From Thelephora terrestris (taxonomy: Eukaryota; Basidiomycota; Agaricomycetes; Thelephorales; Thelephoraceae), in the NCBI GenBank assembly GCA_015956445.1, contig WIUZ02000010.1:496001-560000 (forward strand): a DNA stretch of 64,000 nt. Direction: 5' to 3'. Positions 1 to 64,000 of the stretch are shown here, piece after piece; the first letter of the stretch is position 1; each line of letters starts with the position of its first letter. The notes under the pieces are model-generated. The model was not told the origin of the DNA. It made no database searches and saw only the letters and a program-made list of their open reading frames with translations. The position numbers and the translations under genes are program-made.

Positions 1-393
1 GCCACTTCCTTGGTTGGTTGCAATCAAGTAGTTGGCGTAACGTTTCCAATCCATTGTAAGGTCCTCCACGGATGCTATCGCAAACCAACGGATGACGTAA
101 GTGCACAACTGAGCGACAAAGGACCTCGCATCTTCAGAGCGGTGAGGCGCATCATGGAACTCCTTGAGGAACCGCCCCACACTTGCAAAAGAGCGACCAC
201 CACCCCATGCGACTTCTGATACTCCCTCCACAAGTTCATCGACCGTCGCAAAACCCTCGCGGAGGACATATTCGATCCAGTATTCGATCTTTGGTGTGAT
301 TTCATCGTACGCCGACGGCACGTTGACGAGAGAGGTGAGCAGAGAGCGGATCTTCGTGCAAATGGGACCTTTCCGTTCGTGATAGCCCGGCAT
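1..393 (-). CDS. MIF4G-like/BTB family protein, A branch, copy A0 (5' part only)
   Basis: This is the first part of exon 1 of an A-branch gene whose remainder lies left of the window. The ATG (complement of 391-393) begins with residues MPGYHERKG, as in A1 and A2. The frame continues with the family signature YDEITPKIEYWIEYVL and the segment FHDAPHRSE. In the complete copies this exon forms the MIF4G-like helical domain that precedes a BTB/POZ domain. A 190-bp spacer separates it from the 3' end of B1. Only about 130 codons are visible, so whether the gene is intact cannot be judged. It does show that the array extends leftwards beyond the window. Confidence 0.75.
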   Translation of the reverse strand, partial: MPGYHERKGPICTKIRSLLTSLVNVPSAYDEITPKIEYWIEYVLREGFATVDELVEGVSEVAWGGGRSFASVGRFLKEFHDAPHRSEDARSFVAQLCTYVIRWFAIASVEDLTMDWKRYANYLIATNQGSG

Positions 394-2413
394 TGTCACG
401 GAGCAGGAAAAAGTGTGGCGGGTGTGGACCCACAGCAAGTGATTGAACTATGGCCTCTTGAATTGGAACGTCCTTTCGAAAGATAATTAAATAATCACGG
501 ATGCTGAATGGGAACACAAAAGAGTTACAAGGATAGTACAACGGTGAACACCCGAGACCTGATATCGAGCTCGCACAGCAAATCTAATCCTTCAATCCAA
601 ACGCATCCGGCAACATATTCCATGCCTTCTTTCTCACTTCTACGTGCCCGGCTTCCCACCCCTTGACACAGACCTCGCAAAACCCATCACGGTGACCTTC
701 GATGCTGCTCGACGACAGAACCTGCAAGACCTTCGTCCCAGACCGAGAAGAATCCGTGATTCGATCGATGACCTTCTGATGTGCATCAGAAACTTTTAAA
801 CCTGTTGCGTTGCGTGAGTGACAATTTGGCGAGGAACACGTTTGGGAGATCTTTGGCCCCAGGACCAGACGGTATGTCTCGTTGAGCTCCAGTTTTTGAA
901 GCGCCACGAGGCCTTTGATCGCAGACTCGAGGACCTCGGGAGAGAGAGTGGCCCTCTGAGATAGGCTTCTGTCCATCAGTGAACTGACACCCCTTCTAGC
1001 CGCCATGTAGTACGCCACCGGTAGCGCGGATGTGAGCCCCTGCTGAACAAATAGGTTGAGGACCTCGTTCGGATGTGGGGTTGGTCCACTGAACACCCTC
1101 TCCCCAATTGACTTGGTAGGCGTGACTCCCTCAAACGTCTCCGGGTACGCATCACGAACAACCTCGATTAGTTGAGGTCGTACAGCAGGCATCTCGTACT
1201 TTGCCGTGATTCGGAGGAGGGATGAGAACGTGTTGAAATCCGGGACTTTGTTTCGCTCAGGGTACCTGCAGACTTGCGATCAACAGAGGAATGATAGATA
1301 TAGAGATAACAGAAGCATACCCAGGAAGATATATTACCTTGAGAAGTGTGGCGAAATCTGTTGCCGTGTCGGAGGACAGGATACTAGGGCAACCGTTGGG
1401 CGATTCGGCAGCGGCGAGATTGGCCCGAACGAACATTTGACGGAGGGCAGGGGAATGGAAAGAAAGGATGCTTGTGTGTACACGGAAGAGGGTGTTCCCA
1501 CATAAAACTTCCACGTTTCCATCCGCGAAGTTGAACGTGCTATGGGGGGTAATGGTTGTGAGGTCGACGGGAGACTCATCGTCGGAAACATCTGCAACGG
1601 TGAAGTCGGACAGAGTGGCAATGCTAGTGGACGGAGACAGGGTGACGGGGGATCTGGAGATCATCTCTGTCTCTGGGGTGGCAATCGAATCGAGCGGAGG
1701 GGGCCCAAAAGTCTGAGATTCGAGGTCTACGTCGGGCAGCCCCAGAGATGTGGCGACGGGGGTTGCACTGGGATCTTCCTGGCCCATGTTGGTTTGCTCT
1801 GGTCTGCTGGTTGTGAATACGGGTGGGGGCGGTGGCAGGCCCTCCCAACCACGTTCACGTAGTCGAAATACCTCCTGCAATTTATCTTAGTTCCTAGCAA
1901 GCTCCCTTCATAGAGTTCGCCCACCTGTATCTCCTCCCAACGCCAGCTGTTGAGATTGCTGTAGTCCCTGATAAGCTTAAAGCAGCGGTCGACCACTAAA
2001 GGATCAGCGTATGCGTTAAATGTGGCCCCTCAGGCTACTCTGAAAAGTATACAGAGCATTTCCGCCTGGTAATGGTGTAGCGTCGAAAGGGAGGTCGTGG
2101 TGAGAAGTTGGAGGATGTGCTGATGGATCGCGGTTTCCTCTATGAACCCAAGATTGGCACCGTGTGCGATGAAGTTAGCAAGGACATGATCCCCTCCCAA
2201 TCCAGACACGACGGCCAGCGAAACGTTGAAGAATTCGTTCAGAATGCTTGTACAGAGACGGTTCCGGAGTCCAGCGCTGTGCAAAGCAAGGATACTGTCC
2301 GACTCTGCATCGCTGGCGAAACGGAGGATCAAGAGGGTGGCCGGGAAGAAGATACCCTTGTTGGGCGAAGTGAGCCTCCCTCTGTGCTTCCAAATCGAAT
2401 CGAAGACCAGATT

Positions 2414-2427
2414 CATCAGGAAAACTG
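2414..2427 (+). repeat. left terminal inverted repeat of the element in B1
   Basis: The sequence is CATCAGGAAAACTG, an exact inverted match to 4388-4401. It abuts B1 coding sequence (LVFDSIW, complement) on its left. Confidence 0.85.
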
Positions 2428-4387
2428 CACGTTGCTTTTTGTGCTTTTCATGCTTGATTGGCGAGAAAGCAGGAAAAGCACCATCCCAAAAAGCAACCGT
2501 TGAAATAAAAAAGCAAGCTCCAGGCCAGAAAGCATCAAATGTGCCGAAAAGCAGGCAGGGCATCAGACCGCCGAACACTAGTATATTCCCTTAAAAACAC
2601 GTCCTCTATCCACTGTATTTATTTATATACGGTCGACAAAAGGTTTAAAACAACATTGGGTGAGCATCCTCGCGAGGGTGCCAACAGAACAGGTACTTGG
2701 GAAACACCCTCGGGGGGAGGGCGCTAAATACAATATGATCAGTTAGACGGGCAGAGGACCATTCCTTACATGCTCGGAGTTGCCCAGAACAGACCTCTAT
2801 CACGCCGAAGAACTCCATTGGTAGAACTTTTCCTCAGCCCTGTTGCTCGTGCCCACAAGACACTCGCCTGTCCAACAGTGCCCAAAATCACGGGGAAGGA
2901 TACACAGGAATAGAGTTTGACAACATTGGCGAGGTTTCAGAATGTTTGCCTCTACTGAGAGGAGTCGGTTGGTCTGCATACAGTGCAAAACCACTTCAAG
3001 GGCCTGTAGGTGTAACGGGGAGATCCGAAGTTGCAGTGAAGGCATGTTTGGAGGTTCCACATAACGGCGTCGGGTGAGAAGAGCGTGAGAGCGCCCAAGC
3101 GCAAAGCCCGGAATTCTCTAAGTCCACGATCACGTGTCATGCATCCGCGTCAATACCGTCTCCCATCTTTCATGTCAGAGGGCAAGACATTGTGTGAGTT
3201 GTTTTCCACCACCTAATTCCTCCACTAACACTATTTTTGGTGTCATGGAGGCCGAGAGGAAGCACAACCCGAGCATCGCCTCGGTCGTTGTCCAAACTTT
3301 GCTTCTGGACTCATTTGGACCTCCGCCACGCTCGAACATACGACACGCTCCAAACAAGACCTTGCCCGCTTCCATATTCCCCTCCCATCACCACTTTCCT
3401 CCCAGGTTAGGGTACCCCTCTATTTTTTGTCTCGCTCTCATCTGTTGGCAAGTTCCGCACACGAACGAAAAACTCGAATGTGTGCCCACACCCACCTTTC
3501 CCCCAACCCAGCACAGACACCGGGGTACACCTTGCAAACCAAACCCTCCCCCCATCCAATACGCTCTGATGATCGACGCCGGGTCAGATGGTTCTTGCAT
3601 GCATTCAACAACAGCGGACCTTCTGCGGCATACAAGTTCGAGGTCTTCATGAACGAGACGGTCAAGATCTGTGGAAGTGTACCCCCATCGCTCTGCTGGA
3701 TTGAGGATCTAGATCGAGAAGTAGAGCAAGGATATCCTGGATGCCGTTGCAAATAGACTAAGGGAGAAGCACGAGTTCCATCCGAGGTCAAACGAGGATG
3801 TGGCGATAGCGGACGGGAAGGGCGAAGTGTATATGCCTGGGTCACCACCAATTACCCCCTGCACGCGATAGGCTGTTCTGCGAAGACCACCTTTGCCGTT
3901 CTGAGATCGTCTTCGAGCCCGCATTCGATAAGGAGCACGGAGCTTACTTCCTCCCCAATAACTCCTCAACAAATTTTAGGTCTCTGAGGCACGACGTGTA
4001 AACCCCAACCTCTGAGAAGCCCCGGGCAGCAACTGGAATGTTCGCGCCTCTTCCATTCCCCCTGATATTGGAATCGACTGAAACTTAGCCACGATTGTAA
4101 TATAATCCCCACTCTCTCTGGACACACTTTGTGGTGTTTTGGCATTTCGTGTAGTTCGTGCACCGGCGTTGAACACATTTTCTCCTAACCACCTCATGTA
4201 GCTGTCAGTAGTCATACCGTGCTTTTACATGCTTTCACCTGCTTTGTCAAGCAGGAAAAGCATTTCGTCAGAATTTGGGCTAAGATGCTTTTGGGAAATG
4301 CACCCTGCTTTTCAATCACCTGCTTTACGTGCTTTTCCCTGATAATTCCCGCTTTTCGTGCTTGTTCAAGCAGGAAAAGCAAATTTC

Positions 4388-4401
4388 CAGTTTTCCTGAT
4401 G
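4388..4401 (-). repeat. right terminal inverted repeat of the element in B1
   Basis: The sequence is CAGTTTTCCTGATG, the exact complement of the left end. The adjoining sequence to the right resumes B1 exon 1 (QTYSKVPS, complement). Confidence 0.85.
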
Positions 4402-4840
4402 TGGAGGGGACTTTGGAGTAGGTCTGCGCAAGCTCAAACACAAAACGATAATTGGCGAAAGATTGAGCGTAGTTCTCTTCGGATAAGTTACTGAGCACTG
4501 AGCCCAATGCCCCTTCGACGTTGGACATCATAATTGTCGCCATGAGATGAGAGGACGAGGGTGTTTACGTAAACAAGCAACAGGGTTTGGCTGACCGTCG
4601 ACCCTGTTTTTTTTGCTGATAGCATGAACGCTCGACAAAAACTCATCGCAAAACAAGTGTGGTCGTAAACAAAATCATCTTCGTCGTGCGCAACTCCACT
4701 CCAGCGCGGCGCCCTTCTCGACTCCGGCTGTTCTCGAACGCCCCAGAAGCCCGCAATCGCTCCCTCTCAGTTTCGTCCTTTCAAACCAAGTGCCTCAACC
4801 CTCCCTCGCCGCCATCTCCAACAAAAAAACAAAAGCTCAA

Positions 4841-5216
4841 ACAAGCCACAAGGACAATCGGCTATCTTGACCCAGCTCTCCGTTGCGGTTTTAGGTCTTC
4901 ACCAACTACGTTCCGAAGCCAGCTAAAGACGCGGGATGACGACCACGTCGTCACTGTCGACACAGTCAAGCGGTATGCCATGGTCGTGCGTGCCCTCTTT
5001 CTCTGCAGCTTGGCTCAAATCATTCCTCGGTCACCTCGTCTCTTTTCTGTGTGGCTAGATTGGTTCCGGATGGTTTTTCGTTCCGATTGCGAGACCTTAA
5101 ACATTATGACGCGTTTACCTTCTGACCACACAGTTATGTACCAAAATTCCAGCTATATGGCGTCAGGTCGCGTAGACCTTATTCTCGGGCAAGTGGGAGA
5201 AGCATGCTCACCCTAG
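4841..5216 (+). pseudogene. 5'-truncation fragment of the mitochondrial-protein gene (copy 1)
   Basis: This region aligns with exons 1-3 of the complete gene at 15156-16171. It retains GYLDPALRCGFRSSPTTFR in place of RYLAPVFRSGFRSSRTTFR, and a recognisable exon 3 start (LFSGKWEKHAHP after a CGTAG acceptor). The position corresponding to the start ATG is no longer ATG, and the sequence after the first presequence-like residues is frame-disturbed. Homology to the complete gene stops in exon 3 right after the HAHP codons, at the same place as in copy 2, and the sequence then becomes the 3' flank of A1. It is a decayed remnant of the tandem duplication, not a gene. Confidence 0.75.
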
Positions 5217-5339
5217 GGAGTGTGAGCTTGCCACGAACTCGGAGCTGGGATTCAGGGCAATGTTGTGACACCCATTGCGAAAGCGGGACATCTCGAAAGT
5301 ATCAGTTATGTACAATGGAATATGGCTAAGACGAGATAA

Positions 5340-5351
5340 ATGCATATGCAT
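5340..5351. repeat. 12-bp palindrome ATGCATATGCAT downstream of A1
   Basis: A perfect 12-bp palindrome lies about 65 bp beyond the A1 stop, on its 3' side. The same palindrome occurs at 10515-10526 beyond A2, so it is part of the duplicated unit. It may be a 3'-UTR or downstream element. No function can be assigned. Confidence 0.5.
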
Positions 5352-5416
5352 ATTACAATCCAGAAAACACGCTAAATAACCATGGAATAACCATGGACTT
5401 GTGCCAGAGTCAAAGA

Positions 5417-7479
5417 TCACAAGTCATCCCAACTGCGAGAGATATTGAACGCTGGCGCAAGTTTCTCCCAAACGGCTGAACGCCAGGTGGCGTGAGATAC
5501 CTCCACAGGCTTTACACATTTTGCACAGAGAAGGTGTTCCAGAGAGGGCGAACTCAACGGTCCACCTTCCCTCTGCCCAATCACTGCAGAATAGATCTTC
5601 TCCGTCGCCACCACCCTCTCCTCGACGTTGTTGATTTGAACACTCAAACTGCACGCCTTGTCTGGACAAACTCGAAGGCATCCCCCGTAGACAGCCATAC
5701 GCGCGGCATCGGAGGCCGAAGATTGTAGTACATGTATGCCATAGATGGTGGTAGCGAGAGTGCGACGTGGGAGAACAGTACCAGGTTTGTCGCTCATCAG
5801 AGCGGAGAAACCACCGATAGAAGCACGGTAGGCGGCAAACGGGATCGCGAACTTGACATTCTGCGCCTCGAACAGATTCAGCACTGCGTTGGGATGGGGA
5901 TTGGGCGACCGGAAAAAGTCTTCTCCAAGAACCTTTGCGCCTTGGAAATCCTCCCATTTGGTAGGGTAGGCACCCCTGATGTCCTTGACGAGCTGATCGC
6001 GGACGCTGGAGAAGCCGTACTTCGTTGTCATTCTGAGGAGCGATGCGAACACCGTGAACTCCGGAGCCTCGTGTCTCGGAGGGAACCTGGACGGCATTCC
6101 GGTGAGGTCAGTTTTCCTGTTTCGATTAAAGGGAAGGAATGATTCACCCTGGGGTGTAGATCATCTTCAGTAGGATCCCAAAGTCTTCAGCGCTATCTGG
6201 GATGGTGACTCGAGGGCATTCTCCAGGAGTTGGAGCATGGAGGAGTGTCGATTGGGAGAGGATGTCCCGGAGCTTGGTGGAGGAAAACGAGAGGATGGAA
6301 GAATGAACCCTGAATACGGTGTCTCCGCAGACAATCTCTACATTTCCGTCTTCGAAGTGAAGGGCATTGTGGCGAGCAGCAGCCTGCTCCTCGGCGTGTT
6401 CGATGTCGTCGCCGAGCTCCGTCGGTGTAAAGTCGGATATGGTTGAGATGCTGAGCGTGGGGGAGGAAGTTGCGCCGGTCGCAACGCTGATAAACGGCTC
6501 AGGTAAAGAGTCTACGTCGTCATCATCGAAGACGGAAGGCTCGATATTTTGGGAGATGGAGGGAGGGATTTCAATATCGATCGTCGCGGCGGGAAGATTT
6601 TGAGGAACAAAAGCCACTGGAGTTTCGGCCTCTGCGGAGACTTCTGCGTCGGTATCCTCTGCTCCTCCTTGACATTCTTCACTCTCCCTTGCATTCTTCT
6701 GACCTTCCTCATCTTTCTGCTGCATCCATGCGGCGTGGATCTCGCGGAATTCCTGCTCGGAAGTCAAGCTCCATTGTAACAGCGAGCGGTGCGCTGTACT
6801 GTACCTGTAGTTTCGCCGACTCGAATCCCTCTATCCATCCGCGTCGGGGCTCAAGTATTTCGAAGCAGACTTGGACATCTTCGGGCTCGAGAAGACCACG
6901 AAGCAAGGTGTTCCCCGCAGCAATGAACAGTTGGTAGATCGCGTTGGCCCGGACTGTTTCGGGGGACTGTTCGTCACCAACTGCATACTGGTGGTTGGTC
7001 AGCGGCTTGATGAGGTGTTCTCTCGCGAGCTCGTGGGCGAGCAAGTCCCGCTCGATGAGAGATCCAACGAATGACGCGGCGCCTATGAAGCCATTTGCTC
7101 CGTTGCTCGTAATCAAGAAGTACTTGGGTGACCAATCCATCCGAAGGTCCTCCACGGATGCTATTGCAAACCGACGGAGGACGTAAGGGCACAACTGAGC
7201 GACGAAGGACCTCGCATCTTCAGAGCGGTGAGGCGCATCATGGAACTCCTTGAAGAACCGCCCCACACTTGCGAAAGAGCGACCACCAAACCATGCGACT
7301 TCCGATACTCCCTCCACAAGCTCATCGACCGTCGCAAAACCCTCGCGGAGGACATATTCGATCCAGTATTTAATCTTTGGTGTGATTTCATCGTACGTCG
7401 ACGGCTTGTTGGCGAGAGAGATGAGCAGAGAGCGGATTTTCGAGCAAATAGGACCTTTCCGTTCGTGATAGCCCGACAT
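5417..7479 (-). CDS. MIF4G-like/BTB domain protein, A branch, copy A1
   Basis: Three exons join in frame to about 649 residues: 7479-6805, 6752-6148 and 6086-5417 (introns of 52 and 61 nt). Exon 1 begins MSGYHERKG and forms an all-helical MIF4G-like domain, with KIRSLL...YDEITPKIKYW near the start, a FVGSLIERDLLAHELAREHL repeat-type helix pair, and a LLEPEDVQVCFEIL end. Exon 2 starts EFREIHAAW (the equivalent of the LRERxW terminus of MIF4G domains), then an acidic Ser/Thr-rich linker, then a BTB/POZ domain (FEDGNVEIVCGDTVFRVHSS). Exon 3 holds a BACK-like helical region and two Cys pairs (CPDKAC, CAKC). BTB proteins commonly act as CUL3 adaptors, and MIF4G domains bind RNA or translation factors; a role joining these is inference. 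The upstream ATG-less extension was not used as start because A0 and A2 share MxGYHERK. Confidence 0.85.
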
Positions 7480-7688
7480 TGTCACGGAGCAGGAGAAAGT
7501 GGGGCGGGTGTGGACCCACAGCAAGTGATGGGACTCTGGCCCCCCTCGAATTGGAACGTTCCCTCGAAAAACAATCATAATCATCACGGATGTTGTATGG
7601 GACCACAAAAAAAGTTCAAGGACATAAGAGAGTCGCGATAGTACAGCGGTGAACCCCCGAGACTTGATATCGGGCTCGCACGGCATGA

Positions 7689-9659
7689 TTAGTCCTTCAA
7701 TCCAAACGCATCCGGCAACATATTCCATGCCTTTTTTCTCACTTCGACGTGCCCAGCTTCCCATCCCTTGACACAGACCTCACAAAACCCGTCAGGGTCA
7801 CCTTCATCAATGCTGCCCAACGAGAGAACCTGCAAAACCTTCGTCCCAGACCGAGAAGAATCCGTGATTCGATCGATGACCTTTTTGCGCGCATCAGACG
7901 CACTTGGATCCCTCGTGCTGCGTGAGGGACAAATCGGTGAGGAACACGCGCGGGAGGTCTTTGACCCCAGAACCAAACGATATGTCTCGTCGAGCTCCAG
8001 TTCGCGGAGGGCCATGAGACCCTTTATCGCAGACTCGAGGACCTCGGGTGAGAGAGTGGCCCTCTGAGATAGGCTTCTGTCCATCAGTGAACTGACACCC
8101 CTTCTAGCCGCCATGTAGTACGCCACCGGTAGCGCGGATGTGAGCCCCTGCTGGACAAATAGGTTGAGGACCTCGTTCGGATGTGGGGTTGGTCCACTGA
8201 ACACCCTCTCCCCAATCGACTTGGTAGGCGTGACTCCCTCGAACGTTTCCGGGTACGCATCACGAACAACCTCGATTAACTGAGGTCGTACAGCAGGCAT
8301 CTCGTACTTTGCCGTGATTCGGAGGAGGGATGAGAACGTGTTGAAATCCGGGACTTTGTTCCGCTCAGGGTACCTGCAGACTTGCGATCAGCGGGGCGAC
8401 GGTAGGTATGGAGATGGCTTGACATACCCGGGGAGATATATTACCTTGAGAAGTGTAGCGAAGTCGGTTGCTGTGTCGGAGGACAGGATGCGAGGGCAAC
8501 CGTTGGGCGATTTTGCAGCTGCGAGATTGGCCCGAGCGAACATTTGACGAAGGGCAGGGGAATGGAGCGAAAGGATGCTTGTGTGAACACGGAAGAGGGT
8601 GTTCCCACATAACACTTCCACGTTCCCATCCTCGAAGTTGAAGGTGTCATGGGGGGTTATGGCCGTAGGATCAATGGGAGACTCGTCATCGGAGGTATCT
8701 GCAAAGGTAAAGTCGGACAAAGTGGCAATGCTGATGGTCGGAGACTGGGTAACTGGGGATCTTGAGATCGTTTCAGTTTCTGGAGTGGTGAGTGATTCGA
8801 GCGGAGGAGATTGAGGGATCTGAGGTTCGGGGTCTGCATTCGGTAGTCCCAGGGATGTGGCGACGGGAGTTGCGCTGGGATCTTCCTGGCCCATGATCTG
8901 GTCTGCTGGTTGTGAGTACCGGTGGGGGAGGCAGACCCTCCCAACCCCGTTCCCGTAGCTGGAACACTTCCTGAACGTTGCCTTAGCTCCAACGAAGGTT
9001 CCTTCACAGGGTTTGCTTACCAGTATATATGCCAGCCTTCCTTTATGAAATCTCTCGTTGTAGTCCCCGAGGAGCTTAAAGCAGCGGTCGACCACCGAAG
9101 GATCGACAAATACGGCAAGTGTGGCCCCTGCTATCTTGAAAAGAATACAGAGCGCTTCCATCTGATAACGGTACAGCATCAAATAGGGGGTTGTAGTGAG
9201 AAGCTGTAGGATGTGTTTGCGGATCACGGTTTCCTCTATGAGTCCAAGATTGGCACTGTGTGCAACGAGGTTAGCGAGGAGATTAACATTCCCCCCTGAT
9301 CTGGACACGAATCCCAACCCAAGATCGAGAAATTCTCTTAGAATAGTTGTGCAGAGGCGACCCCGGAGTCCAGTGCTGTGCGAAGCAAGGATGCTATCCG
9401 ACTCTGCGTCGCTGGCGAAACGAAGGATTAAGCGGGAGGTCGGGTAGAGGTGGCTGCTGTCGGGCGAAGTGAGCCTCCCTCTGTGTTTCCAGATCGAATC
9501 GAAGACCAAATCTGGGGGAATTTGGGAGTGTGTCTGCGCGAGTTCGAACAGAAAACAATAATTGGCGAAGGATTGTTCATAGTTTTCTTCGGTTAGGACA
9601 CCGACTACTGAACCTAATGCCCCTTCAATGTTAGACATTGTTACTGTGGTTGTCGCCAT
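7689..9659 (-). CDS. MIF4G-like/BTB domain protein, B branch, copy B2 (8-bp deletion, frame restored only with intron 1 retained)
   Basis: The start is MATTTVTMSNIEG. Exon 1 (9659-9021) is MIF4G-like: LTEENYEQSFANY, then LLANLVAHSANLGLIEETVI, then MEALCILFKIAG. Exon 2 would begin at 8970 with EVFQLRERGWEG, the MIF4G end motif, followed by a Pro/Ser/Thr linker and BTB (GNVEVLCGNTLFRVHTSIL). Exon 3 is 8373-7689. Compared with B1 and B3, exon 2 lacks 8 bp near 8895, so splicing intron 1 shifts the frame and ends translation before the BTB domain. If the 50-nt intron (8971-9020), which contains no in-frame stop, is retained, the net change is 42 nt and the frame into BTB is restored, giving about 638 residues. 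It is therefore either a recent pseudogene or an intron-retention gene. Confidence 0.7.
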
Positions 9660-9994
9660 GATGAAAGGGACGTGGGTGGTTACGTAAACCAGCCACAGGG
9701 TTTGGGCGTTTTAGACTGACTGTCATATCCCAGCACGTTCCGTTCGTCAGCCACTTGGCTTCTACTCCATGCCCTGTTTTTCCGCAGAGAGCACGAATGC
9801 TCGATAAGAACACTCCGCAAAATATCGGAAAGCTAAAGCCGCCTTTCATTGCGCGCCAGTAACTTCGGCTGTTCCCGAGCACCCCAGAAGCCACGCCGAA
9901 GAGCTTATTGCTTCCTGTTGGTTTCTTCCTTCCGACCCAAGAGTCCCAACTCTCCCTTGTCACCTCTTGCAAACAACGAAACCACAAGCTCAAA

Positions 9995-10379
9995 ATGGCC
10001 TCACGGGTAACCAGCTATCTTACCCTGGTCTTCCGCTCCGGTTTCAGGTCTTCACGAACTACGTTCCGGGCAGCGGGAAGCGCGGAATGTCCCCCGGCTC
10101 GTCACAGTCAAAACAGTCCAGTGATATGCCATGGCTAGCCCGTGCCCTCGTTCACACACCCCGTTTCCCTCTATCTTGACGTTAATCATTCCTCGGTCGT
10201 GATTCCCCTTTGCGGCGTACCTAGATCGGTTTCAGATTGGTTTTCGTTCCAACTGCGAGACCTTATGACGCATTTACCTTCTGACAACACAGGCACGTAC
10301 TGAAATACCGTTTACATGGCGTGAGGTCACGTAGACCTTATTCTCGGGCATTGGGAAGAATCCCGCTCACCCTAAGGAG
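9995..10379 (+). pseudogene. 5'-truncation fragment of the mitochondrial-protein gene (copy 2)
   Basis: The ATG and the first presequence residues (MASRVTSYLTLVFRSGFRSS) are preserved and close to the complete gene. A 4-bp deletion after TTFR then shifts the frame; the shifted remnant of AGSGKRGMS and QSKQSSDMPW can still be read in another frame. Exon 2-like (RLVFVPT) and exon 3-like (LFSGIGKNPAHPKE) pieces follow, and homology ends just after the AHP codons, at the same break as copy 1. It belongs to the repeated 5.16-kb unit and is unlikely to make a functional protein. Confidence 0.8.
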
Positions 10380-10514
10380 TGAGCTTGTCACAAACTTGGA
10401 CTCGGACCTAGGTCCTAGGCTGGGGTTCAGGGCAATGTTGTGCTACCCATTGCGAAAGCACAACCTCTCGAAAGTATCAATTATGTACAATAAAATATGG
10501 CTAAGACGAGATAA

Positions 10515-10526
10515 ATGCATATGCAT
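10515..10526. repeat. 12-bp palindrome ATGCATATGCAT downstream of A2
   Basis: This is the same palindrome as at 5340-5351, at the same position relative to the A gene 3' end. Confidence 0.5.
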
Positions 10527-10580
10527 ATTACAATCCAGGAAACACGCTGAATAACCATGGACTTGTGCCAGACTTTAGGA

Positions 10581-12640
10581 TCACAAGTCGTCCCGACTGC
10601 GAGAGATATTGAACGCTGGCGCAAGTTTCTTCCAAACAGCTGAACGCCAGGTGGCGTGAGCCACCTCCACCGGCTTTGCACATTTTGCGCAGAGAAGGTG
10701 CCCCAAAGAGGGCAAACTCAACGGTCCGCCTTCCCTCTGCCCAATCACTGCAGAATAGATCTTCTCCATCGCCACCATCCTCCCCTCGACGTTTCTAATT
10801 TCAACACTCAAACTGCACGCCTCGTCAGGACAAACCTGAAGGTATCCTCGGTAGACGGCCGTACGCGCGGCATCGGAAGCCGAAGATTGTAGTACGTGTA
10901 TGCCATAGATGGTGGTGGCAAGAGTGCGACGTGGGAGGACAGTACCAGGTTTGTCGCTCATCAGAGCAGAGAAACCACCGATAGAAGCACGGTAGGCGGC
11001 AAAAGGGATCGCGAACTTAACATTCTCCGCCTCGAACAGATTCAGCACCGCGTTGGGATGGGGTTTGGGCGATCCGAAAAAGTCTTCTCCAAGGACCTTT
11101 GCACCCTGGAAGTCTTCCCATGTGGTAGGGTAAGCGCCCCTGATGTCCTTGACAAGTTGATCGCGGACGCTGGAGAAGCCGTACTTCGTTGTCATTCGGA
11201 GGAGCGATGCGAACACCGTGAACTCCGGTGCCTCATGTCTCGGAGGGAACCTGGACGTCATTCCGGCGCGGTCAGTTTTCCTGTTTCAAATAAAGGGAAG
11301 GAATGATTCACCCTGGGGTGTAGATCATCTTCAGTAAGATCCCAAAGTCTTCAGCGCTATCTGGGATGGTGACTCGAGGGCATTCTCCCGGAGTTGGAGC
11401 ATGGAGGAGTGTCGGTTGGGAGAGGATGTCCCGGAGCTTGGGGGAGGAAAACGAGAGGATGGAAGAATGAACCCTGAATACGGTGTCTCCGCAGACAATC
11501 TCTACGTTTCCGTCTTCGAAGTAAAGGGCATTGTGGCGATCAGCAGCCAGCTCCTCGCCGTTTTCGATGTCTTCACCGAGCTCCGTCGGTGTAAAGTCGG
11601 ATATTGTCGAAATGCTGAGCGTGGGGGAGGAAGTTGCGCCGGTCGCGACACTGACAAATGACTCGGGTAAAGAGTCTACGTCATCAAAGACGAAAGGCTC
11701 GATATTTTTGGAGATGGAAGGAGGGATCTCGATATCGATCGTCGCGGCGGGAAGATTTTGAGGAACGAAAGCCACTGGAGTTTCGGCCTCTGCGGAGACT
11801 TCTGCGTCGGTATCCTCTGCCCGTCCTTGACAGTCTCCAGTCTCCCTTGCCTTCTCCCGCCCCTCCTCCTCTTTCTCCCGCATCCATGCGGCGTGAATCT
11901 CGCGGAATTCCTGTTCGGAAGTCAAGCTCCATTGTAACCGCGAGCGGTGCGCTGTACTGTACCTGTAGCTTCGCCGACTCGAATCCCTTTATCCATCCTC
12001 GTCGGGGCTCAAGTATCTCGAAGCAGACTTGGACATCTTCGGGCTCGAGAAGACCACGAAGCAAGGCGTTCCCCGCAGCAACGAACAGTTGGTAGATCGC
12101 GTTGGCCCGGACAGTTTCGGAGGAATCTTTGCCACCGGCGGTATACTGGTGGTGTGTCAGCGGCTTGATGAGGTGTTGTCTCGCGAGCTCGTGGGTGAGC
12201 AAGCCACACTGGATGAGACATCCAACGAACGATGCAGCGTCTATGAAGCCATTTGCTCCGTTTCTCGTAATCAGGTAGCCGTAGTAAGGTTCCCTATCCA
12301 TCTGAAGGTCTTCCACAGATGCTATCGCAAACCAACGGAGGACGTAAGTGCACAACTGAGTAACGAAAGACCTCGCAATCTCAGAGCGGTGAGGCGCATC
12401 ATGGAACTCCTTGAGGAACCGCCCGACACTTGAAAAAGAGCGACCACCACACCATGCGTCCTCTGATACTGCCTCCACAAGCTCATCGACCGTCGCAAAA
12501 CCCTCGCTGAGGACATATTCGATCCAGTATTCGATCTTTGGTGTGATTTCATCGTACGCAGACGGCACGTTGACGAGAGAGGTGAGCAGAGAGCGGATCT
12601 TCGAGCAAATGGGACCTTTCCGTTCATGATAGCCCGGCAT
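10581..12640 (-). CDS. MIF4G-like/BTB domain protein, A branch, copy A2
   Basis: Three exons (12640-11963, 11910-11312, 11250-10581) give about 648 residues with the same splice phases as A1. The start MPGYHERKG is shared with A0. The MIF4G-like exon carries YDEITPKIEYWIEYVL and a C-terminal LLEPEDVQVCFEILEP. The BTB exon carries FEDGNVEIVCGDTVFRVHSS and ILSFSSPKLRDIL. The last exon holds a helical region and Cys pairs CPDEAC and CAKCAK, ending AWKKLAP-like/FNIS. It is very similar to A1, and most differences are substitutions plus small in-frame indels in the acidic linker, which suggests both copies are under constraint or very young. Function is unknown; a BTB-type E3 adaptor or scaffold role is inference. 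Confidence 0.85.
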
Positions 12641-12812
12641 TGTCACGGAGCAGGAATGAGTGTGGCGGGTGTGGACCCACAGCAAGTGATGGGACTCTGG
12701 CCCCTCGAATTGGAACGTTCATGGGAGCACAAAAGAGTTACAAGGACATAACAAAGTCGGAATAGTACAGCGGTGAACACCCGAGACCTGACATCGAGCT
12801 CGCACAGCAAAT

Positions 12813-14797
12813 TTAATCCTTCAATCCAAACGCATCCGGCAACATATTCCATGCCTTCTTTCTCACTTCGACGTGACCGGCTTCCCACCCCTTGACACAG
12901 ACCTCGCAAAACCCGTCACAGTCACCTTCATTGATGCTGCTCAACGACAGGACCTGCAAAACCTTCGTTCCAGACCGAGAAGCATCCGTGATTCGATCGA
13001 TGACCTTCTTGTGTGCATCAGACGCTCTTGGATCCCTCGTGCTGCGTGAGGGACAAATCGGCGAGGAACACGCGCGGGAGATCTTTGACCCCAGAACCAG
13101 ACGGTATGTCTCGTTGAGCTCCAGTTCGCGGAGGGCAATGAAACCTTTGATCGCAGACTCGAGGATCTCGGGAGAGAGAGTGGCCCTCTGGGATAGACTT
13201 CTGTCCATCAGCGAACTGATACCCCTTCTAGCCGCCATGTAGTATGCCACCGGTAGCGCGGATGTGAGCCCCTGCTGGACAAATAGGTTGAGGACCTCGT
13301 TCGGATGCGGGGTTGGTCCACTGAAGACCCTCTCCCCAATTGACTTGGTAGGCGTGACTCCCTCGAACGTCTCCGGGTACGCATCACGAACAACCTCGAT
13401 TAAGTGAGGTCGTACAGCAGGCATCTCGTACTTCGCCGTGATCCGGAGGAGGGATGAGAATGTGTTGAAATCCGGGACTTTGTTCCACTCAGGGTACCTG
13501 CAGACTTGTGATCAGCGGAGGAATGATAGGTGTAGAGATGGATTAACATACCCGGGAAGATAGATTACCTTGAGAAGTGTGGCGAAGTCGGTTGCTGTGT
13601 CGGAGGACAGGATACGAGGGCAACCGTTGGGCGATTCGGCAGCTGCGAGATTGGCCCGAGCGAACATTTGACGGAGGGCAGGGGAATGGAGGGAAAGAAC
13701 GCTCGTGTGAACACGGAAGAGGGTACTCCCACATAACACTTCCGCGTTCCCATCCTCGAAGTTGAAGGTGTCATGGGGGATTATGGCCGTAGGATCAATG
13801 GGAGACTCGTCATCGGAGGTATCTGCAAAGGTGAAGTCGGACAAAGTGGCAATGCTGGTGGTCGGAGACTGGGTAGCTGGGGATCCGGGAATCGCTTCAG
13901 TCTCTGGAGTGGTGAGTGATTCGAGCGGAGGAGATTGAGGGATCTGAGGTTCGGGGTCTGCATTCGGTAGTCCCAGGGATGTGGCGACGGGAGTTGCGCT
14001 GGGATCTTCCTGGCCCGTGTTGGTCTGATCTGGGCTGCTGGTTGTGAGTACCGGTGGGGGAGGCAGACCCTCCCAACCCCGTTCCCGTAGCTGAAACACT
14101 TCCTAAAGGTTGCCTTAGCTCCAACGAAGGTTCCTTCACAGGGTTTGCTTACCAGTATATATACCAGCCTTAGCCTTCCTCTGTGAAATCTTTTGTTGTA
14201 GTCCCCGAGGAGCTCAAAGCAGCGGTCGAGCACCGAAGGATCAACATATACGGCAAGTGTGGCCCCTGCTATCTTGAAAAGAATACAGAGCGCTTCCATC
14301 TGGTCCTGGCGCAGCTTCGAAATGGAGGTTGTAGTGAGAAGCTGAAGGATGTGTTTGCGGATCACGATTTCCTCCATGAGTCCAAGATTGGCACCATGTG
14401 CAACGAGGTTAGCGAGGAGTTTAATATTTCCCCCTGATCCGGACACGAATCCCAACCCAACATTGAGAAATTCTCTTAGAATAGTTGTGCAGAGGCGACC
14501 CCGGAGTCCAGTGCTGTGCGAAGCAAGGATGCTGTCCGACTCTGCATCGCTGGCGAAACGAAGGATTAAGTGGGAGGTCGGGTAGAAGAGGCCGTCGTCG
14601 GGCGAAGTGAGCCACCCTTTGTGTTTCCAGATCGAATCGAAGACCAAATCTGAGGGGATTTGGGAGTGTGCCTGCGCGAGTTCGAACAGAAAACAATAAT
14701 TGGCGAAGAATTGTTCATAGTTTTCTTCGGTTAGGGCACCGACTACTGAACCTAATGCCCCTTCAATGTTAGACATTGCTACTGTGGTTGTCGCCAT
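12813..14797 (-). CDS. MIF4G-like/BTB domain protein, B branch, copy B3 (best intact B copy)
   Basis: The three exons 14797-14153, 14102-13552 and 13497-12813 join to about 626 residues without interruption. The start MATTTVAMSNIEG was chosen over an upstream open extension because B1 and B2 share it. Exon 1 is MIF4G-like (LTEENYEQFFANY; LLANLVAHGANLGLMEEIVI; ALCILFKIAGATL). Exon 2 opens EVFQLRERGWEGLPPPP, matching the LRERxW signature at the end of MIF4G domains, then a Ser/Thr/Pro linker and BTB (FEDGNAEVLCGSTLFRVHTS). Exon 3 continues YPEWNKVPDFNTF with a BACK-like region, then Cys pairs CSSPIC and CEVC. It has the 8 bp that B2 lost and lacks the B1 lesions. It lies 359 bp from the divergent mitochondrial gene. 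Confidence 0.85.
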
Positions 14798-15155
14798 GAT
14801 GAGAGGGACGCGGGTGGTTACGTAAACAAGCCACAGTTTGAGCTTTTTAGACTGACCGCCATATCCCAGCACGTTCCGTTCGTCAGCCACTTGGTTTCTA
14901 CTCCGCGCTGTGGTTTTCCGCCGAGAGCGCGAATGCTCGACAAGAACACACCGCAAAATATCGGAAAGCGAGTGATTACATCACTTCCGTTGTGCGCAAC
15001 TCTGGCGCCTTTCTCGACTCCGGCTGTTCCCGAACACCCCGGAAGCCATTCAGAAGAGCTTATTGCTTAGCCTAAGCCTTGGTTTCATCCCTCCGACCCA
15101 AGAGTCCCAACTCTCCCTCGTCACCTCTTTCAAACAACAAAAACACAAGCTCAAA

Positions 15156-16171
15156 ATGGCCTCACGGGCAACCCGCTATCTTGCCCCTGTCTTCCGCTCC
15201 GGTTTCAGGTCTTCACGAACTACGTTCCGAGCTGGCAGCGGGAAGCGCGGAATGTCCACCAACTCGTCACAGTCAAAACAGTCCCGTGATATGCCATGGC
15301 TAGTGCGTGCCCTCTTTCACACGCCGTCTTTCCCTCCGTCTTGGCTTAAATCATCCCTCGGTCGTTTTTTCTCTTTGCGGCGTGACTAGATCTGTTCCGG
15401 ACTGGTTTTCGTCCCGACTGTGAGTTTACCTCCAGACTACTATGGGTATCAACTGAAATCCCGGTTATATGGCATTAGATTGCTTGGATATTATCCTCGG
15501 GCAAGGGGGAGAAGCACGCTCACCCTCATCCAAAAACTCCGAAGGATCAAGGGGAGATTGCTGAGGCGGTCGAGGACGTCCCGAAAGAAGCTGCCCCGGA
15601 GCCCGACACCATCGAACCAGTAATGTCTTCCCAAATTTCCCGTTGTCGCTCCAGCCTCAAGCTTTTGGTGTCTCACAGCCTCCCGAACCGGTTTCGGAGG
15701 ATAAATCACCCGAGGTAGCGCGATACGCAACTAATTTGTAGTCCGTGCTGACGTGCATGCGTCTCTCACTTCAGATTACCCCTGAAACTACTGCACCCGA
15801 GTCTGCTTTCAGTGACGACGATGGCGTCGTAATCTCTGCGGAGGAGGTGGAGGAGTCCATAAACAAGGCTATTGTGCGTACCCACGCTTCCCACTTTGGT
15901 GCGATCGGTGCCTAATTCAGGCCTCGCTCTTTCTTCGTCCACGTCGTCGTGCTGCAGGATGCCGATGTTCCAAAAGAAGCCAAAACCGGTGAAGTCACCG
16001 AAGATACGTCTCCCAAACCCTCCCCGGCCCCATCAGAATCTGAACCTGTGGAGGGGAGCATGAGAGAGGCCACAGACGCTATCCCTCCACCACCTGTACG
16101 TCTCACTTTGAATCGAAGGTTTATGGCCGTACTCACCGCCGTTTTTTACCTAGTCCGAGGAGGCCTCATAG
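15156..16171 (+). CDS. small predicted mitochondrial protein of unknown function (complete copy)
   Basis: Six inferred exons (15156-15302, 15390-15419, 15479-15619, 15775-15873, 15958-16095, 16154-16171) give about 190 residues. The N-terminus MASRATRYLAPVFRSGFRSS is rich in Arg and Ser and lacks acids, as expected of a mitochondrial presequence. A short hydrophobic stretch around DMPWLICSGLVFVPT is encoded across a 30-nt exon 2. The remainder is hydrophilic and acidic (EIAEAVEDVPKEAAPEP; AEEVEESINKA; DADVPKEAKTGEVTEDTS). I recall similar presequence-plus-one-helix-plus-acidic-tail proteins in basidiomycetes but cannot name a function. It is the only complete copy: the tandem array breaks inside its exon 3. 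The exon 2/3 boundaries are the least certain. Confidence 0.65.
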
Positions 16172-16967
16172 ACTAAGAATCACTGAGTGCTACAAGGCAG
16201 CGGATGTCCCCCCAAAATAATATCTGGTGGGCTCCCCTCCCCGCAGTTGACCCTTACACCACCCATCTAGACTATCTTCTCTGCACAATGCCTTCGAGTA
16301 CTCCATCGCCCCTTCTCTGCTCGGGTTAGTAGAAACCCTGGTCATTCCGCTTCTGTGGCTTGTACACGCAATCCACTACACAATGCATTCGTTTGTCCGC
16401 TACTGTTTCTTTCTATCTTGCACTGGATTAAGCCCACCCCACCGGTCTCCTTAACCTCCTCAGTTCCCGTCGGCTTACCATTTTGGTTTTATTTTCTTGG
16501 GTCCACCTCATGATCGGTAACCTGAAACTGTGGGCGGTCCTCACTGCTGCACGAGAGTATGCGAGCTCTAGGTCTGGACGCCATTGACGTGGTGCAGAAC
16601 CCAAACCCACTCTCTTTCCTCTGATGGCAACGAACCGTTGGCGTTCCAAGAACGCCTCCCAGCCATCCATATGAGTGTAGAGTGCACTCACGTATCGTAC
16701 GCGCTCTCATGTCAACACTTTCACCTCAGTTGCAAAATGTCTCCATGACGAATTTCGTTCTCGAAGAACCAAGAGCTCAAAATCTGGATACTTGGTCAAA
16801 GATTTCGAACCACGCATAATGCCTAGGAGACCAATGGAATTGCTTATGGATCGCTTATCTCCAACTGCGGGCGGGTCCGTATGTAGGATCACCATACAAG
16901 TCATGGAGGCTCCTACTTCGTTTGATGCGCCTTGGCCAGTGTCGTTTATGCGTGACGGGGGGTCGCT
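16172..16967. other. intergenic, no gene seen
   Basis: Short overlapping frames occur on both strands but none shows domain similarity or a plausible exon chain. The right edge is the point where the esterase pseudogene loses homology to its complete relative. Confidence 0.5.
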
Positions 16968-17608
16968 TGGACGCCAACAGGTGACTTACCAAACATTCTC
17001 CCGCTTGACCGTATACGGAGAGCAGGGCTCTTTGTTTCGGCAAGACGTGCATCGCACTCAGGTAGGCGCAAAGTCCCCCCGCAGATGACCCCGCGACGGC
17101 GATCGCATCAACGCTAATCCTTGGTCCGCGGTCACTACCCGCCCCAGCGAGAGCAGAGTTCAGATCGGTGTGGATGTAGGAGAAGAGATCCTGAATGTCT
17201 TCTAGAATCTCGTGTCCCGTTGAGGGCGACGAGAGACTGTTATCCGCCGAGATGAAGGCATATCTCGCCTGGATAGACGTCCTGTGTTCATGATTAGCCT
17301 CGAAGGCAGGCACTCGATTATCCCAATAGCGGCGATGCTGACCGTGAAGCCATTCAGGAAACCAGCTCTTCCGATTCCCAATCACCAACCCCTCCGCCAT
17401 GGAAATACACAACACCATGGAAATACAAAACAGCAGGCACCTCGATATGATCTTCCCCAGAACTAGAGGTACCGTTCGAGTGCGAATTTGCTGGATAAAC
17501 ATCCAGATGTAACGGAATCTTCAACTGTTCGCCATCTGCGTCTGGTTCTGGCGTAGATATCTTCTTGTGCACCAACGCTATTGGGTCTAGCGTTGGTGCA
17601 AGTCCCAT
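16968..17608 (-). pseudogene. truncated HSL-type esterase pseudogene (alpha/beta-hydrolase-3 family)
   Basis: The start (complement of 17606-17608, MGLAPTLDPIALVHKK) and exons 1-2 closely match the intact esterase at 55832-57106. Near 17410 an 18-bp duplication repeats YFHG (YFHGVVYFHGGG), and a single extra G then shifts the frame out of exon 1. Exon 2 is still readable in its own frame (FISADNSLSSPSTGHE; VAGSSAGGLCAYL; YGQAGECL). Similarity ends about 20 bp after the intron 2 donor, so the whole third exon with the catalytic Asp and His is absent. It is a decayed partial copy of the gene 38 kb away, on the opposite strand. Confidence 0.85.
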
Positions 17609-17732
17609 AACTATGGGAGTGCCGTTTCAACAGTGCGATAAAGAATGCCGTAACGTGACCCTACAGAAAGCCTGGCCGGTCGATCAGCATCTGCCAATCG
17701 ACATCATAAAGGCTGGAGGCGAATAACGGGGT

Positions 17733-18987
17733 TTATTGCCGAAGCCTCTGAACAAGAAAAGCCACAGCCCGGTCAAACATTCTTCCAAACTCCCTCTCCG
17801 CCTCTGCAGCTGGGACAAGGATATCAAACGCGTGTTCTCGACCATCCACCACTATCAGCTCGTTCTCCACTCCAACCGCTGTCAGCTGCTCTGCAAGGTG
17901 CTTGGATTCGGAGAATGGAACTCGACTGTCTGCCGTGCCGTGCACCAACAAGGTTGGGGGCCAGTTCTCCGTAACTCCAAACTGTGGAAACAATTTGATG
18001 TTCTTCTCTCCAATCACCTCTCCCGCCTTTGCCGGGTCTGGTGCCAAGAGTGGCTCTGTCCCCGACGATCGCAACTGGCGAAGACGCTGGCTGAGCGTGT
18101 GATCACCGGTGTAATAGTCCAGCCATTGGCCGAGTTGGTAGTACAATCTGGAAAGTTGCATTCGTTTGGTCGCTGGGAGGCCTGGAGTTGGGTGGGTTGT
18201 TGGGTAGTACTCCACCGGGGATTCTGCTATGATTGGCAAAGCCATGGATTGCGGGAAGAGAAATTCGGCGAAACCAGACGGGTCGACCAACGGCACGTTA
18301 GGAATATACGGTTTCGTCTTTGGCTCCAGAAATTGGTCGTTCTGCGATGGGCGGAAAATTAAGGCATGGTCCCGGCCCCAACATGAGAAAGATGGCTCAC
18401 TAAACATTCTCCCGCTTGACCGTACACCGATAGTAGGGCCCTCGGCTTCGGCGAAAGGTGCATCGCACACAGATAAGTGCACAAACCCCCTGCAGATGAT
18501 CCGGCGACACCAATCGCATTTAGGTTGATCCTCAACCTAGGGTCACCTGTCGCCCCGGCGAGAACAGGGTTCAGATCATTACGGATATAGGCGAAGAGGT
18601 CTTGGATGTCTTCCACGATATCGTGCCCCGTCGAGGGCGAAAGGAGTCGGTAATCCGCCGAGAGGAATGCTACACCTTGCTCAGATAGGCGTTCTGTGCG
18701 CGGTAATGATTAGCCCTGGGGGTGGTAGATAGACTGAAACGGCGCTCACTGAGAAGCCATCCAGGAAACCAGCTCTTCCTGTCCCCTACCACCAAACCTC
18801 CACCATGAAAATACACAATAGCAGGCACTCCAGCGTCACCATCCGCAGGGGAAGTGGGCGGATAGAAGTCCAAATGTAACGCGATATCTGGTTTTGAACC
18901 TTCTGGCGAGCCGGGGTCGGACGTAGAGATCGTCTTGTACACCAGCGTTATTGGATCTGGCGTCGATTCACGTCCTGCTGTAGCCAT
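17733..18987 (-). CDS. HSL-family esterase/lipase (alpha/beta-hydrolase-3)
   Basis: Exons 18987-18750, 18693-18401 and 18341-17733 give 379 residues. The fold markers are in order: oxyanion-hole HGGG (YFHGGGLVVG), nucleophile elbow GSSAG (GVAGSSAGGLC), catalytic Asp in LVHGTADSRVPF, and catalytic His in DGREHAFD. No signal peptide is apparent, so it is probably intracellular. The family hydrolyses carboxylic esters; the natural substrate cannot be told. Intron positions and phases are the same as in the esterase at 55.8 kb, with exon 2 (293 nt) and exon 3 (609 nt) of identical length, but the proteins have diverged well beyond the recent pseudogene pair. Confidence 0.88.
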
Positions 18988-19291
18988 GAAAGCGTTATGA
19001 CAATAGTGTCATCAGCGTCGCAAGAACCGCGATTCCCTCCAATTCCCACAGCCCAAGCCTACCGGCCGGCGGGACGGCAACCTGACGCCGTCAAGACCGC
19101 AAAAACTTGAAGAAACATGATCGCGAACGTGAACGATGGTGGCAGCGGCCGCATCAAGCGATTGCAACAAACCATATTAAGGGCTCGGCAGTCCAAGACC
19201 ACACGAAAGGGGAGAAAAGTACATTATACCATTCATAGATTTGTATATGAATCCGATTTATCTCACACAACCAACGTTCCAGGTAGCACAC

Positions 19292-20734
19292 TCACAAGCC
19301 CCCGCCGCCAAGAATATACTCTATGGCGGCATTGACGTTTCCACCCGTCGCTTGGAGGGCGCGGATATTCTGCGATGCATTGAAGAAACCCATCTCGTTC
19401 AATTGCTGTGAGAGATTGGGAACGTCAATCACGAGCTGGAGTGCCAACTAGTGTGGGTTACTAACCTGTAGTTGAGTCTGGAACCGTTCCTCTGGTGATC
19501 TGGTATCCGCAGGCGTAGCCGGGGCACCGAAAGCTCCACCTCCGAACCCTCCACCTCCGAACCCTCCTCCGAGCCCTCCTCCGAGCCCACCTCCAAGCCC
19601 ACCTCCGCCAGGACCACCGAAAGCACCCATAAGTTGTTGCATCATCGCTGCATCGAATAATGGGTTCGGCGGCAGCGAACCCGGGGTGACGCCTGGCGCG
19701 TTTGTTGTATCTGTCGTACTTTGTGTTTGACCGGGAATACTCGCGTTCGTAGGTAGACTGGGAGAAGCGGTCGGGTTTACCGCACCACCAGGACTGCCGG
19801 GGTTTGCACCCATCCCGTGCATCAGATTGGACATTTGCAACATCGTTCGGAGCGTGTCTGGGTTGGCCCTGGAAGTGGAAGCGTTAGTCAACTCATTGAA
19901 GGTGATGGGCGGAGTCCAGCGCACATCATCTGACGGAACCGGTCACTTTGTAGCATCTGGCGCATTTGCGGACTCATTCCCGCCAATTGAGGATTCATCG
20001 CCATGATTTGGTCCATAACCTGTGGATTTGAAAAAACAGAGGACATTTGTTGGAGGAACTCTGGAGAGTTCATCATGTTTTGGAACTGCCCGTGGACATC
20101 GTCTACGTCAGAAACATCGAGAACCTTCCCGAAGCCGCCGAAAGCGCACCATGTTAGGATCGTTCGTGTTCACGCCCGAATCCGCGAAAGGATTGAAACC
20201 GGCCATAGCACCGAAACCCAGGTGACTATTCAGTTGGGTGAGAGGGTCATGAGGATTCTGGCCGGCCTGCATCTGGGGCAAGGCTTGAGAAGGAGTGGGT
20301 CCAGACGTTGAGGGGTTCCCTCCGGACCTGGCGGCGCTCTTCACCATGTGAACTGTGTGTCCAGATTGAATCTTGTAGTTTGATAACGGTTCTTCATTCT
20401 GCGATGAACGATGAAGGGTAAATGAGGGAGGAAATCGGATACTGGTAAACGTGGCTGCGGGGGTAGATACCCAGGATGAAGGACGTACCTTGAGAACCTT
20501 TCCGGAATAAATCAGTCTCTGACGGTCAGCAGGCGCATCCGTCGTCTCCGCAATGGCTTGCTTGAGATCCTGCACGGTCTTGTCTGTCCTTATTGTGATC
20601 TGTAACTTGAGCTCGTTTGCGCCTCAATGAGAAGATTATATCAGTTTGGTCTCCCCATCTTTGCAGACCCGCGAGGTTAATCAATTATCTTTACCTTTGA
20701 TATGAATTTGAATCTCTGATGGAGAGTCAGACAT
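19292..20734 (-). CDS. DSK2: Dsk2/ubiquilin-type ubiquitin shuttle protein
   Basis: Six exons (20734-20695, 20622-20489, 20398-20150, 20085-19925, 19868-19466, 19405-19292) give 366 residues. An N-terminal ubiquitin-like domain ([49 protein letters not shown]) is followed by STI1-type Met/Asn/Pro-rich repeats ([34 protein letters not shown]), a Gly/Phe-rich low-complexity run near residues 280-310, and a C-terminal UBA domain ([31 protein letters not shown]). Such proteins bind polyubiquitin through UBA and the proteasome through UBL, delivering substrates for degradation. The Gly-rich run is longer and more regular than I expect for the family. The gene is divergent from the sirtuin with 220 bp between starts. 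Confidence 0.93.
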
Positions 20735-20954
20735 TGTGGGTGGTGTTTCGCAAGGGAGTGGACTGAGGGTAGACGTGATAAGGGGAAAGATCTGGGAGAG
20801 TTCCTTTGACTTTAGGCCGCGGCGACTCGCGTCGATGATGACGCCGTAGCTGGGCGCCATCCGCCTCCGAACCTTGGAGTCACACTCGCGGGTCGTCTTA
20901 TAATCATAGGGTCCTAGTAACCCTGTATCTTTATACCACCCCTTCGTTGTCAAA
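20735..20954. promoter_or_regulatory. shared divergent promoter, Dsk2 and sirtuin
   Basis: The two start codons are 220 bp apart on opposite strands. A TATA-like tctttataccacc lies about 20-30 bp before the sirtuin ATG. The compact spacing implies shared upstream control. Confidence 0.55.
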
Positions 20955-22581
20955 ATGGGTAACGAGGAGAGTACAAGCAGCGACGTTTGCCACGGTTCAT
21001 CCCAGCAGCAACCGCGTATCCTCAAGGCCAGAGACCTCCCTTCGGTCGCAAAATACATGAAATCCGATGACTGCAGGAACGTATTTCTTATGGTGCGTTC
21101 GATATCCTTTACAGATGTTCACGACGCTGAAAGTTCTGCGGGATCATACACATACCTATCTCGTTATCTTACCACGTTGGTACCGCGACATCACTTAGTT
21201 GGGAGCCGGTATGTTTGCCCACCCCAAACTTCCCCACCAGGCAGAATCATTTAACCGGTGTGATTGGCTTATTTCTGCTTCCCGGAAAATCGGATGAACA
21301 GGTGTGAGCACATCAGCTGGAATCCCAGATTTCAGGTCCCCCGACACAGGCGAGTCTACGAATTTCCTGGAACGTTAAACGTAAACTGACTCGTTGTTTG
21401 GGTGCCGTGGACGCATGGGCGATTTCAACAGGGCTGTATGTAAGTGAAATGGAGACACTCAGCGGTAGCTACGACGCTGATCACTGACTGTTGTCGACCC
21501 GGTTTATCGCCACAGGCCAACCTCGCAAGGTTGCAACTAGATCGTCCAGAAGATGTCTTCGATATTCGTTTTTTCCGATCCAACCCACACCCGTTCTACG
21601 CCCTCGCGAAGGAACTCTATCCGGGCAGACATCGACCGACTATCACACATTCGTTCGTGCGTCTATTGGAAACCAAAGGTCTTTTGGGAACCTGTTTCAC
21701 GCAGAACATCGATACCTTGGAAAGACAGGCCGGAGTTTCAGCGGTGAAGCTGGTAGAAGCGCACGGAAGCTTTGCATCACAGAGTTGTATTGATTGCAAG
21801 GCGCCTTTCGATGCCAACGAGATTAGAAAGTTGATTCAGGATGACAAGATCCCCAGATGTGGCCGTTGCAAGGGATTGGTGAAACCCGATATCGTGTTCT
21901 TCGGAGAGGCTGTGAGTGTGATACTCTACTTCCCTTCATACCTCCTATTGTTTTTCGTATTCATTCATTTGCGCTCGTGTTTATCAATTGAGACACTTTC
22001 TCGTACTGATGATATAAAACCTCGCACAGCTCCCCCCGGTTTTCCACAAGAAATTGGCAAATTTGGCAGAAGCCGACCTACTCATCGTCATCGGAACATC
22101 ACTTCAAGTTCAACCCTTCGCATCGTTGACGTATCTCGTCCCAGGCTCCTGCCCAAGGGTTTTGATTAACCTGGAAGAAGCGGGGGATTTCGGGACTCGA
22201 CGAGACGATGTCATATTGCTAGGTAAATGCGACAGCGTCATAAAAGATCTCGCGAAGGAATTGGGATGGTACAAGGAACTCAAGGCTGCATGGGCTAAAA
22301 CGCGGACTTCTTTGGAAAATGCGCCCTCCACGGACGAGGAATCTGAGGAAGAACCGGAGGGCCAAGCTTCGGATGCCGAGGAGACGGCCGAAGAAAGGTT
22401 GAAGCGGGAAATCGCATGGTTGACGGAGTCCGTGGATGCTACACTCAGGATCACGGACGATTTGAAAGAACGCGTTCAGAAGGAGACTAAGGAGGAGGTT
22501 GTGGGGACATTGAGCCCCTCGAGCTCAGCGGAGAAGGCGGAGGACGAGGGAAACTTGGAAAAGGATGAACCGGATTCGTGA
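20955..22581 (+). CDS. HST2: class I sirtuin, NAD-dependent protein deacetylase (Hst2/SIRT2 type)
   Basis: Six exons give 383 residues: 20955-21092, a 10-nt exon 21199-21208, 21302-21349, an 8-nt exon 21432-21439, 21516-21911 and 22030-22581. They spell the Rossmann-fold NAD motif LGAGVSTSAGIPDFRS, then DTGLYANL, the TQNIDTLE motif, the catalytic His in LVEAHGS, a zinc site of two Cys pairs (CIDC and CGRC), KPDIVFFGE, and GTSLQVQPFA. The C-terminus is acidic and Glu-rich, unlike the core. Intron 3 uses a GC-AG donor (cacag/gcgagt). Both tiny exons are required to keep the conserved motif continuous, which makes the structure convincing despite their size. The enzyme removes acetyl groups from histones or other proteins using NAD. 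Confidence 0.9.
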
Positions 22582-23010
22582 TTTACGCTTGAAACTACTG
22601 GAACCCGACTCGGCGAGTGTCATCTGTTGTATGTACGATTAGCTGATTATACAGGAGCCTCGTATCCTTACCCTTCACACACTGCCCCGCGGCCGTGTGT
22701 GTTTGCACCGTGGAGGTTAAACTTCGAATCTCCGAAAGATCTCATGGGCACGACAGTATTTCCGTTGTTGTCTTCCATGTCTTGCCTTTGAGTTCTTGCC
22801 GCGCCCGGAGGGTGAGTACGGGCACATGGGCGGGTGCCAGCAGCATGGGCGCTTGGCCTCGGTCCGTTACTCGGCCTCGAGATCCGAGTGGAACACGCCG
22901 ATCACACGTTGCAGCCACTTATTAACCCTCTTTATCAACGCTCTGTCGTGCCTTCTCAGCCTCCGACTCCTTCCTCCGTCTCTTCATCACCATCTGGCAT
23001 CTTCTCCCTT

Positions 23011-24138
23011 ATGCCTCTAGACATCACCTTCGCCGTTTGCGCGACGCGTCAAGATGTTGTCAATGCTGTCAACGTCCTTAGGGAGTCTCCCTACGTCGTT
23101 ATCGATTGCGAAGGTATGTAGAACAGTGTTGCCACTTGGCACATTACATTCACCCCCGGGCTTACTCAATGATTTCTTTTGATAAGGCAAGCAATTAGGG
23201 ATGGAGGATGGTGCCCTGTCCCTCATCTGCGTCGGGACCGCCTTTGCGCAGTTCATCTTCCTCTTTGATGTCGTAGCCCTCACACGATATGACCTCCAGC
23301 CCTTGTTGAACTTCTTGGGTAGCAAGGTCATGAAGGTTGTATGGGATGGGCGCATGGACTATATCGAACTCTGGAGCACCTACAATGTTTCCATCGGAAA
23401 GAATGTGTGCGATTTACAAGTGGCGGAAGTTCTTTCCCGAAGCAGCTTCAGAGCGGAGCGTGATGATGAGAGATTGAGTCGCCTGGCGACGTCCTTCGGC
23501 CCTCAGGTGTGGAAGAACCCTTTGCAGTTCGCGGGGATCCACAGGGTAGTGGGGCTGCAACAGTGTTTGGAAGAGAACGGTTACAAAGGGTTGGTTGGCA
23601 AAGATCGTGAGTCTCTTGACCTTGTCGTCATTTTAAATATCTTTGAGTTCGTGCGCTCACGCGGAGACGCCGTTGTACCTCAGCTGAAGTCACAATGATG
23701 CACCGTCAGAATGACACGAAGATGTGGCTCGCCCGACCTCTTCCGTGGAAACTTCTCCGTTATGCCGCCGCCGATATATACCTTATCGCCCTCCTGTACG
23801 AGGACTTTTCGGCCAAAGGCTGGCTACCCCTCGGGACTAAATTCTTCGGGCGCTGCAACCGCTACGTCACGATGCATGAACAGTTTGGTCGGATCCGCAA
23901 AGAGACGGGATGCTTCCGCTCAGGGCCTTTCATTCCATTTGGCATACTGAGCGGAGGGGAGCTGAAGAATTGCTGGAAGACGACGTGCAATACGTGCGGG
24001 AGGAACATGTCCCTTTTTGCCTTTGAAACGGACGGGCAAGGGAGTAGGAGAAGGGTGTGTAGGTTGTGTTGGCTTTTGGCAGAAAAGTTCAGCGTGAGCT
24101 GCGATAGCCGATGGGTTCAGATCAGCATATCGCTCTGA
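23011..24138 (+). CDS. DEDDy-type 3'-5' exonuclease with C-terminal Cys-pair module
   Basis: Exons 23011-23113, 23187-23606 and 23684-24138 give 325 residues. The RNase D/WRN-like exonuclease residues are visible: Exo I Asp-x-Glu in YVVIDCEG, Exo II Asp in VVWDGRMDY, and Exo III Tyr-x3-Asp in RYAAADIYL. The domain is of the type in EXD/Egalitarian-like proteins acting on RNA or DNA 3' ends. After it come about 90 residues with CNTCG and CRLC pairs spaced like a zinc ribbon. The ATG at 23011 was taken because it directly precedes the first beta strand (ITFAVCATRQDV); upstream in-frame sequence is low-complexity. Exon 3 starts at the CTCAG acceptor giving PEVTMMHRQN; a nearer CAG would break the frame. 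Confidence 0.82.
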
Positions 24139-24331
24139 ACACCTCGAAATCCCCTCCTTGGGATTTTACGGTTCTTGGTTTCTGTCTCGGTTCTTTTACG
24201 ATGCACCCCCGCCGAGTTCTCACTCGAGAGAGTCAGGTCAGTCTCGGTGGTTGGTGTTGATGATGTATGGATCCATCCTTTGATGACCTGTTCGTTATTT
24301 CATAGCCTGTACTATCGTCTGTCTGTTTGTT

Positions 24332-24353
24332 TCTCTCTCTCTCTCTCTCTCTC
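24332..24353 (+). repeat. CT dinucleotide microsatellite
   Basis: About eleven uninterrupted CT units lie between the exonuclease gene and the APC2 start. CT-rich tracts are common in fungal promoters, so it may belong to the APC2 upstream region. Confidence 0.7.
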
Positions 24354-24506
24354 CCTTTGTTTGTAGACCTGGATGTTGTGCTCTAGATTGAATGTCAGAT
24401 TCTCCTTGGCGGCGTGGGAAATAGATAGGGAAACCTTTGCCTCCACACGCGTCGCAAACGCGAGACACGGCGACTCTCTTATCTTGCTCCTCTCCCCTCT
24501 ACGTAT

Positions 24507-27500
24507 ATGACTAGCCAAAGTGGACGGAGTCAGATCCTGGCGACATGGCAAGAAGCATTCACGAGACTGAACGCGAACCAGCCTGGTATCACCGGATTGA
24601 TGAACTTTACCAAGGTACGCGGCGCGTTTCTCCTTTGCCTGGATACTATATCGTTGAGTTGGATGGTTTAGGCGTGGAAGTTTGCCAGGGAATACTTATA
24701 TCCTATCGATATCAACAATCCGAGCACCAAAGTGTACGGTGCGATATCTCCGATCAACACTTTCCACGCGCACAACGCCCCTGACTTCGGATTTGGTTCT
24801 TTCGCCGGGTTTTTTTACATGTAGCTGCTCACGAGGTCAGGACTGCGTTTGAGGTTTTGGGAAAGGCGAGGCGACTGGCTGCGATTTTCGAGGCATTTTT
24901 AGGTACGCCGCTGCTCTCAATCCTGATATACGCAAAGAGATGACCTACGCGGCTGTAGAGGACATGCGAACGCAACAACACCTGATCACTCGCGACGTCA
25001 ACCATCACATGTCCCTACATGAGGTACGCGGTTTCTGAAGGGTCAATTCGCTTGAACTCTGAGGGTTTGATGACTCCAGTAGGAAACTTCCGACCCTCGA
25101 GCTGTGGCCGATCTTGTATATCGGTTGACGGAATGGCATTCTGCGTGGGAACCTGGCCAAGAGTAAGTTGATGCGATTTCGAGTGGTTTGTCACTAAAAT
25201 CCATACGCTCTGCATAGGTTCGGTCACCAAGTGCTCTCTGCGTTCAACCACACATTCCAAACACACGTGTTTTCTGTCCTTCCTGCTTCGTTCTCTTCGG
25301 GGTTCAAGTCCTTGATCGATATGACGCTCCAACCTTACCTCGACAAGGAAGAGTCAAGAAGCCGAGGTGGTGAATATCCAGCAGACCTTCGACTGTGGGC
25401 TGGTTTCGAGTGCCTGGGGATGCTCGAACGATACGAATCGCTGATCTCGTCCGTTTGTTATGAGGCCATCGAGAAACACGTCTGGGATAAGTGCGCCAGA
25501 TCGTGGGCAGAGCCGGAACTTGTGAACCTGAGAGAATGGATTACGGATTGCATTGTCCCGTGGATGTTATTGCCATACGCCCGTGGCGCACGAAATTGTG
25601 GGGAAGGCCTTTGACATAGCGGCATCCGAGAGGCGACTGACATACGTTTAGCTGAGGAGGCCAAGGTTATGCTTCAGGGTGTCGGAGCGAGGTTTGATTT
25701 CCATATGTGCAAGACGTTGTGTGATTTGAGGTCCGTGAGAGGCGCGGGGGTTTATGGAGTTGGCTGACATCTTTCCTTGAAGGATTGGTGAAATTTTCGA
25801 TATCATAGTGGATTATCCGGATTCGAAGGGGGCGTTGCAAGACCTCAAGGTTAGCCCGCTGCTTCCTTCGTTCAAGAGACTTAGTTCAAGAGACTTGGTG
25901 ATGAACCGCTGTTTAGGAATGTTTGCAAAGGGTGGACCAAAGATCACAACTGGTCCTGGCTTTGCGAAGGGCGTAAGAACTCCCTTAGTTCCTTCGTCAC
26001 CCATCTAAATGCCATCAACCGTAGCAACGCACGGAGACTACTACACCCTGGAGCGGACACCAAAGATATCCTCGCTCAATACGTGTCCATCATGCGGTGC
26101 CTACGATTCATTGACCCGCCTGGAGTTCTCTTACACAAGGTTGCGGATCCTATCCGCAAATACTTGAGGTAACGCGCAGGCTCCAGATGTTTACTGATCT
26201 AACTTCGGTGTTAGGGGTCGACCAGATACGATCCGTTGCATCGTGGCCAACCTTGTTGGAGACAAGGAAAGCGGCGATTCTTTGGCGGATGTTGATGAAC
26301 CCGTTCAACCCCTTTCACAAGTACAGTTGGAAGACTATTCCGACCCGAATTGGGAGCCTGAGCCGATCGATGCTGGACCGGACTTTCGAAAGAATAAACC
26401 TTCAGATACGATCAGTACCCTCGTCAGCATCTATGACTCTAAGGACCTATTTGTTAAGGAATTACAAGTACTGCTAGCTCAGAGATTGCTCCTGGTCCAG
26501 GATGGAAATTTTGACAATGAGGTAAGATCATCCCCTCCATAACTCAATCACTGGTCTCTAAGTTTACCCTCCCCCTTTTGCGCGGTCGTATGTAGCGGAG
26601 GAACATTGAGATCCTCAAAGTCCGGTTCGGGGAGGCACAGCTACAGGTTTGCGAAGTCATGTTGAAGGACATGACGGATTCGAAACGGATCGACCAACAT
26701 ATCCAAACACAGAACGAGGTCTCGTCCTCCCTCCGTTGTCTTTTGCTCCTGCTCAACGAGGCGTGTAGTGTGTTTTACATTCGACGATCATTTCAAGGCA
26801 TTTCTGGCCACCTCTACAGGGGAATAAGTTGATCATGCCAACACAATTCAAGGAGTGAGCTTGGTGCGCTCTCCATGAACGCAGTAACACTGACGCGGGC
26901 TGGTAGAGTGCAGGATCAGTACGCGAATGGGTTCGCGGAATTCAAGCCAGACAAAAAATTGCATTGGTTACCTCAGCTCGGGACGATAACTCTAGAGGTC
27001 GAACTCCAAGACCGTACCATCGAAGCGGAAGTTACACCGCTTGAGGCTGCCGTGATCGGCCTCTTTGGGGAGAAGGGTGCGTTTTTGGCTCCATTTGAAT
27101 CATTTTCACGTATTCTGAGGAAACCCTATAGACCGATGGACGACAGAGGCTTTAACATCGAGTGTCGGAGGGACCATCGAGGAGTCGGCGATGACGAAAG
27201 CATTGAACAAGTGGGTGAACTTGGGAGTTATCAAGGAGAACGAGGGAGGGGAGTTCATTTTGCTAGAAATACAAGAAGAAGGAGGGGCGAAACCCACTGC
27301 ATCTCGACAAGGTACGCGGTGTCCCATCTCCTCTGCCGGATCGGCCATCTGACATTCGAACAGCCGTGATGGAGGAAGCGCCTTCCGTCATGACTGTCGA
27401 GCAACAACAAGCAGAGCAAATGAAGGTGTATTGGAGGGTACACGTTCTCTCCGCCTCCACTCTTGCCCCATCTAACGAGGTTTTCCCCAGTTCATTGAAG

Positions 27501-27667
27501 GAATGTTGACGAACTTGGGATCACTTCCCCTCGATCGAATACAAACCATGCTTCGGATTGCTCCCGGCTACGATAAGACCGTAGAGCAACTCGCCGCGTT
27601 CATGGAGGCGGCTCGCCGGGAAGGTCTGGTTACAGTCCATGGAGCGCATTGGAAACTCAATCGATGA
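24507..27667 (+). CDS. APC2: anaphase-promoting complex subunit 2 (cullin-type), with a 1-nt frame break
   Basis: Sixteen exons chain to about 770 residues if one base is added. The start is the ATG at 24507 (MTSQSGRSQILATWQEAF), which is in frame with FTRLNANQPGITGLMNF, rather than the ATG at 24545 in another frame. Key parts are FGHQVLSAFNHTF, RFDFHMCKTLCDLR, RRLLHPGADTKDILAQYV, the cullin homology core (LVSIYDSKDLFVKELQVLLA; ILKVRFGEAQLQVCEVMLKD; IISRHFWPPLQ; KKLHWLPQLGTITLEVEL) and a C-terminal winged helix (GYDKTVEQLAAFMEAARREG). Apc2 is the cullin of the APC/C E3 ligase that drives mitotic exit. In exon 2 a run of seven T (24810-24816) leaves FAGFF and HVAAHEVRTAFEV one base out of frame; eight T would fix it. 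Confidence 0.9.
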
Positions 27668-29497
27668 ACGCATTTTTCGTCGCGTATTCCATCGATGTTT
27701 ACCAGATGCATGGCCTGTCGGATTCTTTCATTTTTTCGGCGTGTCTTCTGGAATTTTGTAGAACATGGGTCAGAGCATCAGGGAATAGACTCAGAGTAGC
27801 TCCTGTCGATCCACTTCATCACGATCACCGGTCACCGTTGGGTACAGGGACTCGATGTTCCATAGTTCCGGAAAACCACACTTCCCTGTACTCAGTGCAA
27901 GGGCCCCTGTTCCCTTTTAACTCAGATTAACTCCGGCTTGAGCCTTGGGAACATGATTTCTGTGGGCCCAATGGAAAATCTGACATTGTCACCGGGATTC
28001 CGCGACATCGTGTGCGCCTGGAACGACGGAACTGCAAAAACACAGACTGAGACTGTTGGTACCGCAGGAGCGTTTCAAAGCGCAGACCCTCAAGTACGCT
28101 GAAGCTCGGTGAACCTGGCCTGTTCTGCGTGGGCAACGGGGCCAGGAGCAGCCCCCCTGCGCCCAACATGCGTCTTTGGCGTGATGATAAACTCATCCTT
28201 CACCCCCCATCATGCAATGGACGAAAAACTGATGCACGAAGGCTCACATTATTTTGCCGTCTGCCGAAACGATCAGGCGGCACTGTCGCATACTCAGCTG
28301 CCTTCCAGTTCGACCAAGTCCAAGTCGCCATTTCCGACTTTTTTACCTGTCCCATGACCCAAAGGTCGCAATCCTTCCCTCGCACACCAGCGTTATGAGG
28401 ATCCCGACTCTTGCTGGAACAATTTCTTGCGATGGTCCGACTCCACCGCCCGGTGTCGTTGACAACCCTACGGACATCCCAGCTCCAGCGAGCGACCTGC
28501 AGTCTTGTTCGGACCTTGACATGCCAATCAACTTTTCCTAGCAATTTTACTGCGGTTATTCGGTGAGACCAACTTGGGATTCGTTACTCGGCCTCCTTGT
28601 TGACATTACTATCTGATAGTTCCTCCTGCTCTTGGCAAATGCTCGGAGTGGGCCATTTCATTGAACCTCTCTTGAAAGTATCTTAGCACGAGTTCACGGT
28701 CGGCTTGTCTCTCGCATATCCTGGAGCTAGACTCAGTCCTTATCCGTCAATGGGACTGGACTGCCAAGTTGACTCCTGGAAGTGGGATCTTCCTCTCGTA
28801 CATCATCGACCTCTTCCTCCAGATTTGTCTCTCCCACGCGAACTCTCCATCAGCCTTTCCGACCTTGGCTGCTCGTCAAGTTCGCAACACCGCCAGCCCC
28901 CTTCTTGTTTCTATCTGTCGGACAAACCGTCCCTATGACGATGACCTAGTTGTAGCTGCAGAAGAGTCCGTCAACCGCATCTCCGCCGTTGCTCAGTCGG
29001 AGGGATTGCTCACCTATCCTCTGGCGTCGTACGAAAACTGCACTATCAAACACGACTTGGCCAATTGTTGCAGACAATGTTTTGATCGTTCCTCTAGTTC
29101 TTGTGGGCGCTTGCTTATACCTATCTGAATACGAATACCTTATGCCCGTTATATGGCTAAACCCCATTTTATCTGGCCCCGCTCGAGCAAACAACATCCT
29201 CGCCGCTCCGCAGATTTTACGCAAAGCGCCTTCCTGTTGTGGCTGTGTAAACGCCGATCGGCTGGGTTTCCTCGAGAAATCGGAAACGACCGCGTTTCCT
29301 CACAATCTTGACCTTCCTTGGGATACGCGGTGGAAGCCTCCCCAGTTCCTGCTCCGGAATTCTCGATGACCGACTCGACCTCGACTCTTCACGGGCACTC
29401 GAAGCGACTATAAGAACCGCGGTAGACGAGCTTCTCTACTTTGCGGTATCATTCTACACTTTGTCCACCACCACCTCTGAGTTCTCCAGCCTACGCT
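27668..29497. other. 1.8-kb intergenic stretch, no supported gene
   Basis: Open frames of up to about 120 codons exist on both strands (for example 28769-29128 plus) but none shows a known domain, a start with supporting context or a believable exon chain. The last few hundred bases are C/T-rich, consistent with the promoter of the methyltransferase. Confidence 0.5.
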
Positions 29498-30971
29498 ATG
29501 GCGATGGTTCAAGAACGATCCTCCTCTACAGCCCTTGGAGACTTTAACGCTCTCGTCGAACACTTGCACAGCGTTATCGACACCATCGCTTCTCAAGTCG
29601 TCAACACCATCGATACTCGAGATCCTTCCCTCGTTTCTGACAAACCCTCGACACCAGCATCCTCTGAATTGCTCAGCGCGTTCCGGAAATTTACAAAGTT
29701 GTCGGACGAATTTTCGTCCTACGCCACGTCTCCATCAGAACACTTGACTGCGATCGCGGGAGCGTTTTACGAGTCGACCGCTTTGAATGTCGTGTCTGAG
29801 TTGGGTATCGCGGACCTTTTAGGGAAGGAGAGGGTTCCCGTGAATCAGCTTGCGAAGGAGGCCAACGTCGACGAGGGTCGCTTGCGTGGGTTGCGGTGTC
29901 CGTCATGCGGGGAGACTTGGACTTACTGTTTTATTTAGGACACGTCATGAGAATGCTTGCGAACCGACAGGTTTTCCGCGAGACGGAGTACGGCTCAGAT
30001 GTTTTCATGAACAATAGGATGTCGTCCATCTTGCTCAGTTCCCATGAGAAGAACCTGAAGGGTTTCATCGGCCACTGGTACAGTCGTTCCCTAACCTTCC
30101 GTGATTCATGGGCTCAAGGCGATTTGTGTATAGGTCTGACGATGGGTACCGTTCAGCCGACTCTACCCTCAAGGCGTTCCGACCAGAGAACGCCAACAAG
30201 TCGATCTTTGAGGTCCACCACGGAATGTCTCTCTGGGATTACTTCGGTCGTCCTGAGGGAGTCGTGGCCCGCGAGAGAGGAAACAGGGCCATGGTCGGTG
30301 CGGAACCCATCCTGCACGGAGGACTGATCTACGATTACGATTGGACAAAACACGGAGAATCGGCTACCATTCTGGACGTCGGTGCTGGAATGGGCGGGGC
30401 TGCGATCGAGCTGACGAGGAAGTTTCCGAAGCTGAGGATTATCATGCAGGACAAGCCGGAGGTCATCGAATCTGCGAAGAAGGTACGTTCGCTTCTGCGG
30501 CCCGAAACCTACTCCCGAAACTAACGGGGATTCGCGTTATAGTTCTGGGAAACCAACGCGCCAGAATGCCTTCCTCGGGTGACGATGGTCCCACACAATT
30601 TCTTCGCCCCCCAACCCTCCCAGATCTCACAACTCCCTTCCCCTCCAAAAGTCTACTTCCTTCGCTTCGTCTTGCACGACTGGTTCGAGGACGACTGCGT
30701 CAAGATCCTGAAGAACATTCGCGACGTGATCCCAAGCGAAGAGGCTGGGGGTCGGTTGTATATCGCAGAGATCCTGTTGGACAGGGACAGTGATAGGTTC
30801 AAGTACATGGTTTCTGCGCATATGATGAATATGACCGGTGCGCTAGAGAGGAAGGAGGGGGAATTCGCTGAGATCCTGAAGAGGAGCGGGTTCAGGATTA
30901 TGAATGTGCATAGGAACAAAGGTTTTATTTCGTTGATAGAGGCTGTCCCGGTGGAGGCATCCAAAGTGTAA
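29498..30971 (+). CDS. SAM-dependent O-methyltransferase (family 2)
   Basis: Exons 29498-29885, 29939-30077, 30134-30482 and 30543-30971 give 434 residues. The N-terminal half is the helical dimerisation region (ALNVVSELGIADLLG; NQLAKEANVDEGRLR). The catalytic half carries SAM motif I ILDVGAGMGGAAIEL, the acidic loop LRIIMQDKPEVIE, and the catalytic His motif FVLHDWFEDDCVKILKNI, with ERKEGEFAEILKRSGF near the end. Family members methylate hydroxyl groups of secondary metabolites or phenolics. The acceptor is unknown and there is no obvious biosynthetic cluster around it. The start is the first ATG of two in MAMVQERSS. Confidence 0.88.
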
Positions 30972-31123
30972 TTAATTTCTGGGTGTTGGCATTGTTGTAT
31001 GAGCGTATAGTGTATGGAACAGCTTGGAGCACGAAAGCAAGGAAACGAGGCACAGCAGGAGATAAGACGAACTACGCTACCAAATAAACCGCTCAAAGGG
31101 AGATAGACAACACATCCAACAGA

Positions 31124-34100
31124 CTACCTCTTTGATTTCATGCCCCTCCGTGTCTTTTTGTCCCCTTTGACTTTCGCTCTCTTCTCGTCACCAGCGCCCT
31201 CGTTGGAAGTTCCATCACGTTTCCGCTTCTTTTCAGCCGAAGCCTTGACACTGACCACTGTCGAAGTCCCACGCCCGGCCTTCGAGATCTGGGTCTCGGC
31301 CACCGTCCAATCCGCAGAATCTGTGTCGATTGCATACCTACAGCGAAAGGCGAAAAGGAAAATAGAGCCGGGGTGGTTCAAATCGTCAGCCTAAGAGTCG
31401 ATGATCGGAGGGGGGGTCGTTTCGGGCATCCTTTCGACACGTACTTTGACAGATCCAACGAGTTTATCATCTCCCTCTGCTTCTCCCTTAACTCGCGGGT
31501 GACCTCGTTTCCTGCTTCCCGGAGCTCATCGTCGATCGTGACCTCGACCGGCTTCATCTTCCCGAGAGTTTCGGCGGCCCTGATGGTCCTCTGGTCTTCG
31601 ATCCCATCAGCAGTCGGTGGTGGTGGGAGTTCCGCTTCGAGGGCGGACTTTTGAACGTCCATCAGCCGTTTGCAAATCTTCCGTATCGACTTGACGAACA
31701 ATGCCAGCGCTTGATTGACGGGGAGACTCAACTCCTCCTGTGGCGAGTTCAATCCCGTGCTTGGACGGGGTGACACGCACGTACCTCAACCTGCTCGATG
31801 GTTTTCCTCTGTAGCCCAAGAGCGAGAAGGATCGAACTCTGGACAGCGCCCAGCCTCACCTCTTCGCCGAGCCTTTTCTCGAAGTAGAGCGAGGAGACGA
31901 TAGGGAGGAGATCCATGATGACGTGGTAGTCGATCAAGTTGTTGGCGTATGATTCTAGTCGTTTGAGGTCAAACGGCCCAAGGTAGATACCCAACTCGGC
32001 GACGCCAAGATCTGAGACGGGTCAGTTTATGAATGAAGCTTAAACAAAAAGCGACCAACCTCGCTTGGATTGATCTTTTTCTGCGTTTTTTGCACCGGCA
32101 TTGGCAGCTTCGATAACACTGAGTGCGGTGACGCTACCGAACTCTCTGAAGTTATAAGAGAGTAATGTTAGGAACCGGCGGCGAAAATCTAGGATAAATG
32201 TGTTTAGCGTGATCGATGTGGGTAGTTAGTGTATTTTGCGCACCTTTCGCGAACTCAGATAGCCATTCCAATTCACTCTCCGAAGTGCTGTTCAATCCGC
32301 GAACCATGATACAGGAATGCTCGCCAGTGAGTTCGCTAGTTGTCTGGCGCATATACAACGGCACATAACCCGCCCTTTTCCAAAACCTGAACGGGGGGAT
32401 TTCCGTTAGCAAAAACGATGATTAACAGCGAGTAAACCGACCGTAGGAGTTGTGGGGTAAGACCGTACGAGACACCGAGGTAATCCAAAGTCTCCGGTTT
32501 CCTTTCGGACAACCTGAGTAGTAACGGCGGCATCTCTGATGGCGCGCGAACAGAAGGTTCGTCCGTGAGCAAATCCGTAGACTGCTCCTGATCGTCAGAG
32601 AAGAAAACAGCCTCGTTGCTAAATAGATAACGTACCTTCCCCACCTTCCCAGGGAAAGGGTACTCTGGTTCTACTCGAGTTTCTTCGTCGACGCTCATGA
32701 CCTCTCCACTATAATAAGCGTTCAAGGCTTTCAAGGCCCTCGAACCATAACCCATCTGCTAAACGTTAGCCTGAGAACAATAAAGAGAACGTCACTCAGA
32801 CGTACGCCTGCGTAATCCGGATGCGTTGCGATCCTGATAACTCTCGCCCCGGACAAGGAAGCGAACTTGTTCTCTTGAAATTGCTGCGAGATTGTCCAGG
32901 GTATCATATCTCCCCCGGCGCGGATACCCCTATTCAAGTTATCCATGATCACTTTCTTACTGATGCTTCCTTCCAACGCAACCTGTAACACCACGAGAGG
33001 CTCAGGTAGGTGGGTTTCGTCATCCTTAAGAGGTGGTAGAAGAACAAATAGGTGATGTGCGGGGGCGTCAGACATGAGTTGAAGATCGTTTGGCTGGTTC
33101 TTGTAATGGCTCGCGACGTAAAGGGCCATCATTCGTTGAAGAAAAACCTCAGATGCAGGGTGGTAACTGAAAAGCGTATCCCGCGAGACGTAATATAGCT
33201 CGCACTTTGACGGATGCGGACAACCTTGCGCGGAACCCTTGGAAACAATCGTAGCATCCAAGCAGAGTAGGCCGTTCAACCATCTCTCGACTTTGTCGCC
33301 AGCTGAATAACGGATGGGAGTTTCGAGTTTGATTTCCCGAAGGTTGCGAACCTTCGGGGCGGCTTTATGCACGGGCTTTTTAGAGACCGAACTTGAAGCG
33401 GCTGCTTGTTCCGGAGCAGCTTCCTTCGAAAGAGAGGGGCGAGTAGATTCTCGGAGCTGTTGTATGAGCTTCAGCGATAATGAACGGCCGGTGCCCTCGT
33501 AACCATTGATTGTAGAAGCCATGAACACGAGATAGGGGCCGATGAGGTTCCGCACGAGGGGAAGCGGTATCGCGGCAGCTTCGTCAATGATGACAAGTTC
33601 GGCTTGTCCGAGCACATGAGCATCTTGTGGTTGGATATACTGTGATAGGATTAAAAACCGTGGAGATACCAGTCGAGGTTAGCGGAAGCACACCTGTATG
33701 GTCTGCCGGTGGTCACGGAAAATGTTCACCCGGACAATCGCCTTGTTAAATTCCGGATTCGTGCTTTGAGCGATGTCGTAATCAAGGTGCTCCTCATACC
33801 CTAAAGCGTCCATCCCCTTGAAGATAAACTCGAAGAGAGTCTTCAGATTCTCAGGGCTGGGGCTCGTCACAAATATATTTGAATAGCCATGAGCAAGTGC
33901 AGCAGCGATCGAAAGTCCAAGAGCAGCGGATTTTCCTCGCCCCCGCGCGGCAGTCAGCGTAACAGTAGAAGAGAGCGTCTTCTCGGAGATAGCGTCGACA
34001 AAGGTGAGGATAGCCTTGGCTTGGTCAAGTGTCTTTGCAAGTTTGACGAGTTCGCCGACAGGTTTCGTGTCAAGGAGGTTTTCTTTCAGGTCCGCTAGTT

Positions 34101-35011
34101 CTGATTGCTCTTTCGTCTCTCTAGATTTGTCTTCCAGGGGTGTGATGTCCTTTCCGCGTGAGATGGGAAGAACGTTGAGTTCGTCGTCGAGCACAAGACA
34201 GTCATCGCAAGAGCCCAGAGAGAGAATAAACCGTTCGTTGAACCGGGCCACGACTTGGTCATGGGCTGAAGTCCGGTATCTCGAGTGGACGTCCTGTTGG
34301 GTCCTCAGCTTTATTGCTAACAGGATGGAAATGCATACAGACCATTGCCATGGTGTAAAGTTGCCGTAGGGAAGTCATAGTTTTGAGCAGTAAAATCACA
34401 AGGCCGCCTCCTTCCACGGTTTCGATCGTGCGAGCGAGAAGGTTCGGGGTTATCGCCTCGAAATCTTGCAGAACACACATTCCGTACGTGTTCCCTAGAA
34501 TCTTATGGCTCTCCTTATAATACCTGCCCAAGAACTCAGCGACGATAAGGAGAACACGAGGATCGGCGTACGTGTATCTGATGTCTGTCACTGTGACGAA
34601 AATTTCGAACGGGTCCTGTTCATTTGGCTCGCGTATGCCTCGTTTGATTTCTCGTTTAATTTTTGCTTCTCGCTGCTTACGGTGGCTGTCGTAGAAGAGG
34701 AAATCTTGTATCAATTGGACGAGGTCCGTGGAGAGGGAGATCAATCCGCGCACCTGGTGAAACCCAGTTCCTTCTTGTAACACCATAGCACGGACGGTCG
34801 CGCAGACACGCGGGCTTGCGAGAGCAAATAATGAAGGTTCACAATCTGACGTACATAAACCTGCTCAGAACTGGGGAGATTTCACATCTCAAATGTGGAA
34901 GCTCACCTGATCGCGACCCTTATCCCCGACCAAGACGATGAACGACCGGTGGTTTTTCTTAACGCCATTGTTGATCAGCGTTGGTATACGCGGGTCGAGC
35001 TGCTTCCGCAT
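31124..35011 (-). CDS. KRE33: RNA cytidine acetyltransferase Kre33/NAT10
   Basis: About fourteen exons run from MRKQLDPRIPTLINNGVKK to a lysine-rich end (KKTRRGMKSKR). Exon ends I could fix: 35011-34907, 34860-34754, 34685-34572, 34523-34343, 34293-33694, 33639-32806, then 32755 onward. Domain order: N-terminal DUF1726 region (VNLHYLLSQARVSARPSVLW; DPFEIFVTVTDIRYTY), helicase-like ATPase with P-loop ARGRGKSAALG and DEAAAIPLPLVRN, GNAT acetyltransferase core (VIRIATHPDYAGMGYGSRAL), and tRNA-binding C-terminal domain (IDYHVIMDLLPIVSSLYF). The enzyme makes N4-acetylcytidine in 18S rRNA and tRNA using acetyl-CoA and ATP, in the nucleolus. The basic tail is a likely nucleolar signal. It is a full-length, intact gene, divergent from AMP deaminase. 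Confidence 0.93.
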
Positions 35012-35287
35012 ATCGCTTTATCCTGGTAGACAGCTTGTACGTCGGCCAAAACGCTCGAGAGTAAAATGGGCGAGGGAGCCGACGGGGAACGAAAAATAAT
35101 GTAGTCGGAAGAAGCCGAGCGATCGAACGGCACGGCATGCTGACTCGGGTGTTGCTTAGATCCGGTCCCAGAACCTGATCTTACCAGGAACCCTCAGAGC
35201 AGAACTCTCTCTAGTAGGGAGAACCTTGAGTGCCGGCGTAACCCCTCAGCGGAAGACAGAAACCCTCTCAACGAATCCGTAGCAAGA
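35012..35287. promoter_or_regulatory. divergent promoter region, KRE33 and AMP deaminase
   Basis: There are 276 bp between the two start codons on opposite strands, with no other gene between. No TATA box stands out, as is common for housekeeping genes. Confidence 0.5.
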
Positions 35288-38200
35288 ATGGCTTCCCCGG
35301 ACCCGCAGAAATCCCCACACTTTGGAGAGATCGTCTCCGACCCGGGAACGCCTTCGGAGCTCTTAAACGGATCCAACGGAGGGCTTCGCATCCCAATTTC
35401 GGACGATAGTGGGTTCTATGGATACAACGACGAGAAGCACATCCAGCACGTAAGACATACCTCGCTTGCATTCTCACTCTCGGCTGAATCCAAAACGTCG
35501 ACGCAGATGGGAGAGAAGTTGATTGTCCAACGTCGGGGGTCAACCCACTCCGACGGCGGGAGGGCCGCGTTCAAGTCGGGACTTGCTATGACCTCAGTCA
35601 CTTCGGTCGTCGAAACGAACGTTCCGAGCTCACCTACCTTGAAGGAGGAAGAATTGAAATCCGAGGGTGACGCAGGACATGCGGCGCCTCCAGCTCCAGG
35701 TTCGTCAGGTGGTGCCCTCATGATCCGAAGAGTGCCGCTAAGCTGAACCCTCCAAGATGCAAGCCCGTTCGCTCAAGAGCACCTCCAAACTCTCCAGTCG
35801 TTCGAAAAATGCCTCTCTCTCCGCGATAAATACATGAAAGTTTCGCTTCAACGGCTCGGCGATAATCCACGCGATCACGACGAGCTCTTTACCGGAATCG
35901 ATCCCAAGATTGCTGACGTCTCAGGCGTGCGCCCAGATGCGGACATCTCCGCATACGTCTCCCCCGACTCCGGGGATAAATTACCCAAGTATCCGTCCAA
36001 GCCTTGGCGCATATATCCCAAACCCCCACCTCCGCACTGGCGTTGGACAACGAATACGGAGCCCGTCCATGGAGGTGACGAGGTACAGGCCGGAAAAGAG
36101 GAGTTCGTGTTTAAAAAATGCGAAATTCCTGGCGCGCACGATGGTTGGAGTTTTGGCCTCGACGAGACTGGCGTCTACCAGGTCTACAATACCAACGGTC
36201 CGTTAGAAACCTTGCGCAGCTTCCGGTGACTAAGGCGATTGATGCTTCCAGGTAACGGTAGGAAACCAGTTTTCGAAATCCCGACTATCAAGGAGTATTT
36301 TATGGACCTCGAGTTCGTTCTTGGCGTGATTTCTGATGGGCCTACCAAGAGCCTCGCATACCGGCGATTGCAATATTTAGCGAGCAAGTTTGACATGTAC
36401 TACCTCTTGAACGAGTTCCAGGAGGTTGCGGACATGAAGGCGAGAGTCATCGTTTCGTGCCTTTCATTATAGACTCACGAAATTGAACAGAAAGTCCCAC
36501 ATAGGTATCGTACTTCCTTCAACGGAGTCGTCCGAAGTTCACACACCGTTTCTGTTCAGGGACTTTTACAACGTCCGCAAGGTGGATACTCACGTCCATC
36601 ACTCAAGTTGTATGAACCAAAAACACCTGCTGCGATTCATCAAGTCGAAAATGAAGCGCACGCCCGACGTTTGTCTTTCCCCGCCATTCCGTACTCCCAG
36701 CCTCACCATACAATAGGATGTCGTTATCTTTCGAGACGGGAAACATCTCACCCTGACTGAAGTGTTTGCCTCACTGGGTCTCAGCGCATACGAGCTTTCC
36801 ATCGATACCCTAGACATGCACGCGCACCAGGACACTTTCCACCGATTCGACAAGTTTAACTTGAAGTACAATCCAATCGGAGAGTCCAGGCTGAGAGAGA
36901 TCTTTTTGAAGACTGATAATCTGATTGAAGGTAGATATCTCGCAGAGCTGACTAAAGGTCTGTTGCCTCCTTTTCCACCATTGTGATCGGGTTCACGAAC
37001 CTTGCCATATAGAGGTAATGATGGACCTTGAGCAGAGCAAATACCAGGTGAGAGATATCGATGAGTTCCCAATACGGGTAGAGCGTAATCGCAATCTCGA
37101 TTGCAGAATTGCGAGTGGAGAATCAGTATCTACGGTCGCAAGGAAGACGAATGGGACAAGCTCGCGAAGTGGATCGTCAACAACAAGCTGTACTCGCACA
37201 ACGTCCGTTGGCTAATTCAGGTGCCTCGACTGTACGAAGTGTACAAATCAAATGGATCAATTGACACCTTTGAGGACATTGTTCGGAGTCAGTTACTGAT
37301 CCATCTCGGCTGCCACGCTCTGACGTCACGATCCCTGCCCAGATGTGTTCAGACCGTTATTTGAGGTTACGAGAGATCCCTCGACGCACCCTGAACTCCA
37401 CGTGTTCCTCCAACGAGTAGTCGGTTTTGATACAGTTGATGATGAGTCAAAGACGGAGAGACGCTACTACAAGAAATTCCCTTACCCGAGATTGTGGAAC
37501 ACAGCCCAGTCCCCGCCATACAGCTACTGGTCAGCGACTGGCATCTCGTCATACACCACACAAGACTTACAAATAACAGGGTTTATTACATGTTCGCCAA
37601 CATCGCCAATCTGAACAACTGGCGGCGAGAGCGGGGATTCAGTGAGTCCGCGAACACCGGCGGCCGCTGGTTTTTTGCGCTGAACTCGTGCGAATCTTTA
37701 GACACCTTTGTGCTCCGTCCACACGCGGGCGAAGCGGGCGACACAGACCACCTCACGTCAGCATACCTCACGTCGCACTCGATCTCGCACGGCATCCTGC
37801 TGCGCAAGGTCCCCGCCTTACAATACCTATTCTATTTGAAGCAAATAGGGATCGCGATGAGTCCGCTGAGCAACAACGCGCTGTTCTTGGCGTACGAGAG
37901 GAACCCATTGAAAGAGTTTTTCAAGACGGGGTTGAACGTCAGCTTGAGCACGGATGACCCTCTGCAGTTCCATTACACGAAAGTGCGACGAGTCCTATTG
38001 AAATGGATTGTTTTCTGACGAGTGATATCCAGGAGCCGTTGTTGGAGGAATACAGCGTTGCAGCACATGTGGGTCTATCTGATCCCGTTCATTCGCCGCC
38101 ACACTATGCAGATTACGCTGATCTCTTTCCGATCTTCACGCCACTCTTCTTATTTCGTTGTTTCCATTCATCGTGCATCAAACCTTTGTTGCCACAGATC

Positions 38201-38485
38201 TACAAATTTCCGCAAAGCTCGTTAGCCGAGCTGGCCCGAAATTCCGTGATCCAAAGCGGATTCGAAATGGAAATCAAGAGGCATTGGTTGGGCCATAACT
38301 GGTACTTGCCCGGGGACGCCGGAAATGAAATCAACAAGGTGTGTAACCCTCACGTCATCCCTTGTCCGTGTCTCGTGCCCGTTGATCTTGTACCCCTGCA
38401 GACGAACGTCCCGGACAGTCGATTGGTATTTAGGCATCGGACGTTGCAGGAGGAGCTGGCCGTAGTTCGCGGTAGCGCACGATGA
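35288..38485 (+). CDS. AMD1: AMP deaminase
   Basis: Many short exons chain from [15 protein letters not shown] to the stop at 38483-38485, giving a protein of over 800 residues. The N-terminal ~180 residues are variable and Ser/Gly-rich. The conserved part begins [18 protein letters not shown]. Catalytic signatures include the zinc-binding [20 protein letters not shown], the [12 protein letters not shown] stretch, and the family hallmark [20 protein letters not shown] (across an intron). It deaminates AMP to IMP in the purine nucleotide cycle and adenylate balance; the active form is a cytosolic tetramer. An apparent in-frame TGA near 35743 falls within a 48-nt intron (35705-35752), so it is not a lesion. 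Confidence 0.93.
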
Positions 38486-38863
38486 GAGCCGACGAGTTAC
38501 GTTTGACAACAGCGCAACGACTAGTTTCTTGGGCACGCACAATCTCTCCTTGTATAACGAAGTGTTGTGAATGTAGCTGGGCCTACTACAATTGGAACGT
38601 CCAGACGTTTTGAGATTAATGAGGCTTTCGAATTTCGGGACCAGACCAAAATCCGCGGAGGCTCTCCTATTGGTCGACGGCAATCCCGGCCAATCGGAGG
38701 TCGCGATTAGGGTCCCATGACCTGGGGCGTCGATGAGCTTCCGATCTTCGATAGACATCCTGGCAAAGCTGCCGTTACTCCTTCGTGTGCTCCAGCCGTT
38801 CAGAACGCTCAGTCGTTATAAGAACGGTCGCGACTATGGCGAACTGTTTACCGACCCCTCCCT

Positions 38864-39643
38864 GATGTCTCCCACCACACTTCCAAGTATCCGTGACCTT
38901 TTTCCAAGTAAGTGGGCTCCGGCCGCCGCTCGATATCGTCTGGGATTAACCTCGACGGACTCGCAAAGATCTCATCAGACCACGCGGTGACGATCCGAAG
39001 CCGAATTCCCGTCTCATCACCCCGCAGCTCGTTCTCGACAGAACGATCCCCTTCGTTCACTCGGAACGACATGCGCCCACGGTGACACCCGCCGCCGCCG
39101 GGTCTCTCACGCGCATCCGACAGGACTCCGTTCGAGATATCTGCGCGTGGCGTTCGTTCCACTCCTCGGACAGTCAGTCGCAATCACACGTGGAGGACTT
39201 GGATCCCAGACACGGTTCTCCCCCGTCGGAAGCGCCCAGTCCCGTAGATGCGGATGACTGTCACGACAACGCTCTTAGACCTCGGAAACACGTTTGTCAC
39301 ATCTGCCGGAAACGGTTCAGCCGCCCAAGCAGCCTCACCATTCATTATCACACTCACACCGGAGTTCGCCGTCAGTACACTTGATTCCATTCCTTGAAGC
39401 GACTTTTGACCAGTGTTTGTGCCTCTGGGGTTTTTTCTCCTTGTAGCCTATCGGTGTACCTACCCCGGTTGTTCGAGGACGTTCAACGTCTCTTCGAATA
39501 TGAGGCGGCATTACAAGAACCACGAGGTCCAGGCTGTCAATCGATCCAAACCCCCACCAAATACCTTCAGGACCTCGTTCTATTCGCCTCCTCTCCACCC
39601 CGACGTGTATCCACCGCCCCCATTACAATGCGGGTACAGGTAG
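38864..39643 (+). CDS. C2H2 zinc-finger protein, two fingers
   Basis: Exons 38864-38907, 38969-39370 and 39447-39643 (possibly one more 3' exon after a polypyrimidine tract at 39660) give about 210 residues. The start MSPTTLPSIRDLFP resembles the short conserved N-terminus of small fungal zinc-finger regulators. Two adjacent C2H2 fingers are split by an intron: CHICRKRFSRPSSLTIHYHTH with the GVRPYRC linker, then CTYPGCSRTFNVSSNMRRHYKNH. It is probably a DNA-binding transcription factor; targets are unknown. The 3' end is uncertain: a stop follows QCGYR at 39641-39643, but a donor-like tacag/gtagcg just before it could lead into another exon. Confidence 0.75.
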
Positions 39644-41908
39644 CGCACGGAGTCTTAGCTTACTTTTTTTTTTTTCAGTTTTGTGGCCGCTTGCGGAAGC
39701 ATGACACGCACTTGCGTATGGTTCGAACAGGTCAGCGCTCGCGCTCAGGACTTTTTCATGATACATATATACGGTTCCATTTGTAATCCAAATACAACGA
39801 TCAAACGCAATTTTATTTGCATAGACCCTTGGGTGAACCCAGTGAGGACGGACTGCGCGCAACGGGTGGAAGTTCGAAACCTTCGGACGTTAAGATGATG
39901 CCCCTCCGGGTGACAGGAAAGAGTCCGTCTTGATGAACTAGAGCGAGCTGGGTTCCCACACGGATGATAGTTCAACGTTCAAACGTTCAAGGCTTGGACA
40001 GAATGTGGCGATCCAGAGTATTTCGTTCGAGGTCTGAACGGGCTGGCGATGGTTTTCGTGGTACTCAAGAGTGAGCGCCAAAGAACACTGGAACGACACA
40101 TCCAAGTGTGCTTTGCCGCAGGGGGTTGACCAGCACAGGGTCGCTGATTGCGTCAGATCAGAGAAACAATCGAGGCAAGGATAGAATGGCTGGGGCCCCA
40201 AGGCGAGGAAATCGGCTCCCGACTGAGCATTAAAGTCCCCCTTATCTGTCTGGATGGACCATTTGGGATGGAGGGTATCGCCCCGCGTCATCGATGCTGT
40301 CGAGTTTGTGAAATGCACGAGGTTCCTTAAGAGAGCGAAACAGCGCCAAATCGACCACCGTTCAACTCTACACACGGATGAGCAAGTTTTAAAGTACTAA
40401 CCAAGAACCCCCATGTGCGGAGAGTTGGTCTTGGATGCGCTCATCGCTGAGCGTGAAAACCAAGGAGAAGAAATCCGGCGACTGTAGAAAAAATGACATC
40501 CTCTTCAGCTTGCCTCTCGAGGACACAAGCACGTCAAGTATCATACGTACCGGTAGGCACTGAGGCGGTCAGGAACGTCGCTCACTGACCCCAGTTCCTC
40601 GATCCGGGTACTAGCGCCAATCAGCGCTAATCGCGGGAAGGACTCGGAAGGAGCCTTCAACCGCAACGTTAACGAGGGGCTGATCTCGGCAAATATCGGC
40701 CCGCTCCGGCAGCCGGAAATTGCCGATGACCATGATAGGCGCCGCCACCTCGAAAACTCCTCACAAGGACTTGAGCGTCACCGTCTACATAACCGCCCCC
40801 TTTGGACTCGAGGTAAACAGTGACTGTGGACAAGAGGTGTCGGTTGACCGCACAGCGACCAGGGCAACCAGACCGCTGAGTCCCGGATCGTCAATCGGGG
40901 TGGTTCGGTCTCGTTGCATATAAGTGTCGACCTTCGCGGCAGGTACCGTTAAAAGTATTTATGCCCTAGGCTTTGAGGCACTGCTGCTGACTGTGAGCGT
41001 TAGCGCGGGCTGTCTCATGCCAGCAGGCAGCCACTCGCTCACGTACAGGTCCCTATCCCTCACTCTAATGATCCCTTCTTGTGAGTTCACCGAGCGTCCA
41101 TTAACACCTTGACTCACAGCTTCGTAAATGGGATAAACATTGAAGCCTGGGGATCCCTCCCACAGAGAAGGGGTCACTGTTCTGCTTCGACCTCACTCTA
41201 CAGCAGGAGTTTCTGTGGTCGATACTCCCGGTTACGGATGCCTTTCGATCTTTCTCTTCTCGTCCCTCCTCGGCCGCTGTTATATGCAAGCGTGTCGCAA
41301 CAGCCCTAACTTCGGCACCAGTAATTTTCCAATCGGAACGAGAGTGGATTCCCCCCCGGCGGCCTTCGTCGGCCACGAGAACCTCATATCCTTCTGCATT
41401 TTACGCGAGAGGATCCTCTTGCGGATTCCGTCTGTTCCTTCGTTTCTGGGAGTGGAAAGCTGCGGTTGACCGTGTCTCACGGTCTGTCTCGGAATGTCGT
41501 CGCTCACGACCCAGAGGGGTATTCCGGCCGCCCCCACGTATAATCGATAATCATCAATGGGAGTCATTTGCCCTCCATGGTCTCCTCCGAGGACCACGGG
41601 AACTGAAGGGCTGACCATCTGGATTTGGCCCAGTTCAGCCTGTCAATTGTTCCAGATGCGCGCCACAGGAAGGATCGTAGGTTTACAACAAGTGAACCAG
41701 GCATACATCCCTTGGCCCTCTAAGGCGCGCTCAAGGAAACGAAGAATTGCTGCAAGGGAGTCGAAAGGATACACAAATCGCAGAAAGATTATTTACATCA
41801 TTGGAGATGGATGAGTCCATCAAGCCAAAGAAAACAGCGACCATATGCACAAGTAAAAGACGGGAAGAAAGGAGACGGCACCCATCCGGCGCTAACGCTC
41901 CCAACGAT
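39644..41908. other. 2.2-kb stretch with no supported gene
   Basis: No frame shows recognisable domains. One minus-strand frame (39938-40375) has an F-box/LRR-like flavour (IATFCPSLERLNVEL) but no F-box and no exon partners, so it is not called. The rest looks like intergenic sequence. Confidence 0.45.
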
Positions 41909-42695
41909 CTACACAAGACCCGGAACAAACCAGTACCTGACTTTCATCGCGTACCGTTCCCACTCTTCGCCGAACCTGTTCCTCATCTGTTCGTCCTCCG
42001 CTACGGCCCTCGTGTACCCAACCCCTCCGGTGTAAACCCACCACGATATCCAGGCGCATTGGGTGGCGAACATCGCGTCGGCCCGGTGAGGTCCAACCGC
42101 ACACTCGATGATCCAGCTTCCACGTGTTAAACCCGCGAAGGTTAGTCCGGCCGTTAGACACAGGGAGCCAAGATACGAGGGGTGTCGAACGAAGCTGTAC
42201 GGTCCCGAGGTGACCAGCCGATGTTCTGGTTTTATGCAGAGGTCGAATGTGAAGAGAGAGCCGAGGGCTTCGTAGCATCGTAGGCGAAGGAAAGTACCAA
42301 AGACCATGAGAAGGATACCGAACAGTGTTATTGGCGTGACGGAGAGGTAGGGTAAAGTGCCAGTTTGGGAGGAAGCAGGGCAGAAGAGAGATGGGGTGAG
42401 CTCGGGTGACCCTTGTTCGCGCCGTAGAATATGATAGTGAGCGATGGTCAAAAACTCCAGCGCGCATGTTAGGAAAAGTAACGGCCTCTGAAGCTTAATG
42501 CAAAATATCAGCTGCAAACAAGACGCGGCGTATCTATGCGATACCACTCACCCAAAATATGACTGGGGCAAGACTAAAGATGGTTTCTCCTTTTGTCTTA
42601 AACCGGCCCGCTTGAGGTGCCTTGTGTGGTGGAGCCGTGGCCCATTGGTTGAGGACAAGCTGACTAATATCGACCGCAACTCGCGCAAAAGACAT
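41909..42695 (-). CDS. isoprenylcysteine O-methyltransferase-like membrane protein (ICMT family)
   Basis: Exons 42695-42552 and 42511-41909 give 248 residues. Several hydrophobic helices (LLFLTCALEFLTIAHY; LFGILLMVFGTFLRL; CAWISWWVYTGGVGY) and the methyltransferase core VTSGPYSFVRHPSYLGSLC are typical of the ICMT/PEMT fold, in which the RHP motif binds SAM. A C-terminal EDEQMRNRFGEEWERYAMKV matches the E-x4-RFGxEW motif. True ICMT methylates the prenylated C-terminal Cys of CaaX proteins in the ER; mushrooms carry many such paralogues, some perhaps for pheromones, so the exact substrate is open. The start ATG at 42693-42695 was preferred because the upstream open frame has no ATG. Confidence 0.82.
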
Positions 42696-44089
42696 CGCGA
42701 TTCGAACGTTTTCGAATTTGGTGGTGGTGTGGTGTGGTGGAGGGTGAGGAGAGACAGAGGAAGACGGGTACACTGAGGGATTTATAGCCAGAGAGAGAGA
42801 GGAGTGGTTATCGAGTTCCGGATCTCCAAGGAAGGAAAAGGCTTAACGCCTCGGAAATGGGCTGCACTCGTTGAGAAGCGACGACGGCAGAAGCCTGCGC
42901 CTCAGAGAAGCGAGGCGGATCTGCGTGAGATCCTGAACAGCAACCGGCTTCTTTATCAACCCCATGGACGAGATTCATAACAAGTGACTGGCCCAAATGC
43001 GATGAGGTTGAACGATAGTCGAAATTGGCTATAGGGACGAAGGTCATGAGGGGCTCGCGCCAATGGCCGTGAGAGACAAACGGGAGAACCGAGGATCGGC
43101 GATCACAACTCCTCGGAGAACACTTCGGTCCCGGACACGCTTGGATGCAGATATTAGATAACGGGAAATCGCATGAGACGTTTCGAGTGATAGTGCAGAT
43201 TCTGATGGCTTTGGTATCTCAGAGCGCGTTCAGGTCCACCGAAGAGGTTTCAAGTTGGCACTTCAAAGGAGGAACTTGGCCTCTCCCGGAGAATACCGAG
43301 GAGGTCCGGAAGGGGGTGAGGAGAAAATAGACACATAATCCGCAGGCTTCGACCCCGGCAGCGGCGATCCCAAGCCTCGATCCTCCAGCTGTGTACCAAA
43401 CGCGCCACCGCATATAGAGCCTCGCAAGCTCGGCTAATTAATACAACTGCAGTATGGTGGTGTGCAATCAGCTCGCGAATCGGTGATATCCGGGTTTCAA
43501 CTCTGGAGCACTGGAGGATGCGATAAGCCTGCGATAATCGAGCGGGAAGACCACCATCCCTCCCATAGCTCAAAAGTTGGGCAACTCACGTTCTTCCGGA
43601 CTTCGCGCGCTTTCCCGGGCACTTGAGGCGTCCTTCATATACCCTCGTTGCTAGGATTTGAGGTCATCATCGTACGACGCGTAATGCGTAACCGCCAACG
43701 CAGTCGAAGAGCTCCTGGGGGTATCGCGGTGACATCGTGCCTCAGGCCTCAGCAGGCGCTCGGGGAAGTCCGATAACCAATCGAGTGCTGGGCGGGAGAA
43801 GTTGATGGGCTGTTTAATTTGTGGAAGCAGAGACCGCCATGGCCCATATGGATGGGAAGTCGGGCGATGGGGATGAACGCGAACGGATCAGAAGATCGAT
43901 GAATGAGAAGACCGAGATCTTTAATAATCGAACGGTGGGGAGACAACAAATCTCGTTGGCGACACGGTATGTCCAAACAGCTCAAAATCGAAAGTCCTAG
44001 CCCAAATCTTGAGTATGTATGACACTTGGTGCTCACTCATCGTACGATCTATTACCCACACAAACCAAAATTTAGCCTCGAAAACGAGT
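42696..44089. other. intergenic, including duplicated 3' flank of the F-box array
   Basis: No gene is seen. The right part (about 43930-44089) resembles 45720-45840, the 3' flank of the neighbouring F-box copy, so it belongs to that repeat unit. Confidence 0.5.
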
Positions 44090-45526
44090 TTAAAACGGAC
44101 GATAGACGACCGAAGGAGGACGAGGGAGAAAATCATACAGGCCTGCCTCTGCCCCTCTCCTCGTCATCAGCCTCATTTCCCTTGCATGCGCCGACGTCTC
44201 CGGTCCATCATAACAAAACACTACACTACAGGCCCTGACCTCGTATAAACCACGCACCCAACCAACCAGTGACTCAGCCCACATAGTACGCTGCGTTTCT
44301 ACCGCGGGAAATAGGGGAAATATAACGACGAGCTCGGAAAAAACCGGAGATGTGATGGTGGAAAAAAGGTGCTCTAGTCTAGCCAACGAGTCGACCGAGA
44401 CCTCTATGGATCGAAGGGCAGTGCTGGACGAAAGGTTGAAATCATGAGCAGTGGGGGAAGATGCTAAAAGAGCAAAGTCAGCTCAGGTGTGAGGAGAGTG
44501 CTCTGATGGTTAAGAAACCCTCTCACCGTCGTAAGGTTTGATTGGTGGGTATATGCACAGGGTCTCCAAAGTGTCAGCGCAAGCATCCAAAACAAACCGC
44601 ATCGCCCTCGGTGTATTTTTTAGGTCCATGCAAGTGAACCCCATCCCTCCAAACGCGACAGCCATATCCTTCAATAACTCCACATCTCCAAACTCTTTGA
44701 GAGTCAACGTCCCCCGCAATACTCCGCTAATGGGGACGATTGGTTTGTTATCCAGCGGCTCGTACCGAACCCCCTCCGGATACCTAGATATCCCGATGTT
44801 CTCCAACTTCGGAAACAGCATGAAAAAATCAAGCAATTGCCGGCGCGTGCCCTTTGGCCAACTCAACGCCACCGATCGCAGCGTGGGCGCAAAGTGCCCC
44901 AAGTAACTCCCGAGCCCCTCAGGGAACTCGGAGAAATCCAAGTCCCAGATATCGAGTTCCTGCAGATTCACCATCGCACGAAAATCCTGCGGCGTGCCCC
45001 AGGAATTGAAAACAGCGGGACCGATCCAACCGCGCGCGGGACCGCGTGCGAACTCCCCCCCGAAAAGCAGCCGCTCGACGAACGGCAACAGTCCGAATTC
45101 ACGCAAGAATGGGAGCCGATTGGGAACAGGCAGAGCCACGGATCTGGTTGAGGGCCACTCTCGAAGTAGCAGGGTGCGATGGATGTGTGGGGCCGCGATG
45201 CGGTACCAGGTGGAACAGGTCGCGGCGCAGGCTTTGAGAGTCGGGGTGTTGTATTTGAGATAGTCCACGATCATTATCACGATCTCCGGGGGGAAACTGC
45301 GTCTCTGGGAAAGATCTGTGGGAGGACTTGGACGCCTGCGTGCAAGGCCGCCCACGAATTTGGCTTTGAAACGGCCCCAAACGGCGTTGGGGAAGAGCTC
45401 GATTCCTAGGATCAGTCGATGAGGAGATGCGATGGCCGGGGGAATCAGGGTGAGGACTCGCTGAATACCTGATAGGGAAAGTCTAGCACTCCTTGCAAGT
45501 CTTCCGTCGCGGGTGGCTCTCGACAT
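44090..45526 (-). CDS. F-box-like protein, tandem copy 1
   Basis: Exons 45526-45469, 45405-44527 and 44463-44090 give 436 residues. The start MSRATRDGR is shared by all three copies. The F-box-like motif follows a basic/Pro region (FPPEIVIMIVDYLKYNTPTL; ACAATCSTWYRIAAPHIHRTLL). Next comes a long region of irregular leucine-rich segments (FAPTLRSVALSWPKG; LLDFFMLFPKLENIGISRY) and a separate last exon (SPVFSELVVIFPLF; CSVVFCYDGPE). F-box proteins recruit substrates to SCF ubiquitin ligases through Skp1; the target is unknown. Transcription runs leftwards. Intron 1 holds indels between copies that would otherwise look like frameshifts. Confidence 0.8.
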
Positions 45527-45620
45527 GGGTGTATGATTCGAAGTTGATTGCCTACGCCCTCGAGGCTCGGACTCAGATCCCAAGTCCCATGAGTTGCCAC
45601 GTGCACCGTGGCGCCTAAGA

Positions 45621-45632
45621 TCTACATATACT
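45621..45632 (-). promoter_or_regulatory. TATA-like element upstream of F-box copy 1
   Basis: On the minus strand this reads as a tatatgta-type box about 95 bp before the start codon. The equivalent position in copy 2 (47323-47334) reads tattatataga, so the element is conserved in the repeat unit. Confidence 0.45.
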
Positions 45633-45840
45633 GTCACTGGATTGGGCGAAAACCCCTTCGGCGAGAAGATTCACGGGTTGACTACGAGCATAAATTACCG
45701 CCAATACTTCCGGGTATTATCATCTGGCGTACGTGTACACGCAGTTGCGGCAGAGAAAGTCCAAGCCCCAACAAATCTTGAGTATGTGTAAAGCTTGGTG
45801 CTCACTCATCGTACGATCTATTACCCACACAAACCACAAC

Positions 45841-47255
45841 TTAACCTCGAAAAAGAGTCTTAAACGGACGATAGACGACCAAAGGAGGGCGAGGGAGAAA
45901 ATCATACCGGCCTGCCTCTACCCCTCTCCTCGTCATCAGCCTCATTTCCCTTGCATGCGCCGACGTCTCCGGTCCATCGTAACAAAACACTACATTACAG
46001 GCCCTGACCTCGTATAAATCGCGCACCCCATCAGCCACATCAACCCACATAGTGCAACGCGTTTCTACCGAGGGAAATATGACGACGAGCTCGGAAAACA
46101 CCGGAGATGCGATGGTGGAAAAAAGCTGCCCGAGTCTACGCAATGAGTCGACTGAGACCTCTATGCATCGAAGGGCAGTGCTGGACGAAAGGTTGAAATC
46201 ATGAGAAGATGCTAAAAGAACAAAGTCAGTTCAGGCGTGAGGAGAGTGCCCTGATGGTCAAGAAACCCTCTCACTGTAGTGACAACGTTTGATCGGTGGA
46301 TATATCCACAGGGTCTCCAAAGTGTCAGCGCAAGCATCCAAAACAAACCGCATCGCCCCTGGTGCATTTTTTAGGTCCATGCAAGTGAACCCCATCCCTC
46401 CAAACACGACAGCCATGTCCTCCAATAACTTCACATCTCCAAAATCTTTGAGAACCAATGTCCCCCGTAACCCTCTGCTAATGGGGACGACGGGTTGGTT
46501 GTCCAGCGGGTCGCCCCCACCCCGCTTTGAGTACCGAGATATCCCGACGTTCTCCAACTTTGGAAACAGCCTCAAGAAGTCAAGCAATTGCCAGCGTGCG
46601 CCCTTTGGACAAATCAACGCCACCGATCGCAGCGTGGGCGCGAAGTGCCCCAGGTACTTCCCGAGCCCCTCCGGGAACTGGGAGAACATCAAGTCCTCGA
46701 TCTCAAGTCTCTGTAGATTCACCATCGCACCAAAATACGGCATGTTCCCGGAATCGAAATTAGCGGGACAGACCAAACAACCGAGCGATCCCCCGAAAGC
46801 CAGCCGCTCGACGAACGGCAACAATCCGAATTTATGCAAGAATAGGAGCCGACTGTAAGGCTGATTCCTGGACATGCTTTCGGACCACTTTGGAAGTACC
46901 AGGGTGTCGTGAATGTGTAGGGCCGCGATGCGGTACCAGGTGGAACAGGTCGCGGCGCAGGCTTTGAGAGTCGCGGTGTCGTATTTGAGATAGGCCATGA
47001 TCATTATCACGATCTCTGGGGGGAAACTGCGTCTCTGGGGAAGATCTGTGGGAGGACCTGAATGCCTGCGTGCAAGGCCGCCCATGAATTTGGTTTCGAA
47101 ACGGCGCAAAACGGCGTTGGCGAAGATCTCGATTCCTGGAGTGAGCTGATGAGAAGATGCGATGGTGGGGGAACCAGGGTGAGGACTCGCTGAATACCTG
47201 ATAGGGCAAGTCTAGGACTCCTTGGAAAACTTCCGTCGCGGGTGGCTCTCGACAT
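45841..47255 (-). CDS. F-box-like protein, tandem copy 2
   Basis: Exons 47255-47198, 47135-46275 and 46211-45841 give 429 residues. The layout is that of copy 1: MSRATRDGS start, FPPEIVIMIMAYLKYDTATL F-box-like motif, ACAATCSTWYRIAALHIH, LRR-like segments and the last exon ending VVYRPFKTLFRG. A 1-nt difference from copy 1 near 47168 lies inside intron 1 and is harmless once the intron is removed. The C-terminal end is slightly longer than in copy 1 because the stop is reached later. The role as an SCF substrate adaptor is inferred from the family. Confidence 0.8.
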
Positions 47256-47322
47256 GGGTGTGTGATTCGAAGTTTAGCGCCTGCAAGTCCCATAAGCTGC
47301 TACGTGCACCGTGGCGCCAAGA

Positions 47323-47334
47323 TCTATATAATAC
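47323..47334 (-). promoter_or_regulatory. TATA box candidate upstream of F-box copy 2
   Basis: On the minus strand the sequence tattatataga lies about 70-80 bp before the ATG at 47253-47255, a reasonable distance for a fungal TATA box. Confidence 0.5.
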
Positions 47335-47523
47335 TCTTGGATTGGGCGAAAACAGCCTCGGCGAGAAGATTCACGGGTTTGCTACGAGCCTAAATTACCG
47401 CCAGTACTTCCGGGTCTCATCTGGCGTACATGTCCACGCAGCTGCAGTTGCAGCAGAACAAAATGTCATATTACACTTGGTGTCCACCCATCATACGACC
47501 TACCATCCACACAAACCCCCAAC

Positions 47524-48971
47524 TTAGCCTGAGTATTGACGAATACGATTCGCAATCGCACGGAAGAAGACCAAAGGAGGATGAGGGAGAAAATCATAGA
47601 GACCTGCCGCTACGGCTTTCTCCGTCTCCACTGTCAGTTCCCGTTGCCCCTCTGCCCTCGACGTCTCAGATCCCTCCAAACAAAACACTACGCTGAAGCC
47701 CCTGATCTCGTATAAACTATGCATCACACGAGCCAAGGTCTCCCATGTACAACTCGCTCCACTCTCGGGAAATATGACGACGATCTCGGAAAACACCGGG
47801 GATGTGATGGTGGAGAGAAACTCCGTAGAGTAAATGAGCGAGGAGTCTGGGACTTCAATGGATCGAAGGGCAGTGTTGGACGATAGGTTAAACTCGTGAG
47901 TACGAGAGGATACTTCAAGTTGGAGAACAAAGTTAGCTCAGGCGTGAGGAGAGTGCTCTGATGGTCAAAAAAAAACCCTCACCGGGATCAAATACATCTT
48001 GTGGATATATGCGGAGGATCTCCAAAGTGTGAGCGCAAGCATTCAAAACGAATCGCATCACCCTTCGTGTCCCTCGTAGGTCCATGGACGTGAACCTCAT
48101 CCCTCCAAACGCGACAGCTATATCCTCCAATAACCCCACTTCATTGAACATGTTGAGGGTCAATCTCCCCCGTAACCCTCCGCTAATGGGGACGAGTTGG
48201 TTATCCAGCGGCTCGGACACGCTCCGCTTAGGATCGTAACACAATATCTCGACGTCCTCCAACTTCGGGAACAGCCTGAAGAAGTCAAGCAACTGTCGGC
48301 GTGTGCCCTTTGGCCAACTCAACGCCACAGATCGCAGCGTGGGCGCGAAGTGCCCCAGGTACTTCCCGAGCCCCACAGGGAACTTGGAGAAATCCAAGTC
48401 CCCGATCTTGAGTTCCTGTAGATTCACCATCGCACGAAAATATCGCATGTTCCTGGAATCGAAAACAGCGGGAACGTCCCAATGGCCCGGAGCGAACGTC
48501 CCCCTGAAATCCAGCTGCTCGACGAACGGCAGCAGTCCATATTTAAACGAGGATAGGAGCGGATTGGAAGGCTGATTCCCGAACTTGCTTGAGGTCCATT
48601 CCCGAAGCATCAGTGTGCGATGGACGTGTGGGACCGCGATGCGGTACCAGGTGAAACAGGTCGCGGCGCAGGATTTGAGAGTCGCGGTGTCGTATTTGAG
48701 GTGGGCGATGATCATTTCCACAATCTCCGGAGGGAAACTGCGTCTCTGGGGAAGATCCGTGGGTGGATCCGAATGCTTGTGCGCAAGGCCGCCCATGAGT
48801 TTGGCTTTGGAACGGCGCCAAACGGCGTTGGCGAAGATCTCGATTCCTAGGGTGAGCTGATGAGGAGATGCTCGGATGGTGTGGGGGAAACAGGGTGAGG
48901 ACTCGCTAGATACCTGATAGGGAGATTGTAGAACTTCTTGGGGGCCTCCCATCGCGTGTAGCCCTCGACAT
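47524..48971 (-). CDS. F-box-like protein, tandem copy 3
   Basis: Exons 48971-48914, 48846-47983 and 47912-47524 give 436 residues. It is the most diverged of the three. The F-box-like motif is FPPEIVEMIIAHLKYDTATL with SCAATCFTWYRIAVPHVHRTL, followed by LRR-like FAPTLRSVALSWPKG. The last exon reads SPVFSEIVVIFPES and ends in FFRAIANRIRQYSG. A TAG that appears where the other copies have CAG (SLSGI/TAG) sits in intron 1 (donor gtatct, acceptor cctag), so it is not a nonsense mutation. It is probably the oldest copy, at the upstream end of the array. Confidence 0.78.
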
Positions 48972-49566
48972 GGGCGTGTGATTCCAAGTTGAGCGTCAGG
49001 CATGCCGCCTAGGCTCAGACTCGGATCCCGAGGACCGAAGTATGGATATCAAGTCCCACGAGTTGCCACCTGGCGTTTTGATCTACTTTTAGATTGGGCG
49101 ACTCGGAAAGCCACCTGGGCGAGGAGAGACACGGGCTGATTATGGGCCTGATTGCGTTGGAACAACAGAATGAGACGGCAGGTGGTGGCACGTCGATGAT
49201 GCACCCTTCAACGGGGACGCTATTGATCTCACCGCTAGAATCGTGGCGCCTGCATTAGACCATACAGATATCCGATAGGTACGCAAGCACGCGCGCTTTT
49301 CTGCCCGAATACCTCAACGAATTCACTGGGTAAACTTGAAAAGCCACACACGAGGTTGGTCGACATCACCGGTGGCAATGGGGATTTTCAAACGAAGCGA
49401 AGCAGTGACGTACGCTAGCGCAAAGTGTTGATCTCCAAGGAACAGATTGAAACCGCGAACGAAAGAGGGCGTGGTGATCTTCTGGTACTGTGTGCAAGAC
49501 ATTTTATTCCACCTGCAGCCCAGCGTTTTATACCAGGGCCTCCAGTCGATTCGTCGAGACTGTAAG
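48972..49566. other. intergenic between F-box copy 3 and A4
   Basis: It contains the diverged upstream region of F-box copy 3 and the 3' flank of A4. No gene was seen. Confidence 0.5.
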
Positions 49567-51586
49567 CTAAGATTCTTCCCAACCTTCCTCAACCCCAAAT
49601 ATGCGAGGAAGATTCTCCCAAGTCCTCTTACACCAAACGCGGTAGGTTTCCTCTCGTGCTTCCGCGCAATCCGCACAAACGATACCCCCAAATTCAAGGG
49701 GTGAGAGCACATCACCTCCGCCCACCTTGACCATAGCATCGTAGATCCTATTCAGTCCTTTCATTTTCCTCGCGGGAGAGTTGACATCGCCATCCACGAC
49801 ACACCCACCGCGACATTCTCTCACACTCATATCGCACACAACCGAATGCGCGAGCCGAGAAACGTCACTTCGTATTGCCTCCATGCCGTAAATGGTGGAG
49901 GCGAGGGGGAGACGGGAAAGCGTCGCACCAGGCTCGTTGCTGAGGAGAGAGGATAGACCGCCAAGTGTGGCTCGGTAGGCAGCCAGAGGTATCGCGAACC
50001 TGATTCCGTGCTCCAAGAACAGATTGAGGACCGCATTGGGATGTGGCCTGGGTGATCCGAAAACTTCCTCCCCGACAATATTTGTAGACTGGTATGCTTC
50101 CCACTTGGTAGGATATGCACCCTCGAGACTGCAAATAAGTTGATCACGGACGTCAGTGAAGCCATACTTGGTGGCCATTCGGAGGAGGGACCCGAAAACC
50201 GTGAACTCCGGGACCTTGTACCACGTTGGGAACCTAGTCATAAACAAACGATAAGTTCGCACGCAACCCGGCTTGAGGAAATGCAAAATTTACCCTGGCG
50301 TAGATATCATCTTCAATAGTACTGCAAAATCCTCGGCGCTGTCGTCGAAAGCAACCCGCGGGCACCCTGCCGGCATCGGTGCATTTAAGAGCGTAGATGG
50401 GGAAAGCACGTCTCGGAGCCTGGAGGACGAGAACGAAACTATGGAGGTGTGTATACGGAAGACTGTATCTCCGCACAAGATCTCCACGTTTCCATCCTCG
50501 AGATAAAATATATCGTGGTGAGCAAGCGTTTGCCCGCCGCCGCCGCCCTCTCCAATGTCCTCGCCTAATTCAGTGAGAGTGAAGTCTGAAGCGGTGGAGA
50601 TGCTCAGCGTGGGGGAGGAGATTATCGGGACCCGGGGATTAAAGAACGTGTCTGAGGCAACCTCCACACCTCGCAGCAGTGGGAAAGGCTTGATACCCTG
50701 CAAGGCGGAAGAAGAGCCATCGATGCCAGTTATGGTATCGGGGAGATCCTGAGGGACAGAGGCAGCAGGGATGTCCCCAGTGGCGGTGGTATCGCTTTTT
50801 TCTTCCTTTCTTCGCTGTAACCACTTGTCATGGAGCTCGCGAAATTCCTGTCCCACGAATTAGGTCTTAAATACGGGCATTGGAATGCGAACCCAACCAT
50901 ACATTCAACTTCGCTGGATCCAATAGATCCATTCCGCCTATCTTCTCGAATGAGACTCGGGTATCCAACCTCGCGAAGCAGTCTTGGACCTCTTCTGGCT
51001 CGAGGAGACCCTGGAGTAGGCTGTTCCCCGCGGTTGTGAACAGGTTGTAGATGGCGTGGGCCCTGATTGCCTGTTTCTTAAGATTGCTTTCGTTGTAATA
51101 ATGGGCCGTCAAAGGTTTGAGGATATGCCGTCGCACGAGTCCGTGGCGAATCAAACCGCGTTCGATGAGGTGTCCCACAAATGACGCCGAGTGCATGAAT
51201 CCCGGTCCTCCCCTCTTCGAGACTAAGGCCTCCTTCCAATGATCCCAAACATCCTCCGATGAAGCAATCGAGAACCACTGAAGGACGGAATGGCACAATT
51301 CGTCGACGAAGGACCTGGCTTGTTCGGAACGATGGGGTGCATCGCGGAACTCATGTAAAAACCGCGCAATGTCCGAGTGGGAACCACGATCCTCCCATGC
51401 CACGCACGAGACTCGATCCGCAAGGTCAGCGGTCGTCGTGAACCGTTCGTCGAGCACGTATTCGATCCAGAATTCAAGCTTTGGCGTTATTTCGTCGTAA
51501 GTCGATGGACTGAGGTCGTAGAGTAGGTTGCAGATGTTCAACGCAAGGACGAGTTGGCGATTTTGGTGATCAGTTTTGTCGGACAT
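49567..51586 (-). CDS. MIF4G-like/BTB domain protein, A branch, diverged copy A4
   Basis: Exons 51586-50903, 50847-50294 and 50233-49567 give 634 residues, with the same two intron positions and phases as A1 and A2. The start MSDKTDHQNRQL replaces MxGYHERK. The MIF4G-like exon keeps YDEITPKLEFWIEYVL, FHDAPHRSE (here FRDAPHRSE), FVGHLIERGLIRHGLVRRHI and LLEPEEVQDCF. Exon 2 opens EFRELHDKWLQRRKEE and contains BTB LEDGNVEILCGDTVFRIHTS. Exon 3 has a helical region and Cys pairs (CRGGC, CADC). It is clearly older than the left-array copies. It precedes B4 exactly as A precedes B in the array, so the A-B pair itself is the ancestral unit. Confidence 0.85.
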
Positions 51587-51956
51587 GTTGGCACAACGAT
51601 GAAAAGTGTGGCGGGCCTCGAGCACGAGGCCTTGCGGGGTAAAATACGACACGTGGGCGCGGTAAACGCGGCGAGACAAAACAATAAACTCCGCGGATTT
51701 CCCAATATAAAACAAGAGTAATCAGTTGCAGTTGAGCGTTGAAGACTCACAAAGTGCACCCATAACAGCACTCTATCTTTGGCGCGACCTGGTCATATTC
51801 TCGTCGGCTCCCTCGGAAGGGATATGAACAGAGACGAGTCCTCGAGCAAATAAACATCCCCGCCCAGGGACGTTGATCACTGAGGTCTAAAACCTGCAGG
51901 GTTCGCTGTGCACAAGCTCAGAAAATCGTTGGATTCGAATGGCTCGCGACACAAAT

Positions 51957-53914
51957 TCAATCCCCTAACCCAAACACCTTCGGCAACATATCCCAAGCCT
52001 TCTTGCTCACTCCTACATGCCCATCTTCCCACCCCTTGACACAACTCCCACAAAACCCGCCACGGATGCCGCTCAACGAGAGAACTTGCAATACTTTCGT
52101 CCTGGGCCGAGAATAACCCGCGATTTGATCGATGACCCTCTGGTGTGCGTCCGAAACTCTTGGATCCTTTGTTTTGTGCGAAGTGCAATTAGCCGAAGAA
52201 CACGGATGTGAACCCATCGACCCCAGAACTAAACGATGGATCTCGTCTCGTTCCAGTTCACGTAGCGCTATGAGTCCTTTGATCACAGTTTGGAGAATCT
52301 CAGGGGATAGTGTGGCGCTCGTGGGTAGGCATCTGTCCATGAACGAATCAACACCCTTTCGAGCGGCCATATAGTATGCCATCAGGAGAGCGGATGTAAG
52401 TTTCTGCTGGACGAAGAGGTTGAGGACTTCATTTGGGTGAGGGATTGGTCCGCTGAAGGTGACCTCCCCAAGTGGCTTGGTGGGTATGACTTTGTCGAAA
52501 GCGTCCGGATACCCATCACGGACGGCCTCGAGTAACCGGTATCGAAGAGCCGACATTTCATACTTCTCCGTAATTCGAAGGAGGGATGAGAACGTGTTGA
52601 AATCCGGGACCATATTCCTCTCAGGGAATCTGCAGATGGCCAATCATCAGGGGTGTTCATCAGTAACGATGAAATGTAACGTACTCCGGGAGGTATATCA
52701 CTTTGAGAAGTGTGACGAAATCCGTGGCCGTGTCAGAGGACAGAACACGAGGGCAACCGTTGGGTGATTCTGCCGTTGCCAGGCAAGTCTGAGCGAACAT
52801 CCCACGGAGGATAGGAGAGTGGAAGGAAATGACGCTGGTGTGAACGCGGAACAGTGTGTTTCCGCACAACACCTCAACATTCCCGTCCTCGAGGTAGAAC
52901 GTGCTGTGTGGGGTTATAGTCGTGGGATCGACAGGAGACTCGTCGTCTAGAGTATCCGTAATCGTGAAATCGGAGAGACTGGCGATGCTGATAGATGGAG
53001 ACTGGGAGATGGGAGATGCAGGAATCGCTTCAGTCTGTGGAGCGGAGATTGGTTTGAGTGGATGGGGCTGATGGATTCGAGGTTCAGGATCCGTGTTGGA
53101 CAACCCCGGAGATGCGGAGACAGTGGGTACGCTGTGATCTTCCTGCCCCACTCCAATTGGGCTTGGCTGGCCGGTCGCAAATACAGGCGGAGGAGGGAGG
53201 CCCTTCCACCCATTCTCCCGTAGCTCAATTATCTCCTGGAAGTTCGCCTTAGTTCCGAGGTTTTCGCATTGAAGGGGTACTGCTCACCAATACCAGTTTC
53301 TCCCTCGCCCCCGGAGGGTAGTAGCCCTTCAGAAGCTCAAAGGAGCGGTCAACCACTGAAGGATCGACATATGCTTCGAATGTGGGCCCTGCCAATCTGA
53401 ATAGGATAACAAGTGCGTCCGCCTGAAGGTTGTGCAACTTGGGAGAGGCGATGAGTGACTGGAGGATGCGATCGATTACGACTCGCTTCACGTATCCCAG
53501 GTTAACCCAGGAAGCAATGAGGTTTATCTTGGTGAGGAACTGAACTGGCTGTCCGTATGTATGGTGGGCACCCCGGCACCTGGAGAGGGTCTCCTCGAAA
53601 AACGCATCCACGAGTCCTACACAGCTTTGCTGAAGTCCCAAAACTTGCCAAGACATTGATCCATCTGCTTCGATATCCCTAATGAAACAAGAGACCAAGT
53701 GAGCGGCAGGATGGATGAGTTGCCCTTGCTCGGGTTTCAGTAGGTCCGGCCGCACGATTAGGCGAACATCTTTTGCAACTTGGAACTGGTCGCTGATATG
53801 GCCATGTGCAATCCCAACGTTGAACCAAAAGCGATACTGTACGAGAGACGCGTCGTAGTTCTCTTCGGTCAGACCGTTAGCAAGGTCCGACAGGGTCTCG
53901 CGTAGGTTCGACAT
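51957..53914 (-). CDS. MIF4G-like/BTB domain protein, B branch, diverged copy B4
   Basis: Exons 53914-53288, 53235-52685 and 52629-51957 give 616 residues. The start is MSNLRETLSDLANGLTEENY. The MIF4G-like exon carries LIASWVNLGYVKRVVIDRIL and ALVILFRLAGPTFEAYVD. Exon 2 starts EIIELRENGWKGLPPPP, the clearest match in the window to the LRERxW signature that ends MIF4G domains. A Pro/Ser linker and BTB (LEDGNVEVLCGNTLFRVHTS) follow. Exon 3 continues FPERNMVPDFNTFSSLLRIT with C-terminal Cys pairs (CSSANC, CGSC). Intron phases equal those of A genes. No fragment of the mitochondrial gene lies beside it. It appears intact. Confidence 0.85.
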
Positions 53915-54721
53915 TGAAATCGTGGCGGAGGGTGGAGTTCGAGGGTTATGTTAGCAACAGCCACAGTTTACATCACAAGTGTAACACATTTGGGCAAAAT
54001 ACTGTAAGTGTAGACGATCATGCGTGGCTGAGTATGCCCTCATCGTTACTGAATAAGTATCGGCCCTGGGGAGCAATAGCGTGGAAAGATTCGGTCGCGG
54101 TTCTCAAAAAATTCTTAAATCATCATGTGAAGGGAGATGGGAAAAGTTATGTGAGCAACGACATGTAGAGAGCAACATAGGCTATGTATATCTGCTTCTG
54201 TCGACAGGGAATTCTCCCCGAAAAGAGGACAAATAATTCACTTTCAGTCTCAAATCAATGCTTCGAAGAGCGCATCTAGGATCTCTATCCATCTATCCGG
54301 ATTTGTGGTCTTGCTCTTGTTAACCCACGGAAGTGTAAGCACTTGCATGCATACAATTCAAGGTGGTGGAAATAATTGCGAAAGAACAAAGTCATGGGAT
54401 GGTTGAGACAGAGCCGAGGAAGATATGGTTATCTATCCCCCACTAGGTTTTAACGAGCGAAAGATGAGAGAGCAGTGAGAGAAAATTGGTAAAGTGGTGG
54501 AGGAGTGACCCAAGCCGTCTTTCTGAGCTGTGAACGTTTGGAACCCTACCGAAGGCGGATTAGCACCACTACTTTTCATTTCTTTCTCGTCTCCGGTTTG
54601 GATCTCAATTTTGTCTTCATGTCCGTTACCTTTGACTCTCTTGGCAACGTACCTTGCGTTCTTGATCGGCTTTTATCTAGGGCAACACCTGGTGTTTGTT
54701 TTGCAGGCAAAGGGGGTTGGT
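53915..54721. other. intergenic, no gene seen
   Basis: It is AT-richer than its surroundings, with no frame of interest. It probably holds the B4 promoter and the 3' UTR of the next minus-strand gene. Confidence 0.5.
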
Positions 54722-55646
54722 TTACCGACTTCCGAGGAGAAGAATGCTCCAGCTTGGGTTTTTCTTTGGAGGATCTGGCGTTAGAGCAGCATCACTCGTC
54801 TCAGACTCGCTGCCGGCCGTCGTTTGTTGCTTCTTCGCCGCTCTCGCCGCGATCGATCGTGCTTTTGCCGCCTTGTGTTTCTGACGCTTGGCTTTCATCT
54901 TCTCAAACTTTGCAATCTATATCCGAGTTGTGTATGTCAACGCATTGTATGCGCAGGAAAGGGAAACGAGTAGATCAAGATAGAAGTGTATGCTCACCCG
55001 CTTGGCCGCACGGTTTGACCGTGGAGCGGAATCGCTCGAAACCGATTTTGGTTGCGACTCCGGAGTTGGCACAAAAGCAACGGATAGAACCTCTCGAGCG
55101 TCATCGTCTGGTTTGGCAGATGCGGCGGCTTCCTTGAATTTGGATATTCGTCGCTGGTGGGCCTGCCGGACGGGAGAGAAACCAAGTGGCAAGAATCATG
55201 AGATAACCGTGACGACTCGGGAAATCGATAAAAATGCGAGTCACCTGAGAACTGGTGTGCACGGAAGTCATAGTATCGTTCTTCAGGATCTTACGGGGGC
55301 AGACGATGCAGCCTCTAACATCAGGCTGGATGGATATGATATAGAGTGGGTTGTGAAGGGCTTCTTCGACAGTCATCTGGACATCATGCTCTTCTTCTTC
55401 TTCGTCCGAGGTGCCAGAGTCGGAAGCAGCACCAGAACCGCCATCAACCTCATCTTCAAGCGACCGTTTGCGCTTCGATAGCAGGACTTGGGGAGGTGAA
55501 CTGGAACCGGAGGCTTCGCTCTCGCCAGAGTCAGAGTCGTCGGAGTCGACATCGTTGAGACCAATGGCCTCCTTGATTTCTTCTGTGATCCCGAGCTCTT
55601 CCTCTTTTCTCTTTTTCGTGATTCTTTTTTCGACGCGTTTGAACAT
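54722..55646 (-). CDS. conserved fungal protein with a C2H2-type zinc finger and acidic/basic regions
   Basis: Exons 55646-55245, 55162-54998 and 54916-54722 give 253 residues. The start MFKRVEKRITKKRKEEELG was preferred over an ATG 27 codons upstream. The N-terminus is basic, then a Ser/Asp/Glu-rich stretch, then VEEALHNPLYIISIQPDVRG leading into CIVCPRKILKN...VHTSSQAHQRR, a C-x2-C...H...H finger resembling U1-type RNA-binding fingers. It continues ISKFKEAAA and DDDAREVLSVAFVPTPE and ends in a Lys/Arg/Ala-rich helix (KMKAKRQKHKAAKARS). I believe related proteins exist across fungi but cannot name a tested role. Composition suggests a nuclear or nucleolar protein. Confidence 0.65.
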
Positions 55647-55831
55647 TTTCCGGAGGTGGTGTTGGATTGGAACGAGCTGGACAAATAAGGCCAAACAAGG
55701 TCTCCATGATCCCGAATTGATTGACATATGATCATGCCGGCCGGGCTTTTTGTCGGATCACGTTACCGTTACGGCGTTCTTCAGATATCGCACTGCCAGT
55801 GTTGCAACGCAGCAACAGTACTCGCATAGTC
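55647..55831. promoter_or_regulatory. divergent intergenic region, zinc-finger protein and esterase
   Basis: There are 185 bp between opposite start codons. No clear TATA box. Confidence 0.45.
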
Positions 55832-57106
55832 ATGGGACTTGAGCTTGAACCAACGCTAGACCCAATAACGTTGGTGTACAAGACGATATCCACGCCCAAC
55901 CCAGACACAGATGGAAAACCGTTAGAGATTCCATTACATCTGGATGTTTATCCACCAAATTCGCGCTCGGGCGGTACCTCTGGTTCTGGGGAAAATCGTA
56001 CCGAGGTGCCTGCTGTTGTGTATTTCCATGGCGGAGGGTTGGTGGTTGGGAATCGGAAGAGCTGGTTTCCTGAATGGCTTCACGGTCAGCATACCCGCTA
56101 TTAGGATAATCGGGTGCCTGCCTTCAGGGCTGATCATGAATACAGGACGTCTATCCAGGCGAGGTGTAGCCTTCATCTCGGCGGATTACAGACTCTTGTC
56201 GCCCTCGACGGGACACGATATTCTGGAAGACATCCAGGATCTCTTCGCCTACATCCGCAACGATCTGAACTCTGCTCTCGCTGAGGCGGGTGGTGACCAT
56301 GGACTAAGGATTAGCGTTGATGCGATCGCCGTCGCGGGGTCATCTGCGGGAGGGCTTTGCGCCTATCTGAGTGCGATGCACGTCTTTCCGAAACCAAGAG
56401 CTCTGCTCTCCGTATACGGTCAAGCGGGAGAATGCTTGGTAAGTCACCTATCGGCGTCCGAGCTATGGCCGTGTCTCAATTGCTCCACCTAATGCAGAAC
56501 GACAACTTCCTTGAGCCCAAGACGATACCGTGGATCCCTGGCAGAGATTTGGTCGACCCGTCCGATTTCACCGATTTCATTTACCCGCAGTCTATGTCTT
56601 TACCGATAAACACAGGATCGCCGTTGGAGTACTACCCGCCGACTCACCCCACCCCAGGTCTTCCGGCGACCAAACGAATGTACCTTACCAGATTGTACTA
56701 CCAACTTGGCCAATGGCTGGACTATTATACCGGAGATCGCACGCTCAGCGAACGTCTTCGCCAACTGAGGTCGTCGTCATCGTCCGGAAAGGACTCAACT
56801 TCAACAATTGACCCCACGAAAGCGAGGGAAGTAATCGGGGAGGAGAACGTTGGGCTGTTTCCCCAGTTTGGGGTTACAGAGAACTGGCCTCCGGCTTTGG
56901 TGATACACGGGTCGGAGGACGCGCAAGTCCAACTCGACGAATCTAAGCATCTCGTGGAGAAACTGAAAGCCGTTGGAGTGGAGAGCAAATTGATCGTGGT
57001 GGACGGTCATGGACACACGTTTGACTACGCTCCAAGCGCGGAGAGGAAGTTTGGAAGATTGTTTGACCGGGCTACAGAGTTTCTTGTCCAGAGCCTTCAA
57101 AAATAG
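55832..57106 (+). CDS. HSL-family esterase/lipase (alpha/beta-hydrolase-3), intact copy
   Basis: Exons 55832-56084, 56146-56438 and 56498-57106 give 384 residues. The motifs are complete: oxyanion HGGG (YFHGGGLVVGNRKSW), nucleophile GSSAG (AVAGSSAGGLCAYL), Asp in VIHGSEDAQVQLDE, and His in VVDGHGHTFDYA. Exons 2 and 3 have exactly the lengths of those in the 17.7-19.0 kb esterase (293 and 609 nt). It is the close parent or sister of the truncated pseudogene at 16968-17608, with near-identical stretches such as DPITLVYKTISTP versus DPIALVHKKISTP and the shared SAMHV. It is likely cytosolic; the substrate is unknown. Confidence 0.88.
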
Positions 57107-58487
57107 ATTCACTCCTCCTTCACGATTGCATGGGGTATCGGGGCGTTGCGGGATCGTCCACTGGAGCCTCCCGGGTCGTGAGGTCTTCCCGAGCACTCCC
57201 CGCCCGGCTACTTAGATCTCGCACGCCTAGCAACCCCTATGGCAACATGTGGGTCTTGAAGGTACAAATGGTTGCCATGCATTTGGCGCCGAGGAAGAAC
57301 GGTGCAAATCAAACAGGAGCTCGCTGGCATTGCCATGGCGTTCGGTGTGACGTGAGCCAATCTTCGAATGAGACTGCTCTCGGCTCGCTTCCAAAGTCCA
57401 ACGCGGCGACCTCTCGACTAATTCGTCACGCGTTCTTTTCATGCATGCAGAGTCTCTCGAACATCCCGCAGACAAGATCAAGGATACGGCGATGGTGCCA
57501 ACACCGCAACGTCTATGTGTTCAAAGATGGCTCGATGACAAAGAGCATGACCACCAACAAGGATATCAGCCCATGCCACTAAACGCGCCACCAACTGCTT
57601 TGACCTCAAAGCAGAACAAGCCTGCGCCAACAATACCGCCTCAGCAACCATCTCAACAATCGACCCCAGGGGCATCGGTCACGCCGCTCAACCCCTGGCA
57701 GCTGCGACTCTCGAGGGGGAGGCCCAACATTACGCAGACTCGTGGTAAACGGAGAGAAACGGCGAGTGGTGGACAACTCTTTGCTGATCAATTAATATTG
57801 TCTTCTTCCCCCTTCTTTTCTGTTGTGTTTCTGCCATTCCTACTTGTACGTGCTACGTGTGTACGGTTCGCATTCCAGAGACACCCCCGTGACCCCGGAA
57901 ATCTCCATGTTCGCTTGTTGTCGATCCCGCAAGTTCTGCTGTTTGACTTCTTTTACTTCCTCTCTCACCCCGCCTTCGCTGTCTCGTTGGTCAACTTCGG
58001 GTTACTCTCCGCGCTGCTATCTTCCTCTCACTTCTCCCATTGGTACTCTATCACAACTAAAGAAAGCACGATTGGAGTACTTAGAATTGGGAAGAACCCA
58101 TAGGATCACCGCGAGAACGAACGATGATCAACTGAGCAGCGCGACTGGCCTGCGATTGCTTGAACCTCAGCTTTTCCCCCTTGCTCCCTCTTGGTCACCA
58201 TGGATTTGGCATAGCGTTCTGGGCTTTAATACCATCTCACCACCGATATGGCTTTGTCGGGTTTCCCCAGTGCTGCGCGGAATTGGAGCTAATGTACATA
58301 TTCAAAGCGGAATCTATTACGGTGGAGTATTAAATATCTGCGCTGGAGATCACCTCAGATCAGATCACAGCTATTGTGACCAACGTCCTTGCTTTCCTAG
58401 TACCCGACGCCATTGTTGTGAAGCGATAAAACCCAACTCTCCCCATTCCCTCTGGCCCGTAGAGCACCCTCTTTTCCTCAGTGCACC
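57107..58487. other. 1.4-kb intergenic stretch, no supported gene
   Basis: Frames exist on both strands (57441-58103 plus is the longest) but are low-complexity, with many Pro, Gln, Ser and Thr, and have no domain. The last 700 bp are pyrimidine-rich and probably carry the promoter of the DUF6535 gene. Confidence 0.5.
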
Positions 58488-61421
58488 ATGGGTGAAGCAA
58501 CCATCAGCTCAAAGGCGTGCGTCCAATCGACACCCCTCCCCCTCCCTCCGAAACTTTGCTGACTGCGGTTTTCATTGCCAGTTTGGAGGATGCCATGCTC
58601 AAAGCGTTGCCAACTCTCTTTCCACACCTCCTTGAAACGGATCAGAACGCCCGCGTCGAGTTCTATACCAAGTTCCAACGCCAAACCAGCGACCACGACC
58701 GCGACTTTATCAAGAAATACGACGAAGACTTGAACACCACCTTGATATTCGTGGGTCTCTTTTCATTTCTACCTTGCTCGCGATGTTGATTAGATTCTCT
58801 GGGTTAGGCCGGTCTGTTCTCTGCGGTCGCATCCGCTTTCATTATCAGCGTGGAGACATCGCTCCAACCGGACTACACACAACTCAGCTATACCGTCCTC
58901 ACAATTATCGCCAATATCTCGCTTGGACACACGCCCGCTGGCGGCAGCGCCGCCTTCCCTCAATTTACTGGGCCCGCTCCCGCCATAGTACACGTCCAAG
59001 CCATCCTTTACTCAAGTCTGGCTGCTTCCCTCCTCGCCGCTCTCATGGCTATGTTAGGAAAGCAATGGCTCAACAACTACTCCCAGGAAGAACTACGTGG
59101 ATCAATCATCGATCGCGGTCGGGACCGACAACGCAAGATAAACGGAATGGTCACCTGGCGCTTCGACCTCGTCATGGAATGTCTACCTCTCATGCTCCAA
59201 GCGGCCCTTCTCCTCCTCGGTTGTGCCCTTTCCAAATACCTCTTCACTCTCAATAACGTAGTCGCTGGGGTCGTTGTCGGCTTCACGTCGTTCGGTCTCC
59301 TCTTCTATTTGCTCATCATTTCTGCTGCCACCCTATCATACAACTGCCCGTTCCAGACCCCCTTTTCTCTTGTTATTCTCTCCATGATCCGCTTCGACGA
59401 TGAGCACAGGAAATACCTCAGGAGATTCAGGAATGGGTTTAGACGCACGTTCTTCCGCAAAAGAAGACAGCCACGGCCAAGGTCCGGCATACCCCGCACT
59501 TTACGAGGCTTCAACCCCTCCGATGGGGAAGAAATTGGCGGTCATCTTGAGTTGGCCATGGCGAATCCATTGGGTCAGCAACCCCCGCTATTCGATGAGA
59601 AGACTGACTGGCGAGGTTTCGTATTGGACTCAAATTGCATCGCCTGGATGTTCGAGACATCGACGGACCCAGACATCATCTTGGCGATCATGAAGTTTGT
59701 TCCTGAGGTCGTTTGGCATGACGGCATCCGTGCCACTCCGGTAGAAATACTTTACCGCAACGTACTCGAATGCTTCGCCCAATCAACCGGAGAGCCTGTG
59801 GTGATCCCCAGGCTCAGGAACAAGGCCTATCTCAGTGCCAAAGCACTCCTTCACCTCGTTATTCAGCGCAAGTGCATCGGCGATGGTTCCGACGACGCTG
59901 TGTTCGACTCCATCTCGAGACGACATTCGCCCATTGGATCTCATCGTTACGCAGGAGACTCGGATCTAGAATCAACTCTCAGTATCGTCGATCAAATCTT
60001 TGGTGACTCCAAAACGATACACTTGCACGTCCCCTCCTTCACCACCACTCATCACGCTTGGATGGGTCACATTCTCCTCTATCGTGCCTGGGATTTCATA
60101 AGGAGAGGTGACCCATTACCCGCCGATACCAGGGAGTTCGTTCTGCGTTCCCTTCGGCTGGATCCTCTCCCCCCTGCTCCGATCGTAACGGATTGTGTCT
60201 TTATTGTTGGCCTACTCCTCGGAATAAACTTGCACGTCAATGACTTGCTGGTCAAGGACAAGGGGTCAGTTGAGTTCGACTAGTTTTCGGGATGACACTA
60301 AACCATCTTATTGCAGAAATAATTTGGACTATCAAATCAACAGGATATACGAGAAACTTGTTGAGACGTTAGGGAACCCCGGCACTTCCTCCGCAGGGGA
60401 GATCGACTGCGCCCTGAAAGCCATGAGGCTCATTGCTCCGCTCTCTAATTCAAACATAGCTTCCAAGTTCTATCACCTCTTCCGCATTGTCATTCGAGCC
60501 CCCATCTCTACCACCTACTCGCCAGAGAAGAAGTGGCAGGCTGCTCGCTTGACCATCTACGGCGCGTACAAGTGGGACCAATATCTGCCACCGGTCGGCA
60601 ATCCTCAAGACGTCCTCACTTTCTTAAACCATCACTTCGAATTGGCAACAGGGTGTGGTGAAAATCAGGATGAGCCAATCCAGTACGCTTTGCGTGCATT
60701 GGCTTACGACTCTGATCTCGAATCCATCGAGGCTCCTGACACAACCGATCCCTCTTTCGTTCGCGGTATCTGTTATGCTTTCCAGGACGCCAGGCCGTTC
60801 CAACTTCGCAAAGCTGCTGTATGCTTCCTGGCCCGTATCGGCGACAAGTGGTTCAACGTTCCTGATCAAATCATGGATCGTGACCAGATGAGGAACTTGT
60901 GCAAAGCCTGGGCCTCCGCCGCTGCAGACATCAACAACGAGGGCTCCTGGAAGGTGAAGACGGCTATCCTTAAGGTCTTGCTCGGTATGATCAACTCCCA
61001 ACACTGGCGGCCTTTCATCGTCCCAGAAACGTGGAATTATTTGGGACAGTGGCTCACCTCGGTTCCGGACTGTCAGCCTTTAGAGAGGTGCCTAGCCAAC
61101 CCGAACCTGATAGACGCGATTTCTGAGGCGGACAACTCGAATGCTAGATACATCTGGCTGGGGCTTTTGTGGATGAAGTACGAGGAGTTGACCCCTGAGA
61201 TTCGGGAGCAGTTGAAGGAAGCCACGAAGGAAGCCGATCGTAGTGGGAGGTCGGGACTCGATGGTTATCTAGAAGCGGTGGAATCGCAGTTGGAGAGGGC
61301 CGAGGGAGCGCTGATGTCGTACGACGTCTCGCCTGCTCACACATCCGCAACCGCCCTGAGGGGGAAGATTGAATGTCTTCGACAAGCGAGTTACGCCTTG
61401 GTCGCCCTCAAGAGGGGCTGA
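58488..61421 (+). CDS. DUF6535 domain membrane protein
   Basis: Exons 58488-58516, 58582-58750, 58808-60264 and 60317-61421 give 919 residues. The short first exon (MGEATISSK) is inferred from the splice signals. The conserved DUF6535 region starts FIKKYDEDLNTTLIFAGLFS and has hydrophobic spans (FSAVASAFIISVETSL; ILYSSLAASLLAALMAMLGK; LMLQAALLLLGCALSKYLF; GVVVGFTSFGLLFYLLII) with the GKQWLNNYS motif between. The large C-terminal part is soluble, helical and without a known domain. DUF6535 proteins form big families confined to mushroom-forming fungi; their function is unknown. This copy seems intact. Confidence 0.82.
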
Positions 61422-62730
61422 TGTTGATCTTGGTCGGTGGATCGTTCTTGCTCACTCATCCTTCTGTATGTTCATGCCACTTTCTCCCTATAAGCAGCAC
61501 CCAACATGCAGACTCGCGAATGTGGCCTATAGCTATTTTCATAGTCGGAGTGTTTATCTAGAGTTTTGGAACGGCCACAATTCGCGAACGTGGATGGGGT
61601 GAGGTTCGGCACATGGCTGTGATTAGATGGGTGATTCAGTAACATACTCTCAATTTTCGTTTGACCGAAAGAGTGTGGAAGGTGTCCTTTCAATGTACCG
61701 TTTTTTCTACGATAGTGCAGACCGCAAGATTCTGTTTACCCTTTGGTGCTATTGGTGTTCGGCACCCCGGCGTGACGCACAACGCCAGGGCCCCTCAGGT
61801 TCCTCTGCGAAAGTCACTCCAATTTGCAGTTTGCCTATATAATCCGCAACGCATCCTTGGTAGTGGCCACGGATCGACTCTATCCCCGCGTATACCAACA
61901 ATTGAGTGAACTAGATGGATTTACGCCGATGTATGGCAAACCAGCTGGATGCCGGGGTGTTAGGCCCCAATACCATCGAAAGGTAAATGTTATCCCGATG
62001 CCTGTTCTGTGTGAAACGGCCTATCGAAAGAACGCCTATTGTAAACTCGCAGCGATCGTCGCACTCGCGAGATTTTGCGTGTGGATCTTTTTACTCGGCG
62101 GAAATAACCGTCGCACATTAGGAGTGGGGTGGTGATAAGGAATGCACCGTGTCTTATACAAACGCTCCGATGGCCCTCCGCCTTCCATTGGAGACGCAGT
62201 TTTTCAGTCGACGTCATGCATTTTTACGATTCGTTCCGTGTCTCTTCCTCACGTGCAGGTGGGAAGTGGTGCGCTCCTTCGATCGTGCGTCCGTGCAGTG
62301 ATGTGTGCTTACGCCACCACGGTCTATTGACCAATATTTTAACCCCCCAGGGAACTCCGCGCGGTGTCTGGGGGTGCCCCGTACCTGGACACACTGTTGA
62401 GCATCTCGGGCCGGGATTCGAGGATGGTGGCAAGTTATTTTGGGTCTGCTTTCTTCTGCCCCGGAACCCCCCGCGACTCCAGGATCCCGTCGATACCCCA
62501 TCGTGCCAGAAGTGGTAAACGAGGACCTTTGGGGTTCGTGAAATACTTGCGTCCGGAAATAGCCCCTCTCTATCTGAGCCTTCGCGGACAGGAGCGGAAG
62601 GCTTGAACGGGGCTTTGAGAATGATACTTAAGGTCAAGAGCTGCTTCGTAAATCCTTCAAGGGTTCGTGCACCCTTCTCCTGCTTCTGTCTTCTCTCTCG
62701 GCCGCCTTTACTCTGTAACTCCTTCTTGCG
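61422..62730. other. 1.3-kb intergenic stretch, no supported gene
   Basis: No frame over about 130 codons and no recognisable domain. Sequence close to 62730 leads into the transporter start. Confidence 0.5.
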
Positions 62731-64000
62731 ATGGCTCCATACTTTTTGCGGAACCTCGTTCCGAGGAGGGAGAAAGTCGAACGAACGAGACCGTTGTGGG
62801 ACGTTCTCAAAAGTCTAACTTTCTCGCAATGGGGACTTTTCTTCTCTGGGTGAGTCTGTGTTCTGGCAGCGCCAGGATGGCCGACAATGTTGAACTCTAG
62901 TCTTAATTTTTGTTTGTCTTAGGTGGCTAGCTTGGTCTTGCGATGCGATCGACTTTTTCAGCGTCTCCCTCACCATCACGAGCTTGGAAAAGCAGTTCAA
63001 CCGCCCCACGCATGATATTGTCTGTTTCACCCACCTGGTCTTCTCTTTTGTTGACTGATAATCTTTCTTGGGGCAGACGACGTCCATCACCCTCACCTTG
63101 TTGTTCCGTTCCATCGGCGCTGTAAGCACTGGTTTCTCTGACGCATTCACCCACGCCACTCATACGTCCTTGCTACAGGTTATCTTTGGTCTCGTCTCCG
63201 ATAGATTCGGTCGAAAATGGCCATTGGTCATCAACCTCTTACTCATCTCCTCGCTCTCCCTCGGCTGCAGCTTCGTACAAACCTATCACCAATTCCTTGC
63301 CGTTCGGAGTCTTTTCGGCGTCGGTATGGGAGGTGTCTGGGGTTTAGCCTCAGCTTCTGCCCTCGAAAACCTTCCCGTAGAAGCTCGTGGTCTTGCCAGC
63401 GGAATCTTGCAGCAGGGATACGCCGGTGGATACCTCATGGCCGCCCTCGTCAACCTGTATCTCATCCCCAAAACGAGCTGGCGTGAACAGTTCAGGACCA
63501 GCGCCGGCATCTCTTCTTTCGCTGCCTTGTTGCGGATGACACTTCCCGAGAGTCAAGTCTTCCTTCGCGCTCAAGAGGCAAGGCAGGCCAATACCGGGGA
63601 GTCATCCCAGTCGAAGACACGCGTCTTTTTCCACGAGGTTGGGGAGATGCTCAAGAACCATTGGCTGCTCTGTATTTACGCCGTGTTTCTGATGGCCGGA
63701 TTCAACTTCCTGTCCCACGGCTCACAAGATCTCTACCCTACTTACCTGGAGGCGAGCAAAGGATTCACAACGCACAATGCTACGGTCGCAACTATTATCG
63801 GTAACTGTGGAGCTATTGTGTGCGCCGCTCTCTTTGTCGTTCTTCTTGATGCCCAGATGGATTAATCTCTGACCTAATGTAGGGGAGGCGCAATTGCCGG
63901 GTCGTTGAGCCAACACATTGGTCGTCGTCTTACAATTATGTAGGTCTCAATAAACAAGCACGCTCCAGATGACCTAGCTTGATTCTGACGAGTTTCTAGC
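62731..64000 (+). CDS. MFS carboxylic acid transporter, Jen1-like (5' part)
   Basis: Exons 62731-62849, 62923-63019, 63077-63121, 63179-63819 and 63883-63939 are visible, and a further acceptor (tttctag) sits at the very end of the window, so the 3' part is missing. About 320 codons are present. After a basic N-terminus (MAPYFLRNLVPRREKVE) comes LTFSQWGLFFSGWLAWSCDA, characteristic of the Jen1 lactate/pyruvate family. The MFS signature GLVSDRFGRKWPL lies between helices 2 and 3, followed by GVGMGGVWGLASA, ARGLASGILQQGYAGGYL and, after the loop, IVGGAIAGSLSQHIGRR. These proton symporters import monocarboxylates at the plasma membrane. No lesion is seen in the visible part. Confidence 0.85.

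Follow-up and report, generated by a model that had tools for sequence, protein, structure and literature searches.

MATH-BTB proteins are adaptors of CUL3, transcription-factor BTB domains multimerise, and BTB genes are abundant in mushroom-forming fungi. Among MATH-BTB genes, selection has a precedent in the worm, as described in a portion of PMC4334554. Among the matches listed in a search of literature lying mostly outside subscription journals, judged by titles and abstract openings, no paper on a MIF4G–BTB fusion was found; automatic listings of the domain pair may exist in public protein databases. Here we analyse a 64-kb window of the Thelephora terrestris genome (64,000 nucleotides; positions are those of the window unless a contig or locus is named) that carries two related gene types, A and B. 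An original prediction, made from these nucleotides, held that the proteins join a MIF4G-like domain to a BTB domain.

Paired A and B genes in the window and the genome

The interval 5417-14797 contains four three-exon genes, A2, B2, A3 and B3, all on the (-) strand and arranged as head-to-tail pairs, B3 then A3 and B2 then A2. A third (-)-strand pair, B4 then A4, lies outside this interval at 53914-49567, and a broken B1 and the start of A1 are found at the left edge of the window. Within a pair, the two genes are separated by 172 bases (B3/A3), 209 bases (B2/A2) or 370 bases (B4/A4). In A2 (5417-7479, 649 aa), exon 1 (7479-6805) encodes the MIF4G-like domain, exon 2 (6752-6148) the linker and first part of the BTB domain (26.4 bits), and exon 3 (6086-5417) the rest of the BTB domain and a Cys-pair tail. 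A3 (10581-12640, 648 aa) has its exons at 12640-11963, 11910-11312 and 11250-10581, and B3 (12813-14797, 626 aa) at 14797-14153, 14102-13552 and 13497-12813. In the third pair, where both genes have an exon-1 match, the exons of A4 (49567-51586, 634 aa) lie at 51586-50903, 50847-50294 and 50233-49567, and those of B4 (51957-53914, 616 aa) at 53914-53288, 53235-52685 and 52629-51957. B2 (7689-9659) consists of exon 1 at 9659-9021, found by an exon-1 match, a frameshifted exon 2 (8970-8428) with stops after the shift, and exon 3 at 8373-7689. A 440-codon frame at 8388-9710 in this gene passes from exon 1 through intron 1 into the exon 2 coding sequence. Intron 1 of the six modelled window genes is in phase 0 and 50-55 nt long; intron 2 is in phase 2, lies inside the BTB domain and measures 54-61 nt. 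Five of the six models (A2, A3, B3, A4 and B4) give uninterrupted translations of 616-649 aa.

At the window edge, A1 (1-393, (-) strand) is represented by the first part of exon 1, the remainder continuing beyond the window in an open frame (contig C2:495716-496393 and further). The broken B1 (584-4540, (-) strand) retains exon-1 pieces at 4400-4540 and 1955-2416 (one stop), a BTB match at 1326-1514 and an exon-3 match at 590-1264. Its exon 1 is split by about 2 kb of DNA (2417-4399) that has no match in the sister units and may be an inserted element. Near A4 and B4, at 44510-49048 on the (-) strand, stand three tandem related open frames with an N-terminal part that looks F-box-like by eye.

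The spliced models agree with the predicted layout: intact A and B genes encode an N-terminal helical domain, a linker, a BTB domain and a tail carrying a C-x3/4-C pair and a C-x2-C pair of cysteines, both invariant in seven aligned A, B and C members. The BTB domain passed the Pfam cut-off in four of the five intact window proteins (A2, A3, B3 and B4); the scan of A4 did not report it, and there it was assigned by alignment to relatives. With the paralogs C1, C2 and B8 included, seven of eight scanned proteins exceeded the cut-off of PF00651 (20.5 bits). A BTB profile searched against PDB sequences found transcription-factor BTBs as its best matches, at E 0.008 and weaker, and CUL3 adaptors were not among the best; judged on sequence, the family BTB is a divergent one. 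The genome holds 38 BTB matches.

Family counts come from searches of the single T. terrestris genome and are lower bounds. We found at least 17 MIF4G–BTB copies or remnants: five A genes, nine B genes (counting the broken B1 and the frameshifted B2), C1, C2 and D1. Exon 1 of A3 matched at least five places and exon 1 of B3 at least 11, the latter representing nine genes or remnants. Exon 3 of C1 matched at least 21 places, comprising 16 A, B and C members, D1 (contig C34:647949), one relative on contig C14 and three weak matches (E 0.005-0.007). Within the 3.4 kb examined at the C14 relative (L069), a MIF4G-like frame was not seen. Spliced end-to-end models were built for 14 copies (A1-A5, B3-B9, C1 and C2), with a GC donor required for intron 1 of B9 and the intron-1 acceptor of B5 set manually; for D1 only the separate exons were located, its BTB being identified by visual inspection.

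Each of the five A genes has a B gene immediately upstream in the same orientation, B1 and B2 being among these partners, and the B–A pair is therefore probably the unit of duplication. Between the units at 4800-9900 and 9900-15400, identity is 89% over 5 kb. Since polycistronic transcripts are reported from mushroom-forming fungi in a part of PMC4503453, co-transcription of a B–A pair is possible.

Relationship of the N-terminal domain to eIF4G

Pfam alone misses the MIF4G half of the protein in every intact window member: PF02854 was reported in none of the five, and its curated cut-off was likewise missed by C2, D1 and B8. The paralog C1 supplies the connection. A single spliced model of C1 contains both a MIF4G domain (51 bits, cut-off 30.8) and a BTB domain (25.8 bits, cut-off 20.5) above the curated cut-offs, and C1 has in common with A and B the BTB domain, the tail and both introns, alike in place and phase. 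The co-occurrence of both domains over their cut-offs in a member with the same introns, BTB and tail settles the MIF4G–BTB architecture. Below the cut-off, MIF4G matches were obtained for C2 (E 5.8e-4) and for D1 (E 1e-3, over profile positions 93-179).

A profile of 13 N-terminal domains drawn from A, B and C, leaving out A1, B2 and D1, was compared with PDB sequences at E ≤10 and matched six. Five of these are MIF4G domains of eIF4G1, eIF4GII and DAP5 (E 2.2e-7 to 6.2e-5), each aligned over about 220 of 231 positions; the sixth is a designed protein matched over 37 positions (E 2.4e-4). As a single query, C1 matched eIF4G in the PDB only weakly, at E 0.057 and 0.095. An A-only profile had no PDB matches, and a B-only profile had no MIF4G match and one unrelated match (E 1.7). 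These last results, together with the absence of Pfam MIF4G from the five window proteins, are what would be expected if the N-terminal domain were an unrelated helical domain resembling MIF4G by chance.

Leave-out HMMs were searched against 969 sequences, 16 N-terminal domains and 953 other open frames, and their E-values are valid for that small set; several of the background frames are fragments of family genes or copies of eIF4G, which were retained and judged by locus name. An HMM of A and B recovered C1 (1.2e-6), the eIF4G of the same genome (7.1e-5) and D1 (1.2e-3) and missed C2 (E 4.9). The B-only HMM found A4 (3.9e-6) and C1 (0.0016), with eIF4G at only 0.31, and the A-only HMM found B6 (3.5e-4), with eIF4G at only 3.6. 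The C and D HMM detected eIF4G at 5.6e-14 and A4 at 6.1e-6, with A1-A3 at only 0.98-1.7 and A5 unlisted; combining B, C and D gave 1.8e-10 for A4 and 1.4e-9 for eIF4G. Profile comparison matched A to B at E 1.1e-6 and B to C1 at 1.1e-4; the match between A and C1 spanned 75 columns at E 0.0039, and hhalign aligned the B-only profile with the resident eIF4G over 94 columns. The score against eIF4G was reached by none of 100 shuffles for A, B and C together, none of 100 for B alone and two of 100 for A alone. Relatedness to PF02854 was thus found with the 13-domain PDB profile and the leave-out HMMs, and not with A-only or B-only profiles against the PDB. Chance likeness to MIF4G, considered as an explanation, was rejected by the shuffles and leave-out HMMs.

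The position of an intron provides a separate line of evidence. In the resident eIF4G, a 54-nt phase-0 intron lies between FMLQ and DLIELRGRSW of the MIF4G domain. Intron 1 of the family has the same phase and precedes the matching motif, EVFQLRERGW in B3, DVLFFHSAGW in C1 and EFREIHAAW in A2 and A3; C2 and D1 keep the phase-0 intron and have no clear motif. The MIF4G hallmarks named in the original prediction are present in the models, and the QLRERGW or ELRENGW that it placed at the domain end falls directly after intron 1 and aligns where eIF4G-type MIF4G domains end. Because the end of the MIF4G domain is encoded in exon 2 in B genes, this exon belongs with exon 1. The two introns of B8 each measure 54 nt, keep the frame and are free of stops, and one 675-codon frame spans both domains. 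Intron 1 is likewise 54 nt, in frame and stop-free in B7, B6 and B9 as it is in B8 (loci L031 1474-3501, L036 2528-3889, and L037 33-1415 and 2514-3956), and the matching eIF4G intron is also in frame and stop-free.

Taken together, sequence likeness and the common intron show that the N-terminal domain derives from the eIF4G MIF4G domain. With C1 above the Pfam cut-off, leave-out HMMs matching eIF4G and an intron alike in position and phase, an unrelated helical domain is strongly disfavoured, to the point that we consider it scarcely credible. That a MIF4G-type domain is fused to BTB, as predicted, is borne out by Pfam on C1, by the profile matches, by the intron common with eIF4G and by the single frame of B8, and is near certain. 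An AlphaFold2 model of the A3 N-terminal domain (exon 1), based on a 15-sequence alignment (pLDDT 83.2, pTM 0.82), is entirely helical and lists 12 helices; by our own reading of the model, as opposed to a fold match, these would form some five helical hairpins, of which the final one is truncated where the exon ends. The genome also carries a second eIF4G-like gene (L015, L017; contig C59:1384114-1384846) in which the MIF4G match is split between two frames.

Selection and exchange between copies

Nine gene pairs, which overlap in genes, gave 36 region values of dN/dS; 35 of these lie below 1 and one is undefined. As all defined regions fall below 1, all parts of the protein are constrained, and purifying selection acts on each of them. 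Positive selection was considered and is not supported by these values. The degree of constraint differs along the protein: in seven close pairs, dN/dS was 0.42-0.71 for the N-terminal domain, 0.08-0.33 for the exon-2 part of the BTB domain and 0.16-0.50 for exon 3. One-sided Fisher tests of the N-terminal domain against BTB plus exon 3 were applied to six of the seven close pairs, which share genes (A2–A5, the two distant pairs and the linker were left out). Relatively more amino-acid change was found in the N-terminal domain in five of the six (P 0.003-0.014), the excess being absent from A1-A5 (P 0.19). Furthermore, exon 1 of A1 (from window position 393 leftwards, L043) is nearest to A2 and A3 (dS 0.16-0.18), while its exon 3 is nearest to A5 (dS 0.10), a sign that copies have exchanged sequence.

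Such a pattern could belong to a repertoire directed against foreign elements, a reading that overlaps with that of CUL3 adaptors. It would accommodate the tandem B–A units, the broken copies, the signs of inter-copy exchange and the higher nonsynonymous-to-synonymous ratio of the N-terminal domain in five of six tested pairs, and the worm offers a precedent in the portion of PMC4334554 cited above. However, dN/dS of the N-terminal domain stays below 1 (0.27-0.71 in the nine pairs, which share genes), and exon 3 has the higher dN/dS in A1-A5 and A3-A4; we therefore regard a defensive repertoire as improbable.

Candidate function and comparison with known systems

A CUL3-type gene is present in the genome as a fragment: a 149-aa cullin piece has Cullin-3 as its best match (E 2.9e-38, versus 3.4e-27 for Cullin-4A). 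Cullin-like pieces occur in pairs across contigs with identical scores and query ranges (C12:999636/C48:5921, C16:625849/C56:1527698 and C20:134577/C56:1451224), as if recently copied, and the first of these pairs carries stops. In the family proteins, as C1 with its MIF4G and BTB domains illustrates, a second domain stands beside the BTB in the position of a putative substrate-binding domain. The transcription-factor type of the nearest BTB structures leaves CUL3 binding neither shown nor excluded.

The asparagine through which eIF4G contacts eIF4A is N615 in yeast and N86 in DAP5, according to part of PMC10746786. We placed it on the LNKLT helix by way of the 4iul alignment numbering and compared members in a MAFFT alignment, in which a slip of one residue is possible; it is N in the resident eIF4G and in one of 15 family members (B4). 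With the residue kept in so few members, binding of eIF4A in the manner of eIF4G appears doubtful.

The most likely reading, to which we give somewhat better than even chances, is that these proteins act as CUL3 adaptors whose recognition domain comes from eIF4G. In the proposed mechanism, the HEAT-type MIF4G domain derived from eIF4G is joined to the BTB and Cys-pair C-terminal region; the BTB domain would dimerise, possibly as A–B heterodimers given the pairing of A and B genes, and the dimer would dock on CUL3. The MIF4G-like domain, the faster-changing part, would hold a partner or substrate, and the held protein, perhaps linked to RNPs or translation, would become ubiquitinated. The suggestion of the original prediction that the family could tie RNA or translation factors to ubiquitination is, on these sequences, only a possibility.

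The same architecture could serve as a scaffold outside any ligase, the BTB domain only multimerising and the MIF4G-like domain binding RNPs or helicases to regulate translation or RNA fate. Both the transcription-factor BTBs nearest in solved structure and the descent of the domain from eIF4G fit such a scaffold, whereas the loss of the eIF4A-contact Asn from most members, the CUL3-type gene in the genome and a passage of PMC8893723 in which BTB/POZ genes with developmental expression in mushroom-forming fungi are placed under protein ubiquitination speak against it, and we consider it unlikely, with perhaps one chance in a few. A further scenario, in which an eIF4G MIF4G exon, intron included, was copied onto a BTB gene in a fungal lineage and then expanded into paired A/B ligase adaptors that read translation or RNA–protein complexes, foreign ones included, for destruction, is a speculative one to which we assign a low probability.

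The analysis uncovers a two-domain architecture with clear descent. If the family does provide the recognition part of a CUL3 ligase, a translation-factor scaffold has been turned into a ligase adaptor, and some of the many BTB genes in mushroom-forming fungi gain a testable class of targets. Like MATH-BTB CUL3 adaptors, the family would have a recognition domain N-terminal to the BTB and is an expanded tandem family; unlike them, it has MIF4G in place of MATH, its CUL3 binding is putative and, with dN/dS below 1, positive selection was not seen. Its N-terminal part is similar in sequence to almost all of the MIF4G (HEAT-1) domain of eIF4G and DAP5, the similarity reaching the terminal LRxxxW-like motif in A and B, and eIF4G, A, B and C1 all have a phase-0 intron directly before that motif. 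In contrast to eIF4G, the scanned family proteins carry none of the other eIF4G Pfam domains; in the alignment the family lacks the long middle loop of the resident eIF4G, and its N-terminal domain is fused to BTB. With BTB proteins of mushroom-forming fungi, as presented in part of PMC8893723, the family shares a BTB domain after which come a PHPN motif and the Cys pairs, seen by eye in the C14 relative as well, and to this plan it adds the N-terminal MIF4G-like exon and the linker.
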